DNA from: Roseobacter sp.
GTDB lineage: Bacteria > Pseudomonadota > Alphaproteobacteria > Rhodobacterales > Rhodobacteraceae
Reading direction: 5' to 3'
DNA: 64,000 nucleotides
Assembly: GCA_002731875.1 (NCBI GenBank)
Contig: PCCY01000023.1
Span: 62,001-126,000 of the forward strand
Part shown: positions 1 through 64,000 of the stretch, piece by piece
Position numbering within the stretch: position 1 is the first letter of the stretch
How the letters are laid out: every line of letters begins with the position of its first letter
Position numbers and translations under genes: made by a program
Notes under the pieces: model-generated
Told to the model about the DNA's origin: nothing
Databases searched by the model: none
Seen by the model: only the letters and a program-made list of their open reading frames with translations

Positions 1-121
1 CCAGCGCGTCTTCCAAGTCTTGAAGTGTGATGACGATCCGGTGCTGCTCTGGATCTATTTTGATGGTGTCTCTTTGATAGGAGTGTGGGGCCAAATCAAT
101 AACGTGCGGTAACTCGTTCAT
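1..121 (-). CDS. Partial protein, third gene of recombinase operon
   Basis: Only the first 40 residues are visible; the gene leaves the window at position 1. It starts MNELPHVIDLAPHSYQ, and its ATG lies 2 bp past the stop of the upstream recombinase-like gene, so it belongs to the same minus-strand operon. The visible part shows no recognisable domain. By position it is the third coupled product of a multi-recombinase module and could be either a third recombinase or an accessory protein. I assign no function. Confidence 0.55.
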   Translation of the reverse strand, partial: MNELPHVIDLAPHSYQRDTIKIDPEQHRIVITLQDLEDAL

Positions 122-123
122 GG

Positions 124-1584
124 TCACAGCAGATCCTCTATGTCATCTGTGGCAAAGTCATTCGCACGGTCAGAAAACGCATCTGCGGCCACGTCAGCGG
201 AAATCTTTCTGGCGTGATCGTCACGGTATTTTTGAAAGCTGCGATTGCCTCGGTGGCCCATAGCGGTTTTGCCATAGTCCAGGCCCGGCTCTCCCAGATC
301 GGCAAGAAAGGTTTGCAACAATGTGCGCGCCAAATGACTTGAGGATCCAATCGCATCATCCCAAGTCCGTCCGAACCAACCATATGCGACAGGGTCGCCC
401 TCATAGCGTAAAAAAATTGGCCGGCGTTGCGTCATAGCTTGATCGCGGAACTGCGGCAGGTATCGAGGGTCGTTGTCACCCAGCAATAATGCGTTGAAGA
501 AGATGTTGAAACTGGGCTGGAAATTGACGTTCAGCATCTTTTCAACCTTTGATTGAGTGTATTTGAAAGAATAGCTGTTCGTATCTGCGTGGTAGAAAAC
601 GCCCTTTCCCCAGAAAATGCGATCGACGACATCACGCGCGCGCGGTGGGCAGGCGACCGTGATGCCGCGAGCGCAGGCTTTCAGACGTCGCTGGTGGCGG
701 TGGGCGACATTGGAGGTGGCATTGGCCTCTTCGAGCTGAATGCGTGCTGTGGCCAGTGTGACAGGCAGTGTGGGGGCACGAAGAGCAGTGAACATTTTCA
801 TTGGTGTTTGCCTGCTCTCGAGCCCTGTGAAGCCTCGGTAATTCCGATCGAATCTTTCCATGGTGGGATGAGATGCCCCATGGTGGGTCGCAAAACGACG
901 CAACTCTTCAGCAGTGCTACGTAGATAAGCCCATCTCGGCTGTGCTTCGGCCGGGTCTTCACCGTTCTCGATGGCCTTTGCTGTGGAGCGGTCGATCAGG
1001 TCATCGTAAAGTGCGCATTCGGCTTCAGCGCTCTCAATATCTATCGGCATTCCTGATTGGTCCGCCGACCAAGCGAACATGCCAAGGCGTCGTTCCATAC
1101 GGTCATTGATGGATAGGGCATAGGTCTGATCGCGTCGCAATTTGCGTAAGGTTTGTTGCCAATCCAGTGGCAGTTCACCGACGGGGATGGAGACCGTGCG
1201 TCGATAAGTGCGGCGTATACCGTGGTTATGGGTCCGGTAAGACGAGCGATGCTGGAACTCTTCACCGGCGGCCGTAGTGGCTTCGATGAGTGCCTGGCTA
1301 AACCCCAGAGCCTGTAAGGCTCGTTTTAGAGCTTCAATTTGTGTGAGCCCATCGAGCTGCCAGATTTCGACGGCCATGGGGTCTGCAGGCTTGGAGGGGA
1401 TTGCCAAGGACAAGAAAGCCCGGATGTCCGCTACTGCCGGTGCCATGATGCGGTGATGCGCGCAAAACCCTATAAACGGTTCCAGCGCCTCAAGTTCGGT
1501 CGCGGTGGCATTCGCAATGCCTGGCAAAAGGGCAACGCCCCTCATGTGTGGCGCGCGGAGGATGGCTTGGATGCGAGACGTCAT
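124..1584 (-). CDS. Tyrosine recombinase-like protein
   Basis: 486-aa protein with a divergent tyrosine-recombinase C-terminus. A box II-like SSHLARTLLQTFLA (His, Arg) is followed by MGHRGNRSFQKYRDDH (His, then the candidate nucleophilic Tyr). The first catalytic Arg is less clear. The N-terminal two thirds are long and contain basic helical segments, with no other domain I recognise. I chose the ATG that overlaps the stop of the upstream 656-aa recombinase as ATGA, which implies translational coupling; a longer reading starting 27 nt upstream is possible. The two proteins probably act together in DNA integration or transposition of the element, judged from family resemblance and gene coupling. 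Confidence 0.68.
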   Translation of the reverse strand: MTSRIQAILRAPHMRGVALLPGIANATATELEALEPFIGFCAHHRIMAPAVADIRAFLSLAIPSKPADPMAVEIWQLDGLTQIEALKRALQALGFSQALIEATTAAGEEFQHRSSYRTHNHGIRRTYRRTVSIPVGELPLDWQQTLRKLRRDQTYALSINDRMERRLGMFAWSADQSGMPIDIESAEAECALYDDLIDRSTAKAIENGEDPAEAQPRWAYLRSTAEELRRFATHHGASHPTMERFDRNYRGFTGLESRQTPMKMFTALRAPTLPVTLATARIQLEEANATSNVAHRHQRRLKACARGITVACPPRARDVVDRIFWGKGVFYHADTNSYSFKYTQSKVEKMLNVNFQPSFNIFFNALLLGDNDPRYLPQFRDQAMTQRRPIFLRYEGDPVAYGWFGRTWDDAIGSSSHLARTLLQTFLADLGEPGLDYGKTAMGHRGNRSFQKYRDDHARKISADVAADAFSDRANDFATDDIEDLL

Positions 1585-3551
1585 TTCTTGTTCCTTTTCC
1601 GTATCGTGCACTCCGCTGCGGAAGCAGCTTCTGCCATCGCGTCTTGTGCAATCTTGGCGCTGCTATCGGGATCAAGGAACGCGTAGCGCTTGCTGCAAAC
1701 TGCCTCGGAGTTGGCAAGCATATCGGCAATGTTCCGCATGGATTCTCCCATACGGACCAGAATACTGGCGAACCCGTGGCGGAAGCGGTGGAAGGTCATA
1801 GGCACACCTGCATCATTGGCCGCCGACTGAAACCACTGGCGAAAAGTTGATGGATGAAGGCGCCCGCCGGGCACCCGGATTGACGGAAAGAGGTAGATGC
1901 TTTCGTTCTTTGGATCGATCAGCGGCCGGATCGATTTGAGATACCAGTCCAATACCGCTGGACCCTGGCGATTCACACGAGGGGTCATCTCCGGGATCTT
2001 CACGCCGGCCTTGGCTTCATCGGCTGGAATGAAAAACTCCCAACCTGCCCCTGGATTGATATTTGCCCGACGCCCGCGGTGGCGCAGCCAGATTGCATTG
2101 CGCAAGCGCAGCGGTCTGCCAGTCAGCATGATGGCGCAGACTGCGGCGCATACCCCGAGGCGGATTACGCGGGGGCGGTCCTGAGCACTGAGACGATCCG
2201 CGTCGAAAACGCCGTTTTGGTCCAGCGCATTTTTCATGACCTCTTCAGCCTTGGCGCGAAAGATTCGATGCAAATTGTGAAACCGTCGTTCTTTTTCCGG
2301 ATTTTTCACAAGGTCTCGACACCAGGCCTGAATATGCTCGGGCATTTCGTCGCGACCAGCATCTTTGAAGTATTCACTCGATTTTATCCGCAGTTTGATG
2401 TCGGCCACGTCAGCTGCGTCGAAGGCATCGACATTTCTCTCGAGGATCATGCGGATTGTCTTGTAGTAGGTTAGAGCGGAATCTGGTTGGATCGCCGATG
2501 GCAGATGTTCGCGATCTTCGGTAGCGCGGATCGTTGCGGAAATATGCTCGGGGGCAAACAACGCATCGACATCATTAGCGGCTTCAAGGTCGGAGACAGG
2601 CCGGTCATAGGCTGTATCGGGATCGATTGGGCAATACGGTAGCAACTTGACATGATAGCGCAGTGCAGCCCTATAGGCGTTCTTCGTTTCCTGTGTAACT
2701 TTATCATGAATCCTGCTCGTATTGATATCGATACGCGTTGCCGCGATCGAGACAAGCTGGTCGATCCGTTCCTCTATGTGCGGCGGCAAAGCATCGGTAA
2801 GGCGTCGCGCGGGGGGAGCTGGGATGGGCGTTTGCGGTAATAGGTCACCAAAGTCGACAAGTCCGTTCCACTCATTGAGGATTTGGAATGCCTTCTTGGT
2901 TAATTCCCTGTCCTGCGCTGTAACAAAGGCATCTTCGAGAGCGTCAAACATATCCTCGGTCAGATGCCAGGGCTCCAGACCGGCGCGGCGCGCGATATCT
3001 ACAAACGTCTTCAGCAGCGAGTAGCTCCGCTGGTCCAGCGGCCCGTGGTTTTCCGTGAGGGGCTGGAGCAGGGCCAATAGCTCGGTCCAGCCATCTTGAA
3101 GTGCGTTCCGGGTGGCGCGAGCTCCGTAGGCACCCATGCAGCCCAAAATTGAGCGACGCACGCCCTCACGAATTTTCTTATAACGATCGAGTGTGACGCA
3201 AAGATCGAGACGAGGGTGAATACCGCGGCGCGATTTTGGAAAAGCTGCGTCGAACCACTCCAGCAGACTTGAGAAGCTGTTCGGCGCCGGCGTGGATTTG
3301 TCAGACGCATTGCTTGAGAGCGAAAGGGTACCCGCGGGGCCATAGCCCCATTTTTCGAGGAATACCCGAAGCAGTTGGAGGTCGTGCTTTTTATGGTGTG
3401 CGGTCCAGTCCCAAATTTCCTGAAAATTCACTGGCTGGTGGTTGCCGTTTACCGATTGGATGGGAGTGACCAACGCGGCCTTGGCAGTAGATGGCTGCAT
3501 GTTTACGTGGAAAACAGTGTCGCTGACGCTGGAGAAATGTGTATCGGTCAT
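1581..3551 (-). CDS. Large tyrosine site-specific recombinase (integrase-like)
   Basis: 656-aa protein. The C-terminal third carries the tyrosine-recombinase signature: an Arg-rich first box (TGRPLRLRNAIWL), box II FHRFRHGFASIL (His-x-x-Arg), and a terminal Tyr in CSKRYAFLDPD. The usual second His/Trp before the Tyr is replaced by the segment LANSEAV. The N-terminal 400 residues are helical and far longer than in phage integrases, closer in size to Tn554 TnpB-type enzymes. The start is supported by AAGGA a few bases before the ATG. The gene overlaps the next recombinase-like gene by ATGA. It probably catalyses movement of an integrative element through a covalent Tyr-DNA intermediate; the target site is unknown. 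Confidence 0.78.
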   Translation of the reverse strand: MTDTHFSSVSDTVFHVNMQPSTAKAALVTPIQSVNGNHQPVNFQEIWDWTAHHKKHDLQLLRVFLEKWGYGPAGTLSLSSNASDKSTPAPNSFSSLLEWFDAAFPKSRRGIHPRLDLCVTLDRYKKIREGVRRSILGCMGAYGARATRNALQDGWTELLALLQPLTENHGPLDQRSYSLLKTFVDIARRAGLEPWHLTEDMFDALEDAFVTAQDRELTKKAFQILNEWNGLVDFGDLLPQTPIPAPPARRLTDALPPHIEERIDQLVSIAATRIDINTSRIHDKVTQETKNAYRAALRYHVKLLPYCPIDPDTAYDRPVSDLEAANDVDALFAPEHISATIRATEDREHLPSAIQPDSALTYYKTIRMILERNVDAFDAADVADIKLRIKSSEYFKDAGRDEMPEHIQAWCRDLVKNPEKERRFHNLHRIFRAKAEEVMKNALDQNGVFDADRLSAQDRPRVIRLGVCAAVCAIMLTGRPLRLRNAIWLRHRGRRANINPGAGWEFFIPADEAKAGVKIPEMTPRVNRQGPAVLDWYLKSIRPLIDPKNESIYLFPSIRVPGGRLHPSTFRQWFQSAANDAGVPMTFHRFRHGFASILVRMGESMRNIADMLANSEAVCSKRYAFLDPDSSAKIAQDAMAEAASAAECTIRKRNKK

Positions 3552-3579
3552 GGTGTCCTTAATGAATATCTGAGGCGGT

Positions 3580-3597
3580 ATAAAAACCGGTTTTTAT
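3580..3597. promoter_or_regulatory. 18-bp perfect palindrome upstream of recombinase operon
   Basis: ATAAAAACCGGTTTTTAT reads the same on both strands and lies about 30 bp upstream of the ATG of the 656-aa recombinase, between it and the HTH gene. It could be an operator for the HTH protein encoded just upstream or a recombinase binding site. Only the symmetry and position are directly seen. Confidence 0.4.
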
Positions 3598-3675
3598 GCA
3601 TAAATGCCGCTTTTTGTGCAGGCCAAGCGATACTCCAATCATCTTGCCCACGCCCCAAAGTGGCGGGGGTTTCGC

Positions 3676-4404
3676 TTATGGCCGCGTGTTGTGCAGCACG
3701 TCCGGGGAATGTGCAGGAGTGGCGCTGATATCGCTTTTCTCGTCGGTCGCGGCTATGGCAGCTGCAAAGACCGCGCTTGTCATTGAGTCTGATAGGGAGA
3801 GCCTCATTGAGGTCTGATCAGTGTGTTCTGAAGATGGAAGGTGGATCAAATCTGATGACGATCCGTCAGCCTTCGGAAGGTTCATGACGATGCCGTGCCG
3901 CCGCCATAGAACGACATCAAGTGGGCGGTACATTACGCGGTTTGATGACAGCTCGATCGGCTGTATCGGCGGCAGGTTGATGTCCCCAGACTTCAGCTTC
4001 TTGCGAAAAGTGTCGTAGGCATATCCGTATTCCAAAGCGAGATCTGAGATATGGATCAGGCCCTGATCCCAGAGCGCGGAGGCCAGATTATTGATGCCTG
4101 AAAGTTCATCAATAAGGCAGATCCGGCCGACAGTATCATCGGCGTCGCAGGTGCCATCGCCGATGCTGCGGCTATGCGCTGTTTTGAAGCTGACCAGAAA
4201 AGTGTCCATCAACAACGGATCCAGCCCATGGATGTGGCGAAACACGTCGTACTTACGAAATCTGCTGTCCCATTTCGTAAGTGCAAATTTAGCCGTGATC
4301 GCAGGCACTGTATTCCTGGAAACGCCCAAATGCCTTGCCAAAACGGTAGTTGTTATATTCTCGTCCGGGTTGCTCCCCAAACCGCCGCAGATTTGTTTCG
4401 CCAT
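3676..4404 (-). CDS. HTH-containing protein upstream of recombinases
   Basis: 242-aa protein with an N-terminal helix-turn-helix-like segment (TTVLARHLGVSRNTVPAIT, around residues 18-36), as in DNA-binding accessory proteins. A second short segment, HISDLALEYGYAYDTFRKKL, near residue 120 resembles another HTH. The C-terminal 60 residues are polar and low in complexity. The start is well supported by AAGGAG placed 6-7 bases before the ATG. It shares the strand of the two recombinase genes with a 124-bp gap that contains an 18-bp palindrome, so it may regulate the recombinases or guide them to DNA. No catalytic motif is visible. Confidence 0.6.
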   Translation of the reverse strand: MAKQICGGLGSNPDENITTTVLARHLGVSRNTVPAITAKFALTKWDSRFRKYDVFRHIHGLDPLLMDTFLVSFKTAHSRSIGDGTCDADDTVGRICLIDELSGINNLASALWDQGLIHISDLALEYGYAYDTFRKKLKSGDINLPPIQPIELSSNRVMYRPLDVVLWRRHGIVMNLPKADGSSSDLIHLPSSEHTDQTSMRLSLSDSMTSAVFAAAIAATDEKSDISATPAHSPDVLHNTRP

Positions 4405-4722
4405 TTATCAGCTCCTTTTGGAGGAACTGGTGACATTGGCTGCGTTGGCAAAATGCTACACCGCAAGATAGGTCAATTCTGGCAAAACAACACCGAAACG
4501 CGTCAACAAGACTACTGACAATGCGGGCTGACCATGACACCTGAAGGGAAGGATAGAGAGCGGAAGTTCGCTGCCGCCTGCCATTCTTACCGTTCATTTG
4601 GTAGGCCGCCCACTGATAGGTTTTTCCGGAATATCCTCTACAACTCTGGGGGGACCGTGTACATTTACGAACTGAGCTGACTGATCTACTCTCACTCCAA
4701 AATTGCAAAGCAGGGGTATGAA
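4405..4722. other. Intergenic region between divergent operons
   Basis: 318 bp separating the HTH/recombinase operon (minus) from the SIR2-HerA operon (plus). It must hold both promoters, but I see no convincing -35/-10 pair, repeat or RNA gene. An AGGGG ribosome-binding sequence stands just before the TTG of the SIR2 gene. Confidence 0.4.
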
Positions 4723-6039
4723 TTGGCCAATTTCTGGGATGGAGAACCTAAAGGTAAAAAAGAATTGCTTCGCCTGCTGACGCGCGACGGTAAATGGCGA
4801 CAGTGGGAGAGTGAAAAGGAAGACCCCGCAGACCCCAGCAAGAAACCCAAGGCCGGATGCAAGGATCAGCTTGAAGAAGCCCTATTGGCGGCGCTGCATT
4901 CGACCAATGTCGTAGTGTTGTTGGGATCTGGGGCGTCCTTTTCGGCCAAGAACGAAGGCGGGCCCATTGCGCCGGGGATGTGGCACCTCTGGCAGGCGGT
5001 CAAGACTGGTTGCGGCGAGGCTGGGTTCAACGACATCGCAAAATCTGTATTCGGGCACGTGCCGGTCGAGGGTGAAGAGAACATTGAAGCGCTACTCAGT
5101 TTGTGCAAGATGTCCATCGAAATGCTGGAGGTTCGGACGGAAAAAGATGGCACCTCCCCTGACTATACCAGACTGAAGAAACTGAAAGAGTTCGTAACTA
5201 CCGCAGAACGTGAGATTCTGGTCCAGGTCGGTTTCGTGCGTAGCGTCACAGAGCTGCCTGCGCATACCGGGTTTCTCCGCAAGTTCGCCCGACGATCCCC
5301 AGAAAAACCCAGAGTGAAGCTGTTCACCACGAATTATGATCTGTGTATCGAGACTGCAGGTCTCCGCCTGGGTGTGGTGCTGATCGACGGGTTTTCCCAC
5401 AGCGCAGAACAGCGGTTCAACCGTGATCACTTCGACCATGATATCGTGCGGCGTGCCGCTTCCAGCACGAAGGCCGACTACCTCGACGGTGTGTTCCGTC
5501 TATATAAACTGCACGGTTCGGTGGATTGGCGGCGACGCTCAGATGATATCGTTATTCGAAGCGTCGATGATCCCAGCGAGGACCGTCGTCCCGTCCTGAT
5601 CTATCCTCGGTCTTCGAAGTATCAGGAAGCATTCGAAAGCCCTTATCTCGACATGTTCGCGGCCTTGCAGGCAGCGTTGCGGGAACCCGATACAACGTTG
5701 ATCGTCTCCGGTTTCGGTTTCGCGGATGATCACATTAGCGCTCCGATTTGGTCAGCCATCGAAACGAACCTGTCGCTGCGCCTTGTGCTTTGTGATCGCG
5801 GGTTCGTGGAGCATCAAAAGCTCTTCGATGAGGCGCAGGAGATCGACCTTGATCTGGCTGGACAACGCCCGTATCAGCAAAAGATCGCCCGCCTTGTGCA
5901 GCAGGGCGATACGCGCATCACAATGCTGAATGGCCGCTTCGAAGACCTTGCCGACGCCTTGCCGATGATATCGGGCAAGACGGATCGCCAGCTCTTGCAG
6001 GATCGGCTTGAGAAGCTGCGTGAGGGCGATGGCGCATGA
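4723..6039 (+). CDS. SIR2-family NAD-binding protein of SIR2-HerA defence system
   Basis: 438-aa SIR2-like protein. It shows the NAD-binding glycine motif VVLLGSGASF (residues 65-73), the TTNYD motif with Asn204, and YKLHGSVDW with the catalytic His264. A later FGFADDHI stretch is typical of SIR2_2-type proteins in defence islands. In SIR2-HerA antiphage systems the SIR2 subunits form a large complex with the HerA ATPase, and NAD hydrolysis or nuclease activity is triggered by phage. The start is a TTG preceded by AGGGG; the nearby ATG is out of frame. The stop overlaps the HerA start as ATGA, so the two are translationally coupled. Catalytic residues look intact, so the pair may be functional. 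Confidence 0.87.
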   Translation: MANFWDGEPKGKKELLRLLTRDGKWRQWESEKEDPADPSKKPKAGCKDQLEEALLAALHSTNVVVLLGSGASFSAKNEGGPIAPGMWHLWQAVKTGCGEAGFNDIAKSVFGHVPVEGEENIEALLSLCKMSIEMLEVRTEKDGTSPDYTRLKKLKEFVTTAEREILVQVGFVRSVTELPAHTGFLRKFARRSPEKPRVKLFTTNYDLCIETAGLRLGVVLIDGFSHSAEQRFNRDHFDHDIVRRAASSTKADYLDGVFRLYKLHGSVDWRRRSDDIVIRSVDDPSEDRRPVLIYPRSSKYQEAFESPYLDMFAALQAALREPDTTLIVSGFGFADDHISAPIWSAIETNLSLRLVLCDRGFVEHQKLFDEAQEIDLDLAGQRPYQQKIARLVQQGDTRITMLNGRFEDLADALPMISGKTDRQLLQDRLEKLREGDGA

Positions 6040-7844
6040 ACGAACTTGCCTCCCTGATAGACCCGTCCAAGCGCATCGGAACCATCACACGGGTGACCGC
6101 CAGTACCGTGGAACTGACCTTGCCAAATGCTCTCGCAGCCCTCGGGCGGCGCGGGCTGTCAAAGGGGGCGGTTGGTGAGTTTGTGTTTGTCGATTGCGAC
6201 CGTGCCGCAATTTTGGGACGCCTGACAGAGGTCGGCATTCCAGACCGGCAGCGAAACATCCTTGAGCACCAAATCGAAACGGAACCCATGGTAGAGCCAC
6301 AGGGGCGCGTCCAACTATTAGCAACCGTGGATAAGATCACTCGGAAGGTGGCGCGAGGGATAAACACCCAGCCACGGGTGGGCGATGCGGCCTACCTCGC
6401 AGCGGGCAGCGCGCTGTCAAAATCCATCCAAGATGCATTAGAAGGCGATATAGAGCGAGAGGGTGGGTCGTTGCTCATTGAGTTGGGGCAGTTATCAGGG
6501 CTGGCTGACGCAGCTCTTAGTATTCCGCCGGAGAAATTATTTGGACGTCATTGCGGGGTGTTTGGTGCGACCGGCGGCGGTAAGAGCTGGACGGTGTCCC
6601 ACCTTGTAAATGAGATTGTGCGTATCGGCGGAAAATGTATCCTATTTGATCCAACCGGCGAATTTTCCGGAAAAGTTGCGGGAGCACAGCAGCTCGCCTT
6701 TAATGTCTCGGATGCAGTCGGAACGAACCAAGTCCATTTCCCTCATAAGAACCTTTCGGAGATCGACCTATATTCCTTATTGACGCCCTCACCACAAGTA
6801 CAAGGCCCCACGTTGAGAAGCGCGATAAAAAGTCTTCGTTTGGCTAAGGCTCTGTTGGCTGGACGCGGCGGCTATCGCTATGAAGAGGATAGTGGACGGA
6901 AAAAGTTTGATATTGGCGGAAAAGGATTTGTAGAGGTCTTGGAGAATGGCGCAATCCGGAAAGCTGGCAATAGTCGCCATGCGTTTTCGGTAGCACAAAT
7001 ATCTCTGGCTGACGAAATCAACAGCGAACTTTGCGACTTTGACCTGGGCATCCTTGCCGAACAAGTCCGATATGAATGTGTCAGGCAGGGCAGCAACAGC
7101 GACCATGGTGTCCTGGGGAGTTTTGGTGCGCCAGATGACTTTGCTCTTGGAGCCTGCAATCATCTGAATGTCCGCATAGAGACGTATCTTAGCGCTCCCG
7201 AACTCGCATGTATGTTCAAATCTGATGGCCAAGACATTGCGAGCGTCATAGAAAAATTTATCTTCGATGATACCCAAAGGGCGTTGGTCATTTCTTTTCG
7301 GGATGTCTCCTTCAAATACCATGCGCGCGAGTTATTACTGAATACACTTGGAAGGTATTTGCTTGAAAGTGCGCGAAGCAGCAAGTTTGTCGCGAACCCG
7401 CTGGTTTGCGTTCTGGATGAAGCTCACCAGTTCATTGGGCGCTCAATCGGAGACGAGCAGAATAGTGTTACCCTGGACGCTTTCGGCCTCATCGCCAAGG
7501 AAGGCAGAAAATACGGTTTGACCACCGTAATCGCGACGCAGCGCCCCAGAGATGTTCCGGAGGATGTTCTTAGCCAGCTTGGAACCCTCTTCGTTCACCG
7601 GCTTACCAATGACCGGGATCGGGAAACCATTGAAAGAGCATGTGGAGACCTCGATCGCAGCGCCGCTGCTTTCATTCCATCTCTCTCACAGGGGGAGGCG
7701 ATCATCGTTGGGCCCGATCTGCCCGCACCGTTACCAATCATGATGACGAAGCCCGAAAAGGGTCAACAGCCTGAAAGCCACGGTCCGAGGTACCAGCACT
7801 TTTGGGGTAAGAGCGAAACTGTCCTTTTGACCGACGATTCATGA
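6036..7844 (+). CDS. herA: HerA-type ATPase of SIR2-HerA defence system
   Basis: 602-aa HerA/FtsK-like ATPase. The N-terminal 110 residues resemble a HAS-barrel (IGTITRVTASTVELTLPN). The Walker A motif is GATGGGKS (177-184), the Walker B motif is CVLDEAHQF (Asp461/Glu462), and the sensor segment is TVIATQRPRDVP near 500. HerA proteins form hexameric DNA translocases; paired with SIR2 they form the scaffold of an antiphage complex. The gene overlaps the SIR2 gene by 4 nt. Only 21 bp after its stop a third plus-strand gene begins, which is interrupted by an IS21 element, so the operon once held at least one more gene. Confidence 0.88.
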   Translation: MNELASLIDPSKRIGTITRVTASTVELTLPNALAALGRRGLSKGAVGEFVFVDCDRAAILGRLTEVGIPDRQRNILEHQIETEPMVEPQGRVQLLATVDKITRKVARGINTQPRVGDAAYLAAGSALSKSIQDALEGDIEREGGSLLIELGQLSGLADAALSIPPEKLFGRHCGVFGATGGGKSWTVSHLVNEIVRIGGKCILFDPTGEFSGKVAGAQQLAFNVSDAVGTNQVHFPHKNLSEIDLYSLLTPSPQVQGPTLRSAIKSLRLAKALLAGRGGYRYEEDSGRKKFDIGGKGFVEVLENGAIRKAGNSRHAFSVAQISLADEINSELCDFDLGILAEQVRYECVRQGSNSDHGVLGSFGAPDDFALGACNHLNVRIETYLSAPELACMFKSDGQDIASVIEKFIFDDTQRALVISFRDVSFKYHARELLLNTLGRYLLESARSSKFVANPLVCVLDEAHQFIGRSIGDEQNSVTLDAFGLIAKEGRKYGLTTVIATQRPRDVPEDVLSQLGTLFVHRLTNDRDRETIERACGDLDRSAAAFIPSLSQGEAIIVGPDLPAPLPIMMTKPEKGQQPESHGPRYQHFWGKSETVLLTDDS

Positions 7845-7865
7845 TAATATTTGCAGGAAGCATTT

Positions 7866-7974
7866 ATGTTTGAATTCTACTCAGCTGACTATCGACGCAC
7901 GCTTTTTCCGATGTCGACAAACCGCTATCTGATCGAAAATGGTCAAGACGAAATCGCCGAGTTCCTGAGCCGTT
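7866..7974 (+). pseudogene. 5' fragment of third SIR2-HerA operon gene, cut by IS21
   Basis: An open frame starts with ATG (MFEFYSADYRRTLFP) 21 bp after herA, preceded by GCAGGAAG, and encodes 36 residues up to the left inverted repeat of an IS21-family element. The reading then enters the IS and stops within a few codons. The residues are ordinary soluble sequence (TNRYLIENGQDEIAEFL) with no recognised domain. By position it is a third gene of the SIR2-HerA operon, now broken. Its 3' part may be the fragment on the other side of the IS, but no target duplication proves this. Confidence 0.55.
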
Positions 7975-8112
7975 TGTCAACGGCGGAGTAAAATTCGGCC
8001 ATTGTGGCGGAGCAAAAGTCGGCCAGTTTGGGGCGAGCGCCTTGGAGCGTGCGGCCCTCATATAGCAAGCCCGGTCCAAGGCGCATTGGCCGTCAGGCCA
8101 ATTCTGTGAGGT

Positions 8113-8877
8113 TCATTTGTTAGCGGCGGCGAGGCGGGCGCGGCTTTGATTGAGGCGGTAGCTTTCGCCGTTCATCTCGAGGATGTTGACGTGGTGTGTC
8201 AGCCGGTCCAGCAGCGCGCCGGTCAGGCGTTCGGTGCCGAAGGTTTCGGTCCACTCCTCGAAGGGCAGGTTGCTTGTGATCAGGGTCGACCCTCGCTCGT
8301 AGCGCTGTGAGATCAGCTCGAACAGAAGCTCGGCGCCGGTTTTGCTCAAGGGGACGAATCCCAGCTCGTCGATGATCAGCAGTTTGACCTTGGCGAGTTT
8401 GCGCTGGAGTTGCAGGAGGCGTTTTTCGTCGCGGGCCTCCATCATCTCGTGCACGAGGGCTGCGGCGGTCACGAAGGCGACAGGCAATCCTTTCTGGCAG
8501 GCAGCCAGTCCCAGCCCGAGGGCGACATGGGTCTTGCCGGTGCCGGAGGGACCGAGCGCGATCACATTCTCCTTGCGTTCGATCCATTCGCAGCGCGCCA
8601 GCTCCAGGACCATCATCTTGTTGAGCGACGGGATCGCCTTGAAGTCGAAGCTGTCCAGGCTTTTGATGGTCGGGAACTTTGCGGCCTTGATCCGGCGTTC
8701 CACCATGCGCCGTTCCCGGTCGATCAGTTCCAGCTCGGTCAGCCGGGCCAGGTAACGCACGTGATCTACGCCTTCAGCGGCGCAGATACGGGCCTGCTTG
8801 TCATGTTCACGCAAGAACGTGGGCAGCCGAAGCGTTTTGAGATGGTGGGCCAGCAGCAGTTCGGGTGCATCCGTCAT
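8113..8877 (-). CDS. istB: IS21-family helper ATPase IstB
   Basis: 254-aa AAA+ ATPase that assists the IstA transposase. The N-terminal segment (LLAHHLKTLRLPTF) is typical of IstB. Walker A is ALGPSGTGKTH, Walker B is LLIIDELGFVPL, followed by sensor TLITSNLPFEEW. The length matches the family (about 250 aa). The ATG overlaps the istA stop as ATGA, the standard IS21 arrangement, which fixes the start over longer in-frame readings. Confidence 0.93.
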   Translation of the reverse strand: MTDAPELLLAHHLKTLRLPTFLREHDKQARICAAEGVDHVRYLARLTELELIDRERRMVERRIKAAKFPTIKSLDSFDFKAIPSLNKMMVLELARCEWIERKENVIALGPSGTGKTHVALGLGLAACQKGLPVAFVTAAALVHEMMEARDEKRLLQLQRKLAKVKLLIIDELGFVPLSKTGAELLFELISQRYERGSTLITSNLPFEEWTETFGTERLTGALLDRLTHHVNILEMNGESYRLNQSRARLAAANK

Positions 8878-10379
8878 GCCCCACCTCCTGCCAGCAGGCT
8901 CATGTAGGATGCGGCGGAGGTGGTGGTGATGTTGGTTCTGGGCAGGAAGGGATAGACATCCAGATCCAGCCTCGGAGGCCTTTGCTCGACCCTGCACAAG
9001 ATCAGGTGCTTGATTGCATCGAAGCTGACCGCTCCCATTCGCAGGGCATCTTTGACGGCAAGATGCAGCACGTCAATCTCGAAGCGCTCCAGAAGGCGCA
9101 GGACCTGCACATACTCGCGCTTGCCGGCCTTTCCCTGCCGGGCTTCCAGCAGTCGGCGCAGGGTTTTGAACGCTTCGGGCAACTCCCAGCCCTGCAGAGG
9201 CGCGGCCTGATCGAAGGACATGATCTTGCGTTCGATCAGCGCCAGGTAATGCAGTGGATCAAACACCATGTCGCCGGTGTCATAGGAGCGCGAATGCTCA
9301 GCGATCACCTCGGCGCCGCAGCCGATGACAACCCGGGTCACGAAGCCCTTGATCCAGACCGCACGGTGGCCGTAGGCAACCGGCACCGAGTAATCATTGC
9401 CGCGATAACGCACCACCGATGTCGATGTGACCTGGCCACTTTGCAACTCACAGGCCTCAAAGGGGGTGCCGGGCAAATCCCGCATCGCCGCGAGATCGGC
9501 CTTCAGCCGTTCCCCGATGCTGACCTTGTGGCCACGCAGAACATCACCCTGGCGCTTGCGGCACTGCTCTTCCAGGTGAGCGTTGAACGCGTGCCAGTCC
9601 GGAAAGGACGGGATCGGCACCATGAAGTTGCGACGTCCGTAGCCGACCAGCCCCTCCACGGCCCCTTTGTCATTGCCCTTGCCGGGACGGCCATAGCGGT
9701 CCCGGATCACGTAATGCGACAACATCGCGCTGAACCGCTGGGTTCTTTGCCGGGAGCCATCCGGCAGAATCCGGGCTACCAGGCAGCGGTCATTGTCATA
9801 AAGAACCGACTGGGGAACCGCGCCGAAGAACGCAAAGGCATGGACATGGCCGTCAAGCCACGCCTCGGTATTGGCCGCAGGATAGGCCCGGATGTAGCAT
9901 GCGTCGCTGTGCGGCAGATCGAGGGCAAAGAAGTGTGCCTTCTGCTCGACGCCGCCGATCACGACAAGCGCTTCACCAAAATCGGCCTGTGCATGACCGG
10001 GCGGATGGCTCAGCGGCACGAACATCTCCTTGCCGGTCCGCTTCCGGTCTCGAACGTAATCCTTGACGATGGTGTAGCTGCCATCAAAACCGCACTCGTC
10101 CCGCAACCGCTCGAAAATACGCTTGGCGGTGTGACGCTGCTTGCGAGGGCGGCCCCTGTCTTCAGCAAGCCATTGGTCCATCTGGCTGGTGAACGCATCC
10201 AGCTTCGGGCGCCTGATCGGCGCTGTCCGCCGATATCCCGGCGGTTCCGAATAGGCCAACATCTTCGCAACACTGTCCCGGCTGATCCCAAAATCCCGGG
10301 CAATCTGACGCCCGCTCAATCCATCCTGGAAATGAGCGTGACGCACCTTCAAATACAAGTCCACGGTGTATATCCCCAA
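8874..10379 (-). CDS. istA: IS21-family transposase IstA
   Basis: 501-aa DDE transposase. An N-terminal HTH (GLSGRQIARDFGISRDSV, residues 20-37) precedes the catalytic core, with Asp in HAQADFGEALV, Asp in SVLYDNDRC and Glu in NDKGAVEGLVGY. The length and C-terminal beta-rich domain match IstA. It starts close to the right inverted repeat of the element. The gene looks full length and potentially active. Confidence 0.93.
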   Translation of the reverse strand: MGIYTVDLYLKVRHAHFQDGLSGRQIARDFGISRDSVAKMLAYSEPPGYRRTAPIRRPKLDAFTSQMDQWLAEDRGRPRKQRHTAKRIFERLRDECGFDGSYTIVKDYVRDRKRTGKEMFVPLSHPPGHAQADFGEALVVIGGVEQKAHFFALDLPHSDACYIRAYPAANTEAWLDGHVHAFAFFGAVPQSVLYDNDRCLVARILPDGSRQRTQRFSAMLSHYVIRDRYGRPGKGNDKGAVEGLVGYGRRNFMVPIPSFPDWHAFNAHLEEQCRKRQGDVLRGHKVSIGERLKADLAAMRDLPGTPFEACELQSGQVTSTSVVRYRGNDYSVPVAYGHRAVWIKGFVTRVVIGCGAEVIAEHSRSYDTGDMVFDPLHYLALIERKIMSFDQAAPLQGWELPEAFKTLRRLLEARQGKAGKREYVQVLRLLERFEIDVLHLAVKDALRMGAVSFDAIKHLILCRVEQRPPRLDLDVYPFLPRTNITTTSAASYMSLLAGGGA

Positions 10380-10434
10380 GCCCTCCCGAAATCCGAAAGG
10401 GCAAAAGTGGACGACTTTTACGCCGCCCGCGACA

Positions 10435-10586
10435 ACACTATGCCGTCGCTACCGTGGCCGAGTATTGCTCCGCCGTTCACAGCAAAGGCTGGGAAATTTT
10501 CAGAAGCTTTGTCATCTCTCAAACTTATCAGAGAACCCTACAAGCTTACCGAAAGCCTACTGGACGTGGCCGCCGAAATGAATTGA
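10435..10586 (+). pseudogene. 3' gene fragment flanking IS21 copy 1
   Basis: On the right side of the IS a plus-strand frame runs to a TGA that lies inside a terminator stem. Its last 50 residues end in an amphipathic helix (FSEALSSLKLIREPYKLTE) and look like the C-terminus of a real protein. A second frame through the same DNA is also open, so the frame choice is a judgement. It may be the tail of the gene whose start lies left of the IS, or of another gene if the IS caused a deletion. Confidence 0.45.
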
Positions 10587-10609
10587 GTGCCGGTTTCAAT
10601 CCGGCACTC
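10585..10609 (+). terminator. Terminator hairpin between convergent genes
   Basis: GAGTGCCGG and CCGGCACTC form a 9-bp perfect stem around a 7-nt loop, followed by a moderately T-rich TGCTTTGTTT. It lies immediately after the stop of the SIR2-HerA operon remnant and ahead of the convergent PD-(D/E)XK gene. Confidence 0.7.
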
Positions 10610-10659
10610 TGCTTTGTTTCAAGGGAAATCCCAGGTTCGGAGCCGGTTGTACCGTACTC

Positions 10660-11679
10660 TTATTCGTATTTTGTCCCTGCCAATTTAGAGGCGACATCCG
10701 CTGATGAGGCGTTTTGCTCAACATCTTCGAGCCCTGCGAGTTCAGCAATATCGAAGTAGCGATGGCCCATCATCCCACCCGGAGAGGCTTTGCGCACATC
10801 GGTCTCTTCGAAACGGTCAACCAGGTAGTACCTGTGCGCATCTGCGGCAAAACCCTTAAAGTAAGTCTCTGCTGTACGGATGATATTTTGGATGCGACTC
10901 GTGTGCTCAGTACTGAGCGCCCCGAACTCTTCGACTTCGACAATCAGGTTGTCGTCTTCTTTACGGCATATAGCCGCAGCAACTACCCGCCCCACATGGC
11001 TGATTTTCTTTTGGCGATAGACCCCGAGAAAGTGGGCTCGGGTCCATTTTGGGTTTCGGTGCGCAGGCTCAAAGTATACACCGTGCTCGATATTCTCACG
11101 CCAGGATTGCCCGCAAAGCATTGCTACCATCTTGCGGTGCTGATCAGGGAGAAGGTTTTCTCCGCCGATGAATGCTTGGTAATCGTCTAAAATCTCTCGC
11201 AGATCCGGATTATCGGAACAGGCAGTATCAAGTGCTTCAAGTAGTTCTCGGTAGGTTGTGGCTGCAAAGGTGATGCCGTGCTCAAGAGCCCGCTGTTTCC
11301 ATCGCTCGTCGTCGTCAACATTGGTGCTGTTGTTCGTTATGCCAATCAGGAAAGCTGAACTCTCTGGGTGCCCTCTTTCAGAGATTGAGCGCATATGGCG
11401 CCCTAACTGATCGTCGTAAAGGCCGTCGCCGCGTTTTGCCTCTACATAAATATGCAGTGGTTTCTGACTGAGCACAGCATCAGGGATTGAATATGCCTCA
11501 CCAACTTGCTGTTCAAACCGCGGGCCGATTTCAACCTCATCCTCATCCAGCAGAGATTGGAGGACATCCTCTACCAGACGAGGAGATATTCGATAAACAT
11601 GTTTCAACATCAGCATTGTGTTGTTGGTTACGTGGTTCTCGCGCTGCGAGTACGTTTGAAAATGATTGATAGCGCTCAA
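10660..11679 (-). CDS. PD-(D/E)XK nuclease-like protein
   Basis: 339-aa protein with a restriction-nuclease-like core in the first 100 residues: Glu in GPRFEQQ, Asp in YSIPDAVLSQ, and the E-x-K pair in HIYVEAKRGDGLYDDQL. The remaining two thirds show mixed secondary structure and no recognised domain. It is convergent with the SIR2-HerA remnant and lies 94 bp downstream of the CBASS effector on the same strand, so it could be read through from that operon or stand alone. A defence or mobile-element nuclease role is inferred from fold motifs and neighbourhood. An alternative start lies further downstream in the N-terminus. Confidence 0.62.
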   Translation of the reverse strand: MSAINHFQTYSQRENHVTNNTMLMLKHVYRISPRLVEDVLQSLLDEDEVEIGPRFEQQVGEAYSIPDAVLSQKPLHIYVEAKRGDGLYDDQLGRHMRSISERGHPESSAFLIGITNNSTNVDDDERWKQRALEHGITFAATTYRELLEALDTACSDNPDLREILDDYQAFIGGENLLPDQHRKMVAMLCGQSWRENIEHGVYFEPAHRNPKWTRAHFLGVYRQKKISHVGRVVAAAICRKEDDNLIVEVEEFGALSTEHTSRIQNIIRTAETYFKGFAADAHRYYLVDRFEETDVRKASPGGMMGHRYFDIAELAGLEDVEQNASSADVASKLAGTKYE

Positions 11680-11773
11680 TTTTTTGTCTTTCCGATCTAA
11701 AATTTGTCCTAAAATACAGGCCCGGCTCTTAGCTCCAAGCTCAGGGGAAGGCCCTTAACTTGTCAAACATGAT

Positions 11774-12910
11774 CTATGACTTAATCCGAAGCCTCCGGAC
11801 AAAGCCGTGATCTGGCACGCGGTCGAAGACATCGAAGCTCGGCTGCGCTTTGGGCTGCCATACGCGCCCAAACTCGACTGAGCACGATACAGGAGTGGCC
11901 GGAAAGACAGACAGTTCGACTTCACTGCCATGCTGGTTCTGTATCTCATCGAACGTGCGCCGAACGATCTCCCGGAAACGTTCGAGATCGGCTTTGTGCC
12001 TGATAATCCCGGCGCGGTGCAGATCGCTACTGATTTCCCAGATCGACACGTCCGGCCCTAAAGCCTCCACTACAGCCGCGTCGCTGACTTCGTTGGTTAT
12101 GGACAACTTCAGAGCAACCTTCTTGGGGCCAGGTGCACCACGGTGTCGGGTGAAGTGAACCTCTTCACGATTTTCTGGCCAAGACCACTGCGCGGGTTCT
12201 CTCTGGAGTTCGTAGACATCGGCGATCGAGATGTCAGAGAGCAGCCGCCCCAGTTCCATCAGCAAAGGGATCGGAGCAAGGCCGAACACGGAAAGGTGGC
12301 GGATATCGCTATCCTCGAAGCGACCATGAATCTTGGATGCGAAGTCGGCGCGGAGGACCTCAGGCTGAACGATCCAGTATGTAGGGTCTGTATCCTTGTA
12401 GTGCATACCTTTAACTTTGATCTCGATAGGCCTCGCCTCGGCAGGTGTCCGTTCTGGCAAGATGGCCGTCACGCAATCATCAAAAGGAACCGCCGTCTCA
12501 TTAGGGCCGATCGGCGCGCTAAACTGGAGTATGTGTGATCGGCTGTTCGGACCAGCGGACAAAACCATGTCGACCCAGGCTTCATGATCGCGCTTCATCT
12601 GTCGCAGTCGATCTGCCGGATAGTCGTTTGGATTTTCGCGGTCGACCTCACGATGGCAAGCATCGCAGAGCAGCATCACATTGGTATAGTCATTTGCCAG
12701 TATCGGAGACAGATCTTCGTCCCCTCTGGGGCCCTTCACGCTATCTGCGATGATATGGGCGACATAGCCCTTGTTCGCACCAAGGTTGCCGGACACCAGA
12801 TGGCCAATCAGTGGTTCGTTGCAGTTCTCAAACTGACACCTTCCAGCAGATTGTGCCCACACGATCCGCCTGGTTTTCTCACCCAAGTTTCGAGTTCCGT
12901 TCTTGCTCAT
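11774..12910 (-). CDS. cap5: CBASS effector Cap5 (HNH-SAVED endonuclease)
   Basis: 378-aa effector. The N-terminal HNH nuclease shows CQFENC (Cys25, Cys30), AHIIADS with His52, Asn77 in YTNVMLLCDACH, and the second Cys pair 82/85. The C-terminal half (about 165-378) matches a SAVED cyclic-nucleotide sensor, with the segments HLSVFGLAPIPLLMELGRLL, KVALKLSITNE and CSVEFGRVWQPK. In CBASS, SAVED binds the cyclic oligonucleotide made by the CD-NTase and activates HNH cleavage of DNA, leading to abortive infection. The chosen ATG has GAGGA just upstream; a TTG four codons earlier overlaps the E2 stop as TTGA. It is the last gene of the three-gene CBASS operon, and the motifs look intact. Confidence 0.88.
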   Translation of the reverse strand: MSKNGTRNLGEKTRRIVWAQSAGRCQFENCNEPLIGHLVSGNLGANKGYVAHIIADSVKGPRGDEDLSPILANDYTNVMLLCDACHREVDRENPNDYPADRLRQMKRDHEAWVDMVLSAGPNSRSHILQFSAPIGPNETAVPFDDCVTAILPERTPAEARPIEIKVKGMHYKDTDPTYWIVQPEVLRADFASKIHGRFEDSDIRHLSVFGLAPIPLLMELGRLLSDISIADVYELQREPAQWSWPENREEVHFTRHRGAPGPKKVALKLSITNEVSDAAVVEALGPDVSIWEISSDLHRAGIIRHKADLERFREIVRRTFDEIQNQHGSEVELSVFPATPVSCSVEFGRVWQPKAQPSFDVFDRVPDHGFVRRLRIKS

Positions 12911-12918
12911 ATTTTTCC

Positions 12919-13653
12919 TCAATGCACGCGCCTAAAAGGCCGGTTTTTATGAATTCGTTTTTGTATCTCGCGGGGTGACGGCATAGGCGTCAGGTCAATC
13001 AACCGACGCAGCCAAGTCTCGGCCGTCTCTGGGCTTACCTGGGACCAGAATTTTTCAAGTGTGGCCCCACAACACTGCGTTGCTGTGAGCCCGGCGCCGC
13101 ACGGGCAAGGGGCATCCATATCCAGCAGGTCATTGCTAATTCTCTGTGTCAGGACGTTCTGCACCTCGGTCTTCCTTGCCCGACACCCCATGAATTCAGC
13201 CACCGCATCAATCCAGCCGTCGGCGCCGTGATCCCATTCATCGAATGGCCAAGCCTCACCTTTTTGTCGGAGCAGCTGACTTAGAAAGAAGTTCCTCAGC
13301 GGTCCCTCTACGAAGGCACCGATCGTCGGGTCTTCTTGGGTCACCATCCATGTTTCAAAAACTGTGATGCAGCAGACGCCAGTAGGCGAACAATGGAAGG
13401 TGTCGCGCTTTGGAATGCTGTCATCCAGCATCGTCACTTTAGGCTCTGTGAGCGGGTAGTCGGCCGGAACCTCGATCCGAATACGGTGCTCTGCCAGTGG
13501 GCCACGGTCACGATAGGCCGGTAGCTTTGCCAAGAGCAGGTAGACACCCTCAACGACGACCGCCTCATCCTTGATTGAGATATCCAGGAAAGGCTGATCG
13601 ACATAGAGGGCATCTCTGACATCACGCAGAAGGCTTTTCACCTCATCACTCAC
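12919..13653 (-). CDS. CBASS E2-like (Cap2-type) protein with SEC-C-like tail
   Basis: About 244 aa. Residues 5-130 resemble a prokaryotic E2 ubiquitin-conjugating fold: IRIEVPADYPLTEPKV, then HCSPTGVCCITVF, with Cys94 or Cys95 as the candidate active-site cysteine. In short type II CBASS such E2 proteins act without E1 and attach the CD-NTase to targets, priming it. Residues 183-196 hold a CPCG...QCCG cluster like the SEC-C zinc motif, an uncommon addition. The start is uncertain: the GTG chosen here lies at the CD-NTase stop, and another GTG 72 nt upstream would give 268 aa with an 80-nt overlap. It sits between the CD-NTase and Cap5 genes. Confidence 0.78.
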   Translation of the reverse strand: MSDEVKSLLRDVRDALYVDQPFLDISIKDEAVVVEGVYLLLAKLPAYRDRGPLAEHRIRIEVPADYPLTEPKVTMLDDSIPKRDTFHCSPTGVCCITVFETWMVTQEDPTIGAFVEGPLRNFFLSQLLRQKGEAWPFDEWDHGADGWIDAVAEFMGCRARKTEVQNVLTQRISNDLLDMDAPCPCGAGLTATQCCGATLEKFWSQVSPETAETWLRRLIDLTPMPSPREIQKRIHKNRPFRRVH

Positions 13654-14869
13654 CGGGGTACCAAGGCTTTGTCTGGTTTCCAGATGAATGCACTGCGGCA
13701 GCCTCTTCGGCGGCGACTGCTGCACTTGTAGCCACAGCCGCCGCTGTCAGGGCCATCATCGGAGCCACCTTACTGATGGTTTCATTCGTCATGCTGTCAC
13801 GGAAGGCAGGAGGAATGGCGTCAAACCGGCTACCGGCCAAGTAGGCAAGGATGTCTTGACGTGCTTTCCCGATCCAGCGTTCAAAGTTCTGGCGCTTGAT
13901 CGGCTTCTCTTGCCACTTGTCGGCAAAGTTTTCCGCTGGATAGGATGGGTTCGAAATCACCGGAACGGGGCCAAGCTCCTCCACCGTACGCTGCATTTTC
14001 GGGAGAATGTTCCGGAGCGTGTCTGAGATCGTCAACTCTCCATTGTAAGATGTTGCTGCCAACGTTGCGATGATGATTGAGATCGGCTTGTGATCATCGC
14101 CATCAAACATCACGTCCCGATGCCGTTTCAGCAGCTTAATTGCATCCTGAAGAGGCGTCTGGACCTTGTGGTTCGGAAAGTGTTCTACGGAGGCAATGAC
14201 TTGGCCAGAAGCCATCATCTGCATGCGCTTCTGCTCGAGAATCTGACGCTGACGCAGACGGAACCAACGAAGGTATCCCTTGGGATTGCTGACGAGCCAT
14301 TCTGAGCCGCGGGTGTGATAGCCGTCATGCTTCTTGTCTGTGATGCTGATCGCCGTATCAGTATACGAGCGCACACCATCAAGGTTGTAACCGGCGGAAA
14401 CGAGAGAAGCGACGTAGCTATTTGTCCCTGGGATACTTGGGAGAATATCCATGTGGAAATCTGCCTCGTCGGCATACTCCATGGTCCAGCAGCGCCGTCC
14501 GTCCTGTGGTTTCTGGTTCATATGGTACTTTGTGGCATAGGCCCTGATCTCGAAGCCTACCAAGCTCTTGAGTTCAGCCTGCGACATCTGGTTGTGGTCA
14601 CCATTTTCGAGCTCGCAAACCACATCGACATCATAGGCGTCGTTATCTCCGATGGGCCGAATAACAGTCCCCAGTGCGAAAGAGCCTTGGGCCGAAATCT
14701 TCGGCTTCAGCGCACGAACCTTAGACTCTGGTCGATCGAGCCAGTCCCCGATTGAGTGATACCTATCCCTCGCTTTTTTATCATAGCTTTGCGGGATGGA
14801 AATTTCTCGGACAATGGCCCGGAGGGCCTCCTCTTTAGAGGTAATCTGTCTGTCTTTCGGTATGTTCAT
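13646..14869 (-). CDS. CBASS CD-NTase (cGAS/DncV-like nucleotidyltransferase)
   Basis: 407-aa nucleotidyltransferase. The signature GSFALGTVIRP (Gly62-Ser63) is followed by DVDVV (Asp80, Asp82) and a third acid at Asp141 (FHMDILP), the metal-binding triad of CD-NTases. It would make a cyclic oligonucleotide on phage infection that activates the Cap5 effector encoded two genes downstream. The very C-terminus is Ala-rich and ends WYPGE; in type II CBASS the C-terminus is the site of E2-mediated conjugation, and a terminal small residue or Gly-Glu end fits that. The start MNIPKDRQ is preceded by an AAAGG sequence. It is divergent from the sigma-like gene with a 173-bp gap. Confidence 0.88.
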   Translation of the reverse strand: MNIPKDRQITSKEEALRAIVREISIPQSYDKKARDRYHSIGDWLDRPESKVRALKPKISAQGSFALGTVIRPIGDNDAYDVDVVCELENGDHNQMSQAELKSLVGFEIRAYATKYHMNQKPQDGRRCWTMEYADEADFHMDILPSIPGTNSYVASLVSAGYNLDGVRSYTDTAISITDKKHDGYHTRGSEWLVSNPKGYLRWFRLRQRQILEQKRMQMMASGQVIASVEHFPNHKVQTPLQDAIKLLKRHRDVMFDGDDHKPISIIIATLAATSYNGELTISDTLRNILPKMQRTVEELGPVPVISNPSYPAENFADKWQEKPIKRQNFERWIGKARQDILAYLAGSRFDAIPPAFRDSMTNETISKVAPMMALTAAAVATSAAVAAEEAAAVHSSGNQTKPWYPGE

Positions 14870-15042
14870 GCGCTGCCTTTCTCTGCCGTGCGTTTTGTCA
14901 CCATATGATACAGAGGCCTGCCAATAGGCCCTCGTTATGGTATGCGCTTGGGAACGTATGCCCCGGACATGCGAGCTGAACTTTTTTGTCCGGCGCTTTG
15001 GTTCTCGGGCGCACATACAAATAGAGCGAACAAGGACGGCCT

Positions 15043-15600
15043 ATGGACCAGGTGACAAGCCAGCGACAGTTTCACACCATCGATGAGTTCAAGGCCGCGC
15101 TTTCATTGACTGAAGCAGAGTGGGCTAAGCTTAAAGGTTTGGCGCGCAACCGCTGCCGTGTTGGCCGACCAGGCGAAGAAGAGGAAGTTCTCCAAGATGC
15201 CATCTATCGCGTGCTTGAAGGAAAACGTAAGTGGCCGAAAGGACTGAACCTTTATGCATTCCTTTCTGGGGTGATGAAGAGCATCGTATCAGAGCAATCC
15301 AAGATCGGCTTCAGGCGCAATGTGGATCGAGACATCGATAAAGCTGCCAATATTGTATCAGAAGACACCAGTGCAGCAGACCTCGTCCTCGAAACGGAAA
15401 TCGTGACGCATGTCATGGCGCTGTTTGACGGAGATGATGATGCAGAGGCCTTGGCAGAAGGGATTATGGATGGCTGGGAAAAGCAAGACTTACTCAGCCT
15501 CTTTGACGGCGACACGACCCGCTACGAAACTGTGCGCAAGCGTTTCAAAAGGAAAGTAAATGCGCACCCAGAACTCAAGAGTATGATCCATGGTGAATGA
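15043..15600 (+). CDS. Sigma-70-like (ECF-type) factor divergent from CBASS
   Basis: 185-aa protein. Residues 45-90 resemble sigma region 2: an acidic helix GEEEEVLQDAIYRVLEGK, then NLYAFLSGVMKSIVSEQ, as in small alternative sigma factors (the D/E-rich ...QDAIYRVL... pattern). The C-terminal part (YETVRKRFKRKV) could be a reduced region 4. It is transcribed divergently from the CBASS operon and overlaps the next gene, and the third gene encodes an ImmA/IrrE protease. This suggests a regulatory cassette controlling CBASS or itself. The sigma assignment rests on pattern resemblance only; a phage-type regulatory protein is the alternative. Confidence 0.52.
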   Translation: MDQVTSQRQFHTIDEFKAALSLTEAEWAKLKGLARNRCRVGRPGEEEEVLQDAIYRVLEGKRKWPKGLNLYAFLSGVMKSIVSEQSKIGFRRNVDRDIDKAANIVSEDTSAADLVLETEIVTHVMALFDGDDDAEALAEGIMDGWEKQDLLSLFDGDTTRYETVRKRFKRKVNAHPELKSMIHGE

Positions 15601-16000
15601 CAAAATGTCGAAGCTCGATCGTCTCGAGGAGGCGATCAACGATGATATTCTGGCGATGACGCCAGAGGAGGCGCTCGAAGAGGCTAAGGCCGATGGCGAA
15701 GATACAGCTGCCTTTGCTCAAAGAATGGATGCTTGGCTTGAGACAGCGTTTGCTCAGGCAGGTGTATCGCGCCTAAGAGACGCGCGCGTAGCTTTGGAGC
15801 GTGATCAATCCAAGACGAATATTGTTCCGATGAAGCGGAGCGACAGCCAACCCCGCCCTGAAAGCTTCATCCCAGACACGATGGCAGCTCGCAATGGCAA
15901 GAAACTGTCTGAGCGAGACAAGGATGCTCTCGACGAAGATTTTGATGAGCTGTTTGATGATGACGCTTGGAATGATGATCAGGACGAGACTGATAAATGA
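15590..16000 (+). CDS. Acidic protein between sigma-like and ImmA/IrrE genes
   Basis: 136-aa protein of no recognised family. It is strongly acidic, with runs such as EDTAAFAQRMDAWLE and a C-terminal DEDFDELFDDDAWNDD tail, and has a helical N-terminus (KLDRLEEAINDDILAMTPEE). The start overlaps the end of the sigma-like gene by 11 nt, and the stop overlaps the protease ATG as ATGA, so all three are coupled. By analogy with ImmR-ImmA and CapH-CapP pairs it may be the substrate of the neighbouring protease, perhaps an inhibitor of the sigma-like protein. That role is inference. Confidence 0.6.
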   Translation: MVNDKMSKLDRLEEAINDDILAMTPEEALEEAKADGEDTAAFAQRMDAWLETAFAQAGVSRLRDARVALERDQSKTNIVPMKRSDSQPRPESFIPDTMAARNGKKLSERDKDALDEDFDELFDDDAWNDDQDETDK

Positions 16001-16779
16001 CGCACCAACCCCGGACCGCAGAGAAGGTGATAAAATCTCTGTCGATTAGCGACCCTGGGGCGATTGATCTTGAGGCCATCGCCTGGCTGAGCGGAGCGAA
16101 AGTCAAATATCGAGAACTCGATGGGTGCGATGCTTGCATTGCCGGCCGAGCTGATGTCGGGCGAGCGATTATTTCTATCGACAGTCGTAGTATGGCTCGT
16201 CGTCAAAGATTTTCGCTTGCACACGAGATCGGTCATTGGGAGTGGCATAGAGGCCACCAGCTGATGTGCAGTAAAGATGATATCGGGGGCAGCGGGAAAT
16301 CCCGCGGCTTGTCGAAGGAGGCTGCAGCAAACCGTTTTGCGGCTGAACTTCTCATGCCCAAGTTCATGCTTAAAGATGCCATCCGCGACTTTGATAGGCT
16401 CAATATGCGAACGGTCAGAGAGATGGCGACCCATTTCGACGTCAGCTTGACTGCGATGGCCTACCGGTTGGTCGAGAGTGATTTCCACCCATCTCTTTTA
16501 CTTGCATATGGTAAAGATGGACGGCGCTGGTTTATTCGCTCGAAGAGCATCGATGAGAAATGGTTCCCAAAGAACACCCTCGACCGCGAAAGCAGCGCCT
16601 ATAGCATCCTCTTCGAAGGTGCTGAAGATGACGGACATATGTCCACGATTGATGGTGATACCTGGTTCGATGTGGGATGGGCGGACCAAGTAGAGCTGGG
16701 CGAGCAATCCTTCAGGACGCAAGATGATGAAGTGGTAACTCTACTTGTCGCTCGAAGCGACAGAATGCTTGCTGATTAA
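15997..16779 (+). CDS. ImmA/IrrE-family metallopeptidase
   Basis: 260-aa zinc peptidase. The HEIGHWEWH motif (His76, Glu77, His80) is preceded by RQRFSLA and followed by KEAAANRFAAELLMP, which supplies the third ligand, the standard ImmA/IrrE arrangement. The C-terminal 120 residues form a separate beta-rich sensor-like region. Such proteases cleave a partner regulator after DNA damage or infection; in some CBASS loci the CapP protease of this type releases repression. It ends the coupled operon facing the CBASS genes. Confidence 0.85.
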   Translation: MTHQPRTAEKVIKSLSISDPGAIDLEAIAWLSGAKVKYRELDGCDACIAGRADVGRAIISIDSRSMARRQRFSLAHEIGHWEWHRGHQLMCSKDDIGGSGKSRGLSKEAAANRFAAELLMPKFMLKDAIRDFDRLNMRTVREMATHFDVSLTAMAYRLVESDFHPSLLLAYGKDGRRWFIRSKSIDEKWFPKNTLDRESSAYSILFEGAEDDGHMSTIDGDTWFDVGWADQVELGEQSFRTQDDEVVTLLVARSDRMLAD

Positions 16780-16932
16780 GCGATCAGAGAACGTCTTTTC
16801 CTTCATAAAATATATCGGTATTTTTTGTTATGAGGGATAATAATCTTTTAATTTCACTTCGTTGAAGTATTATTGCCTCGGTTAAGGTTTCTGGTAATAT
16901 TGGTCGGTCGCAAATACAGGGCATGGCTTGAA

Positions 16933-17961
16933 ATGAAAAACTTGGTAGGAAATCTCCAGGAGCACCTGGCTGCCGTCATCGAGGGCTCTGATGACGCCAT
17001 TATTACAAAGAGTCTCGACAGCGTAATCCAAAGCTGGAATCCGGGCGCGGAGCGTCTTTTCGGCTATAAGGCAGAGGAAGCTGTAGGTCAGCCTATCACA
17101 ATGCTTTTCCCCGATGATCGTATCGATGAAGAAGCAGGTTTTATCGCTCGGTTGCGCCAAGGTGAGCGGATTTCCCATTTTGAAACCATCAGGAAGCGTA
17201 AGGACGGCACGCTCGTTCCGATCTCTCTGACCGTTTCGCCAGTACGTGATAACGACGGAAATATCGTAGGTGCATCGAAGATCGCCCGCGACATCACGCT
17301 GCAGCGTGAGGCTGACGAGCGGCAACATCTTCTTCTAAGGGAAATGCACCACCGTGTTGGAAACTCTTTTGCCGTCGCCGGGAGTCTTCTCTCAATAGCA
17401 GCGCGGCAAGCAAATAGCATCGAAGATCTCGTTGCGGGAATGCGGCAGAGATTTCAGGCTTTGGCGGCGGTTCATTCGAAGGCCGTCAGCGACCCTTCTG
17501 GCGATGGGCCCGAAGGCACTAATCTGGCCGACCTTACTCAATCTCTTCTAAAGCCATTCACCGAGGGCGCGCCGATCCAGATGGATTTACCCGAAATCCA
17601 TATTTGCCCTTCCGCGATCACGCCACTTTCACTCGTGTTTTTTGAACTCGCTACAAACGCCGTAAAATATGGAGGGCTTTCAGAAATGGGAGATGGCCTC
17701 TCAATCCAAGCGGAAACGTTGGAAGACCGGTTATTCATTCAGTGGAAAGAATTCTGCCCCTCTGTGCCACCTTCTGCCGATCCAGACCGTATAGGATTTG
17801 GCACGCGCATGTGCGACAGCACTGCTTCTTCCTCTCTTGGTGGCACCATCACGCGAGACTTTTCTTCCAAGGGCATGATCGCAACACTCGATCTGGATTT
17901 AATGTGCGTTGCGGGCTCTCAGACGCCGATGATAGATGACGAGACCGTCCTTGTTGGCTGA
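16933..17961 (+). CDS. PAS-HisKA_2 sensor histidine kinase
   Basis: 342-aa soluble kinase. A PAS domain (about residues 10-125; SDDAIITKSLDSVIQSWNPG, then the PAC-type KRKDGTLVPISLTVSPVRD) precedes a HisKA_2 phosphoacceptor (LREMHHRVGNSFAVAGSLL) and an HATPase_c domain (FFELATNAVKYGGLS). The PAS lacks the Cys motif of LOV photosensors. No transmembrane segment is present. I chose the ATG giving MKNLVGNLQ; a TTG 60 nt upstream adds 20 residues. No response regulator gene is adjacent, so it is an orphan kinase; HisKA_2/HWE kinases often act in the general stress response of alphaproteobacteria. Confidence 0.85.
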   Translation: MKNLVGNLQEHLAAVIEGSDDAIITKSLDSVIQSWNPGAERLFGYKAEEAVGQPITMLFPDDRIDEEAGFIARLRQGERISHFETIRKRKDGTLVPISLTVSPVRDNDGNIVGASKIARDITLQREADERQHLLLREMHHRVGNSFAVAGSLLSIAARQANSIEDLVAGMRQRFQALAAVHSKAVSDPSGDGPEGTNLADLTQSLLKPFTEGAPIQMDLPEIHICPSAITPLSLVFFELATNAVKYGGLSEMGDGLSIQAETLEDRLFIQWKEFCPSVPPSADPDRIGFGTRMCDSTASSSLGGTITRDFSSKGMIATLDLDLMCVAGSQTPMIDDETVLVG

Positions 17962-17962
17962 C

Positions 17963-17978
17963 GTTGGCAGCTGCCAAC
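17963..17978. other. parS-type palindrome, copy 1
   Basis: GTTGGCAGCTGCCAAC is a perfect 16-bp palindrome fitting the repABC-type parS pattern GTTNNNNGCNNNNAAC. Identical copies occur twice inside parB. This copy lies just beyond the kinase stop and 21 bp from the end of the zinc-protein gene, at the downstream end of the partition/TA module. Confidence 0.72.
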
Positions 17979-17998
17979 ATCACCTCGCCAACGAAGGC

Positions 17999-18619
17999 TT
18001 AACTCTCCAACGTTGCGACCATTTCGCGCAATTGAGGTAAGGAAACCGGGTTCTCCGGATAGACCAGATCAGAGCGGATCTCTTGAACGACACCGCGTAG
18101 GACCTGAGTTTTCTTCAGCCCAGATATTTTTGTGAGCTCAGTGAACTCCTTCTCAAAATTACGGGACACTTTGAACGACAGGCGTTTGCGAGGAATCTTA
18201 ACATTTACTTTCGGCTTCGCAGCCTTGGCCTCCGAAAAGAGTTGCTTAAGTCGTTCTCTGGCCTGGGGGTTCTGGGACATCTTCCGCACATAGAAAGCCA
18301 AAAGAAGTTTGCGATGGCGCTTCGAAGCGCGTTCCGAAATGCGGGTTGCTGCGGCGTCGAGGACCTCGATATCAGATGCAGGCACCTGAGCCTCGAGGGA
18401 GACCTCGACGTTCTTCTGCGCCCGCCGGATAGCAGGCAGGGACTGGGCAGGGATCGCAACCACCTCGCCGCAGTGATCGCAGACAGAGGCCAAAATATCT
18501 TTCACAACCCCGGTTCCATCATCAAACGGGACATCACGATAGAGAAACGTGGTCTCTACCACATCCTGGCAGGATTGGCAGATCGCCTTGGATTTGTCCC
18601 CGGCACTGTAAAGCTTCAT
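17999..18619 (-). CDS. YgiT-type zinc-finger protein (antitoxin-like)
   Basis: 206-aa protein with an N-terminal two-CxxC zinc element (CQSC at 14-17 and CDHC near 48), as in YgiT/MqsA-type antitoxins. A helical middle follows (RISERASKRHRKLLLAFYVRKM), then a C-terminal basic segment with a candidate DNA-binding region (KISGLKKTQVLRGVVQEI). It starts 6 bp after a small gene with MqsR-like features, giving the toxin-first order typical of mqsRA. The length exceeds MqsA (about 130 aa), so the C-terminus is an extension or a different domain. It would act as antitoxin and autorepressor of a pair maintained next to parAB. Inferred from domain and context. Confidence 0.62.
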   Translation of the reverse strand: MKLYSAGDKSKAICQSCQDVVETTFLYRDVPFDDGTGVVKDILASVCDHCGEVVAIPAQSLPAIRRAQKNVEVSLEAQVPASDIEVLDAAATRISERASKRHRKLLLAFYVRKMSQNPQARERLKQLFSEAKAAKPKVNVKIPRKRLSFKVSRNFEKEFTELTKISGLKKTQVLRGVVQEIRSDLVYPENPVSLPQLREMVATLES

Positions 18620-18625
18620 GGCGTG

Positions 18626-18949
18626 CTACCTGTGAACGCTGATAAAAATGGTATTGGGATCGAGGAAGTAGAACTTGATGTACCAGTCCTCCTTCCGAAG
18701 GATGTGAACGTCGACAGTCTTGACCATGTGGTGCGGTCGCATCTCATGATCCTGACCGCGGCACTTACTGATGACGTCAATGATTTCCTCCTCCGACACT
18801 GCGTTGGAGTAGAGCAAATTCTTTGTTTCGATCTCACGACGCGTCTCGACCTCGTAGGTCTTGTCGCGCAGAGCCTCTATCGCGCGTCGCTTGGCCTCCT
18901 TAAATCCAATCTTCTTAGTCAATATACGAACTTCCTCGTAAAAAATCAA
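18626..18949 (-). CDS. Small MqsR-like putative toxin
   Basis: 107-aa basic protein. Its C-terminal half (ADHxMRPHHMVKTVDVHI-like, then WYIKFYFLDPNTIFISVH) resembles the terminal strands of MqsR/RelE-fold mRNA interferases, and it sits directly upstream of the YgiT-type zinc protein. The start shown is a TTG without a clear ribosome site; a TTG nine codons later has GAGGA 10 nt upstream and may be the real start. The gene follows parA by 17 bp. The toxin assignment is tentative and rests mostly on gene order and size. Confidence 0.48.
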   Translation of the reverse strand: MIFYEEVRILTKKIGFKEAKRRAIEALRDKTYEVETRREIETKNLLYSNAVSEEEIIDVISKCRGQDHEMRPHHMVKTVDVHILRKEDWYIKFYFLDPNTIFISVHR

Positions 18950-18966
18950 GTTGAGGGTGCTGCTGA

Positions 18967-19611
18967 TTACCGCAGTCTGCTTTGGACTTCACGAAATAAG
19001 GCTTTGATCTCGCCAACAGCCTTCGAGCTCGGCCGATCGAACTCAGTGATCGCCTGACCGGAGATCAGGGCCTGCATAAAGGCTTTGCGTTGGCCGAGCC
19101 GCGCTTTCGCCACTGGTACATCAGGATAGAGATCTTGAAGGACAGCTGCTGTATCGTCGCCTTCAGGGCCGACGGCGGCCACCTGGCTCAACACAAAAAG
19201 ACCGGGGCGTCCGGTTTGCTGCATGATCTCAACCGTGCCGGCCGCGGCATTGATGTCGAAGGGCCCAGGACGAATGGGAATGACCACCAGATCCGCAGCT
19301 CGGATCGCGGCGTCGATTGTGCCTCCAGCATGGGGAGGCGTATCAAGCACCACGTAATCAGCGCCGTCATCTTCTGCTTGGGAAAGGTATGCGGAGAGAT
19401 TACCCGGCATGGCCTGCAATACGATGGGATCTTCAAGCTCACGCAGCTTGGCCCAGTCAGCCACAGACCCTTGGGGGTCGAGATCCAGAAGAATGACCTG
19501 AGCATTCTTCTTAGATTGCATCGCCTGTACCGCAAGATGGATAGAAATCGTGCTCTTGCCAGCGCCACCCTTCTGCGTGGCGACAGCGATGACCTTCATT
19601 TTACGGCTCAT
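18967..19611 (-). CDS. parA: ParA-family partition ATPase
   Basis: 214-aa ParA/MinD-type ATPase with the deviant Walker A KGGAGKSTISIHLA (residues 14-27), Walker A' LLDLDPQGSVADW and DYVVLDTPP. The short length without an N-terminal HTH is like type Ib ParA and the ParA of many mobile elements. It provides ATP-driven DNA segregation with ParB bound at parS. The ATG overlaps the parB stop as ATGA, so parB precedes parA, the reverse of the common order. Confidence 0.9.
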   Translation of the reverse strand: MSRKMKVIAVATQKGGAGKSTISIHLAVQAMQSKKNAQVILLDLDPQGSVADWAKLRELEDPIVLQAMPGNLSAYLSQAEDDGADYVVLDTPPHAGGTIDAAIRAADLVVIPIRPGPFDINAAAGTVEIMQQTGRPGLFVLSQVAAVGPEGDDTAAVLQDLYPDVPVAKARLGQRKAFMQALISGQAITEFDRPSSKAVGEIKALFREVQSRLR

Positions 19612-20588
19612 GTTTTATCCATATTGTCGTCTACAGGGTCGTTACTATCGCTCGGCACCTGTGCCTCGTATTCCCGGAGCATTTGATCGACCAGAAGTTG
19701 GCCATTGCTGGCAAGCCAATCAAGAAACCCAGGTTTAGGCGCATCGCGCAGGGTAAGCTGCACACCGCTGCCGGTACGCTTGATTGTCCCTACAGGCTTG
19801 TTGTGTGAGGCGACCCATATCTCTTCACCTGCAGAAGACTTGGGCCCTGAAGGCTTAGGGGTAGGCTCCGTATGGAAAGCCGCATCGAAGAGCAAAGTGA
19901 AGCGCGCATCAGAGGAAGCTAAGTTGTCATCCGCCGTGTTGGCAGCTGCCAACACTTCTCGCATACGCCCCAGAGCCTCCTTGTCAGTCTCTATGTGGGA
20001 GACAAGCTTCTCCCAACGAGGACGCCCGATCCCTGAAGCCTTCCCTATGAAGGAAAGGATATCATCAGGGACCCCGCGACCGATCTTTAGATACCGTGAT
20101 CTGTCTGTCTTTCCACACGAGAAGGCGATGTCGATGTCAGTCGGCGCAAGCTGTGCCTCGTCGATCATACGCACGGCCAATCGGGCGCGTTCAATGTAAG
20201 TCAGATCTTCCCGGGCAATGTTCTCGATTGCCTGGCTCATCACAAGCGACGCATCGTCGAGATCCTGGATCTCTGCGCGAACATGCAAGCCTGCAAGCTG
20301 ACAGGCCGCAAGGCGCCGTCGACCAGCAACGATCTCGTACTCCCCAGGTCTCAGTGGATGGGGCCGAACCAATACGGGTACTTTCTGGCCTGCCGTACGT
20401 AGGCTTTCAGCCAAGATGGCGATTTCTTCTTGGCTGATATCAATGCGATCTTCCAAGCCGCCAGCATGGACAATAGCAGGATCGAGTTCGGCAATCCTGC
20501 CAGCCACTGGACCGGTGTTGGCAGCTGCCAACCCATCCTTCCTGGATTTTGCGGCCAGGTCCCGCAGGGAGCTTTTACGCGCTGCCAT
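19608..20588 (-). CDS. parB: ParB-family partition protein
   Basis: 326-aa ParB/RepB-type DNA-binding CTPase-like protein. The N-terminal ParB/Srx core includes RPHPLRPGEYEIVAGRRRLA and ENIAREDLTYIERARLA, followed by a helix-turn-helix (IDIAFSCGKTDRSRYLKIG). The C-terminal part is less conserved. Two identical 16-bp parS-type palindromes lie within the gene itself, so the protein probably binds and spreads on its own coding DNA and may autoregulate. It is coupled to parA by an ATGA overlap and lies 33 bp after the truncated ATPase gene. Confidence 0.9.
   Translation of the reverse strand: MAARKSSLRDLAAKSRKDGLAAANTGPVAGRIAELDPAIVHAGGLEDRIDISQEEIAILAESLRTAGQKVPVLVRPHPLRPGEYEIVAGRRRLAACQLAGLHVRAEIQDLDDASLVMSQAIENIAREDLTYIERARLAVRMIDEAQLAPTDIDIAFSCGKTDRSRYLKIGRGVPDDILSFIGKASGIGRPRWEKLVSHIETDKEALGRMREVLAAANTADDNLASSDARFTLLFDAAFHTEPTPKPSGPKSSAGEEIWVASHNKPVGTIKRTGSGVQLTLRDAPKPGFLDWLASNGQLLVDQMLREYEAQVPSDSNDPVDDNMDKT
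19938..19953. other. parS-type palindrome, copy 2 (inside parB)
   Basis: Exact copy of GTTGGCAGCTGCCAAC within the parB coding sequence. Three identical copies within 2.6 kb around parAB are unlikely by chance and fit a centromere. Confidence 0.74.
20517..20532. other. parS-type palindrome, copy 3 (start of parB)
   Basis: Exact copy of GTTGGCAGCTGCCAAC in the 5' part of parB, about 60 nt inside the gene, where ParB binding could block its own transcription. Confidence 0.74.
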
Positions 20589-20621
20589 GGGGTGTTTCCT
20601 TCTTTGGGTGCAGGGGACGCA

Positions 20622-21851
20622 TTAGCGGCCCGCCTGAGGGTCAGATTGTCTTTTGGCGGCACGCACCTCGGGCATCACAGCCGTACAAACCGATGCGTAA
20701 GGACACAGGTTGCAGGTCGTGTTCTCGCAATAGGCCAGCGCGTGCCGTGTATCATCACCGGGATAGGCCGCAGCGGGCGCATCATCCGCTTCTCGCCGGC
20801 TTTCAAGAACTTCAGCAACAAACTTGGGATTGAGGTCATACCAGCGATTATAAACGCCGTAGAGACGTCGTCGGGAAGAGGCGTTGGTTTTGCGGATATC
20901 CAGAGCCATAAGCGCTTTGCCGAGCCATCTCGTATCCTTGAGGACCGCCAGATCCTCAGGGACTGAAATACCATCCCGCAGGAGCATGCTTTCAGGCATC
21001 AAGGCCAGCTCACAGCGCAGCTGCTCGGCAGTGATGAAATGCCGGGCGCCGCGCAATACGATCTCTTCGGAGGCCAGACGGACAAGCTCCATGGGGGTGA
21101 CATCGTCCGTGCGTTTGGCGGTTTGGCGATCAAGCGCATCCTTGAGAGCAGAGGCGAACCCGACATGCTCAGAAAGCTCTGCAATCACCTCGAGAGGCGC
21201 TGCGATCTGCTTTGCACGGTCCCCAAGGCTGGCCATACGCTTGCGGTACGCCGTATTGGCGGCCAGGGCATTACACATCCCCCAGGCATGCATCTCTTGG
21301 CGCAGCTCATGGCTGATCTCACGGTTCAGACCTGTGATCTGGCCGCTCGCCGCCACCTCGGCCGGCATAGGCCGACAGTAGACGGTGTAGGTTCGGCTTT
21401 CGTTGACGGGATCAAGGCCTGAAATGTTTGTAATGATCTTCGGACCGTAGAACATGAGGCGTTGGTTGTTGCCGTGCTTGTCGACCACGGTCTTCACGCC
21501 GGTCGCCTTATTGTACGACACCTTCAGCATCTGGTTCACGTCAGAAAACTCGGAGACATCGCTACCGTTGCGCCTGCCGACTTTCTCAAGGTCATCGAGA
21601 ACCACCAAGCCGCGCGCCTGGTCAACAAAACGGATCATCGCTTTTTCCGAGCCCGCGCCGAGGACGTGACCGTTGTAGCTCAGATCTGCCAAACCTTCCG
21701 CTGTGGTCGATTTACCTGACCCTTTTTCACCATTGATCAGGATCATCGGGATCGCGTCAAAAGCGTTGAAGACATAACTCATCAACACATACCCCGCGAG
21801 AAGCGCGTAGTCGCTCTCATAGGGCAGCCAGGTCAGCGTTTTGAGGTAGGC
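20622..21851 (-). pseudogene. P-loop ATPase of replication module, N-terminus lost at IS21
   Basis: The frame is open from the IS21 border inward and gives about 409 residues. Walker A INGEKGSGKSTTAEG, Walker B GLVVLDDLEKVGRR and an arginine-bearing strand NISGLDPVNE indicate an AAA+/primase-helicase type ATPase like those in plasmid and phage replication. The C-terminus carries a Cys cluster (YCENTTCNLCPYASVC) that could bind a metal. The first internal ATG (21788) follows about 20 further in-frame codons that run into the inverted repeat, so the real start and N-terminal domain were removed. It is followed by parB after 33 bp and probably served replication of the same replicon. A shortened product from the internal ATG is possible. 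Confidence 0.7.
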
Positions 21852-21924
21852 TGTAGATTTCCACGCGAAAGTGAGCCGGGTTTTCCATCGAGAAGTGAGC
21901 CACCTTTAGGTTATGTTTCAGGTT

Positions 21925-22719
21925 TCAGGCTTGGGTCAAGATATCATTGCCCTCCCTCTGTTTCCGCGCCGCTACGGCTGCACTGGCTTTGAAGCGGAAG
22001 CTGTCATTGCCGGTCTCAAGGATGTGGCAGCGGTGGGTCAGGCGGTCGAGGAGCGCGGTCGTCATTTTGGGATCACCGAAGACCGTGGCCCATTCGCTGA
22101 AGCTCAGGTTCGTGGTGATGACAACGCTGGTGCGTTCGTAAAGTTTGCTGAGCAGATGGAAGAGTAACGCGCCGCCTGATGCGCTGAACGGCAGGTAGCC
22201 GAGTTCGTCCAGGATCACGAGATCAAGACGGACAAGGCTTTCGGCGAGATGCCCAGCTTTGCCTTTGGCCTTCTCCTGTTCGAGCGTGTTAACGAGCTCA
22301 ATTGTTGAGAAGAAGCGGACCTTGCGGCGATGATGTTCGACGGCCTGCACGCCGAGGGCGGTGGCAATATGGGTTTTTCCAGTGCCGGGGCCGCCGATCA
22401 GGACAACGTTCTGCGCGCCGTCCATGAACTCACAGCGATGAAGCTGCCTTATAGTGGCCTCGTTGATCTCACTGGCCGCGAAGTCGAAGCCGGAGAGGTC
22501 CTTGTAAGCTGGGAAGCGGGCCGCCTTCATGTGATAGGCAATGGACCGGACCTCACGTTCTGCGACCTCAGCCTTCAGCAACTGGGCGAGCATAGGCACC
22601 GCGGCGTCGAATGCCGGTGCGCCTTGTTCCATCAGGTCGGTGACGGCCTGTGCCATGCCGTGCATCTTCAGGCTGCGCAGCATGATGATGATGGCGCCGC
22701 TGGCAGGATCATGACGCAT
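21925..22719 (-). CDS. istB: IS21-family helper ATPase IstB (copy 2)
   Basis: 264-aa IstB ATPase with Walker [14 protein letters not shown], Walker [13 protein letters not shown] and [12 protein letters not shown]. It overlaps the end of istA by 11 nt. Full length for the family and apparently intact. Confidence 0.93.
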
Positions 22720-24241
22720 GGCGGCCTCCTGCGCTCAGTGCACGCAGATCGTCATAGCGTTCGACATTGGCCTCTGGCTCGCTGCGCAGAGCAAGCGCTT
22801 GCGGTGTGTCGATGTTAGGCCCGCCGGTCGTCTTTCTGTCGATCAGCCGGTGCAGAAGATTCAGGATATGGGTTTTTGTGGCGACACCCTCGGCCAAGGC
22901 CATTTCCACGGCGACCAGCACAGCCTGTTCATCGTGATGCAGAACCAGCGCCAGGATATCGACCATTTCTCTATCACCGCCATGGCGGCGCAGCATGAGG
23001 TCTTGCAGCTCTTTGAAGGCCGGAGGGAATTCCGCAAAAGGCGCGCCGTTCCTGAGCGCCCCTGGTTTGCGCTGAAGGACCGCCAGATAATGCCGCCAAT
23101 CGTAGATTGTCCGTGGTGGGAGTTGATGGCTTCGCTCAATCACCCGCACATGCTCGCACAGAATCTGACCCTCGGCAGCGACTACCAGCCTGTCCGGATA
23201 GACGCGCAGACTGACGGGGCGGTTCGCAAACGACGCCGGGACGCTATACCGATTGCGCTCGAAGCTAATCAGGCACGTTGGGGAGGCCCGTTTACTGTGC
23301 TCGACAAACCCATCGAAGGCGGGTGGCAACGGCATCAGCGCGGTCTGCTCTGCGGTCCAGACGTCAGCAACACTCCCGGGCAGTGCTGCATGCGGGATCT
23401 CGTTCCACAGCGCAACGCAGCGCTGTTCCAGCCAGTCGTTCAGCGCCGCAAGATCGGGAAAGCTCGGCATAGGTTGCCACAGACGGTGCCGAGAATCCTG
23501 CACGTTCTTCTCGATCTGCCCCTTCTCCCAGCCCGCCGCAGGATTGCAGAACGCAGGCTCGAACACATAATGGTTCGCCATCGCGAGGAAACGCATGTTG
23601 ACTTGTCGCTCCTTCCCGCGACCGACGCGGTCGACCGCAGTGCGCATGTTATCGTAGATCCCGCGCTCCGGGATGCCGCCAAAGACACGGAATCCGTGCC
23701 AGTGGGCATCAAACAGCATCTCATGCGTTTGCAGCAGATAGGCCCGAACCAGAAACGCTCGGCTGTGCGACAGCTTGATGTGGGCGACTTGCAGCTTGGT
23801 GCGCTCGCCACCCAGAACGGCAAAATCCTCGCTCCAATCAAACTGGAAGGCCTCGCCCGGGCGAAACGACAGGGGCACGAAGGTGCCGCGCCCTGTCGTT
23901 TGCTGCTCCCGCTGCCGATCAACCCGCCAGTCACGCGCAAAAGCCGCGACCCGGCCATAGGACCCGTCAAAGCCGAGAACCACCAAATCTGCGTGCAACT
24001 GCTTCAGCGTTCGCCGCTGTTTGCGCGACTTGCCCGCCTCCGTCTTCATCCAACCGGCAAGCTTCTCAGCGAAAGGATCAAGCTTACTTTGACGCTCCGG
24101 GGTCATGAATTGCGGCTCTATCGTGCCCGCGTTCAGATATTTTGTAATCGTATTGCGCGACAAACCAGTGCGTCGCGAGATCTCACGGATCGATAGCTTC
24201 TCCCGCAAAGACATCCGTCGAATAATGTTCAAAAGTCCCAT
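22709..24241 (-). CDS. istA: IS21-family transposase IstA (copy 2)
   Basis: 510-aa DDE transposase. The N-terminal HTH ([20 protein letters not shown]) is followed by catalytic Asp in [13 protein letters not shown], Asp in [12 protein letters not shown] and Glu in [11 protein letters not shown]. The start [10 protein letters not shown] is preferred over a reading 60 nt longer because it matches family N-termini. Confidence 0.92.
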
Positions 24242-24354
24242 GTGTATCACTCCGCTGCTCCCCGTTGCGCATCGCGCTGGGGAAAGGGTCACATGGCTCA
24301 AATCTCAGTGGAAATTTTCCGTCTATCCGGTTCACTTCTGTGTGGAAATCTACA

Positions 24355-25502
24355 GCTGTGATGGTTTCTGTATATAAGCCGCGGCGCTTTCGCATGTAGT
24401 CAATGAAGTTATCGATCTTCTCCAGATCGAGCACATTTTCCAGACCAAGGTTCTCTTCTTTCGTGCCCTTCTTGCGCAGAGCGCCAAAGAAAATCTCAAG
24501 GAGAATAAGTTTGGAATCTTTGCTTTCTTCTGAACTCCAACGGCCCTTGTTCGGATCACGGTTTTTGCCAAGCGGCGTCAACTCGGCTGTCTTGAACGCA
24601 ACAAGTCCTTCAACTTGGCGGCGCAGACGATCAGGTGCTTTGAAGGTGCCAGGCGTATCAACATGGAGCCACTGCGTTCTTAGTTTGCAGCGGTAGGGCT
24701 CACGGCTCCCCACGTGCTCTCCTTCATCATCCGTAGGCGACAGCACAATGTTCGACATGACCCAGTCATAGATTTCTTGCTGTTTGGCTTTACTGAGGTG
24801 CTCGAAGTCGTCTGGAATATACTGCCGGACGCGTTTCAGATCATCAGGGCGTATATCAATCTTCAATCGGTCACTACGGATGTAGATTTTCTTGATTTCG
24901 CAGAATTTCGAGAGGGTCCCGGCGGGCACCCCCATTTCAACTTCAACATTGCCGATGTCTTGGATTGTGGAGGGCGTTGAAGGCACCTCTTTTCCGCGCA
25001 CCCAGGTTCCAAGTGTCTCTCGGGTAACTTTGCTGCGCCGCGCAAGTTCTGCGATCGAGAAGCCACTCATCCTCAGGAGTTCCTGCAAGGCTTCACTTAG
25101 AGTTTCACAATGGGTCAGTTGTTGTTTTCTGAGCGTAATCGCCCAGGGACGAACACGCTTGTTCATCTCAGATATATGTCTCTCGACGGTCTTATCGGAG
25201 AGATCGAGATTGTAGATCGCCTCACAAGCCCGCGCGAAACGCACCGGCTCCATCATCTCACCACCTACTGTGTCATAGAGACGAAGCCCATTTGCTGTAC
25301 GGAAAGCTTTGAGAGCAGAAATTGTATTTGAGACAGCTTTTGTAATGGTCGAGGACGCAGCACCGCTCTGACGAAGCTCTGCTTTCCGCATATCGCGGAT
25401 CGTGTTTTCAAGCTCCCCATGAAGGATTTCCTCCGGGCCAACTTTTGGCAACGAAGGCTCCACCTGAGCGCTCAACTCTGAATATGCGACAGATTTACCC
25501 AT
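24355..25502 (-). pseudogene. HTH / recombinase-like gene truncated at 3' end by IS21
   Basis: The first 382 residues of a minus-strand gene remain; the frame continues 57 residues into the IS before a stop. Residues 45-115 (TITKAVSNTISALKAFRTAN) resemble the SAM-like arm of tyrosine recombinases. A clear lambda-type HTH follows (FSIAELARRSKVTRETLGTW). The rest is alpha/beta without a visible catalytic motif, so any recombinase active site would have been in the missing C-terminus. The protein is unrelated to the ATPase fragment on the other side of the IS. Exact function unknown. Confidence 0.6.
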
Positions 25503-25622
25503 TGGTCCCCCTTGATTCGGGGACGCCCAGGAGATAATATCTCCTCAAGACCGCGACAGTCTTATTTGATTTGGAGCCCTGGGATGTTGGCGCATTCCGG
25601 GGCTTCGTCGTTCAAAGGCGTC

Positions 25623-25919
25623 CTATAACAGTCGTGGCTGCCACTCCTGATCAGTTACAAATTGGCGACCGAGATCCGTGAGGGCTCGGTTCCGGCGATA
25701 TTTCCCCGCGATCTTGGCCAAGAGGCCTTTAGCTTCGAGCAGGTTAAGGTACGGCGAAAGGTTCGACGAGTTGATGTCCAAGGCGACTGCCATCTGGCGG
25801 TGACTTGGCCACTCTCCATGTTCATCAAAATATGAGACCATGAAGCTCATCAGTTCGATCTGCCGATCGGTCGGCGGCCGAAAATTCCTTGGCTGGGCAT
25901 TCACGTGTAAATTCTCCAT
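25623..25919 (-). CDS. Winged-helix DNA-binding protein
   Basis: 98-aa protein. The whole chain is a LexA/MarR-like winged helix: TDRQIELMSFMVSYFDEHG, then WPSHRQMAVALDINSSNLSP (recognition helix), then YLNLLEAKGLLAKIAGK. I chose the ATG giving MENLHVNAQ because upstream residues are low in coding quality. It stands alone between the truncated HTH gene and an origin-like region, and could be a regulator of the plasmid-like module or of the adjacent non-coding repeats. Confidence 0.66.
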   Translation of the reverse strand: MENLHVNAQPRNFRPPTDRQIELMSFMVSYFDEHGEWPSHRQMAVALDINSSNLSPYLNLLEAKGLLAKIAGKYRRNRALTDLGRQFVTDQEWQPRLL

Positions 25920-26120
25920 TCTTCGCCAGTATTCTGCGCGAACGCGTCCAGTCAAGTGCACTATACGCAAACTCAGGGGCGCAATGTTTTTCCAAACGAA
26001 AAAACATGGAAAAACGGGGGCGAAAAAAGCCTGGGAAAAATGCTGTTTTTCCACTGTGAAATTCATTGGGAACATCGCTGTCTCCGACTTTTTCCATCCG
26101 ACGTGAACAAGGCCAATCTC

Positions 26121-26290
26121 CTGAACGGAGTTCGCCTAAGTGATTGTAAAACAATTCGGAATCACTGTTCAAGAGAATGTTCTCTTTTCGTTCTAAACGA
26201 ACGTTCTGAACGCGCGTTGCTGAACAGCTTTTGACCCTTCCTGAACAGCTATCTGAACACCTATTATTTATTTATATAAAATAGATAGTT
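26121..26290. other. Origin-like stretch: CTGAAC repeats next to AT-rich DNA
   Basis: Within about 140 bp the short word CTGAAC occurs five times (near 26122, 26203, 26220, 26242 and 26252) with a sixth near 26334, mixed with inverted repeats such as CGTTCTAAACGAACG. It is followed directly by an AT-only-rich tract (ATTATTTATTTATATAAAAT). Repeats beside an AT-rich segment are typical of replication origins, and parAB and a replication-type ATPase lie upstream. The same structure could also be a promoter/operator region. Confidence 0.42.
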
Positions 26291-26374
26291 ATAGGGTTTT
26301 AGGCTCCTGCTCAGGACTTGGACCAGATACCTTGCTGAACAGCCCGATGAACATGTACAGCATATTGTTTCTGA

Positions 26375-26411
26375 ATAAAAAAACCGCGCCCTGTTCAACA
26401 GAAGCGCGGTT
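26375..26411 (-). terminator. Rho-independent terminator (minus strand)
   Basis: AACCGCGC and GCGCGGTT form an 8-bp stem. Read on the minus strand the hairpin is followed by a run of seven T. No minus-strand protein gene lies directly upstream, which leaves room for a short transcript from 26412 to about 26550, next to the reverse transcriptase gene. Confidence 0.68.
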
Positions 26412-26720
26412 ATAGGTGTTTTCGAGGGAAGCCCGAAACAGGGTTACTTTGGGACAATTATATACGAAATTACCCTTATATCCGTCTGGAACATTTATCG
26501 AACCTCCCAAAATGGTCTGTAAGCCTATGTTCTTCTTATATTATTTCACTGAGTTCGCAATCTGGTCCTGAGGAACAGATCCCGCTTCAGAGCGCCCTTT
26601 CATGAGCACAAAAAACATTTCGGCTACCGTTTTCAAGAAGGTGAGCCTCTGAATCCGTCTGGTTCGTTTCGAGGATATAAGGGAGCCATCGCTGCTTATC
26701 GAAACGAATTCAGATATAGT

Positions 26721-27791
26721 TTGAGCTTCGATGTTGCTGCCTATTTCAACTCTATTTACCATCATGATCTCGTATCTTGGCTATCCAGAGCTGAGGCATC
26801 GGAAAGGGATTACCAATCTTTTGGGCAGTTTCTCCGAGAAATAAATTCAGGGCGTTCAGTCGATTGTCTTCCTCAAGGAATTTACCCGACAAAAATGATA
26901 GGAAACGATTTCCTTCGCTTTATCGAGCAATTTCACGGATTGCGCAGCAATGCAGTGGTCCGATTTATGGATGATTTCGTTCTGTTCTCTGACTCGCGCC
27001 GAGATCTTCGTCATGACTTCATTACGATTCAACGGTTATTGGGTGAGAAGGGCTTGTCGCTAAATCCGAATAAGACAAGCGATGGGGTGCGGGAAAACGT
27101 TGAACTTGAAGATGCAATTGAAGATGTAAGGATACAGCTGCTTCAAAGAAGGCGAGTTGTTGTCACCGACTACGATGGCGTGCCGGATGAAGAGGTCGAA
27201 GTCGAACAGGATCTATCAGAGGAAGAGATGGACTTCCTTAGAGGGCTGCTACAACAGGATGATATCGAAGAAGAGGATGCCGAACTGGTTCTGGCGTTAA
27301 TGGCCGAGCACGCGGAGGAAGCGATTGATCGTCTTGCAGACATCGCGCGCCGCTTTCCACATCTATTTAAGAACATTCACTCTTTCTGCCTTGAGGCTGG
27401 AGACGAAGAAGCTGTAGCTGAATTTGTCTTGGAGCTACTTCGTGACAATGATGCAATGATCTACGAATTTCAGCTTTTTTGGTTGACCCATATTCTTGAG
27501 GATCGACTTCTCAACACCACTTCAGCGGCCGAGATCATTGATAGGCTGAACAACCACCCACACGCTACCTCTATCTCAAGAGCCAAACTTCTCGAAATAC
27601 CCGACTTGAGATATGGTCTGGTAGAACTGCGAGATACCCATTTGGGAGCTGGTCAATCTGATTGGTTGTCTTGGTCAAGCGCGGTGGGCCACAGGGGGTT
27701 GAATATGATCGATCGCCGTCACAGATTGGGCTACTTCGCCAAAGCATCAAACTACAACAAGCTCGTATTCGATATAGTATCGAAGGGTTGA
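26721..27791 (+). CDS. Defence-type reverse transcriptase, N-terminus missing
   Basis: 356 residues from the TTG shown; the frame stays open upstream to 26553 without a usual start codon. RT motifs are present in order: motif A FDVAAYFNSI (Asp4), motif B LPQGIYPTKMIGNDFL, the catalytic RFMDDFVLF (Asp84, Asp85) and GEKGLSLNPNKT. A helical C-terminal domain of about 230 residues follows, containing an acidic stretch (EEEMDFLRGLLQQDDIEEED). The organisation is like Abi/DRT-type antiviral reverse transcriptases, not group II introns. The finger segments RT1-RT2 that should precede motif A are absent or only partly encoded in the open frame upstream (FRGYKGAIAAYRNEFRY), so the gene is probably 5'-truncated. 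A structured non-coding stretch precedes it. Confidence 0.75.
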   Translation: MSFDVAAYFNSIYHHDLVSWLSRAEASERDYQSFGQFLREINSGRSVDCLPQGIYPTKMIGNDFLRFIEQFHGLRSNAVVRFMDDFVLFSDSRRDLRHDFITIQRLLGEKGLSLNPNKTSDGVRENVELEDAIEDVRIQLLQRRRVVVTDYDGVPDEEVEVEQDLSEEEMDFLRGLLQQDDIEEEDAELVLALMAEHAEEAIDRLADIARRFPHLFKNIHSFCLEAGDEEAVAEFVLELLRDNDAMIYEFQLFWLTHILEDRLLNTTSAAEIIDRLNNHPHATSISRAKLLEIPDLRYGLVELRDTHLGAGQSDWLSWSSAVGHRGLNMIDRRHRLGYFAKASNYNKLVFDIVSKG

Positions 27792-28012
27792 GCGCGGATT
27801 TAGAGCTCGCAGACGTTCTTGAACTGGTCCGCATTGCCAAGATAAAACGGAGCGTCCACTTTGGGGAAATTGCACGCCAGGGTAATCCCGCTCTTTTGCT
27901 GGGGGGACGTAGAATTTACGTGGCCATCCTCAGGTTTCATGCAGGTGTCATCCCGCCGGTGCCCATGTTAGGGGGCTCGTGTATGTTGGAGCGGACCCGG
28001 TTGTGACCGTAC

Positions 28013-28252
28013 TCAGGCCTCTTCATTGCTCAGTTCATGATCGGCTGCGTAGGCTTTGTTTATCGCTTCAATCAACTCGTCAACGGTCGGGTATACATCG
28101 CCGAAATCATGCCAAAGGCTGTCAAAAGCACCCTCCGCTACTTCAGCACGGTTGCCGATAGTTTTGGCGTCGATGCGTGTTTCTTCTTCCTGGTACATTT
28201 CGATGAGTAAGTCTTTTTCTCAATCACGGGAAATGATGTTGCGTTTTTTCAT
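28013..28252 (-). pseudogene. Small protein gene with an in-frame TGA
   Basis: A frame starting MKKRNIISRD, with GGAG about 10 nt before its ATG, meets a TGA and then continues in the same frame as EKDLLIEMYQEEETRIDAK... to 28013, 79 sense residues in all. The second part alone has an ATG (28198) but no ribosome site. The residues after the TGA look coding (GAFDSLWHDFGDVYPTVDEL). A single base change from an Arg or Trp codon would explain the stop. No family recognised. Confidence 0.5.
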
Positions 28253-28749
28253 GTTTGAAGGCTCCATTGTTAAATTTGATCGTTTCGAAATCGCGTCCAC
28301 CCGAAAAAAAAGAAGGTAGGAACGAATTGGAGTCCGGAAAATCAATTTCCGTGAGACTCCCTAAAATGTCACGCAGATGTCAGTCGAGGTATTCGTAGGC
28401 GTAATATGGACGGCCCAGAGAGCTGCAGTTATTCACTGCCTTTCGCATACCGTCGATTCTCAGAGCTCCTGGTGATTATCAGTGCCTGTGAACAAAATGC
28501 ATTTGCCGAATTGGTCACTCGAATTCGCCATCATTCCCGATTGCTAACCACCTGTTGCGCCGCTACAAAAATAACAGCGGTGCGGGGCCCGCTGGCGCTT
28601 GAGCAATGGCCGGTGTCCATCAGCCGTTAACGCCAACCTATGACCCGCCCCAGCCAGCCCACGACCCGTGGAAAGACAGACAGAGGTCCGGTATCGGATC
28701 TTATGCGGGCACCCTCATCATTGAGGTGTCGCCGCGAGAGGAGATGTAA
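28253..28749. other. Intergenic region upstream of restriction-like operon
   Basis: 497 bp holding the promoter of the five-gene methylase operon; a strong GAGGAGATGTAA lies directly before the methylase ATG. I see no convincing gene. The last 110 bp contain an open plus-strand mini-frame ending in ATGTAA at the methylase start that could act as a leader, but it has little coding character. Confidence 0.4.
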
Positions 28750-31467
28750 ATGAACCCGGTTGAGATCGAACAGGCCATCTCTGAGCTTGCTGAGGCCCCC
28801 TTCGACGCGGCTGAATTCCCCTTTGCCTTTCTCGAAGCCTTCGGGCGCAAAGCCACCGAGATCAAGAAGCTGCGCAAGGGCGAAACGAACAAATCCGATC
28901 TTGGCGGGGTCCTGCAACGCAACAACATCCATATCGCCACCTGCGCCCTTGGCGCGGTCTCCGACACCCTCGCGGCACTCAAAGATAGCGCGGCCACCAC
29001 CAAGTTCAAAGCCAAGTTCATCCTCGCTACCGATGGTCAGGAGTTCGAGGCCGAGGACCTGATCGGCGGCGAAACCGTCGCCTGTACCTTTCAGCAGTTC
29101 CCCGATCATTTTGGCCTCTTCCTGCCCCTCGCGGGCATCTCTACTGTCAAACAGATCCGCGAGAGCGCCTTTGACATCAAGGCCACGGGCCGGCTGAATC
29201 GCCTTTATATCGAACTGCTGAAGGACAACCCCGACTGGGGCACTGCCGAGCGCCGCCATGACATGAACCACTTCGTGGCGCGGCTCATCTTCTGTTTTTT
29301 TGCCGAGGATACAGACATCCTGAATGGGGAAGACCTGTTCACCGCCACCGTGGACCAGATGTCAAACCGCGACGGCTCCAACACGCACGAGGTCATCTCG
29401 GAAATCTTCCGTGCGATGAACACTGCTATCCCAAAACGCGCCGCCGCCAATCTGCCCCGCTGGGCGGATGCCTTTCCCTATGTGAACGGCGGGCTGTTTT
29501 CGGGCAGCACCGAGGTGCCGCACTTTTCCAAGATCGCACAGCGCTACCTGAGCCATATCGGCGGGCTGGACTGGACCAAGATCAACCCTGACATCTTCGG
29601 CTCCATGATTCAGGCCGTCGCGGATGAGGACGAACGCTCTGTCCTTGGAATGCACTACACCTCTGTGCCGAACATCCTGAAGGTGCTGAACCCGCTGTTT
29701 CTGGATGATCTGAACGCCGCGCTGGAGGAGGCAGGCGACAACCGCCGCAAGCTGGCCAACCTGCGCGCCCGCATTGCCAAGATCCGTGTGTTCGACCCGG
29801 CCTGTGGGTCGGGCAACTTCCTCGTCATCGCCTATAAGGAACTGCGTGCGATCGAGGCGGTGATCAACGAAAGACGAGGGGAGGCGGACCGCAAGACGGA
29901 CATCCCCCTGACCAATTACCGCGGGATCGAGCTGCGCGATTTCTCGGCCGAGATTGCGCGGCTGGCGCTGATCATCGCGGAATACCAATGCGATGTGACG
30001 TATAGGGGGCAGAAAGAGGCACTGGCCGAATTCCTGCCCCTGGACAGCCAGAACTGGATCACCTGCGGCAACGCCCTGCGGCTCGACTGGCTTTCGATCT
30101 GCCCGCCTACGGGGACGGGAGTAAAGTTCCAATCCGAGGACCTGTTTCAAAGCCCGCTGGATCAAGCGCAGATTGATTTCGAGAATGAAGGGGGAGAGAC
30201 GTATATCTGCGGCAACCCGCCTTATCTCGGCGCAAAGAAGAAATCGAAAGAGCAATCGGAGGACATGGTGCATGTAGGCCTTGGGAAATCACAACTCCTG
30301 GACTACGTTTGCGCGTTTATTGTTAAAGGCCTTGAGGTAGTAGAGAAAACCAATTGCAGCATGGCGTTGGTCTCCACAAGTTCGATCTGTCAAGGTGAGC
30401 AGGTGTCTCTGCTGTGGCCTGATGTGCTAAAGCGAGCATGCCTGAATTTTGCATTCGTACCCTTCAAATGGGCTAATTCCGCTGCGAATAATGCGGGCGT
30501 CTGGTGCACGATACTCGGCTTCGGTGCAGCCGGAAAAAAGCAGAGGAAGCTTTTTGATGGGGGGAAAGTAAGAATTTGTGACAATATTTCTCCATACCTC
30601 GTGCCTGGACCGGATACCATTTGTATGCCGAGTGACCACCCTGTTTCAGACCTTCCAAAAATGAGAATGGGTAGCAATTCAGTTGACGGAAGGCGATTAA
30701 TATTGGAGCCAGGTGATGTTATGGAAATCGTCAAATCCTACGCAGACGCCGAGCCCTTTATGCGAAAATATGGCGGCACTAAAGAAATGCTGTCAGGTAA
30801 ACACAGATGGTGTGTTTGGATCGAAGAGGACAGAGTCCCTGCTGCTTTGTCGATCCTTCCAATCGCCCGAATAGTAGATGAATGCAGGAAGTATCGGCTT
30901 GGAGCAGGCCGCGACGCCAGAAAAGCTGCTATCCGACCTCATGCCTTTTGTTATTCAACATATGAAGATCGAAATTTTATTCACGTTGGGAATACAATTG
31001 GCAACTCATTAGACTACGTCCCTGCGGATTTGCGTAGATCTGGTTATGTTTCCAATCATAATGCTTTCACGATTTACGAAGCTGAGAACTGGGTATTTGG
31101 TGTGATTGTATCAGTAATGCATCGCGTGTGGGCTGAAGCAATTTCTGGGAGGCTCGGTAATGGTACAAGATACGGCAATACCGTGGTCTATAACACCTTC
31201 CCCGTCCCCAAACTCACCGAAAAGAACCGCGAGGATCTGACCCGCTGCGCCGAAGATATCCTTCTGGCCCGCGAGGCGCACTTCCCCGCCACCATCGCCG
31301 ATCTTTACAACCCCGAAACCATGCCCGAAAACCTCCGCGCCGCCCACGACCGCAACGACGAAACCCTCGAACGCATCTACATCGGCCGCCGCTTCAAAAA
31401 CGACACCGAACGGCTGGAAAAACTGTTCGACATGTACACTAAGTTGACCACGAAGGTGATGGCGTGA
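28750..31467 (+). CDS. N6-adenine DNA methyltransferase (MmeI/PglX-like)
   Basis: 905-aa class I SAM-dependent gamma-type methylase. Motif I VFDPACGSGNFL begins at Asp349 and motif IV NPPY at Asn489. The N-terminal 340 residues are helical with no PD-(D/E)XK signature in the usual MmeI place, so cleavage is presumably done by partner proteins. The C-terminal 350 residues form the target-recognition and helical bundle region. It would mark host DNA at adenine. The start has a strong GAGGAG. The stop overlaps the GTG of the next gene as GTGA. Its last 25 codons recur in degenerate form 1.3 kb downstream. First gene of a five-gene operon. Confidence 0.88.
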   Translation: MNPVEIEQAISELAEAPFDAAEFPFAFLEAFGRKATEIKKLRKGETNKSDLGGVLQRNNIHIATCALGAVSDTLAALKDSAATTKFKAKFILATDGQEFEAEDLIGGETVACTFQQFPDHFGLFLPLAGISTVKQIRESAFDIKATGRLNRLYIELLKDNPDWGTAERRHDMNHFVARLIFCFFAEDTDILNGEDLFTATVDQMSNRDGSNTHEVISEIFRAMNTAIPKRAAANLPRWADAFPYVNGGLFSGSTEVPHFSKIAQRYLSHIGGLDWTKINPDIFGSMIQAVADEDERSVLGMHYTSVPNILKVLNPLFLDDLNAALEEAGDNRRKLANLRARIAKIRVFDPACGSGNFLVIAYKELRAIEAVINERRGEADRKTDIPLTNYRGIELRDFSAEIARLALIIAEYQCDVTYRGQKEALAEFLPLDSQNWITCGNALRLDWLSICPPTGTGVKFQSEDLFQSPLDQAQIDFENEGGETYICGNPPYLGAKKKSKEQSEDMVHVGLGKSQLLDYVCAFIVKGLEVVEKTNCSMALVSTSSICQGEQVSLLWPDVLKRACLNFAFVPFKWANSAANNAGVWCTILGFGAAGKKQRKLFDGGKVRICDNISPYLVPGPDTICMPSDHPVSDLPKMRMGSNSVDGRRLILEPGDVMEIVKSYADAEPFMRKYGGTKEMLSGKHRWCVWIEEDRVPAALSILPIARIVDECRKYRLGAGRDARKAAIRPHAFCYSTYEDRNFIHVGNTIGNSLDYVPADLRRSGYVSNHNAFTIYEAENWVFGVIVSVMHRVWAEAISGRLGNGTRYGNTVVYNTFPVPKLTEKNREDLTRCAEDILLAREAHFPATIADLYNPETMPENLRAAHDRNDETLERIYIGRRFKNDTERLEKLFDMYTKLTTKVMA

Positions 31468-32780
31468 GCCTTAAAAATAACGACGCCCATTTGCCGACAC
31501 TGGATGATCTGGAAATCCTGTTCGTCAACAATGCTGATCTGGACAATATCCGCGCCCACCTCAGCCGCTTTAACCCCATCAAGACCATGGGCATGGAGCG
31601 GATGGAAATCCGACACTCTGCCATCCTTGGCTGGCTGCTGAACCCCCAAGAAACCCATGGACTGGGAGATACCTTCCTCAAGGCGTTTCTGGCCCAAGCT
31701 ATTCGCGACGATAACAGCAAAGCACGTCCAACAGCGCTGGATGTCTCGCAAGCGGATATGATGGATGCAGAAATCAGGCGTGAGTGGCGCAACATTGATC
31801 TGCTTGTTCTAAGTCCCCGCAATGGCTGGGTCTTTGTGATCGAGAACAAATTCGATAGCGGTCAGCATAGCAACCAGTTGAAACGATATATGGACGTAGT
31901 GAATGCGACTTTCATTGGGTCGGACAGCTTTCACTTGGTGCGCGGGATATTTGTGACCCTTTGGGAAGAAAAGCCCGAAGACGATCGATACGCGGCAATT
32001 GAATATGGCACTATCTGCGAGTTGTTACGTCAGACCGCGTTGTCGGGTCGGCAGCCGTTGACGCCGGAAGTCCAAACATTTTTGAAGCATTATTTAGACG
32101 TTATTCGAGAGGCGACAGGCATGAGCGATGAGCAAGCCGAAATGGAGAAACTGGCACGGCAACTCTACCGTGATAACAGGCGTGCGCTTGATTTTATCGT
32201 GGAGCATGGAAAGAGCACGGACTTCTCTTTTGCGTGTGATGCGGTGTTTGGTGAAGACCTTGAAGACGAAGCAGTAATCAAAGTTGGAAAACGGGAGTTT
32301 ATTTTTAATCACTCGGATGCTCAGTCATTCAGTTTTGTACCGAAGGCTTGGTATGATGCGTTTGGGGGTGATGAATACTGGTGGCATGGCTGCGAGAACT
32401 GGTGGGCAGGCTTTCCCCTCATTACCTGGATCCAGCTTACAAGTGATGCGAATGGAGCCAGTGGTCAGGTTCGCCTGTACGCGGAGGTTGGCCCTCTCAG
32501 CGATCATGACTTTAGGCGCGACTTGATCGCTGCCATTACGGATGTGGCAAAGAAGAAATCATTGACGACTATTGGTTTTCAACGTGGCGCGGCCGACGAG
32601 GGCAAAAAGTATTCAAAGTTCTTCAAGAAAAACTTCTTTGCAGTCGATGACATCCATGATCACGACAAGATCTCAAATGCCATCAAGAAGGCCCTGAAGT
32701 CTTTTGAGGCCGAGATGGACGTTGTTGCTAAGGTTTTGCCTCAGTTCGTATCGCACGGCCAGGAAGAGAGTTCGGAATGA
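31464..32780 (+). CDS. PD-(D/E)XK nuclease-family protein
   Basis: 438-aa protein with a restriction-endonuclease fold in the N-terminal 150 residues: WRNIDLLVLSP (Asp112) and WVFVIENKFDSGQHSNQL (Glu127, Lys129). This is typical of PD-(D/E)XK proteins placed next to methylases and phage-defence genes. The C-terminal 250 residues are less clear, with an aromatic-rich segment DEYWWHGCENWWAGF. The start is a GTG overlapping the methylase stop. It is bounded on its 3' side by a degenerate copy of the methylase tail, so the whole gene looks inserted into the operon. The likely role is DNA cleavage of unmodified or phage DNA. Confidence 0.78.
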   Translation: MSLKNNDAHLPTLDDLEILFVNNADLDNIRAHLSRFNPIKTMGMERMEIRHSAILGWLLNPQETHGLGDTFLKAFLAQAIRDDNSKARPTALDVSQADMMDAEIRREWRNIDLLVLSPRNGWVFVIENKFDSGQHSNQLKRYMDVVNATFIGSDSFHLVRGIFVTLWEEKPEDDRYAAIEYGTICELLRQTALSGRQPLTPEVQTFLKHYLDVIREATGMSDEQAEMEKLARQLYRDNRRALDFIVEHGKSTDFSFACDAVFGEDLEDEAVIKVGKREFIFNHSDAQSFSFVPKAWYDAFGGDEYWWHGCENWWAGFPLITWIQLTSDANGASGQVRLYAEVGPLSDHDFRRDLIAAITDVAKKKSLTTIGFQRGAADEGKKYSKFFKKNFFAVDDIHDHDKISNAIKKALKSFEAEMDVVAKVLPQFVSHGQEESSE

Positions 32781-32809
32781 TTGGGTGTTCCCAACGCGAT
32801 GCGGGGCTT

Positions 32810-32884
32810 TTCAAAAACGACAATGGACGGGTGGAGAAGTTGTTCGACATGTACATCATGGTGACTATGAAGGTGTCGTCATGA
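32810..32884 (+). repeat. Degenerate duplicate of the methylase 3' end
   Basis: 75 nt here match the last 75 nt of the methylase gene (31393-31467) at about 58 of 75 positions, with the same length and reading frame. Both read FKND..R.EKLFDMY....KV and end in TGA. Each copy's stop overlaps the start of the following gene (GTGA and ATGA). The copy therefore marks a repeated junction on both sides of the PD-(D/E)XK gene. Confidence 0.82.
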
Positions 32885-33768
32885 CGGATTTTAACAGTAT
32901 GACTTTGATGGCTGCTGGCGAGATGATTGCTGAAATGTCTACCAAAGCTGCATTCTCATCGTTGGTTTTGAGTTGGGACGTCGATGAGTTCTGTGGTTCT
33001 GGGTCTGTTGCCTCGAAGGCAAATGATCTTGTGAAGTTCGCGAAGAGCGACATGGGAGGCCAGAGATCTGTTCCAACGGCCAACGGCCGATGCGAGCTTC
33101 CAAGAGCCATGATCGAACATGCCATAACAGCTCCGGAACAATCGAAGCGTAACTGTCCTGATGCTTGGTCGCGGCTTGTTGCGGGCCTGAAGATGGACGG
33201 TTTCGAGATCGGAGAAGAGAAGCTTCCTGATCCCTCTGGCCGGCAATCCATTTTTGAAGACGGTCCTATCAAGATCGCAAGGCCAACTCTGAGACGGATG
33301 CTGCCTCAGTCCGTGCCGGGCTTGAATTTGCGAGCAGCCGACGACGAAATAACGACCTTGCTGAAGAAGCATGGTTTTCCCACGGCTTTGGGACACCTGC
33401 AGCAAGCGACGGCCACGTTTCAAGGTGGCCACTGGTCCAGCGCCAACGCGATGATACGAGATTTCTACCAAGAACTTTTAGATAAAATCGCCGAACGCTT
33501 TGGATGTGATCCAAAGGTCAGTGATGATCAGAAACGCCAATATCTTGCTCAAGAAGCCTCCGGCCCGTTTCTCTATCACGAATACAATGAGTGGGAGAAC
33601 GATAGAGGTAAGCCAGCTTATGTATTGGGGCTGTGGGCAAGGCTTCATCCTCACGGTAGTCACCCAGGTCTTTCTGATGAAGATGATTGCGCTTTTAGAT
33701 TTCAGATAATTTTGATTACCGCACGAGTTTTCCTAAGGCGTTTTGATAAGAGAGTTAGCCCCAAATGA
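32881..33768 (+). CDS. Unknown protein of restriction-like operon
   Basis: 295-aa protein of no family I recognise with confidence. The N-terminal part contains SKANDLVKFAKSDMGG. The middle carries TLRRMLPQSVPG. Residues 175-215 (QGGHWSSANAMIRDFYQELL) resemble the helical C-terminal region of abortive-infection (Abi_C/HEPN-like) proteins. The start ATG overlaps the stop of the duplicated methylase tail, and the stop overlaps the helicase ATG, so it is translated as part of the operon. It may be a helper or toxin-like component. Longer upstream readings run through the degenerate repeat and are rejected. Confidence 0.65.
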   Translation: MTDFNSMTLMAAGEMIAEMSTKAAFSSLVLSWDVDEFCGSGSVASKANDLVKFAKSDMGGQRSVPTANGRCELPRAMIEHAITAPEQSKRNCPDAWSRLVAGLKMDGFEIGEEKLPDPSGRQSIFEDGPIKIARPTLRRMLPQSVPGLNLRAADDEITTLLKKHGFPTALGHLQQATATFQGGHWSSANAMIRDFYQELLDKIAERFGCDPKVSDDQKRQYLAQEASGPFLYHEYNEWENDRGKPAYVLGLWARLHPHGSHPGLSDEDDCAFRFQIILITARVFLRRFDKRVSPK

Positions 33769-35810
33769 CCAAATCCGTCCCCTCTGTCTGTGTTTCTTAT
33801 CCTGCCAATGGCAGTTCAACCACGTCCAACGAAATGGGCATGCGCGCCATGCAGGAACGCGCCTACGAGAAGCGGGGGGAGCAGTACCTGCTGATCAAAT
33901 CGCCGCCCGCTTCGGGGAAAAGCCGTGCGTTGATGTTCATCGCGCTCGACAAGCTTCACAATCAGGGCCTCAAACAGGCGATCATCGTGGTGCCCGAGAA
34001 ATCAATCGGGTCAAGCTTTGCCGATGAACCGCTGACCAAATTTGGCTTCTGGGCCGATTGGACCGTCGCGCCGCGTTGGAACCTGTGCAATGCGCCGGGG
34101 GGCGATGACGGCAAGGTCGGGTCAGTGCGCTCATTCCTCGATAGCGATGATCAGATCCTTGTTTGCACCCACGCCACCTTCCGTTTTGCGGTGGATAAAT
34201 TCGGGATCGAGGCCTTTGACGATCGGCTGATCGCGGTGGACGAGTTCCACCATGTCTCGGCCAACCCTGATAACAAGCTGGGCGCGCATCTGGGGGAGAT
34301 GATCGCCCGCGATAAACTGCATGTGGTCGCCATGACCGGTTCCTACTTTCGCGGCGATACAGAGGCTGTGCTGGGCCCAGAGGACGAAGCCAAGTTCGAG
34401 ACAGTCACCTATACCTACTATGAACAGCTCAGCGGCTATACCTACCTCAAGACGCTGGACATCGGGTACTTCTTCTACAGCGGTTCCTATGCGGATGACC
34501 TGTTGAAGGTCTTGGACCCTGATGAGAAGACAATCCTGCACATCCCCAATGTGAACTCCCGCGAGAGCACCAAAGACAAGCATCGTGAGGTTGAACATAT
34601 CCTGGATGCTTTGGGAGAATGGCAGGGGACCGATGCTGAAACTGGGTTTCAGCAGATCAAACGGCCCGATGGGCGTGTGCTGCGGGTCGCGGATTTGGTG
34701 GATGATGAAGCCGCCAAGCGCGAGCGGGTTTCTGCGGCGTTGAAAGATCCCAAGCAGAAGAACAACCGCGACCACGTAGACATCATCATCGCGCTTGGCA
34801 TGGCCAAGGAGGGGTTCGACTGGATCTGGTGTGAACATGCGCTGACGGTCGGCTACCGGTCCAGTCTGACCGAGATCGTGCAGATCATCGGGCGTGCAAC
34901 ACGGGATGCCAAGGGCAAGACCCATTCCCGCTTCACCAACCTGATTGCCGAGCCTGATGCCTCTGAGGAAGCCGTCAAGGAGGCTGTGAACGATACCCTC
35001 AAGGCCATCGCCGCCAGCCTGTTGATGGAGCAGGTGCTGACACCCAAGTTCGAGTTCAAGCCCAAGGTTGCCACCAATACGGCGCAGGAGGGTTTTGACT
35101 ACGGTGAGGGGGGCTTCGATCCGGAAAAGTGCAATGTCGGTTTCAACGAGGACAGCGGCAAGTTCCAGATAGAGATCAAGGGTCTGACCCAACCCAAGAG
35201 CCCGGAGGCCAGCCGGATCTGCGAGAACGATCTGAACGAGGTCATCACGGCCTTTGTCCAGGATAAGACCACCATAGAGCGCGGGCTGTTTGATGAAGAG
35301 CTTGTACCGGAAGAACTCACCCAAGTCCGGATGGGCAAAATCGTGCAATCCAAATTTCCCGAACTTGATGCGGAGGATCAAGAGGCCGTGCGGCAACATG
35401 CTGTCGCGGCGCTGAATTTCACGCAACAAGCCAAAAAGACCTTGCTGGGTGATGACACAGAAGCGCAGGCCAGCACCGCCTTTGTGACTGGGGTCCGGCA
35501 GTTCGCAATGAATGTCCGCGATCTTGATATCGACCTCATCGATCGTATCAACCCCTTCAGCGAGGCCTATGCGATCCTGGCTAAGACCATGAGTGAAGAT
35601 AGCCTCAAACAGGTCGCTGCTGTTATCGAGGCCAAGAAGATCAAGCTTACCCCAGAGGAGGCCCGGGATCTCGCCAAGCGGGCCTTGAAGTTTAAGCAAG
35701 AACGGGGCGTTTTGCCGTCAATGACCTCTTCGGACGCGTGGGAAAAGAAAATGGCTGAAGGTGTCGCATATCTGGCGCGGATGAAGCAGGAGGCGATGAA
35801 TGCCCAGTGA
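33765..35810 (+). CDS. DEAD/DEAH-type (SF2) helicase
   Basis: 681-aa superfamily 2 helicase. Walker A is the segment IKSPPASGKSRALMF, motif II is AVDEFHHVSANPD, motif III is VAMTGSY, and motif VI is QIIGRATRDAKG. The C-terminal 250 residues are an uncharacterised helical domain. It resembles the translocase subunit of type I/III restriction and related defence systems, where ATP-driven DNA movement accompanies cleavage. It is coupled to the previous gene by ATGA and overlaps the GIY-YIG gene by 11 nt. Confidence 0.85.
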   Translation: MTKSVPSVCVSYPANGSSTTSNEMGMRAMQERAYEKRGEQYLLIKSPPASGKSRALMFIALDKLHNQGLKQAIIVVPEKSIGSSFADEPLTKFGFWADWTVAPRWNLCNAPGGDDGKVGSVRSFLDSDDQILVCTHATFRFAVDKFGIEAFDDRLIAVDEFHHVSANPDNKLGAHLGEMIARDKLHVVAMTGSYFRGDTEAVLGPEDEAKFETVTYTYYEQLSGYTYLKTLDIGYFFYSGSYADDLLKVLDPDEKTILHIPNVNSRESTKDKHREVEHILDALGEWQGTDAETGFQQIKRPDGRVLRVADLVDDEAAKRERVSAALKDPKQKNNRDHVDIIIALGMAKEGFDWIWCEHALTVGYRSSLTEIVQIIGRATRDAKGKTHSRFTNLIAEPDASEEAVKEAVNDTLKAIAASLLMEQVLTPKFEFKPKVATNTAQEGFDYGEGGFDPEKCNVGFNEDSGKFQIEIKGLTQPKSPEASRICENDLNEVITAFVQDKTTIERGLFDEELVPEELTQVRMGKIVQSKFPELDAEDQEAVRQHAVAALNFTQQAKKTLLGDDTEAQASTAFVTGVRQFAMNVRDLDIDLIDRINPFSEAYAILAKTMSEDSLKQVAAVIEAKKIKLTPEEARDLAKRALKFKQERGVLPSMTSSDAWEKKMAEGVAYLARMKQEAMNAQ

Positions 35811-36987
35811 TTTCACAGATGACGATGATGCTCTTCTTGCTGAGCTCGGCGTTGAGATCGAGCAGAAGAAACGGGTCAAAAGAACGCCGCGTGAAGAGCG
35901 CATCATCGCGGGGTTTGAGGATGTCCAGAAGTTCGTCACAGATCATGAGCGCTTGCCTGGGCATTCACCAGGTGGGGATATCTTCGAGCGACTATACGCA
36001 GTCAGGTTAGACCGCCTGCGTGAGTTGTCGGAAGCACGTGATCTCCTTGAACCTCTTGATCATCAGGGGCTGCTGAGCGCGCCCCCTGCTATGGACCAGA
36101 GCGATGATATGGACGACGACGCCTTGCTCGCGGAACTTGGTGTGGACATCGCCCCATCAACAATAACCGAGCTCAAGCATGTCCGCTCCGCGTCGGAAAA
36201 GAAGGCTGCAGAGAATGTTGCCAATCGTGCGGAATGCAAAGATTTTGACGAGTTCCAGCCTTTATTCGAAATGGTTCAGCGTGATTTGGACAGTGGTCAA
36301 AGGGAGACCCGCCCATTTGAGCTGAAAGCTGAAATCGAGCCCGGACGGTTCTTCATTGTCCACGGACAGAAAGCCTATGTTGCCGACATGGGCGAGGTGA
36401 CCCTCACCGATCAAGGTCGAACGGATGCCCGGCTACGGGTTGTCTTTGACAATGGTACCGAAAGCAAAATGCTTATGCGTTCTTTGCAACGTGCGTTGAA
36501 CAGCGATGAAGCAGGCCGGCGCATCACAGAACCCCTGGCTGGCCCCCTGTTCTCTGACGCTCCCGAGGAAGGGGACGATACCACCGGCGCAATCTACGTG
36601 CTGCGCAGTAGGTCAAACAATCCGACCGTTGCTGCGAACCGTGATTTAGTGCACAAGATTGGCGTCACGACAATGAGCGTCGAAAAACGGATCGCGGGAG
36701 CACATTTGCAGCCAACATTTCTGATGGCACCGGTCGACATCGTGGCAACATACGAGCTTTACAACATCAACCAAACCAGGCTCGAAAACCTGATCCACCG
36801 GATATTTGACAGTGCACGGCTCGACATTCAAATCGAAGACCGATTTGGCCGCCCTGTTGTTCCACGAGAATGGTTCCTGGTGCCACTCTTCGCAATCGAT
36901 GAAGCCGTTCAGAAGATCAAGGACGGTACGATCACCCAGTTTGTGTATGACCCTCAGCAAGCAAAGCTTGTACTACGGCCCTCGTGA
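35800..36987 (+). CDS. GIY-YIG nuclease-family protein (T5orf172-like)
   Basis: 395-aa protein. The C-terminal 130 residues carry a GIY-YIG-type core: GAIYVLRSRS, then HKIGVTTMSVEKRI, an Arg-bearing helix, and a final Glu region (NQTRLENLIHRIF), as in T5orf172/MUG113 domains. The N-terminal part contains two copies of DDDALLAELGV(E/D)I, about residues 8-20 and 105-117, each at the head of an acidic segment, suggesting repeated binding elements for a partner such as the helicase. It ends the five-gene operon. Nuclease activity is inferred from the domain. Confidence 0.8.
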   Translation: MPSDFTDDDDALLAELGVEIEQKKRVKRTPREERIIAGFEDVQKFVTDHERLPGHSPGGDIFERLYAVRLDRLRELSEARDLLEPLDHQGLLSAPPAMDQSDDMDDDALLAELGVDIAPSTITELKHVRSASEKKAAENVANRAECKDFDEFQPLFEMVQRDLDSGQRETRPFELKAEIEPGRFFIVHGQKAYVADMGEVTLTDQGRTDARLRVVFDNGTESKMLMRSLQRALNSDEAGRRITEPLAGPLFSDAPEEGDDTTGAIYVLRSRSNNPTVAANRDLVHKIGVTTMSVEKRIAGAHLQPTFLMAPVDIVATYELYNINQTRLENLIHRIFDSARLDIQIEDRFGRPVVPREWFLVPLFAIDEAVQKIKDGTITQFVYDPQQAKLVLRPS

Positions 36988-37596
36988 GCGGTCCCTTGGA
37001 ACAGTAGAGAGCATGACCTGGGGACCTTGGACCGAAGACCAAAGTTACAGAAAAAAATTCAGATTTGTCTGTAACTGAGTAGGAAATCACCCAAGTCCGC
37101 TGCTGGTAGTCTGACATCCGATCTATTTTAGAGTTTATTCTGTTGCCTGCTCCTGACCTTTAAGGAAATCAGTCATGGTAAAACAGCCTTGTGACTTTAT
37201 AGGTGTGGCAGGGGAAACCTGCATTCAGTGCGCGCCCTAAACGCTTGTTTCCCCCGAAAGCCTCCGGCCGGTTCGACTTCGCCACGGTATGAGGCACGAG
37301 GCCCCGAACTTGCTTCGCCCCGAAAGGGAAAAAGCACTCGCATGGTCGCAAAAAGCGACATTGGTGTTTTCAAGCAAGATCCCGAGTTGTCACACTGCTG
37401 CGCGCCGCAACGCTTCAACCCAGATTCCCGCCTGGCGGATGCATCTGCTGAACACAAAAAGTATATGAAGTTCTTTTCCAAAAAGCCAAAATGGTGAGCG
37501 CAATTTTTATTCAGCCGCCTCTTTCTAATAGATTCATGATTCCTCTTGATTCAGGGGCTGAATAGGTATTTGAAATCATAACCTTACAGGGGACGC
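36988..37596. other. Gene-free region after restriction-like operon
   Basis: About 600 bp with no convincing gene. It contains an inverted repeat (GTTACAG ... CTGTAAC at 37044-37075, 18-nt loop). The rest looks like degraded sequence with no clear terminator. Confidence 0.4.
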
Positions 37597-37701
37597 GACG
37601 CAGAAATTCCCCGTTGCGACGCAGAAACCCCCCACAATGACGCAAAAAACCCCCGATTCGACGCAGAAATTCCCCGCAATGACGCAAAAACTCCCCGGTG
37701 T
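37597..37701. repeat. Five tandem 21-bp iterons
   Basis: Five directly repeated 21-bp units without gaps, each beginning GACGCA(G/A)AAA followed by a C-rich run (units start at 37597, 37618, 37639, 37660, 37681). The 21-bp spacing, two helical turns, puts each unit on the same face of the DNA. This is the signature of Rep-binding iterons in plasmid origins. No replication initiator gene is adjacent. An apparent minus-strand reading frame through the array just reflects the period of seven codons. Confidence 0.8.
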
Positions 37702-37804
37702 CTTTGCGTGAGAAGCTTTGAAATTGTTTTAGGGTATTTCTTAATGCGGCTGTAAGGCACTATATCATTCAGATGAATGGGGGCTCGAAACGCAGCGGAA
37801 CTGA

Positions 37805-37850
37805 GTATCATCGATCGGACAGAGGGATTCAATACGTCGGCAGTTCCCGG
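37805..37850 (+). pseudogene. Possible IS3-type transposase remnant
   Basis: The reading YHRSDRGIQYV matches the H-(H)SDRG-QY motif of IS3-family DDE transposases, but no surrounding transposase is recognisable. It is probably IS debris between the iterons and the mercury locus. Confidence 0.35.
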
Positions 37851-38723
37851 ATCTGTGCTTTATTCATTTGCAAGTTGTTTGGTCCCTTGCCTTCGAGTGT
37901 CAGTATGCCCCGGTATGCTGCGTTCCATACTGGTATAGAGCCGAGAATACTGAAGAATACCGCGTTTGGCCACGACTGCGCCAAGCCAACCATGATCGGT
38001 TTTTCAAGACAAGGGGGAACCGCTGCCAAGCTTTTATACCGTGTGAAGACCCCATCGGCCGGCAGCTCCTGGAAACACTGACTATTGCGCGCTGAGTGTC
38101 AGGCGCTGAAGCCTGTCTGAAACGATTGGGAAGCTCTGTCTTCGCATCCGTAAATCCCATTTCCATCCAAAGTCTTTCGACACCATTTACCTGTGAAACA
38201 AGCGAATGCACTCCGAGCCATTCACACGACGTCTGTTGAATGGATGGAGCGGCATGACCCGATCAGGACAATAGATTTTCCCAATTATCCACCAAACGAA
38301 GCCGGGGCCAAACGCGCTGACCGCATGTGACATCCTGTAAAGGACCGCAATGCGGACCTTCCTGCCGTTCGCTGCAATCGCTCGATCTGTTCCGCAGGAG
38401 CGAGAGGTCTTGTTGTAAGGGCGGATTGCCGACATTCGCTGCACCTACGCGGTAAGATTAGGTCAAAGGCGACAGCCGACATTCAAGCGGTAATGGATCG
38501 GAGATCCTTTCTGCGGTGCGTAAGGCAGCTCCGAGCCCAAATTTCTACATGCTGCAGAACACTTAAATGGCAGCTTTCGAGGTCAGTGAGTGAAACTGGC
38601 AGTCACCGCAATTTTAGTTCCAGCTTTCAATACGAAGCTTTCTGATCAGTTGAATCGTTAAGCCAGGTAAGTAGACAAGTTGGCGCAGTGTTTGAATCTG
38701 CTTAAGTTGCCACAGGAGAATCC
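37851..38723. other. Degraded region without recognisable genes
   Basis: About 870 bp between the transposase-like remnant and the YnfA gene. Short open frames on both strands show no family resemblance. One stretch at 38196-38332 reads as a plausible 43-residue protein tail (HDPIRTIDFPNYPPNEAG) but has no start. Confidence 0.35.
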
Positions 38724-39050
38724 TCACATACTGCGCGGAGCCCAAAGGATTACGCTTGCACCGGCAAGGCAAATGATGGCTCCTATGACGTCCCACTGGT
38801 CAGGCCTATGACCCTCGACAACCCAGAGCCAGAGCAGGGACGAAACAATGTATACCCCACCATAAATGGCATAGGCGCGTCCTGCCTGATCGGCGGGACT
38901 GAAGGTCAACAGCCAGGCGAATGCCCCGAGAAGCAACATCCCCGGCATCAACCAGAACACGCTTTTGTCCAATCGAAACCAAGCCCAGAAGGCGAAACAT
39001 CCTGCAATTTCGGCCAGCGCCGCTAAGAAGTAAATTAGAACCGTCTGCAT
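38724..39050 (-). CDS. YnfA/UPF0060 small membrane protein
   Basis: 108-aa protein with four predicted membrane segments and the family features [15 protein letters not shown] and [20 protein letters not shown]. YnfA-type proteins resemble small-multidrug-resistance transporters and often sit in mercury resistance clusters. It lies 109 bp from the end of merR and is transcribed in the same direction. Full length for the family. Confidence 0.88.
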
Positions 39051-39159
39051 TTATAATTTATCCGTTTCACAGAGTGGTCGATCAATTTGCGCTCACTCAT
39101 CCGCTAATAACGGATCGCTTCCGGTCAACCACTCTGTTGTCTCACAATCGCTCTTCCAT

Positions 39160-39579
39160 CTATGTTTCGAGAAGCGCGTCGATGACAGCACATTCCGGGG
39201 CAGCATCACCGGTGCAGCGCGCAACGGTCACTGACAGGACGTGCTCGATCCGCTTCAGATCGGCGATCTTCTCCTGCACATCCTGAAGATGGCTCTCGGC
39301 AACAGTTTGAACCTGGGCACAGGTCTGGGTCCGATCATCGACCAATCCCAACAATCCCCTGATCTCCTCCAATGAAAAGCCAAGATCGCGGGAGCGCATG
39401 ATGAACTTCAACCGTCTGACATGGGCATCATCATAGCATCGGTACCCCTTTGCGCTGCGTGGCGGGTCCGGCATGATGCCAACCGTTTCATAATAGCGGA
39501 TGGTTTCAAGGTTACAGCCCGTTGCTCTGGCGACGTCAACGCGCCGCAACGATGTCACGCTTATGTTATCCCCTTTCAT
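39160..39579 (-). CDS. merR: MerR mercury-responsive regulator
   Basis: 139-aa regulator with an N-terminal winged HTH (RVDVARATGCNLETIRYYE) and a long coiled coil. The three Hg(II)-binding cysteines are Cys87, Cys122 and Cys130, with nearly the spacing of the classical protein. The start is fixed by AGGAG before the ATG. It is divergent from merT across a MerR-type promoter, where it represses without mercury and activates with it. Confidence 0.92.
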   Translation of the reverse strand: MKGDNISVTSLRRVDVARATGCNLETIRYYETVGIMPDPPRSAKGYRCYDDAHVRRLKFIMRSRDLGFSLEEIRGLLGLVDDRTQTCAQVQTVAESHLQDVQEKIADLKRIEHVLSVTVARCTGDAAPECAVIDALLET

Positions 39580-39589
39580 GAGAAACTCC

Positions 39590-39620
39590 TTGAGCCTGTA
39601 CTTCCTACAGACCGTAGAAC
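39590..39620 (+). promoter_or_regulatory. MerR-type mer promoter/operator
   Basis: A -35 TTGAGC and a -10 TAGAAC are separated by 19 bp, the over-long spacing used by MerR promoters. The spacer contains the dyad CTGTA-CTTCC-TACAG. It lies 11 bp from merR and 29 bp ahead of merT. Confidence 0.8.
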
Positions 39621-39649
39621 GGTGGAAAGAATAGGACAAGGGCGATTCG

Positions 39650-40057
39650 ATGGACCAAGCTATTTCTGACCAGACATCCGATCAACCGCGCCAGGCCGGC
39701 GATGATGCCACGAAAGGCTGGGGTGCTACCGGATTTGGCGTTCTCGGTGCGCTGGCGATGACATCGTGCTGTATCCTGCCGCTTGTGCTGGTGAGTTTCG
39801 GCGTGACTGGCGTCTTCATCGCGCAGCTCGGGGCGCTCTATGCCTATAAATGGTACACGTTCGCGCTGAGTGCCGTGTTCCTCGGATACGGATTCTATAA
39901 GGCCTACAAGCCGGTGGACCCGGAAGCCTGCGCCGATGGCACTTGTGCCCGCCCGATCAACCGGACGGGGATGCGGGTGACACTTTGGGCCGCAGCCGCC
40001 ATCGTCGCCGTGGCGATGGCCTTTCCCTACATCACACCCTTCATTCTCAAATTCTGA
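39650..40057 (+). CDS. merT: Mercuric ion transporter MerT
   Basis: 135-aa inner-membrane protein with three hydrophobic segments. The first helix carries the vicinal cysteines TSCCILPLVLVSFG; a second Cys pair (ACADGTC) lies in the cytosolic loop. It receives Hg(II) from MerP and passes it to the cytosol for MerA. Confidence 0.9.
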   Translation: MDQAISDQTSDQPRQAGDDATKGWGATGFGVLGALAMTSCCILPLVLVSFGVTGVFIAQLGALYAYKWYTFALSAVFLGYGFYKAYKPVDPEACADGTCARPINRTGMRVTLWAAAAIVAVAMAFPYITPFILKF

Positions 40058-40072
40058 GCAAGGAACAAACTC

Positions 40073-40378
40073 ATGAAACACATACTGTTATCGTCAGCGC
40101 TGGCCATTGCTGCGTTTGTCCCAGCGGCTTTTGCCGAGGAGCGCACAATCGAGATCGCGGTCAGTGAGCTGACCTGTCCCTCTTGTTCGTTCATCGTTGC
40201 CAGTTCGATGCGCGGCGTCCCATCGGTCCAGATTAATGATTTCGTTGACGGTCCCGAGTTTGGACAGGGCATTTACGGTGTTACCTTTGATGATGCTGAA
40301 ACCAGCGTGGAAGACATCATCAAGGCTGTGGCGGCAAATGGCTATCCCGCCCAGGCTCTGCCCGACACTGCGTCCTAA
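40073..40378 (+). CDS. merP: Periplasmic mercury-binding protein MerP
   Basis: 101-aa protein with a signal peptide (LLSSALAIAAFVPAAFAEE, cleavage after AFA) and an HMA domain with LTCPSCSFIVASSM. It binds Hg(II) in the periplasm and hands it to MerT. It starts 15 bp after merT. Confidence 0.9.
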   Translation: MKHILLSSALAIAAFVPAAFAEERTIEIAVSELTCPSCSFIVASSMRGVPSVQINDFVDGPEFGQGIYGVTFDDAETSVEDIIKAVAANGYPAQALPDTAS

Positions 40379-40395
40379 ACACGGGGAACTTTGCA

Positions 40396-40650
40396 ATGGG
40401 TGACAACTTGATGGGCGGGCTACTGGCCTTCGGAGTTGCGGCTCCGGTCGTGATCGTGTGCTGCGGTGGCGGCACAGCTCTGCTTGCTGCGGCTTTCGGC
40501 GGTCTCGGAACGTGGCTGTCGGGGCTTGGCTGGATAGTCGTTGCACTGGTGGCGGCGCTCGCCTTCCTTGTTGTTCGTGAATTTCGCCGGTCCGCCAATT
40601 GCCGCACCTCGATCTCCAATCATTCTCCAGAAAGAAAGAGCGCTTTTTGA
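40396..40650 (+). CDS. Small CC-motif membrane protein of mer operon
   Basis: 84-aa protein with two hydrophobic segments. The first contains a vicinal Cys pair (VVIVCCGGGTALLAAAF) like those of MerT/MerF, so a role in mercury transport is likely. It does not match MerF or MerE in detail. Its stop overlaps the start of the next gene as TTGA. Confidence 0.6.
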   Translation: MGDNLMGGLLAFGVAAPVVIVCCGGGTALLAAAFGGLGTWLSGLGWIVVALVAALAFLVVREFRRSANCRTSISNHSPERKSAF

Positions 40651-41033
40651 CCCAGAACATTAAAAACCCTGACCGCATGTTGAAGTGGGGGCTGGGCGGT
40701 GCAGTCTTTGCGGCCCTGTGCTGCTTCACCCCCCTCTTGGTCGTCGTTGTAGCCGGTGTCGGCCTGTCGGCTTTGACCGGCTGGCTTGATTACGCGCTGT
40801 TTCCCCTCCTTTTCTTTTGTCTCGCCGTTGTGTCGCAGGCGCTTTGGTTGCGTGCGGGCAAGCCGGGCCCGGCTCCAAAAATCTGGGCCTCTGCGATTGC
40901 CGCTGCTCTGTCGATCCTCATCATCTGGATCGAGTTCCGCTTTGCTCTGCGCATCACGGTCGGCGCTTTTGTAGCTGTCGGGGTCTACGCCCTTTTCATC
41001 AATAAAATGAAATCAAAAGGAGCGACGCAATGA
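40647..41033 (+). CDS. merF: MerF-like mercury transporter
   Basis: About 128 aa. The N-terminal half matches MerF: RMLKWGLGGAVFAALCCFTP, then VGLSALTGWLDY. The C-terminal half adds two further membrane segments, making it longer than classical MerF (about 80 aa). The likely start is the TTG overlapping the previous stop; a longer reading through the preceding gene is rejected. Confidence 0.8.
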   Translation: MTQNIKNPDRMLKWGLGGAVFAALCCFTPLLVVVVAGVGLSALTGWLDYALFPLLFFCLAVVSQALWLRAGKPGPAPKIWASAIAAALSILIIWIEFRFALRITVGAFVAVGVYALFINKMKSKGATQ

Positions 41034-41167
41034 TGATGGGATCTTGCACTGCGATCGGCATGTTATTTGGAATTCTTGGCATACTGACGCCGCTTATAGC
41101 CATCGGTGCGATCATCTATTTGGTTGTGGCCAAACGAAAAAATCCTGATCTGCACGAGGTACGCTGA
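41030..41167 (+). CDS. 45-aa membrane peptide in mer operon
   Basis: ATGATGATG overlaps the MerF-like stop (ATGA), and the frame encodes MMMGSCTAIGMLFGILGI followed by one membrane segment and a short basic tail (VAKRKNPDLHEVR). The stop is one base before the merA ATG. A single Cys lies at residue 6. It is probably a real small mer gene given coupling on both sides; function unknown. Confidence 0.58.
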   Translation: MMMGSCTAIGMLFGILGILTPLIAIGAIIYLVVAKRKNPDLHEVR

Positions 41168-41168
41168 A

Positions 41169-42599
41169 ATGAAAGATATCAACATGAATGACCACGGTAA
41201 CGGAAGCTATGATCTGATTGTCATCGGCGCAGGCTCGGCGGGTTTCTCCGCATCCATTACAGCCTCCGATGCTGGCAAGCGTGTCGCACTGGTCGGGCAT
41301 GGCACCATCGGAGGTACTTGCGTGAACTTCGGGTGCGTGCCGTCCAAGGCGATGATCCGCGCGGCTGAGGCGATCCACGGCGCACAGGCGGCCAAGCGGT
41401 TCCCCGGTGTATCAGGACAGGCCCAAGTTGATGACTGGCGCACCTTGGTGGAGTCCAAGGGCGACTTGGTCGCAAACATGCGGCAGAAGAAGTACGCAGA
41501 CCTGTTACCTGAGTATCCGGGCGTCGATTACATCGACGCTGGCCCGGCAAAACTGGTCAAGGGCGGCGTAATGATTGGAAGCCGCACCCTGACTGCGCCC
41601 AAGATTATTATCGCGACGGGCGGCCACTCTATCTTGCCAACCATTGACGGTGTTGCGGGTGTAGGTGCGTTGGACAGCAAGAGCATGCTTGAGCTCAAAA
41701 CCTTGCCCGAAAGCCTGATCTTCATTGGGGCGGGGTATATTGGTGCGGAGCTGGCGCAAATGATGAGCCGGATGGGCGTAAAGGTTACGGTCGTCGCGCG
41801 CTCGCATCTGTTGCCGGGTGCCGAACCGGAAGTGTCTGAGGCTTTGGCAGATGCTTTCATGGCCGAGGGGATCACCCTGCTGACCGGGCTGAGCTACGAA
41901 AGTGTGCGCCGTGATGCGGCGGGCGTAACCTTGCGTGTGATGCAGAGCGGCGAGCCTGTCGAGGTCACCGCGGATCATCTTGTCTCCACCGCTGGCAGAC
42001 GCGCCAATACCGAAGGAATGGGCTTGGAAGAGGTCGGCGTAGAAACCGACGCGCGTGGGTCCATCGTCATCGGCGACGACATGCAGACGTCAGTGCCCGG
42101 CATCTATGCGGCGGGCGACGTGACCGACCGCGATCAGTTCGTCTATATGGCAGCCTACGGGGCAAAGTTGGCTGTGAAAAACGCCGTTCTGGGCGATGAT
42201 CAACGCTATGACAACGCCGCTATGCCCTGGGTCGTGTTCTCCGATCCGCAGGTTGCCGGTGTCGGCCTCAGCGAACAACAGGCGCGGGACGCAGGGTTCG
42301 ACGTGAAGACATCGGTTGTTCCGCTTGATCAGGTGCCGCGCGCTTTGGCTGCCCGCGACACACGTGGTTTGATCAAGCTTGTGGCTGATCGGGCTACAGA
42401 TAAGCTGCTGGGTGGCCAGATCATCGCGCCCGAAGGCTCTGACACGATCCAGACGCTGGTCATGGCCTTAAAGTTTGGCATGACGACCAAAGACCTCGGC
42501 GCAACGATCTTTCCGTATCTGACCACCGTAGAAGGCCTGAAGCTCGCGGCCCAGACCTTCGATATGGATGTCGCAAAACTCAGCTGTTGCGCAGGGTAA
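41169..42599 (+). CDS. merA: Mercuric reductase MerA (no N-terminal HMA domain)
   Basis: 476-aa flavoprotein. FAD motif DLIVIGAGSAGFSASI, redox-active CVNFGCVPSK, NAD(P) motif FIGAGYIGAELAQ and the C-terminal Cys pair LSCCAG that delivers Hg(II) to the active site. It lacks the NmerA heavy-metal domain, as in many alphaproteobacterial enzymes. It reduces Hg(II) to volatile Hg(0) with NADPH. Confidence 0.93.
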   Translation: MKDINMNDHGNGSYDLIVIGAGSAGFSASITASDAGKRVALVGHGTIGGTCVNFGCVPSKAMIRAAEAIHGAQAAKRFPGVSGQAQVDDWRTLVESKGDLVANMRQKKYADLLPEYPGVDYIDAGPAKLVKGGVMIGSRTLTAPKIIIATGGHSILPTIDGVAGVGALDSKSMLELKTLPESLIFIGAGYIGAELAQMMSRMGVKVTVVARSHLLPGAEPEVSEALADAFMAEGITLLTGLSYESVRRDAAGVTLRVMQSGEPVEVTADHLVSTAGRRANTEGMGLEEVGVETDARGSIVIGDDMQTSVPGIYAAGDVTDRDQFVYMAAYGAKLAVKNAVLGDDQRYDNAAMPWVVFSDPQVAGVGLSEQQARDAGFDVKTSVVPLDQVPRALAARDTRGLIKLVADRATDKLLGGQIIAPEGSDTIQTLVMALKFGMTTKDLGATIFPYLTTVEGLKLAAQTFDMDVAKLSCCAG

Positions 42600-42607
42600 T
42601 GGAGAAA

Positions 42608-43321
42608 ATGATGACCAAAGAACCTCATTCCATGAGTTTGGATATGTCAGTTGTGACCGATCCTGATGTTACACACGCCCTGCCGCAGTTGCTGACCGAC
42701 TGGCGCGCGCGCAAGCAATGGGACACAATGTCCGTGCCAGCACGTGACCTGCATCTGGCGATCCTGAAGGCATTTTTGAACCACGGCCAACCGCCAAAGG
42801 TTGACCCGCAAGACAAGGCTCTGCTTGACGACCTTGAGGCGCGGGATCTGATCGTCATGGACGGTGAAACCATCCAGCACGCCTATCCTTTCTCCAACAG
42901 TGACATGCCGCATAGCGTGACAATAGCCGGCATAACCAATCATACGGTCTGCGCGATCGATGCGTTTGGCGCATCTGCGATGGTGGGCCTCTCAGGGGAG
43001 GTTCGGTTCGACTGCGGCGCGTGCGGCGATTGCGTTTCGGTCAAGATCGGGGATCAGGGGCTGACCCTGTTGGAGGCCGAACCGCAAGATGCCCGGATCT
43101 GGGCGGGTATAGTTGAGGATGGCGGATGTGCAGCCTCCAATCAGTGTCAGTCAATGATCGGGTTTTGCAATGAAGCTCACCTTGAGTGCTGGCGAAGCCA
43201 ACAGACTGGCGACACGGTTGGTTTTTCGTTCAGTGCGGCTCAGGCGCTGCAAGCGGGCTCAGCGACATTCCGACCGTTCATGGCAAGAGATGCTCAGTCG
43301 ATACTGCAGCCAAGCGAATAA
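42608..43321 (+). CDS. merB: Organomercurial lyase MerB
   Basis: 237-aa MerB-type lyase. The C-A-x-D catalytic pair is seen in HTVCAIDAFGASAM, with a later Cys in MIGFCNEAHLECW as the second thiol. Extra cysteines in FDCGACGDCVSV are unusual. It cleaves the carbon-mercury bond, and Hg(II) passes to MerA. GGAGA precedes the ATG used here; an ATG nine bases upstream overlaps the merA stop. Confidence 0.88.
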   Translation: MMTKEPHSMSLDMSVVTDPDVTHALPQLLTDWRARKQWDTMSVPARDLHLAILKAFLNHGQPPKVDPQDKALLDDLEARDLIVMDGETIQHAYPFSNSDMPHSVTIAGITNHTVCAIDAFGASAMVGLSGEVRFDCGACGDCVSVKIGDQGLTLLEAEPQDARIWAGIVEDGGCAASNQCQSMIGFCNEAHLECWRSQQTGDTVGFSFSAAQALQAGSATFRPFMARDAQSILQPSE

Positions 43322-43377
43322 GACGCCTGTCGTGTTGCGCAAACACATGAGGCCCCCCTTAGCGAAAGAGACTAACC

Positions 43378-44736
43378 ATGAATAATTCAGATGAATACGA
43401 TTTGATCGTCATCGGCGCGGGCATGGCCGGCGTTGCAGCCGCCAATAAATGTGGAGCAGCAGGCTGGCGTGTAGCTATTGTGGATGCATTGCCCTACGGC
43501 GGGACATGCGCCTTGCGGGGCTGTGATCCCAAGAAAATCCTGCGGCGTGGCGCTGAAATCGTCGATGCCGCGCGGCTTATGGGCGGCAAAGGGATCGATC
43601 CGGACGGGCTGAAGATTAACTGGTCGGATTTGATGGCCCACAAGCGCGGATTTACCGATCCAGTTCCAGATAAGATGGAGAAAGGTCTGACCGGAAACGG
43701 TGTCGAGACGCTGCACGGTGCCGCGCGGTTTACCGGTGCCAACACGCTCGAAGTTGACGGGCATCTCTATCAGTCAAAACGTTTCCTTGTCGCCGCTGGT
43801 GCAATACCGCGACCGGTCAACTTCACCGGTGCCAATCTGATGATCGACAGCACGGGCTTTCTCAACCTCGAAGCCTTGCCCAAACGTATCCTGTTTGTCG
43901 GCGGCGGCTTCGTATCTTTCGAGTTTGCACATATCGCCGCACGCGCTGGGGTCGATCCTGTCATCATAGATCGCGGTGCCCGCCCGCTAAACGCTTTTGA
44001 CCCCGATCTGGTCGAAATGCTCATCGCGCGCAGTGCCGCTGTCGGTGTGGACTTGCGGCGCCAAACCGAGATCGTCTCGATCACAGCATCTGATGCGGGC
44101 TTTGCCGTTGAAGTGAAAACAGGCGACCAAACGACGACCATCGAGACAGATCTGGTCGTGCATGGCGCGGGTCGCATCGCCGCCCTTGCAGACCTGAACC
44201 TTGAGGCCGCTGACGTCTCTTATGGCGACAAGGGCATTATCGTGGCCTCGCATCTGCAAAGTACGACGAACGACGCCGTGTTTGCCGCCGGAGATTCCGC
44301 CGACACGAAGGGCATGCCACTGACGCCCGTTGCCGTAATCGAGGGCAAGGTCGCCGCATCGAACATGCTCAAGGAGCAGAAGATCGTGCCGGACTATTCG
44401 GGCATTCCAACGGCAGTGTTTACGGTGCCCGAACTTGCCCGCGTCGGCATGTTAGAGGCCGAGGCCAAAGCGGCCGGTCACGATGTCGACGTCCGATTCA
44501 CCGACACAGGCGGCTGGTATTCGAACTACCGGATCGGTGAAGCATCAGCGGCCGCGAAGATCTTGGTGGACAAGTCGGACGGTAGGATCTTGGGCGCACA
44601 CCTATTTGGACCGGAATATGGCGAGTTGATCAACTTTTTCGGGCTGGCGATAAAACTGGGGCTGACTGCAAAACAGCTCAAATCGACAACGGCTGCCTAT
44701 CCCAGCGTTGGATCAGATTTAGGATCACTTATTTGA
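43378..44736 (+). CDS. MerA-like FAD disulfide reductase
   Basis: 452-aa pyridine nucleotide-disulfide oxidoreductase. FAD motif DLIVIGAGMAGVAAAN, redox pair GTCALRGCDPKK (CX4C), NAD(P) motif LFVGGGFVSFEFAHI and the dimerisation domain with AAYPSVGSDLG. It lacks the C-terminal vicinal Cys pair of MerA, so it probably has another substrate such as glutathione or a dithiol. It follows merB by 56 bp and probably shares the mer operon. Confidence 0.82.
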   Translation: MNNSDEYDLIVIGAGMAGVAAANKCGAAGWRVAIVDALPYGGTCALRGCDPKKILRRGAEIVDAARLMGGKGIDPDGLKINWSDLMAHKRGFTDPVPDKMEKGLTGNGVETLHGAARFTGANTLEVDGHLYQSKRFLVAAGAIPRPVNFTGANLMIDSTGFLNLEALPKRILFVGGGFVSFEFAHIAARAGVDPVIIDRGARPLNAFDPDLVEMLIARSAAVGVDLRRQTEIVSITASDAGFAVEVKTGDQTTTIETDLVVHGAGRIAALADLNLEAADVSYGDKGIIVASHLQSTTNDAVFAAGDSADTKGMPLTPVAVIEGKVAASNMLKEQKIVPDYSGIPTAVFTVPELARVGMLEAEAKAAGHDVDVRFTDTGGWYSNYRIGEASAAAKILVDKSDGRILGAHLFGPEYGELINFFGLAIKLGLTAKQLKSTTAAYPSVGSDLGSLI

Positions 44737-45050
44737 ACTGGGATGGGATAACCGTCGCGCACCTTGAAGGCCGCACATTCGTGCATTGATTCCCCAAAGC
44801 GGATCTTGGCATCTGGAAGGCCGAGGTCAGTTTTTTCGGCTGACCGACGTTTCAATTAATACAATGCTGCACGATGAATGAATGCGCGCAATGATGAGCT
44901 GCACCGCAGCATCTTGAAGCCATGTCCAAGGTCCGCAAAAGGCCGTCTGCGGCACAGGATACTATGCTGCAACTGCGAAGAGCTTCATGTTCAGCGCGGG
45001 CAAGAAGGGCTCGAAGCTGCCGTTGAGGCTCCGCCGACCTTATGGCCAGG
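44737..45050. other. Intergenic region after mer locus
   Basis: 314 bp between convergent genes. No clear terminator, repeat or gene was found. Confidence 0.35.
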
Positions 45051-45635
45051 TCAGGCCCCATTTGCGTAGAGCTTTGCATGCTCAAGAAGCGTGCGCGTGA
45101 GGATGGGAAATTTTTCAAGGATATAATGGTCAGCCTCAGCCTTGCAAAGGTCGACCATTTCATAAACCCCAATTCTGGTTCCCCTTATCACTGGCAGGCC
45201 ATCCCGGGTTCTTGGGTCAGAGATCACCTCAGACTCAGCGGCGGCCAGGGCGGCCATCTTAGATATGGCTTGTGAGATCGACGACGGGAGGTCGATGCGC
45301 ATCGCTCCTATCTCAAAGACCTCGTTGGGCACACTTCCTCGCAGAATCTTGGCAATTTGTTGGATCATCCGACGTCGCATATGAATGCTAAGAAGCGGAC
45401 CCGTGGTAGCATCGAAATACGCCATTGGACAAGTAATGTGCCTCGTCATGGACCGCGCACTTGGTGTTGAGGTGCCCTTGGACCGGTGAAATGCCGACTT
45501 TGGCAGGGTGCCATTTTTGACCACACATATCATGGTGTCGCGTGATACCCCAATGACTGCTGCAGTCTCATCGACCGCAACCGGGCGAAGCATGGCTTGG
45601 GGCAATTCCGAGAAGTTTAGATAGTCTGACGACAT
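45051..45635 (-). CDS. HTH plus DUF433 antitoxin-like protein
   Basis: 194-aa protein. An N-terminal HTH-like stretch (VDETAAVIGVSRDTMICVVK) is followed by a linker and a C-terminal DUF433 domain (VISDPRTRDGLPVIRGTRIG and EKFPILTRTLLEHAKLY), as in VapB-like antitoxins. No toxin gene is adjacent, so it is an orphan. AAAGG precedes the ATG. The role is probably DNA binding. Confidence 0.68.
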   Translation of the reverse strand: MSSDYLNFSELPQAMLRPVAVDETAAVIGVSRDTMICVVKNGTLPKSAFHRSKGTSTPSARSMTRHITCPMAYFDATTGPLLSIHMRRRMIQQIAKILRGSVPNEVFEIGAMRIDLPSSISQAISKMAALAAAESEVISDPRTRDGLPVIRGTRIGVYEMVDLCKAEADHYILEKFPILTRTLLEHAKLYANGA

Positions 45636-45822
45636 GGAGAAGCCTTTCGGGTCGTGCGATAGATATGCATCTCACGTTGCCGAACGGTAAACGGATTACA
45701 CCGGAAAAAGGGTATTCTGGGCGCGCGCGAAGACTAAGATACTGCGACAAAGCCGGAAAGTTGGCAATTTAAGGTCTGAGGGTACAGAGTATCCCGCAGG
45801 CATGTGTAAGTCTTACCATAGG

Positions 45823-46380
45823 TCACGGATTAGGGGGGGTATCTTCCAGTGTAGAACGCTTGTTTTCCTCCCTGAGCGCCGCCTCCCATCCGGATGCAAG
45901 CCGCGCACTGTCAGGGCCTGCACGACCCGGTTCCGCCTGTCCTGATAGCGTCTCTTTGATAATACGAAGCCCGTCATCGGAGAAGTTCTCTATGCTGGCT
46001 TCGTCAAATGAAGTGACTGGCTGCGTGTGTACCAAATGTGCCGTTTGAAGCAGTTTAGCGAGCCAGTGCTGTATGTAGTCTGGCTGATCGGACACGACTG
46101 TACGACCAGCGATGTGCGGGATGAGTGTCAGGGCAACTTGCGTGGCTTCTGGGGCGTCTTGGAGATCCTTTACAGACAATCTGTGTGTCGCAGAATAAAA
46201 CATGTTGAAGTCCTGTTTGTTCCAGCTGGCTGCAGGTTTGATTAGTGAAGACCAGGTATTCGGTTTGCTTTGCTCAAACCTTGTAATGCCGGCTTCGATT
46301 GGCCAACTTTCGATCCACAGGCTGGAAGCTTCAAAATCCAGGATCACGTAGTTGTCTAAAAAATGGTTTGTCATGTGCAC
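45823..46380 (-). CDS. DEDD-type 3'-5' exonuclease-like protein
   Basis: 185-aa protein resembling DnaQ-type exonucleases: YVILDFEASSLWIESWPIEAG supplies the first Asp-x-Glu pair, and VVSDQPDYIQHWLAKLL a likely second acid. The fourth His/Asp motif is weak. The C-terminal 40 residues are polar. Function in the island is unknown; repair or RNA/DNA trimming is possible. Confidence 0.6.
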   Translation of the reverse strand: MHMTNHFLDNYVILDFEASSLWIESWPIEAGITRFEQSKPNTWSSLIKPAASWNKQDFNMFYSATHRLSVKDLQDAPEATQVALTLIPHIAGRTVVSDQPDYIQHWLAKLLQTAHLVHTQPVTSFDEASIENFSDDGLRIIKETLSGQAEPGRAGPDSARLASGWEAALREENKRSTLEDTPPNP

Positions 46381-46665
46381 GCCTGCGATGTTGGAATCTG
46401 AAACGACGGTGAAAAATTATCACTTCTGACATCATGCTGTCGTCGCTCCGAAAATACGATTCTCGGCATGGATCCCTCGATATTTTCCCTACCTACACTT
46501 TCGCTATCTGAGGCTGTCAGAAGTCGCCCTTTATGGCGATAGCAACTGTGCAGCGGCCATCGGGCACTTGGGTAACCATAATTGTAATTGCGCACCTAAT
46601 GCTCCCATTTTGGGAGCAGTGAGTAGCATAGGCTAAGTGGTTGTGTCTATAGCGAAAGGGGCGTC

Positions 46666-46953
46666 ATGGCCGGGGCACAACACACCAAAGAATATAAGGC
46701 GGTTGTGACGGCTCTTGTCAAATTGCGGTCGGAGCGGGGATTGTCACAGACAGACCTTGCCCAGCTGTTGGGGCGCCACCGGTCATACGTCGCAAAGGTG
46801 GAAATTTGTGAGCGTCGTCTTGATATTGTCGAGTTTTGTAAATGGGTGAATGCGCTCAGCTTTGACCCAGCAGAATTTATTCGGATCCATCTTTTAGGGC
46901 TTTTAAGCAAGGGTACTGACGGGAGCCATGGTCCGGGAAGGCCCGTCACGTGA
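46666..46953 (+). CDS. XRE-family HTH regulator
   Basis: 95-aa protein with a Cro/C1-type HTH: RSERGLSQTDLAQLLGRHRS, then YVAKVEICERRLDIVEFCKW. Probably a repressor controlling the convergent or neighbouring island genes. Complete. Confidence 0.85.
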   Translation: MAGAQHTKEYKAVVTALVKLRSERGLSQTDLAQLLGRHRSYVAKVEICERRLDIVEFCKWVNALSFDPAEFIRIHLLGLLSKGTDGSHGPGRPVT

Positions 46954-47000
46954 CATTGACCTCTGCTCCAATACCAAATTCCGCGGTAAATAGCCGCCGG

Positions 47001-47261
47001 TCACCCCTGATCCCATTTTCTGAAGAACTCATCGCTGGCAGCGCGGTGATGCTCATCGAGTAGCTTAGCTACGTCGATCAACATCACAAGGCGGGCAGCT
47101 TTCTGACTTCTGTCGAGACGAAAAAAGGGAAGGCGGACGTCGCCGGCTTCTACCTTCTTGGCTAAGGTATCAGGTTCATAGCCCCAATACGGCGCTGCTG
47201 CTTCCAATGGGATCATCGGGATGCCGCCAAAATGTGCCAAGAGCATTTCGAATGTTGTCAT
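47001..47261 (-). CDS. PrtN-like pyocin activator family regulator
   Basis: 86-aa protein: MTTFEMLLAHFGGIPMIPLE, then YWGYEPDTLAKKVEAGDVRL and VMLIDVAKLLDEH, matching PrtN-type activators seen near phage and island integrases. GGAGG precedes the ATG. It lies 146 bp downstream of the integrase on the same strand; its role may be activating excision or integrase genes. Confidence 0.78.
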   Translation of the reverse strand: MTTFEMLLAHFGGIPMIPLEAAAPYWGYEPDTLAKKVEAGDVRLPFFRLDRSQKAARLVMLIDVAKLLDEHHRAASDEFFRKWDQG

Positions 47262-47406
47262 TTTCGCCTCCAATTGTTCTCTTTGAAGGAGGTGGGAACG
47301 TTCTTCTGTGAGCGGAAAGGTTATCAGGGGAAAAGGTTTGTCAGTGGTCGATAATTTTACTTGAGGCCGACGCGAAGACGGCGCCGACCCCAAAATAACA
47401 AGGGCC

Positions 47407-48717
47407 TTAATTGGTGTTCCAGTAGCTAATCACCCAATCCAGCCAGTGCCAGTTTTCGAATTTGTCACCGGCTCTTTGTACGTTGACATAGCGATCCAAG
47501 CATTGTCGTGACTGATGTCCCGACGTCTTCATAACGAAGTGATCTCGTTCACCTTTCTCGAACAGCAGGCTAATCCCCTCATGGCGCAAGTCATGAAACC
47601 GAAGATCTTCAATTTCGACCAATTTCCGGTGACGACGAAACGCGGTTCCTGCAGATCTTGGGTTGTACGGGAAGATGAACTCTGACGTCCTCGGCATGGA
47701 CAGGATGATTTTTAACGCTTCAGGGGGCAAATTCACGGTGACATTATTACCTTTCTTTTTGCGCGGATGCTTCATCTCGCGGACCAAAATTGTACTCTCG
47801 GAAACATTCAGGTCGCTCCAGCGAAGCCTACAAATTTCGCTAAGGCGTCGACACGAGTAAATTGCGAAAACGCTGATAGTAATCACAGGAATCTTTTGCC
47901 GCTTGTTGGCAAGCACAGCATTGAATATTTGATCCAGCTCTTCCAAAGATGGTCGGCGTTCACGTTCTTCAGAGCGGGCAAGAATTTCATCTTCCCATAG
48001 TATCTCCATCGCCTGAACAATGACGTTATATGGTACATCTGCTTTACGCTTTGCTGCCCATTTTAGTGAAGAGGCCAGCATGCTCATGTAACTGGCGGCA
48101 GTCTGAGGAAGCATACCTGTGTCGAGAAGATCATCGGCCATGGCCATGAACCAATCAATGTCGATAGTGGATGCTGATACTTGGCAACGATCATGTTGGA
48201 TCAGCAATTCCAAGGTTTGGATGGCCGACCGCTCCATCGACCGACCGTTTTCTATTTTTCGCTGCAATAGTCCGGAAACAAGGACTTGGTTTGTTTCATC
48301 TTTATTCGTTTTGGGAACCATCTCTCCTAATTGAATTTTGGCCAGTGTGTCGTCACGCCATTTTTTGGCTTCAACAAGAGTTGAAAAAGTCTTGCTCGCG
48401 CTGACTGACCCTTGATCCGTTCTCCGTCGAATTTGCACGCAGTATCGCGTCGATCCGCCTTTGGGACACCGGGCAGAAATAAATGGTTCCGTAGAGCAAT
48501 CTGCCAGCTTGGGAGCCTTCGTGACTGACCCCAGACCTTCCTTTTTGCTTTTGGCAATTGAGCGGGTGGGTGAGGTGACTGGTTTAGAGCCTTTCATACT
48601 CATTGGTGCGCTTCTGCGGGACGAAGTTGCTGGGGGCGTGAAAGGTGAGCCGACAGAGCGATTGCGCGAGATGCTTTCGAGAAGGCTTGCGGAACTATGT
48701 TGAAAAGGTTGAGACAT
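47407..48717 (-). CDS. int: Tyrosine integrase of dusA-associated island
   Basis: 436-aa tyrosine recombinase. The N-terminal arm-type domain (TFSTLVEAKKWRDDTLAKIQ) precedes the catalytic domain with Arg in YSCRRLSEICRLRWSDL, FHDLRHEGISLL and the nucleophile in GHQSRQCLDRYVNVQ. The start has AAGGAAG upstream. It lies head to head with dusA, separated by 256 bp, the layout of integrases that insert islands at the 5' end of dusA. The R-H-R-H-Y set appears intact. Confidence 0.9.
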   Translation of the reverse strand: MSQPFQHSSASLLESISRNRSVGSPFTPPATSSRRSAPMSMKGSKPVTSPTRSIAKSKKEGLGSVTKAPKLADCSTEPFISARCPKGGSTRYCVQIRRRTDQGSVSASKTFSTLVEAKKWRDDTLAKIQLGEMVPKTNKDETNQVLVSGLLQRKIENGRSMERSAIQTLELLIQHDRCQVSASTIDIDWFMAMADDLLDTGMLPQTAASYMSMLASSLKWAAKRKADVPYNVIVQAMEILWEDEILARSEERERRPSLEELDQIFNAVLANKRQKIPVITISVFAIYSCRRLSEICRLRWSDLNVSESTILVREMKHPRKKKGNNVTVNLPPEALKIILSMPRTSEFIFPYNPRSAGTAFRRHRKLVEIEDLRFHDLRHEGISLLFEKGERDHFVMKTSGHQSRQCLDRYVNVQRAGDKFENWHWLDWVISYWNTN

Positions 48718-49060
48718 GATTTTCTTCCTTGATCTATTATTAGTAGCTTGCGCCGGTTTGTTCCGGCCGGAAGTCCCATGATTAAATTTCTTGAAAGCCG
48801 GACCGGAAAATTGGGGAGATGACGTCCCTGGTGGGCCCCTCACTTGGGGATGCAGACCACATACAAAGCTGCTATTCGGTAGCAAGCGTTCTCGGGAAAC
48901 CCACGGAAACCACCGGAAATCGGGGTGAATCACAGGAAATGCGTCAAAGTAACGAAACCACGGAATTCCTGTTATGTCTTTGAATTCAAATGTAGAATTA
49001 GCCGCTCGGCTCAGTATTGCACCCATGATGGATTGGACAGACCGTCATTGCCGTTATCTG
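48718..49060. other. Probable attachment region at dusA 5' end
   Basis: The 256 bp between integrase and dusA, with the first codons of dusA, are where dusA-type integrases recombine. The likely core is the part encoding SIAPMMDWTDR (around 49012-49044). I could not find a second copy of this core elsewhere in the window, so the other att site lies outside. Confidence 0.4.
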
Positions 49061-49987
49061 CACCGCCTTCTGAGCGGGCAGACATTGTTGTATACGGAAA
49101 TGGTCACGTCGCCCGCGCTGGTGCGCGGGGGGGCATTGCATCTGCTGGACCATCACCCCTCGGAGCATCCGGTGGCGCTTCAGCTTGGTGGCTCCGATCC
49201 TGCCGAACTGGCCGAAGCCGCGCGGATCGGGGCTGAGGCCGGTTATGATGAAATAAACCTAAACGTCGGGTGTCCGTCGGATCGGGTGCAGTCAGGTCGC
49301 TTTGGCGCGGTTCTCATGGAACATTCGGCGTTGGTTGCCAGTTGTGTGGCAGCGATGCGCCGTGCCGTAGATGTTGAGGTTACGGTGAAGTGCCGCATTG
49401 GCGTCGATGATCAGGACCCTCAGGTCGCTCTCCCCGAGTTCTTGGCGCACATCGTCGGTGCTGGTTGCGAACGTGTAACCGTTCACGCCCGCAAGGCTTG
49501 GCTGCAAGGGCTTAGCCCCAAAGAAAACCGTGATATCCCGCCACTGGATTACGAGATCGTCAAGCAGATGAAAGGGCTTTTTCCGAACCTGCACATCTCG
49601 ATCAACGGGGGAATTACATCGCTTGACCAGGCAAACGCGTTTCTGGATGCGGGTTTGGACGGCGTGATGATCGGACGCAGCGCCTATCACAATCCGGCAG
49701 ACATTCTTAGTCAGGCGGATCGGCGCGTTTTCGGCACCGGTAACGATACAACCCCCGAAGCCGCCGTAGAACTAATGCTTCCCTATGTGGATGCGCATAT
49801 CGAAGGCGGCGGCCGCCTGAACCAGATCACCCGGCATATGATGGGCTTGTTCGCAGGTCGCCCCGGCGCCCGTATCTGGCGGCGTTTGTTGTCCGAACAG
49901 GCTTCAGCCCCGAGCGCGGACCGGCAGGTTCTGCTGGATGCTCTTGATGCAATGCAAACACTGGCAGCGGCCCAAGAAGCCGTATAG
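48974..49987 (+). CDS. dusA: tRNA-dihydrouridine(20/20a) synthase DusA
   Basis: 337-aa FMN enzyme reducing uridine in the tRNA D-loop. It shows SIAPMMDWTDRHCR, the active-site Cys in LNVGCPSDRVQSGRFG, and the FMN phosphate motif INGGITSLDQA with GLDGVMIGRSAYHNP. It is complete, so island insertion regenerated the 5' end. First gene of the core chromosome side. Confidence 0.94.
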   Translation: MSLNSNVELAARLSIAPMMDWTDRHCRYLHRLLSGQTLLYTEMVTSPALVRGGALHLLDHHPSEHPVALQLGGSDPAELAEAARIGAEAGYDEINLNVGCPSDRVQSGRFGAVLMEHSALVASCVAAMRRAVDVEVTVKCRIGVDDQDPQVALPEFLAHIVGAGCERVTVHARKAWLQGLSPKENRDIPPLDYEIVKQMKGLFPNLHISINGGITSLDQANAFLDAGLDGVMIGRSAYHNPADILSQADRRVFGTGNDTTPEAAVELMLPYVDAHIEGGGRLNQITRHMMGLFAGRPGARIWRRLLSEQASAPSADRQVLLDALDAMQTLAAAQEAV

Positions 49988-50021
49988 CAATGCGTCAACC
50001 ATACCTACGGAGCAGATAAAG

Positions 50022-50843
50022 ATGCCGGATACCACCCTCCTGATCGAGATGATCATCCTTATCATGGTCATCGGTGCCTTTGCTGGCGTTCTGGCAGGCC
50101 TGTTGGGAGTAGGGGGCGGCATTGTTCTGGTTCCTGCATTCTTTTACGCGTTCCAGACCCTCGGCTATGGCGGGCCTGAGCTGATGCAGATTTGTCTGGC
50201 GACTTCGCTGGCCACGATCATCGTGACGTCGCTGCGGTCGGTGCACAGTCATAACAAGAAGGGGGCCGTAGATTGGGCGATCCTGCGGACATGGGCACCT
50301 GGAATCGTGATCGGGGCCATCATTGGCATGCTGGTCGTCGCCCAGTTGCGAACCGCTGTATTACAGGGGATTTTTGGCGGATTGGCGCTGGTCGTGGGCA
50401 CCTATATGGCGGTTGGCAAGGCGTCGTGGCGGCTTGGCCCAATGATGCCACAAGGGGGGGTGCGTGCTGTTCTATCCCCAGCGGTCGGGTTCTTGTCAGT
50501 GTTAATGGGCATCGGCGGCGGTAGTTTCGGAGTACCGCTGATGAGCCTGTTCAACGTGCCGATCCACCGCGCTGTTGCGACGGCTGCTGGTTTCGGTGTA
50601 TTGATAGCAGTACCGTCGGTCATCGGTTTCCTGTTGGTTGATACGCCTGACAACAGCCCGCTGCTGACTGTGGGAGCGGTGAACCTGCCAACCTTCGTCA
50701 TTGTCATCGCGATGACGTTGCTCACCGCACCGTTGGGCGTGAAACTGGCGCACTCAATGGACCCCAAACCGTTGAAGCGGGTCTTTGCCGTGTTCCTCAT
50801 CCTGGTCGCCTTGAACATGCTGCGCAAATCGTTGGGTTACTGA
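50022..50843 (+). CDS. TauE/SafE (TSUP) family permease
   Basis: 273-aa membrane protein with about eight hydrophobic segments and the family feature GAFAGVLAGLLGVGGGIVLVP, repeated in the second half as LMGIGGGSFGVPLMS. Proteins of this family export sulfite, sulfoacetate or similar organosulfur anions. GGAG precedes the chosen ATG; the longer in-frame reading runs into dusA. Confidence 0.86.
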   Translation: MPDTTLLIEMIILIMVIGAFAGVLAGLLGVGGGIVLVPAFFYAFQTLGYGGPELMQICLATSLATIIVTSLRSVHSHNKKGAVDWAILRTWAPGIVIGAIIGMLVVAQLRTAVLQGIFGGLALVVGTYMAVGKASWRLGPMMPQGGVRAVLSPAVGFLSVLMGIGGGSFGVPLMSLFNVPIHRAVATAAGFGVLIAVPSVIGFLLVDTPDNSPLLTVGAVNLPTFVIVIAMTLLTAPLGVKLAHSMDPKPLKRVFAVFLILVALNMLRKSLGY

Positions 50844-51126
50844 GGGTGTCGCGCTAGACAGCACACCTTTTCACCAGCAACTCGGCCTTCGTAGAGCGCT
50901 AGGCGAATTCCGGCCATCGCCGCTTGATGACCTGCGGCATTGGCGGGAACCTCTGTTGCGCTCGCACGTATAAGATGTAGCATTATAGAAACAATTGCGT
51001 GGGATTGGTTCGCAATTGGGCAGCAAAACCTCTGTCTTGCCGCAATCCTGCCTTAACTTAAGGGTTATATAACAAAATCGGAGCCATAATACCGGGACAG
51101 AATCGAGAGAATCACCCCGGCTTCAT

Positions 51127-51345
51127 ATGAGAGATACAGAAATGGCAGTTGAGTTTGAAAAATACAGAAACAACGTCTTCGCTTTGACGTCGGCTCGGCC
51201 CGGATCGCGTTATTGGACAGCAGGTCAGCATTTCGGCGCAATTGATTCCAAGCCTTCCGATAACGATAATTTTGGTCCCGTCCATCATGAGGGTGCCCAA
51301 ACCAGCGATCACTTACTTGAATTTCTATACGGGATGGCCCGCTAA
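51127..51345 (+). CDS. Small hypothetical protein
   Basis: 72-aa protein of no recognised family. It reads FEKYRNNVFALTSARPGS and ends HLLEFLYGMAR. A second ATG 15 bases in (MAVEFEKY) could be the true start. Isolated between the TauE/SafE gene and the convergent DUF1289 gene. Confidence 0.5.
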   Translation: MRDTEMAVEFEKYRNNVFALTSARPGSRYWTAGQHFGAIDSKPSDNDNFGPVHHEGAQTSDHLLEFLYGMAR

Positions 51346-51368
51346 AACGGACAGGCCCGTAAACCTGA

Positions 51369-51608
51369 TCAATCCTGCTGTCTTTTCAGCCGCGCCGCCC
51401 GACCACCGCGCCGTACCGGCTGTATTGCGGCCCGTGCCGGCAGTTCTGCCAAAACTGTACGGCGCTCCTGGGCTGTCATCCGCGACCACGCGCTGATTTC
51501 GTCGATGGACCGAAAGCAACCGGTGCACAGCCGTGTCGCGGGGTGCACCACGCACAGTTTTATGCAGGGGCTCTCGACCTCATCTCGCTGCCACACTTCG
51601 TCGCTCAT
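51369..51608 (-). CDS. DUF1289 small Cys-rich protein
   Basis: 79-aa protein with the family pattern SPCIKLCVVHPATRLCTGCF (four Cys) followed by DEISAWSRMTAQERRTVL. It probably binds a metal; function unknown. GAGG precedes the ATG. It starts 10 bp after ruvX on the same strand. Confidence 0.85.
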   Translation of the reverse strand: MSDEVWQRDEVESPCIKLCVVHPATRLCTGCFRSIDEISAWSRMTAQERRTVLAELPARAAIQPVRRGGRAARLKRQQD

Positions 51609-51618
51609 GTTGATCGCC

Positions 51619-52104
51619 TCATTCCGCACCCGCTTTCGCCCGGATGAACCGCACCCGATCTAACGCTCCCTGAAGGATATACCCTGCCGCTACATGGTCG
51701 ATCACTTCTGCACGACGTTTGCGTGACGTATCCGCCTCCAGCAGGGCCCGCTCGGCCGCCACGGTGCTAAGCCGCTCATCCCAATAACTGATGGGTATGG
51801 TGCCAAGGCGGTCAAAGTTTCGCGCAAACGCGCGTGTCGACTGGCAGCGGGCACCTTCGGAGCCGTCCATATTGCGCGGCAGGCCCAAAATCACCCCGCC
51901 GATACGCCGGGCTGCAATGATTTCCCAAAGGCGCGCTGCGTCAATCCCGAACTTCTTGCGTCGTATGGTTTCAAGGGGGGTCGCAATCGATAAAAAACTA
52001 TCACTAACCGCCACGCCGATGGTCTTTTCCCCCAGGTCCAGCCCTATCAGGGCATGCATCGGGGTCAGCGATGCTTCGAAATCGGCGATGTCTTCGTAGA
52101 TCAT
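51619..52104 (-). CDS. ruvX: Holliday junction resolvase-like RuvX (YqgF)
   Basis: 161-aa RNase H-fold protein: ALIGLDLGEKTIGVAVSD, VILGLPRNMDGSEGARCQST and YWDERLSTVAAER with the conserved acids. The family acts in rRNA 5' processing and resembles RuvC. Its ATG overlaps the ccmI stop (ATGA). Confidence 0.92.
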   Translation of the reverse strand: MIYEDIADFEASLTPMHALIGLDLGEKTIGVAVSDSFLSIATPLETIRRKKFGIDAARLWEIIAARRIGGVILGLPRNMDGSEGARCQSTRAFARNFDRLGTIPISYWDERLSTVAAERALLEADTSRKRRAEVIDHVAAGYILQGALDRVRFIRAKAGAE

Positions 52105-53327
52105 TCCTTGACCCCGGCGCGTTCTCCCGCGCGATTGATATCGTCCATCGCCGCGGGATCGTTGGCGAATACCTCGCGTGCGTTTTCAAAGATGGCACGG
52201 GCGCGTTTGGTTTCGCCCAACACCCCCAGTGACGAAATCAAGCGCGCCCAGTCTTCCACCGGCCCGCCTTCGGTCGCCAACCGTTGAGAAAGCCCGTCGA
52301 CCATCGTACTGATCATTTCCATCCGCTCAGCCGGTGTCATGTCTTTTGCGGCCTCGACGTCTTCTGATGACGGGCCACGCAAGGCTCCGCTACCAACCAC
52401 AGGCGGAGTGTAATCGACCCCGGCCAATTCGGCCACGGGGCCGATCTGGGCTTGGATAGGTGCAATCCAGGGTGCATCTTCCGGGCCACGGCGCAAAAGA
52501 CCGTCCCACATGCGAAATGCCAAATCGGGTCGACCTGTCTGGATCAACATCAAACCCCAGTAATATCGCGCTGTTCCGTTTTCGACGTCACGCTTCAGCA
52601 CGGCACGTAACACCGCCTCGGCCTCAGGTGATACATAGCCACCCGCCGCCATCACCAACAGTTCGGCATAGCCCGAGACATCCTCCAGCGTCGCGTCGGC
52701 CCCCTTGAGGCGAACCACTGTGCTTTGGGCTTTCGCCGCCGCGATATAGTTTCCGACCCGCGCCTCGTTCTGGGCAAGAAGAACATGCCCCTGGATATCA
52801 TCTGGGCGGCTGGCAACTGTTGTGCGCAACTGTTTCAGCAAGGATGCATAATCGGGGCTAAGGTCGGGGGCGACTTCGGGAACAGGCAACTCTGCCTCGG
52901 CCTGCGCTTGGCTGGGGCGGGTCTGGCGCAGTTCCTCGGCAAAGGCGATCCGGTCCTTGAGCGCGAGATCGCCATACCCCGGTGCCCCGAGCTTTAGGTA
53001 AAGCGCCGCCGTCCCCCCCATCAGCACCACGATCATCACCGCGATCATCAATTTGGACGGTCCGCGCTCTGGCGCTACCTTTGGGTCTTGCGACGTATCT
53101 GCCGCCAGTATCCGACGCGAAACCTCGGTTCTGACCCGCGCAGCATCTGACGCTGACAAGACGCCACGGCTCACATCGCGCTCGACTTCGGCCAATTGAT
53201 CGCGATAGACCTTCAGGCCCTGATCGACTTGGCCGTCGGTGGTCGAAGGTACGCCACGGCGCACGGCACGCATCAGCATAAGGGTTACCAGGGCTGCGCC
53301 TGTGACGGCAATGATCCAAAAGCTCAT
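52101..53327 (-). CDS. ccmI: Cytochrome c biogenesis protein CcmI
   Basis: 408-aa membrane-anchored chaperone of apocytochrome c. An N-terminal membrane helix (SFWIIAVTGAALVTLML) is followed by a DUF-type loop (VYRDQLAEVERDVSRGVL), a second helix near 100-120 (LMIAVMIVVLMGGTAALYL) and a periplasmic TPR-like region, as is typical in alphaproteobacteria. The ATG used here follows a TTG reading five codons longer. Confidence 0.9.
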   Translation of the reverse strand: MSFWIIAVTGAALVTLMLMRAVRRGVPSTTDGQVDQGLKVYRDQLAEVERDVSRGVLSASDAARVRTEVSRRILAADTSQDPKVAPERGPSKLMIAVMIVVLMGGTAALYLKLGAPGYGDLALKDRIAFAEELRQTRPSQAQAEAELPVPEVAPDLSPDYASLLKQLRTTVASRPDDIQGHVLLAQNEARVGNYIAAAKAQSTVVRLKGADATLEDVSGYAELLVMAAGGYVSPEAEAVLRAVLKRDVENGTARYYWGLMLIQTGRPDLAFRMWDGLLRRGPEDAPWIAPIQAQIGPVAELAGVDYTPPVVGSGALRGPSSEDVEAAKDMTPAERMEMISTMVDGLSQRLATEGGPVEDWARLISSLGVLGETKRARAIFENAREVFANDPAAMDDINRAGERAGVKE

Positions 53328-53550
53328 ATAGTCTAGGTCCAATCATTATTCTTTCCGTATATCTAAACGCTGCGGGCCGGTGACAAAAGGGGCCATATTG
53401 CTGCACCTGGGCGTGGTTTTTGCTAGATTGCGATTGATGTCGTAAAACTGATAAGGAATGCCGCGCCGGGTATCCTCTTTTTCGCCCGCTCACCCAGAAA
53501 GAACCCAAGCGCGACGGTCGTTGCGCGAATCCATGCCGGGAACCGCTTTT

Positions 53551-54795
53551 ATGAAGAAATACTCAGCCTTTGCCGTCGCTCGCGAAGCGATCCGCCATCA
53601 CACCGGGTGGCAGCGGGCCTGGCGCGATGCGCAACCCAAAAAGCGGTACGATGTCATTATCATCGGGGCAGGGGGGCATGGTCTGGCTACTGCCTATTAT
53701 CTGGGTAAAAACTTTGGCATTACCAATGTCGCAATCCTCGAAAAAGGCTGGCTTGGCGGGGGCAATACCGGCCGCAACACCACGATCATCAGATCGAATT
53801 ACCTGCAGGACCCATCTGCCGCGATCTATGAAAAGGCGCGGTCGCTCTATGAAACCATGAGCCAGGACTTGAACTACAACGTCATGTTTTCGCCTCGCGG
53901 TGTGATCATGCTGGCGCAGACCCATCACGAGGTGCGCGGTTATCAGCGCACCGCCCACGCCAATGCGTTACAGGGCGTGCAGACCGAATTCATCGGCCCC
54001 GAGAAGGTCAAGCAGCTGGTCCCGATCATCAATATCGACGGGCCACGCTATCCGGTTCTGGGCGGCCTGTGGCAGCAACGCGGAGGAACAGCGCGCCATG
54101 ATGCAGTGGCATGGGGCTACGCGCGGGCCTGTTCCGACATGGGCATGGACGTGATCCAGAAATGCGAGGTCACAGGGATACGTCAGGATAACGGCAAGGT
54201 GACCGGCGTCACGACCAACCGCGGCGATATCGATTGTGACAAGCTGGGTATAGTGGTTGCGGGGCATTCGGGACATCTCGCCGACATGGCGGGCTTTCGG
54301 TTGCCGATCGAATCCGTTGCCCTTCAGGCGCTGGTGTCCGAGCCGATCAAACCATGCATGGATGTCGTGGTCATGGCCAATACCGTGCACGGATACATGA
54401 GCCAGTCGGACAAGGGCGAAATGGTCATCGGCGGCGGTACCGACGGCTATAACAACTACACACAGCGCGGGGCTTTTCACCACATCGAAGAAACCGTCCG
54501 CGCCTTGGTCGAAACCTTTCCCATGGTATCGCGCCTCAAGATGTTGCGCCAATGGGGCGGTATCGTCGATGTAACGGGTGACCGCTCTCCGATCCTGTCA
54601 AAAACGCCCGTCGACGGGGTTTTCGTCAATTGTGGCTGGGGTACGGGGGGGTTCAAGGCGATCCCGGGATCAGGCTGGGCGATGGCGGAACTAATCGCAA
54701 AAGGCCGCTCTCCGCTTACCGATGCCTTTGGGTTGAACCGCTTCCAAGAGGGGCGCTTCATCGACGAAAGCGTCGCGGCAGGAGTGGCACATTGA
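53551..54795 (+). CDS. soxB: Sarcosine oxidase subunit beta (SoxB)
   Basis: 414-aa FAD subunit of heterotetrameric sarcosine oxidase. FAD motif DVIIIGAGGHGLATAYYLG, then ILEKGWLGGGNTGRNTTIIR with the His/Asn region for FMN/FAD contact, and the C-terminal NCGWGTGGFKAIPGSG. It demethylates sarcosine to glycine together with SoxA, passing the C1 unit to tetrahydrofolate. First gene of the sox cluster. Confidence 0.93.
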   Translation: MKKYSAFAVAREAIRHHTGWQRAWRDAQPKKRYDVIIIGAGGHGLATAYYLGKNFGITNVAILEKGWLGGGNTGRNTTIIRSNYLQDPSAAIYEKARSLYETMSQDLNYNVMFSPRGVIMLAQTHHEVRGYQRTAHANALQGVQTEFIGPEKVKQLVPIINIDGPRYPVLGGLWQQRGGTARHDAVAWGYARACSDMGMDVIQKCEVTGIRQDNGKVTGVTTNRGDIDCDKLGIVVAGHSGHLADMAGFRLPIESVALQALVSEPIKPCMDVVVMANTVHGYMSQSDKGEMVIGGGTDGYNNYTQRGAFHHIEETVRALVETFPMVSRLKMLRQWGGIVDVTGDRSPILSKTPVDGVFVNCGWGTGGFKAIPGSGWAMAELIAKGRSPLTDAFGLNRFQEGRFIDESVAAGVAH

Positions 54796-54892
54796 ATATT
54801 TCACCAAAACAGGCGGCATCCCCCCCCCGCAGGAACCTTTCTGCGGTTCAAACTGTTGCACCTTCATACGAACGAAACGAAGGAGCAACACA

Positions 54893-55174
54893 ATGGCTAC
54901 GCCAGAACACCACCAACCGCCTAACAAAACGATCAACAAAACCAGCGGCACGGGATCAGGTATCATTATCGGGATACTTGTCATCTTGGTCATTGGCTTC
55001 GGCTTTTATTTCTTCTCGGGCAACGACCCAGTCGGCGGCCCCAGCGACGTCAACGTCACCGTTGAGGGCGCGGCAGATCCTGCGGGCAACACAGCACCTG
55101 CACCCGCACCCGCACCTGCGGCCCCTGCCGATCAACCCGCAACGGGTACAACCAACCAGCCTTCTGGCAACTAA
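54893..55174 (+). CDS. Small membrane protein inside sox cluster
   Basis: 93-aa protein with one membrane segment (IIIGILVILVIGFGFYFF) and a Pro/Ala-rich tail (APAPAPAPAAPADQPAT). No family recognised. It has a GGAG-type site and is followed by a strong terminator that separates it from soxD. Confidence 0.7.
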   Translation: MATPEHHQPPNKTINKTSGTGSGIIIGILVILVIGFGFYFFSGNDPVGGPSDVNVTVEGAADPAGNTAPAPAPAPAAPADQPATGTTNQPSGN

Positions 55175-55203
55175 AACGCTGCACAGAACTGTTTTATCGA
55201 CCA

Positions 55204-55242
55204 AGGCCAGCCTCATCGCGGGGGCTGGCCTTTCTGCGTTTT
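55204..55242 (+). terminator. Rho-independent terminator inside sox cluster
   Basis: AGGCCAGCC and GGCTGGCCT form a 9-bp stem around a 10-nt loop, followed by TTTCTGCGTTTT. It lies between the 93-aa gene and soxD, so soxDAG must have its own promoter or depend on readthrough. Confidence 0.85.
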
Positions 55243-55267
55243 CGATACCCTTCAAAAGGAACGTCGC

Positions 55268-55600
55268 ATGCTGATCCTGACATGCCCGAATTGCGGTGTC
55301 ACAGCCGAGGAAACCGAATTTCACGCCGGCGGAGAAGCTCACCTGAAGCGGTTTGGCCCCGGCGCAACGGACGCGGAATTCGAAAGCTATCTTTTCATGC
55401 GCGAAAATCCAAAGGGGGTGCACTTTGAAAGATGGCGCCACGTCTACGGGTGCGGAAAATGGTTTCACGCCGCCCGAGACACCGTAACCCTTGAGGTTTT
55501 CGGTACTTACACGGCGCAGACCAGTACCATACCTCAAGACATCCTCGACAAGGTTCGTGATCGTCGCCCGAACTGGCAGGGTCAGGGTGCCCCTCGATGA
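55268..55600 (+). CDS. soxD: Sarcosine oxidase subunit delta (SoxD)
   Basis: 110-aa zinc-binding subunit: LTCPNCGVTAEETEFHAGGE, with later YGCGKWFHAARD. Typical length and position before soxA. Confidence 0.93.
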   Translation: MLILTCPNCGVTAEETEFHAGGEAHLKRFGPGATDAEFESYLFMRENPKGVHFERWRHVYGCGKWFHAARDTVTLEVFGTYTAQTSTIPQDILDKVRDRRPNWQGQGAPR

Positions 55601-55679
55601 CACACCGTTCAATTTCATTTTGCCTGAAAACTCCCGCCGGAGGCATCAATGCTCTCCGCAAACGCCAAGGTTCGCCGTT

Positions 55680-58600
55680 ATGAGCACCAGAATTGCCACA
55701 GGTGGTCGCCTGCTGAACAAATCCAACGCTGTCAGCTTTTCATTCAATGGCAAGCAATTGCGCGGTTTCGAAGGCGATACACTCGCGTCAGCTCTTTTGG
55801 CCAATGACCAGATGCTGGTCGGTCGATCCTTCAAATATCACCGTCCCAGGGGCGTGGTGGCCGCTGGCCCCGAAGAACCCAATGCGTTGGTGAACCTGGG
55901 CAGGGCCGGGAAATTTGAACCCAATCAGCGGGCGACTACAACAGAACTGTTCGACGGTTTGAATGCCGAAAGTCAGAACCACTGGCCCAGCCTCGAATTC
56001 GATGTTGGGGCGATCAACAAATATCTCAGCCGGTTTTTACCGGCGGGCTTCTATTACAAGATGTTCATACATCCCCGCCCGTTCTGGAAGCATGTCTACG
56101 AACCGATCATTCGTCATTCCGCCGGGCTGGGAAAAGCCCCCAAGGACCAGGACGCAGACAGCTATGAACATTTTTATGCGTTTTGCGACGTTCTGATTAT
56201 CGGTGGTGGCGTCGCCGGGCTCGAGGCGGCGCGTACCGCAGGCCGTTCCGGCGCACGGGTGATCCTGCTGGAACAAACAGCCCATTGGGGCGGGCGTGCG
56301 CCGGTTGACGGAGGCACAATCGAAGGCACCCCCGTCAACAGCTTCGTCGACGATCTGGTGGCCGAGTTATCCACCATGAGCAACGTCGAAATGCGGACCC
56401 GCGTGATGGGGGCGGGCGTTTATGATCACGGCTATGTTCTTGGCTATGAACGTCTGACCGATCACGCTCCGCAGGCCGCCGGGCCACGCCATCGGTTGTG
56501 GCGCATCCGGGCGGGTCATGTCATCACCGCCACCGGTGCCATTGAGCGTCCCTTGTCCTTTGCCGGAAACGATATCCCCGGTGTGATGCTCGCCGCCTCG
56601 ATCCGCGATTATCTGGTGAATTACGGGGTTTCGGTGGGCGACCGTACCGTCGTGGTCACCAACAATGACGATGCCTACCGCACGGCTATTGCGTTGGTCG
56701 AAGCGGGTTTGAGCGTCCCTGCGGTTCTTGATGCCCGTGTGTTGCCGCAGGATTCACCGTTGATGGTGCGTGCCAAGGAACTGGGTATCCGCGTCATGAT
56801 GGGGCATGCGATCTCGCGGGTCAAAGGGACCAAGCGGGTCGCAGCCGTCGAGGTTTGCAGTCAGGCCGGAGAAGGTGCCGTTCTGGAAACCATCGCCTGC
56901 GAGGCCGTTGCCATGTCGGGTGGTTGGGCCCCCGTGGTCCATCTGTGGTCCCATTGCGGCGGAAAACTGGTATGGGATACGACGCTTGCGACATTCCGCC
57001 CCGATGTGGATAACCCACCCCTTGGGGCTGATGGTCACGGTTTCGTCACCGCCGCTGGTGCGGCCGCTGGATTTTTTGGTCTGGATGACATCTTGCATGA
57101 CGCTCACGCGGCTGCGGATGGCGTTGCGACCGCTCTTGGGTTCAAGCTGCCCTCCGAGGTCGTGTCGCCCAATGCCAGCCGTCAGGAGGAGGCTCCCCTG
57201 ACACCGGTATGGTTGATGCCGCAAGGTGCGGGCGTAAACCTGCGCGAGAAGGCGTGGCTGGATTATCAAAATGACGTCAAGGTCTCCGACATCCGTCTGG
57301 CGGCACAAGAAGGGTTCGTCAGCGTGGAACATGCCAAGCGCTACACCACGCTGGGGATGGCCACCGATCAGGGAAAGCTCAGCAACGTCAACGGGCTGGC
57401 AACGCTCGCCGGGGCGATGAACGCCGATATCCCAAGTGTTGGAACCACCACGTTCCGCCCGCCATACCACCCGATTTCAATGGGATCGATTGGTGGCGAG
57501 GCGCGAGGCGATGTATTTCAACCGGTTCGTCGTACCCCTATGCATGATTGGCACGAGGCCAACGGTGCCGAATGGGAACCGGTGGGCCAATGGCGCAGGC
57601 CCTATTCCTATAATCGCCCCGGTGAATCCACCCATGACGCGGTAATGCGCGAAGTGACCAACACCCGGACCAAGATGGGGCTTCTCGATGCGTCAACGCT
57701 GGGCAAGATCATCGTCAAGGGGCCGGACGCGGGCAAATTTCTCGACCTGCTCTACACCAATATGATGAGCAGCTTAAAACCGGGTAAATGCCGCTATGGC
57801 TTGATGTGTTCGGAAAACGGTTTTCTGATCGACGATGGTGTCGTCGCCCGTATAGATGACGACACCTTTCTGTGCCACACCACGACCGGTGGCGCGGAAC
57901 GCATCCATCAGCACATGGAAGAATGGCTGCAAACGGAATGGTGGGATTTCGACGTCTACGTCGCCAATGTCACCGAACAATATGCGCAGATCGCCGTGGT
58001 CGGCCCCAACGCGCGCAAATGTCTGGAAAAGCTGGGCGGCATGGATGTCAGCAAGGACGCGCTGGCATTCATGGAATGGGCGGACGGCACGCTGGGTGGT
58101 TTCGACTGCCGGATCTACCGCATCTCTTTCTCGGGCGAGCTGAGCTACGAGATCGCGGTTGACGCAGGGCAGGGCCAAGCGTTCTGGGATGCTTTGATGG
58201 TGGCGGGCAATGACCTGGGCGTGATGCCCTATGGCACCGAATGCCTGCATATACTTCGCGCCGAAAAAGGCTTTATCATGATTGGCGATGAAACCGACGG
58301 CACGATCATTCCGCAAGACCTCGGGTTGAATTGGGCGATTTCCAAGAAAAAGGACGACTATCTTGGAAAACGAGCGCAGGAGAGATCGCATATGGTGGAT
58401 CCGAACCGCTGGAAACTCGTCGGTTTGGAAACCACAGACGGCAGCACGCTGCCTGACGGGGCCTATGCCGTCGGCGACGGTGTGAACGAGAACAACCAGC
58501 GCACCATGATCGGCCGTGTCACGTCAACCTATCACTCCCCGACACTGGGCAAGGGCATCGCGATGGGGCTGGTTCTGAACGGACCAGACCGCATGGGCGA

Positions 58601-58697
58601 GGTGCTGGATTTCCCTGGTACCGATGGCAAGACGTATCAGGCGAAAATCGTCGATCCGATTTTCTATGACAAAGAGGGGGCGAAGCAAAATGTCTGA
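55680..58697 (+). CDS. soxA: Sarcosine oxidase subunit alpha (SoxA)
   Basis: 1005-aa subunit. The N-terminal 2Fe-2S-type/ubiquitin-like part (FSFNGKQLRGFEGDTLASAL) is followed by an NAD-binding region (VLIIGGGVAGLEAARTAGRS), and a C-terminal GcvT-like folate domain from about residue 620 (HDWHEANGAEWEPVGQWRRP). It binds NAD and tetrahydrofolate and channels the C1 unit. The start MSTRIATGGR matches family N-termini; a better GGAGG-preceded ATG at 55649 is out of frame. The stop overlaps soxG by 8 nt. Confidence 0.94.
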   Translation: MSTRIATGGRLLNKSNAVSFSFNGKQLRGFEGDTLASALLANDQMLVGRSFKYHRPRGVVAAGPEEPNALVNLGRAGKFEPNQRATTTELFDGLNAESQNHWPSLEFDVGAINKYLSRFLPAGFYYKMFIHPRPFWKHVYEPIIRHSAGLGKAPKDQDADSYEHFYAFCDVLIIGGGVAGLEAARTAGRSGARVILLEQTAHWGGRAPVDGGTIEGTPVNSFVDDLVAELSTMSNVEMRTRVMGAGVYDHGYVLGYERLTDHAPQAAGPRHRLWRIRAGHVITATGAIERPLSFAGNDIPGVMLAASIRDYLVNYGVSVGDRTVVVTNNDDAYRTAIALVEAGLSVPAVLDARVLPQDSPLMVRAKELGIRVMMGHAISRVKGTKRVAAVEVCSQAGEGAVLETIACEAVAMSGGWAPVVHLWSHCGGKLVWDTTLATFRPDVDNPPLGADGHGFVTAAGAAAGFFGLDDILHDAHAAADGVATALGFKLPSEVVSPNASRQEEAPLTPVWLMPQGAGVNLREKAWLDYQNDVKVSDIRLAAQEGFVSVEHAKRYTTLGMATDQGKLSNVNGLATLAGAMNADIPSVGTTTFRPPYHPISMGSIGGEARGDVFQPVRRTPMHDWHEANGAEWEPVGQWRRPYSYNRPGESTHDAVMREVTNTRTKMGLLDASTLGKIIVKGPDAGKFLDLLYTNMMSSLKPGKCRYGLMCSENGFLIDDGVVARIDDDTFLCHTTTGGAERIHQHMEEWLQTEWWDFDVYVANVTEQYAQIAVVGPNARKCLEKLGGMDVSKDALAFMEWADGTLGGFDCRIYRISFSGELSYEIAVDAGQGQAFWDALMVAGNDLGVMPYGTECLHILRAEKGFIMIGDETDGTIIPQDLGLNWAISKKKDDYLGKRAQERSHMVDPNRWKLVGLETTDGSTLPDGAYAVGDGVNENNQRTMIGRVTSTYHSPTLGKGIAMGLVLNGPDRMGEVLDFPGTDGKTYQAKIVDPIFYDKEGAKQNV

Positions 58698-59265
58698 AGC
58701 GATCAGTGCATTGAACGGTGCTGTCTTCAAGGAAGGCATAGCGGAAATTCTGGGCCTTGACCCGATCGGAATGATCTCGATCCGGGGCGATCTATCCGCG
58801 AGCTATATGAAAAAAGCTTTGAAAAAGGCAGTTGGTGTCGGCATGCCGGGCATCCGGGAAATATCACTGGCGGGGGACAAGGGCGTCGCGTGGATGTCGC
58901 CAGACGAACTGCTGCTGATATGCCCATATACCGACGTCGCGAATGCGCTTGAGTCCCTGAAAAAAGGCTTTGGTGATAACCATGCTCTGGCCGTGAATGT
59001 GTCCGATGCCCGGGCTGTGTTCCGTATCAAGGGGCCGAACACGCGCGAGGTGCTGGCCAAACTAGCGCCCGTCGACCTGTCACCCCAGGCTTTCGGCCCC
59101 GGCATGATCCGACGCACCCGTCTGGCCCAGGTCCCGGCAGCCTTCTGGATGGAGGATACTGACACCGCACAGCTTGTGTGTTTCCGCTCGGTCGCCCAAT
59201 ACGTGTTTGATTTGCTGAAAACCGCCGCGCAACCGGGATCAGAGGTCGGTTTCTATCGCAGCTAG
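58690..59265 (+). CDS. soxG: Sarcosine oxidase subunit gamma (SoxG)
   Basis: 191-aa GcvT-fold-like subunit: LTGAVFKEGIAEILGLDP-like N-terminus, then SPDELLLICPYTDVANALE and VNVSDARAVFRIKGPNTREV. Last gene of the sox operon. Confidence 0.92.
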   Translation: MSEAISALNGAVFKEGIAEILGLDPIGMISIRGDLSASYMKKALKKAVGVGMPGIREISLAGDKGVAWMSPDELLLICPYTDVANALESLKKGFGDNHALAVNVSDARAVFRIKGPNTREVLAKLAPVDLSPQAFGPGMIRRTRLAQVPAAFWMEDTDTAQLVCFRSVAQYVFDLLKTAAQPGSEVGFYRS

Positions 59266-59470
59266 GCTAAAGGTCGCCGATAGGCTCCAGGCAGGACGTA
59301 TCGGCGGAACCTTCAACCATTCCGGATGGTTTTGGTCTAAGTTGCCAAAAGCGTGTGTACATACATAATTGGGCGCAGATCGAAGCTCGGTTTCCTATCT
59401 TGCCCTTGACCTTGCGGGTTCACGCGCTTCATGTGGCCCAGAAGCAATTTCAATAACGGAGGCTTTTCTC

Positions 59471-60070
59471 ATGGCTTTTACTCTTCCTGACCTTCCCTAT
59501 GCCCACGACGCGCTTGCATCCAAAGGCATGTCAAAGGAAACGCTGGAATACCACCACGACAAGCACCACAACGCTTATGTAACCAATGGCAACAAGGCCA
59601 TCGAGGGCACTGAGTGGGAGGGGAAGACCCTCGAGGAGATCATCAAGGGTACATATAAGCCCGATGCCGTGGCCCAAAATGGGATCTTCAACAACATCTC
59701 TCAGCTTTGGAATCACAACCAGTTCTGGGAAATGATGACCCCCAACTCTGTCGCGATGCCCGGCGAACTGGAAAAGGCTATCAAAGAAAGCTTTGGTTCG
59801 GTCGACAAGTTCAAGGACGAATTCAAGACCGCAGGTGGCGGCCAGTTCGGTTCTGGTTGGGCATGGCTGGTAAAGGATAAAGACGGCGGTCTGAAGGTTA
59901 CCAAGACAGAGAATGGCGTGAACCCAGTGTGTTTCGGTCAGACAGCTCTGCTTGGCTGCGACGTGTGGGAGCATTCCTACTATATCGACTATCGCAACGC
60001 GCGCCCTGACTATCTGTCAAACTTCCTCGATAATCTTGTAGATTGGGAAAACGTCGCGTCGCGCATGTAA
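59471..60070 (+). CDS. sodB: Fe-type superoxide dismutase
   Basis: 199-aa SOD. Metal ligands lie in YHHDKHHNAYV, LWNHNQFW, DVWEHSYYIDY. The AGGGQFGSGWAWLV segment fits the Fe/Mn family, and residues near it suggest the Fe type. GGAGG precedes the ATG. Confidence 0.93.
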   Translation: MAFTLPDLPYAHDALASKGMSKETLEYHHDKHHNAYVTNGNKAIEGTEWEGKTLEEIIKGTYKPDAVAQNGIFNNISQLWNHNQFWEMMTPNSVAMPGELEKAIKESFGSVDKFKDEFKTAGGGQFGSGWAWLVKDKDGGLKVTKTENGVNPVCFGQTALLGCDVWEHSYYIDYRNARPDYLSNFLDNLVDWENVASRM

Positions 60071-60089
60071 TCTTTTGATATATCTACAG

Positions 60090-60126
60090 AAAGGCTCCGC
60101 CCGTTCACGTGGCGGGGCCTTTTTTG
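60090..60126 (+). terminator. Terminator after sodB
   Basis: A GC-rich stem GGCTCCGCC / GGCGGGGCC, with a 7-nt loop, is followed by a run of six T. Confidence 0.85.
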
Positions 60127-60186
60127 TGGGAACTGTGATCCGGGGTCATGCGTTTGTCCGTTGAGCAAATCAGATTACAGGAGAAC

Positions 60187-60645
60187 ATGATGACCAAGAT
60201 TGATAACGGGACTTGGGTGCTGATCGCAGATGGCGAAAAGGCATTATTCATGGTCAACGAAACTGATGACGAAAATCCGTTCTTACAGGTCTTCCGCGAG
60301 GAGGAACAAGATAACCCTCCCAATCGCGAGCAAGCAGCAAATCGCCGGGGGCGTTTCAACGATGGCCCTTCGGTGCACCGATCTGCGGTAGCCGATACGG
60401 ATTGGCATCAACTTTCAAAGGATCGTTTTGCGCACGAATTAGCGGAAATCTTGTACAAGCAAGCCCATAAGGGACGGTTTGAAAAGATCGTGATCGTGGC
60501 TCCGCCTTCCACGCTGGGTGAATTGCGCGATGCATTCCACCAAGAGGTGTCGAGCAAGGTTGTAGGAGAAATTCCAAAAACCCTGACAAACCATCCGGTC
60601 AACGAGATCGAGGAGATCATCAAGTCCGAGTTGAATTCGAACTAA
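60187..60645 (+). CDS. Host attachment-family protein
   Basis: 152-aa protein of the host-attachment (baeRF-related) family: NGTWVLIADGEKALFMVNET, SKDRFAHELAEILYKQAHKG and EKIVIVAPPSTLGELRDAFH. The biochemical role is unknown. AGGAG precedes ATGATG. It follows the sodB terminator and has its own terminator. Confidence 0.85.
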   Translation: MMTKIDNGTWVLIADGEKALFMVNETDDENPFLQVFREEEQDNPPNREQAANRRGRFNDGPSVHRSAVADTDWHQLSKDRFAHELAEILYKQAHKGRFEKIVIVAPPSTLGELRDAFHQEVSSKVVGEIPKTLTNHPVNEIEEIIKSELNSN

Positions 60646-60724
60646 TGTGTATCTAAATTGCAACACCTGACAAGGCGCGATCAGCTTTGGTTTTCAGTGT
60701 ATTGCCCCGCCAGTATCGGCGCTG

Positions 60725-60753
60725 AAAGAGCGCTGGAATTCCAGCGCTCTTTT
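60725..60753 (+). terminator. Terminator after host attachment gene
   Basis: AAAGAGCGCTGG and CCAGCGCTCTTT form a 12-bp stem with a 4-nt loop, ending in a T run; symmetric enough to act in both directions. Confidence 0.85.
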
Positions 60754-60907
60754 CGCGTTACGCTGGTCAGCTTGCATGTGCATACGGGGAAAACATCTGC
60801 CTAATTGCCGGGGGAAGTCTGCCTGACTCTGGGAATTACGCCAATGCGCGGGGACATAGATGCGGCAATGCGGCTGTGTTCCCGCGCGTTGGCATCCCAG
60901 ACAAATG

Positions 60908-61459
60908 TCAGCTTAAAAGTTGGTGCAACAATTCCACGGCGGCATCTGCATCGGGGACTGACGTGAAATAGCCAAGCAACGTTTCATCAGCGAATCCTTC
61001 GGCGACGACATGGGCGAGAAGCGCAAGCAGCGGATCCCAGTAACCATTTGTATTAACTAGTATTATTGGCTTGCTGTGCAGGCCAAGCTGCCGCCATGTA
61101 AGCACCTCGAACAATTCGTCTAACGAACCGGCACCGCCGGGCAACACCACGACCGCATCGCAGTTCATGAACATGACCTTCTTACGTTCATGCATCGTTT
61201 CGGTGACGATGTACCGCGTCAGATCGGTCTTGCCGACTTCCCATTTCACCAGATGTTCAGGAATGACGCCGAACGTATTCCCTCCCGCCAATTGCGCCGC
61301 GCGGGCGACAGCCCCCATTAAACCTACGTCCCCGGCACCGTACACCAGCCGCCAGTTTTCTCTTGCCAAACCCTGTCCGACGGCGTGGGCCTGAGCCATG
61401 TATTCGGGGTCGTTACCGGGGCGCGATCCGCAATATACACACACGGATTTTTGCTTCAT
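60908..61459 (-). CDS. LOG-family phosphoribohydrolase
   Basis: 183-aa Rossmann-fold protein: CVYCGSRPGNDPEYMAQAH, MHERKKVMFMNCDAVVVLPG, and the signature PGGAGSLDELFEVLTWRQ. LOG proteins hydrolyse nucleoside 5'-monophosphates (cytokinin-type or AMP). The chosen ATG is preceded by GAGGA; an ATG six codons earlier is possible. Confidence 0.9.
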   Translation of the reverse strand: MKQKSVCVYCGSRPGNDPEYMAQAHAVGQGLARENWRLVYGAGDVGLMGAVARAAQLAGGNTFGVIPEHLVKWEVGKTDLTRYIVTETMHERKKVMFMNCDAVVVLPGGAGSLDELFEVLTWRQLGLHSKPIILVNTNGYWDPLLALLAHVVAEGFADETLLGYFTSVPDADAAVELLHQLLS

Positions 61460-61568
61460 CAAGGTTATCCTCGCCATTGAATGTGCAGAAGAAATGCAGC
61501 TGCATTTTGACCCTTGATAGAGCGCTTGCTACAAGTTCTCAATGAGCCGAGGCCAGAGGGTTATCACG

Positions 61569-62891
61569 ATGCCGATGTTCCGAACTAGAAATGCGCAGAT
61601 TGGCGGCGGAATCCTGGCCGCTACTGTAATTTTTGGTGCCGGTTATCTTTGGCTATATTGGACGGCTCCCTCGCACGTCACGGCGCGCGTAACCCCTCAG
61701 ACCATCATATCAGATACAAAGATGACCTCCAGACCCCTGACGGCTGCGGCGGTCGATGACGCTCAGGCGGCGCGCGCCGCGCCCGCACTTTCTGCCCCAA
61801 AGGCAGCCGATACTCCGGAAATCATGGCGTCGCCAAATAGCCCAAGCTTTGACGAGGTCCGTCGAGAGGTGGATGGGGTGACGGTAATCGCAGGTCGCGC
61901 CAGCCCGGGCAGCAATGTTCGGGTCATGAGCAACGGCGCGGAAATTGCGACTGCTACCGCGGATAGTGCAGGAAAATTTGCAACGCTGGCGATCTTGCCT
62001 CCGGACGGGACGGGGCAGGTTCTGAGCTTGGCCGCGCAGTTGGATGCGACGACGACGGTGTCCGATGAAGAGATTATCCTTGCGCCGCTCACTCCTTCAA
62101 TGCCCGCCGCCGCGGCGATAGAGAACAGCGTCGTAGCCGGTTTGCCCGGTGAGATCACCGCCCCCAGTTCGCCGACGGTTCCAGACAAAGTGACGGAAAA
62201 CGCGCCATCGGACGCAGCGCCCTCGGTCAGTCAACCGTCTACGCTAGGTCCGGTACGCGCACCGCAGACCCCCGACGCGCCGGAAGTCCCGGCGACCATG
62301 ACGGCCGCGACGACCGTTCCGTCAGCCGCACCCGAAACACCGGTTGCAGAGGCTCCGCCGCGAGTGGCAGTTTTGAAATCGACCCCAGACGGCGTAGAGC
62401 TTTTGCCTGGATCGGCCCCAGAGGTTACCGACCGTATCGCGCTTGATACCATTTCATATTCCGAGACCGGCGAAGTCCGTTTGGGAGGAAGGGCACAGTC
62501 GTTGGGCAAATCGGTGCGCGTTTACCTGAACAACAGCCCGGTGGTTGCGTTGGCAGTGGACCCGGAGGGGCGGTGGCGCGGTGACCTCAAGGACATCGAT
62601 ACCGGCATATACACGCTGCGTGTTGACGAACTGGATGGGGCGGGAAAGGTGATCAGCCGGGTAGAGACCCCGTTTAAACGTGAATCCGCGGCAACACTGG
62701 AACGCGCGTCGGCAAGCCATAATGGACCGATAAGCGCGATCACCGTTCAGGAAGGGGCCACACTTTGGGCGATCGCAAGGGAACGCTATGGCGACCCGTT
62801 TCTTTACGTCAGGGTGTTCGAGGCAAACCGGGATTCGATCCGCGATCCTGATTTGATCTATCCTGGCCAGGTTTTCGACCTTCCTGACTGA
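61569..62891 (+). CDS. LysM domain envelope protein
   Basis: 440-aa protein. An N-terminal membrane anchor (GGGILAATVIFGAGYLWLYW) leads a long Ala/Pro/Thr-rich periplasmic region, two or more Ig-like stretches (VRLGGRAQSLGKSVRVYLNN), and a C-terminal LysM domain (EGATLWAIARERYGDPFLYV). It probably binds peptidoglycan. Confidence 0.86.
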   Translation: MPMFRTRNAQIGGGILAATVIFGAGYLWLYWTAPSHVTARVTPQTIISDTKMTSRPLTAAAVDDAQAARAAPALSAPKAADTPEIMASPNSPSFDEVRREVDGVTVIAGRASPGSNVRVMSNGAEIATATADSAGKFATLAILPPDGTGQVLSLAAQLDATTTVSDEEIILAPLTPSMPAAAAIENSVVAGLPGEITAPSSPTVPDKVTENAPSDAAPSVSQPSTLGPVRAPQTPDAPEVPATMTAATTVPSAAPETPVAEAPPRVAVLKSTPDGVELLPGSAPEVTDRIALDTISYSETGEVRLGGRAQSLGKSVRVYLNNSPVVALAVDPEGRWRGDLKDIDTGIYTLRVDELDGAGKVISRVETPFKRESAATLERASASHNGPISAITVQEGATLWAIARERYGDPFLYVRVFEANRDSIRDPDLIYPGQVFDLPD

Positions 62892-62986
62892 TGCGACGCG
62901 GGCGCACGCGCCTTCAAATCGTCCGACAGCACTGGCAACATCCGTTCGCCCGGCATATGTAGTGACCCAAGCATTTCAGGATCATT

Positions 62987-64000
62987 ATGTCAGCCGATAG
63001 AACTCGCGCCACCACGGCACCTAAAAACGCCGCGCAAATCCCATTGACCGAAGAAGAGATTGCCAACGCTGCCGAACGTCAGTCCAACCTTCTGGTTCTC
63101 AAGAAAGTAGCGCCGTATCTTTGGCCCAAGGATATGCCGTGGGTGAAAAGGCGGGTGGTCTGGGCAATGATCTTCCTGGTGGTGTCCAAGCTGATTTCCA
63201 TTGTTATTCCCCTTCTCTACAAAGATGCGGTTGATGCGCTGGCGAACGAAGGCGTGCCGTTCCTGGCGCTCGGTGCAGTTGGGCTTACCGTAGCTTACGG
63301 TGTCGCACGCGCGATGAATGTGGGCTTTCAACAATTGCGCGATGCGGTTTTCGCGCGGGTTGGGCAACGTGCCTTGCGGATGCTGGCGCTTGAGACTTTT
63401 CAGCATATTCACAAGTTGTCGATGCGCTATCACATCACGCGCAAAACCGGTGGTCTAAGCCGGATTATCGAACGTGGCGTCAAGGGCGTTGACTTCTTGC
63501 TGCGTTTCTTGCTGCTTTCGATCGGCCCGCTGGTGCTGGAACTGTTGATGATCGGCGTGATCCTGACGATCTTGTTCGATGCGTGGTACCTGCTGGTGGT
63601 GGCCGTCACGATTGCGCTTTACGTCTGGTTCACCTTCGCTGTGACCGAATGGCGGGTCAGGCTGCGCCGCCAGATGAACGACCAAGACACCGATGCGAAC
63701 CAAAAAGCCATCGACAGTCTGCTGAACTATGAAACGGTCAAGTATTTCGTCGCGGAAAACCGCGAGGCCGGGCGTTATGACCATGCGATGGCGGGGTACG
63801 AAGAAGCTGCGATCAAGACCAATTATTCGCTCGCATTTCTGAATTTTGGTCAGTCATTGCTCATTACCTGCGGGTTGGTGGGGGTTATGGTGATGGCGGC
63901 GATTGGTGTGCAGAAAGGTGAATTGACTGTCGGGGATTTCGTCATGGTCAATGCTTACATGGTGCAGATTACCGTACCGTTGAATTTTCTCGGCACAGTG
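62987..64000 (+). CDS. ATM1-type ABC transporter (partial)
   Basis: 338 residues visible; the gene leaves the window. The transmembrane domain shows KKVAPYLWPKDMPWVKRRVV, QHIHKLSMRYHITRKTGGLS, the cytosolic-loop SLLNYETVKYFVAENREAGR and LNFGQSLLITCGLVGVMVM, all features of mitochondrial/bacterial Atm1-like half exporters linked to glutathione or metal complexes. The ATP-binding domain lies beyond the edge. Confidence 0.92.
   Translation, partial: MSADRTRATTAPKNAAQIPLTEEEIANAAERQSNLLVLKKVAPYLWPKDMPWVKRRVVWAMIFLVVSKLISIVIPLLYKDAVDALANEGVPFLALGAVGLTVAYGVARAMNVGFQQLRDAVFARVGQRALRMLALETFQHIHKLSMRYHITRKTGGLSRIIERGVKGVDFLLRFLLLSIGPLVLELLMIGVILTILFDAWYLLVVAVTIALYVWFTFAVTEWRVRLRRQMNDQDTDANQKAIDSLLNYETVKYFVAENREAGRYDHAMAGYEEAAIKTNYSLAFLNFGQSLLITCGLVGVMVMAAIGVQKGELTVGDFVMVNAYMVQITVPLNFLGTV

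Follow-up and report, generated by a model that had tools for sequence, protein, structure and literature searches.

Five consecutive genes on the + strand of the window (the whole stretch of 64,000 nucleotides that was analysed) very probably form a restriction-modification (RM) operon of DnmA-YeeB-YeeC type, in which the methylase and helicase genes flank a cargo slot whose content is exchanged by recombination. The two middle genes are best read as cargo, not as subunits, because relatives that share the core have in their place either other genes or none. Read this way, the odd five-gene operon would be a readable record of defence-gene swapping, with a fixed slot, homology arms and scars giving the order of arrival. 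New defence candidates could also be listed from the slot, which would allow a direct test of the reason for nesting defence genes in restriction operons, be it shared expression, guarding of the core or mere recombination.

Gene layout and the three-gene core

All five open reading frames given in a preliminary description of the locus are present and open on the + strand: an MmeI-family DNA methyltransferase of DnmA/YeeA type (905 aa, 28750..31467; identified by Pfam, PADLOC, structural relative and motif scan), a PDDEXK_4-family nuclease with a GTG start (438 aa, 31464..32780), a 295-aa protein referred to as P3 (32881..33768), an SF2 helicase of YeeB type (681 aa, 33765..35810; Pfam and alignment) and a GIY-YIG (T5orf172) nuclease of YeeC type (395 aa, 35800..36987; Pfam and invariant residues). 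The overlap of every gene with the next, described at the same time, holds for three of the four junctions (4, 4 and 11 nt), the 4-nt overlaps flanking the cargo pair at methylase/PDDEXK_4 and P3/helicase, but not for the junction of PDDEXK_4 and P3, where a gap of 100 nt between the gene end at 32780 and the start at 32881 contains a fossil of the methylase. The gene arrangement is far beyond chance, as the helicase-to-GIY-YIG junction measures -24 to +126 nt, and thus at most 126 nt, in 103/103 measurable loci among the 106 surveyed (three were unmeasurable).

The methylase carries the five MmeI domains of Pfam (MmeI_N, helical spacer, N6-adenine methylase, TRD and C-terminal), is labelled "type IIG restriction enzyme-methyltransferase" by PADLOC (1.3e-256), and has MmeI itself as its best solved relative (5hr4, 1e-124). 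Within it, the target recognition domain (TRD; 30607..31215, +) is a variable module defined by Pfam MmeI_TRD, near-pair identity and GC3, which is 0.42 against 0.73-0.81 for the remainder of the gene, and is followed by a conserved C-terminal domain of about 240 nt (31219..31464, +), which we propose as the slot's left homology arm. That the methylase is without an obvious nuclease domain was right in substance: MmeI_N is present and the nuclease pattern is absent. A loose D-x(6-30)-[DE]xK pattern within residues 41-110 occurs in 9 of 93 relatives and is absent in the window protein, the region being otherwise well conserved; the alignment to 5hr4 starts at residue 88, past the nuclease region. 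MmeI (type IIL/IIG) is like the window methylase in all five domains but holds the nuclease motif in the same polypeptide, whereas the window methylase has no such motif, the helicase and the nuclease being encoded by separate genes downstream; a solitary type IIG enzyme was rejected on these grounds. The fourth gene encodes a DEAD/ResIII-type SF2 helicase (Pfam), in which Walker A GKS, DEFH and QIIGRATR are invariant in a six-row alignment, and the fifth protein ends in a T5orf172/MUG113 domain of GIY-YIG type (Pfam), in which all 99 of the 99 relatives share Y266, K286, G288, R297 and E329.

Since the methylase, helicase and GIY-YIG protein match dnmA-yeeB-yeeC in domains and order, the core is by sequence of an already described kind. 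The Bacillus subtilis cluster (PMC7261158, PMC9973331) likewise has an MmeI homologue devoid of the endonuclease motif, after which come, in this order, an SF2 helicase and a T5orf172/GIY-YIG protein; these two are reported there as the first and second genes after the methylase, whereas here two cargo genes and the fossil come in between. The same papers describe the cluster as conserved across species and as a suggested Type I-like RM system. The B. subtilis control genome carries an MmeI methylase, and the name YeeB was taken from one plasmid annotation (NC_019327) and from PMC9973331. The proposal of a multi-gene modification-restriction locus therefore stood, but that of a five-gene set without described match did not: a named system with the same genes was to overturn it, and for the core three dnmA-yeeB-yeeC is such a system. 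Agreement was complete on the remaining systems, type I, III, BREX and DISARM, as PADLOC finds no further components of these among the five proteins. Neither an HsdS- or HsdR-type match nor BREX/DISARM components (PglZ, BrxC, DrmA-C etc.) were found among the five, the matches to BREX and DISARM being partial and confined to the methylase (PglX and DrmMI), and these four types were rejected for absence of their components.

A variable slot between methylase and helicase

The slot was surveyed in 106 loci, consisting of 76 genome contigs, 10 hand-picked plasmid loci (L011 being without methylase end), 19 further stretches and the window, which represent closest relatives, not a random sample. 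The 76 contigs come from the best 80 of 553 relatives after exclusion of four without methylase end (L023, L044, L092 and L099); 19 of 20 further stretches were used, L128 being a duplicate of L028, and 27 viral helicase loci were kept outside this tally. The methylase-helicase junction is shorter than 100 nt in 37 loci, 177 nt in one and at least 300 nt in 68; some relatives have an empty junction of about 38 nt, others one occupied by diverse genes that run in the same direction. The conservation of the neighbourhood, proposed earlier as a check, was found for the methylase-helicase-GIY-YIG core, with other or no genes between methylase and helicase. As in embedded cargo, the middle genes of the window lie between core genes and are replaced or absent in relatives.

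The cargo includes nucleases, toxin-antitoxin pairs, AbiE, DarT, RhuM and GmrSD-like genes, as annotated by scanning representatives, not every ORF; several recurrent families were matched by neither Pfam nor PADLOC, and the residents of the slot include unnamed families of 137, 277 and 260 aa. Such diversity, the known occurrence of some families away from the slot, and the presence of toxin-antitoxin genes, which are common mobile passengers, would agree with a chance insertion site in defence islands, the cargo being unlinked to function or expression of the core, and so would the VapC-like or HigA-like genes that abut the methylase upstream in 9 + 9 of 91 loci (no toxin-antitoxin gene abuts it upstream in the window). 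Of the two internal junctions, however, the insertions occupy one, all 70 of the 70 recurrent cargo ORFs counted are oriented with the operon (as read by an ORF caller biased to the + strand), and numerous cargo ORFs begin or finish within a few nt of core genes, so that we regard a chance site as unlikely, though as the most serious competitor of an exchanged cargo slot.

The first cargo gene of the window belongs to PDDEXK_4 (Pfam, 5.1e-24) with the D...ExK residues kept, and matches the PADLOC candidate PDC-S26 over almost full length (4.1e-80); like PDC-S26 and other PDDEXK_4 proteins, to which it is alike by family match, it is a candidate by sequence. Its NID...ENK residues are common to the relatives in L142 and L165, which, together with that in L023 (a C-terminal part at a contig end), occupy the same slot and directly precede the helicase. 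According to PMC10855318, the "PDC" candidates of PADLOC stem from an embedded-gene approach.

For P3, previously described as an unknown component, Pfam, NCBIfam and PADLOC gave no match, and the family search of the window protein remained empty at E up to 10. Its profile found chance-level matches only among PDB sequences, viral models gave no useful match, and in viral contigs the single-sequence search found no relative while the profile search found two. P3 lies directly behind a methylase in six relatives (L002, L027, L032, L033, L126 and L146). Its family is portable, for in 7 of the 8 plasmid loci inspected (L003-L009) it stands apart from the core. In the predicted model (pLDDT 70, pTM 0.51) the C-terminal domain is all-helical and tentatively HEPN-like: two of the four top Foldseek matches are named HEPN, and the HEPN proteins 1o3u and 2hsb gave the best probabilities (0.93 and 0.85) at E-values of about 1, none being 0.001 or below, whereas a match by sequence family is absent. 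H256 and H261 are invariant in 11 of 11 relatives, and the preceding R of Rx4-6H is present in 6 of 11 (counted by eye).

Scars, cargo turnover and proposed homology arms

The fossil (32810..32884, +) reproduces in decayed form the final 24 codons and the stop of the methylase gene. It matches the present methylase tail at 55 of 72 nt, against 33 for the next best place in the operon and at most 41 for 300 codon shuffles. The stop of this scar overlaps the start codon of P3, and the scar suggests that P3 was the earlier occupant of the slot, before PDDEXK_4; the leftover methylase scrap records such an exchange. The fossil comes nearest to L043 and L020, whose methylase ends match it at 58 and 56 of 72 nt and which hold other cargo, against 52 and 51 for the P3 carriers L002 and L032; a search for a connection of the fossil with relatives that bear P3 found none. 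Scars of the helicase head (aa 1-37) were detected in four other loci (L002, L028, L032 and L143), and a weaker fossil in L139 overlaps a weak helicase-head match. Profiles from the middle of the helicase and methylase genes gave no match over the slots, reversed slot DNA gave zero matches to any profile, and the GIY-start and helicase-end profiles gave weak matches (0.033 to 0.42, and one of 0.94, respectively).

On a helicase tree, a weak one with 30 of 82 inner branches starred, the cargo of 85 helicases (L015, L018 and 19 later loci being left out) makes 43 changes for 26 labels, and the unannotated 277-aa family alone takes 6 changes for its 6 rows. As shuffled labels make 50.9 changes on average, the cargo is more clustered than in shuffles and is therefore partly inherited. 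Near-neighbour pairs were picked by hand, 27 for protein identity and 13 for DNA profiles, with unreadable cells set to NA. Eleven near pairs differ in cargo and have helicases 95-99% identical; in these, the C-terminal 82 aa of the methylase are 82-100% identical and the TRD 33-54%, and the DNA profiles fall and recover at these borders. GC3 is lower than that of the helicase for the cargo in 60 of 66 filled loci and for the TRD in 63 of 65. Pairs with the same cargo (L010/L021, L002/L032 and L053/L058) also differ in TRD, and therefore TRD and cargo are not swapped together as a rule; the divergence of the TRD may reflect fast evolution rather than exchange.

The past rearrangement recorded by the fossil would also fit a decaying relic of the sort put forward for B. 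subtilis, with a methylase that acts as an orphan epigenetic regulator and with passengers as its downstream genes; in that species, deletion of the three genes left plasmid uptake and infection by three phages unchanged, and the authors called the cluster a relic (PMC7261158, PMC9973331). By analogy the locus might be the same, but all five frames are open, the helicase and GIY-YIG motifs are kept across relatives, and the slot goes on gaining new genes; in addition, these papers state that YeeB and YeeC of B. subtilis miss C-terminal stretches found in Vibrio, and cite deletions of dnmA and yeeB in Vibrio crassostreae as making it more sensitive to some phages. A relic is hence improbable. 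Least tenable of all is a single obligatory system with PDDEXK_4 and P3 as true subunits, which the common strand, the short junctions, which overlap by 4 nt where the cargo pair meets the core, and the recurrence of P3 in the slot of several relatives might indicate, but which was rejected by the slot survey, 37 of 106 loci leaving no room for a slot gene and others holding unrelated families, and is opposed by P3 without core on plasmids and by the fossil and gap between the middle genes.

Proposed working of the operon

For an RM operon with an exchanged cargo slot, we propose that the methylase would mark adenines at an asymmetric site chosen by the TRD, while the helicase would translocate unmarked DNA for cutting by the GIY-YIG nuclease, cleavage having been transferred from the dead N-terminal domain of the methylase to a separate protein. 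The cargo would be second-line effectors riding on the expression of the operon, here a PD-(D/E)XK nuclease and possibly an RNase-like HEPN protein. Swaps would occur by recombination, with the conserved C-terminal end of the methylase and the 5' end of the helicase as arms, and imperfect events would stack new cargo beside old, with a fossil of a gene end left behind. In the window, P3 would have come first, directly behind a methylase, and PDDEXK_4 later, together with the present methylase end. Our judgement is evenly balanced on the wider proposal of a modular platform, in which TRD and cargo slot are independently exchangeable with an arm of about 240 nt between them, stacking is assisted by homology, and unnamed slot residents such as P3 and the families of 137, 277 and 260 aa act as new second-line defences, which a phage block of the core might release.

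Defence genes embedded in defence operons are known in principle, and are reportedly the subject of a 2024 preprint by Payne et al. In our literature search, the cargo slot of DnmA-YeeB-YeeC and its scars were not found. Published cases include DarTG2 between hsdS and hsdR (PMC12255303), TgvAB inside a type I RM cluster (PMC11411939), and PrrC, cited as an embedded defence gene in PMC12707154. Common to embedded defence genes and the window are independent effectors nested in a restriction operon at a favoured junction; the host operon is a different one, and the window adds recombination fossils of core genes between stacked cargo.

Gene content of the operon and its core

The five open reading frames of the preliminary description were confirmed at their places, all on the forward strand: gene 1 (28750-31467), a methylase in which Pfam detected all five MmeI domains; gene 2 (31464-32780), PDDEXK_4 by Pfam, with PDC-S26 added by the PADLOC/NCBIfam search; gene 3 (32881-33768), named P3, of which the 295-aa product, previously listed as unknown, gave no match in Pfam, PADLOC or NCBIfam; gene 4 (33765-35810), an SF2 helicase (DEAD/ResIII by Pfam); and gene 5 (35800-36987), a GIY-YIG nuclease (T5orf172/MUG113 by Pfam). 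Three of the four junctions are overlaps of 4, 4 and 11 nt, but genes 2 and 3 are separated by a 100-nt gap, and the statement that every gene overlaps the next does not hold there.

The gene set had also been taken to match no known system, which fails for the core (genes 1, 4 and 5). The core is of an already known kind, represented by the dnmA-yeeB-yeeC cluster of B. subtilis, which to judge from published descriptions (PMC7261158, PMC9973331) likewise combines a methylase lacking a nuclease motif with a helicase and a T5orf172 protein. Of the proteins with a solved structure, MmeI (5hr4) is the best match to gene 1, whose product has an N-terminal domain conserved across 93 relatives; 9 of these carry a loose nuclease pattern that is absent from the window protein, in agreement with the earlier description of a methylase lacking an obvious nuclease domain. 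Y266, K286, G288, R297 and E329 of the GIY-YIG protein were kept in 99 of 99 relatives. According to the same two reports, the B. subtilis cluster showed no restriction of plasmid uptake or of three phages and was suggested by the authors to be a relic; deletions in Vibrio crassostreae, as cited therein, raised the sensitivity to some phages. The function of the operon is one that we infer. Relatives of the helicase are common, being present in 264 plasmid records, 22 of 193 relatives of the Roseobacter sp. genome and 27 viral contigs.

The methylase-helicase junction and its cargo

Using the helicase as bait, we collected 80 genome loci (the best 80 of 553 relatives), plasmid loci and 20 stretches from relatives, and tallied the methylase-helicase junction, hereafter the slot, in the 106 loci, the window among them, whose two ends could be read (closest relatives rather than a random sample). 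The junction is shorter than 100 nt in 37 loci, 177 nt in 1 and at least 300 nt in 68, reaching 6993 nt at the longest; the helicase-to-GIY-YIG junction lies between -24 and +126 nt in 103 loci. As far as sequence comparison can tell, the slot is well supported.

Recurrence of the genes within the slot (cargo) was counted as loci per family, and Pfam and PADLOC were run on representatives. The families are a 137-aa family (12 loci), SLFN_AlbA/HATPase (9), PDC-S67 (7), RhuM (PDC-S05; 7), a 277-aa family (6), P3 (5 loci, L002, L027, L032, L033 and L126, plus the window), a second GIY-YIG-like family (5), a family weakly matching type IV enzymes by PADLOC (5), a 260-aa family (4), YhcG/PDC-S02 (3), and BrnT, GmrSD_N and the window PDDEXK_4 family (2 each). 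Among the single cases are AbiEii with DUF6088 and Fic (L069), CcdAB (L127), zeta toxin (L136), DarT (L142) and DUF559 (L082). Representatives of the 137-, 277- and 260-aa families gave no match in Pfam or PADLOC. In L142 (3993-7644), one slot holds three cargo genes, DarT-like, GmrSD_N and a relative of the window PDDEXK_4 protein. Immediately 5' of the methylase, a VapC-like gene was found in 9 and a HigA-like gene in 9 of 91 loci, its end lying no more than about 20 nt from the start of the methylase and frequently overlapping it by 4 nt; the window carries neither.

Cargo content follows descent only weakly, because 26 cargo labels on a tree of 85 helicases (strong support at 30 of 82 inner branches) required 43 changes, against an average of 50.9 for shuffled labels. 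Among 13 near pairs with differing cargo, 2 were unreadable; in the 11 compared, with helicases 95-99% identical, the last 82 methylase residues are 82-100% identical and the target recognition domain (TRD) 33-54%. DNA profiles gave borders in agreement with those from the protein identities. Cargo falls below the helicase in GC3 in 60 of 66 filled loci, as does the TRD in 63 of 65. In the window, GC3 is 0.73 at the front and 0.81 at the end of the methylase, 0.42 in the TRD, 0.58 and 0.50 in the two cargo genes and 0.72 in the helicase.

The nesting of defence genes inside restriction operons is already known: DarTG2 sits between hsdS and hsdR at a site called a potential recombination hotspot (PMC12255303), TgvAB is a further case (PMC11411939), PrrC is cited as nested in a restriction operon (PMC12707154), and PADLOC candidates were found by embedding (PMC10855318). 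Neither this slot nor the fossils below were the subject of any paper listed in the literature searches; a preprint of Payne et al. (2024), known through citations, may include the host operon.

Fossils of core-gene ends within the slot

The window slot carries at 32810-32884 (forward strand) a fossil of the methylase tail, consisting of its last 24 residues and the stop, which overlaps the P3 start. Compared with the methylase end now in the operon, 55 of its 72 nt agree; elsewhere in the operon the highest count is 33, and 300 codon shuffles reach 41 at most. Among the methylase ends of other loci, those of L043 and L020 are slightly nearer to the fossil than the ones in P3 carriers. Helicase residues 1-37 are duplicated between two cargo genes in L002, L028 and L032, and likewise in L143; a possible methylase tail in L139 is less clear. 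Slots searched with profiles of mid-methylase and mid-helicase gave no match, nor did reversed slot DNA with any profile; the weak slot matches of GIY-start and helicase-end profiles (0.033 to 0.94) were taken as chance. At the sequence level the scars, too, are well supported. The window would have had an older methylase-P3-helicase order, in which PDDEXK_4 arrived later with a methylase end in front, while in the loci with helicase-head fossils the newcomer cargo would have entered from the helicase side.

P3 relatives and other features of the window

P3 relatives occur in 35 plasmid records, and of 8 opened, L002 has it in the slot and 7 are without the core, including those near a HEPN/Toprim-associated gene (L006) and beside a kinase (L007). 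Because the core-less P3 relative of L004 (Bradyrhizobium plasmid, 5646-7795) lies directly 3' of a DUF6088/AbiEii pair, P3 may also ride in other defence operons. Further placements are behind a methylase (L146) and before a helicase (L011). The AlphaFold2 model of P3 is moderate (pLDDT 70.2, pTM 0.51), and its most probable Foldseek matches, 1o3u (0.93), 2q00 (0.89), 3c18 (0.87) and 2hsb (0.85), are HEPN or related helical proteins with E-values of about 1. Each of 11 P3 relatives keeps H256 and H261, and 6 of the 11 also have the preceding arginine. A HEPN-like nature of P3 is a tentative lead.

Elsewhere in the window, a reverse transcriptase ORF (26721-27791, forward strand) matches Drt5 from profile position ~130-136 onward, and is probably decayed, since the N-terminal part is missing and stops stand upstream in the same frame. 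Translations judged by eye indicated a probable mercury resistance cluster at 39160-42599, with a MerR-like regulator, a reductase-type ORF, and small membrane and heavy-metal-type proteins, and at 22709-24301 (reverse strand) a transposase-like ORF of IS21 (IstA) appearance.
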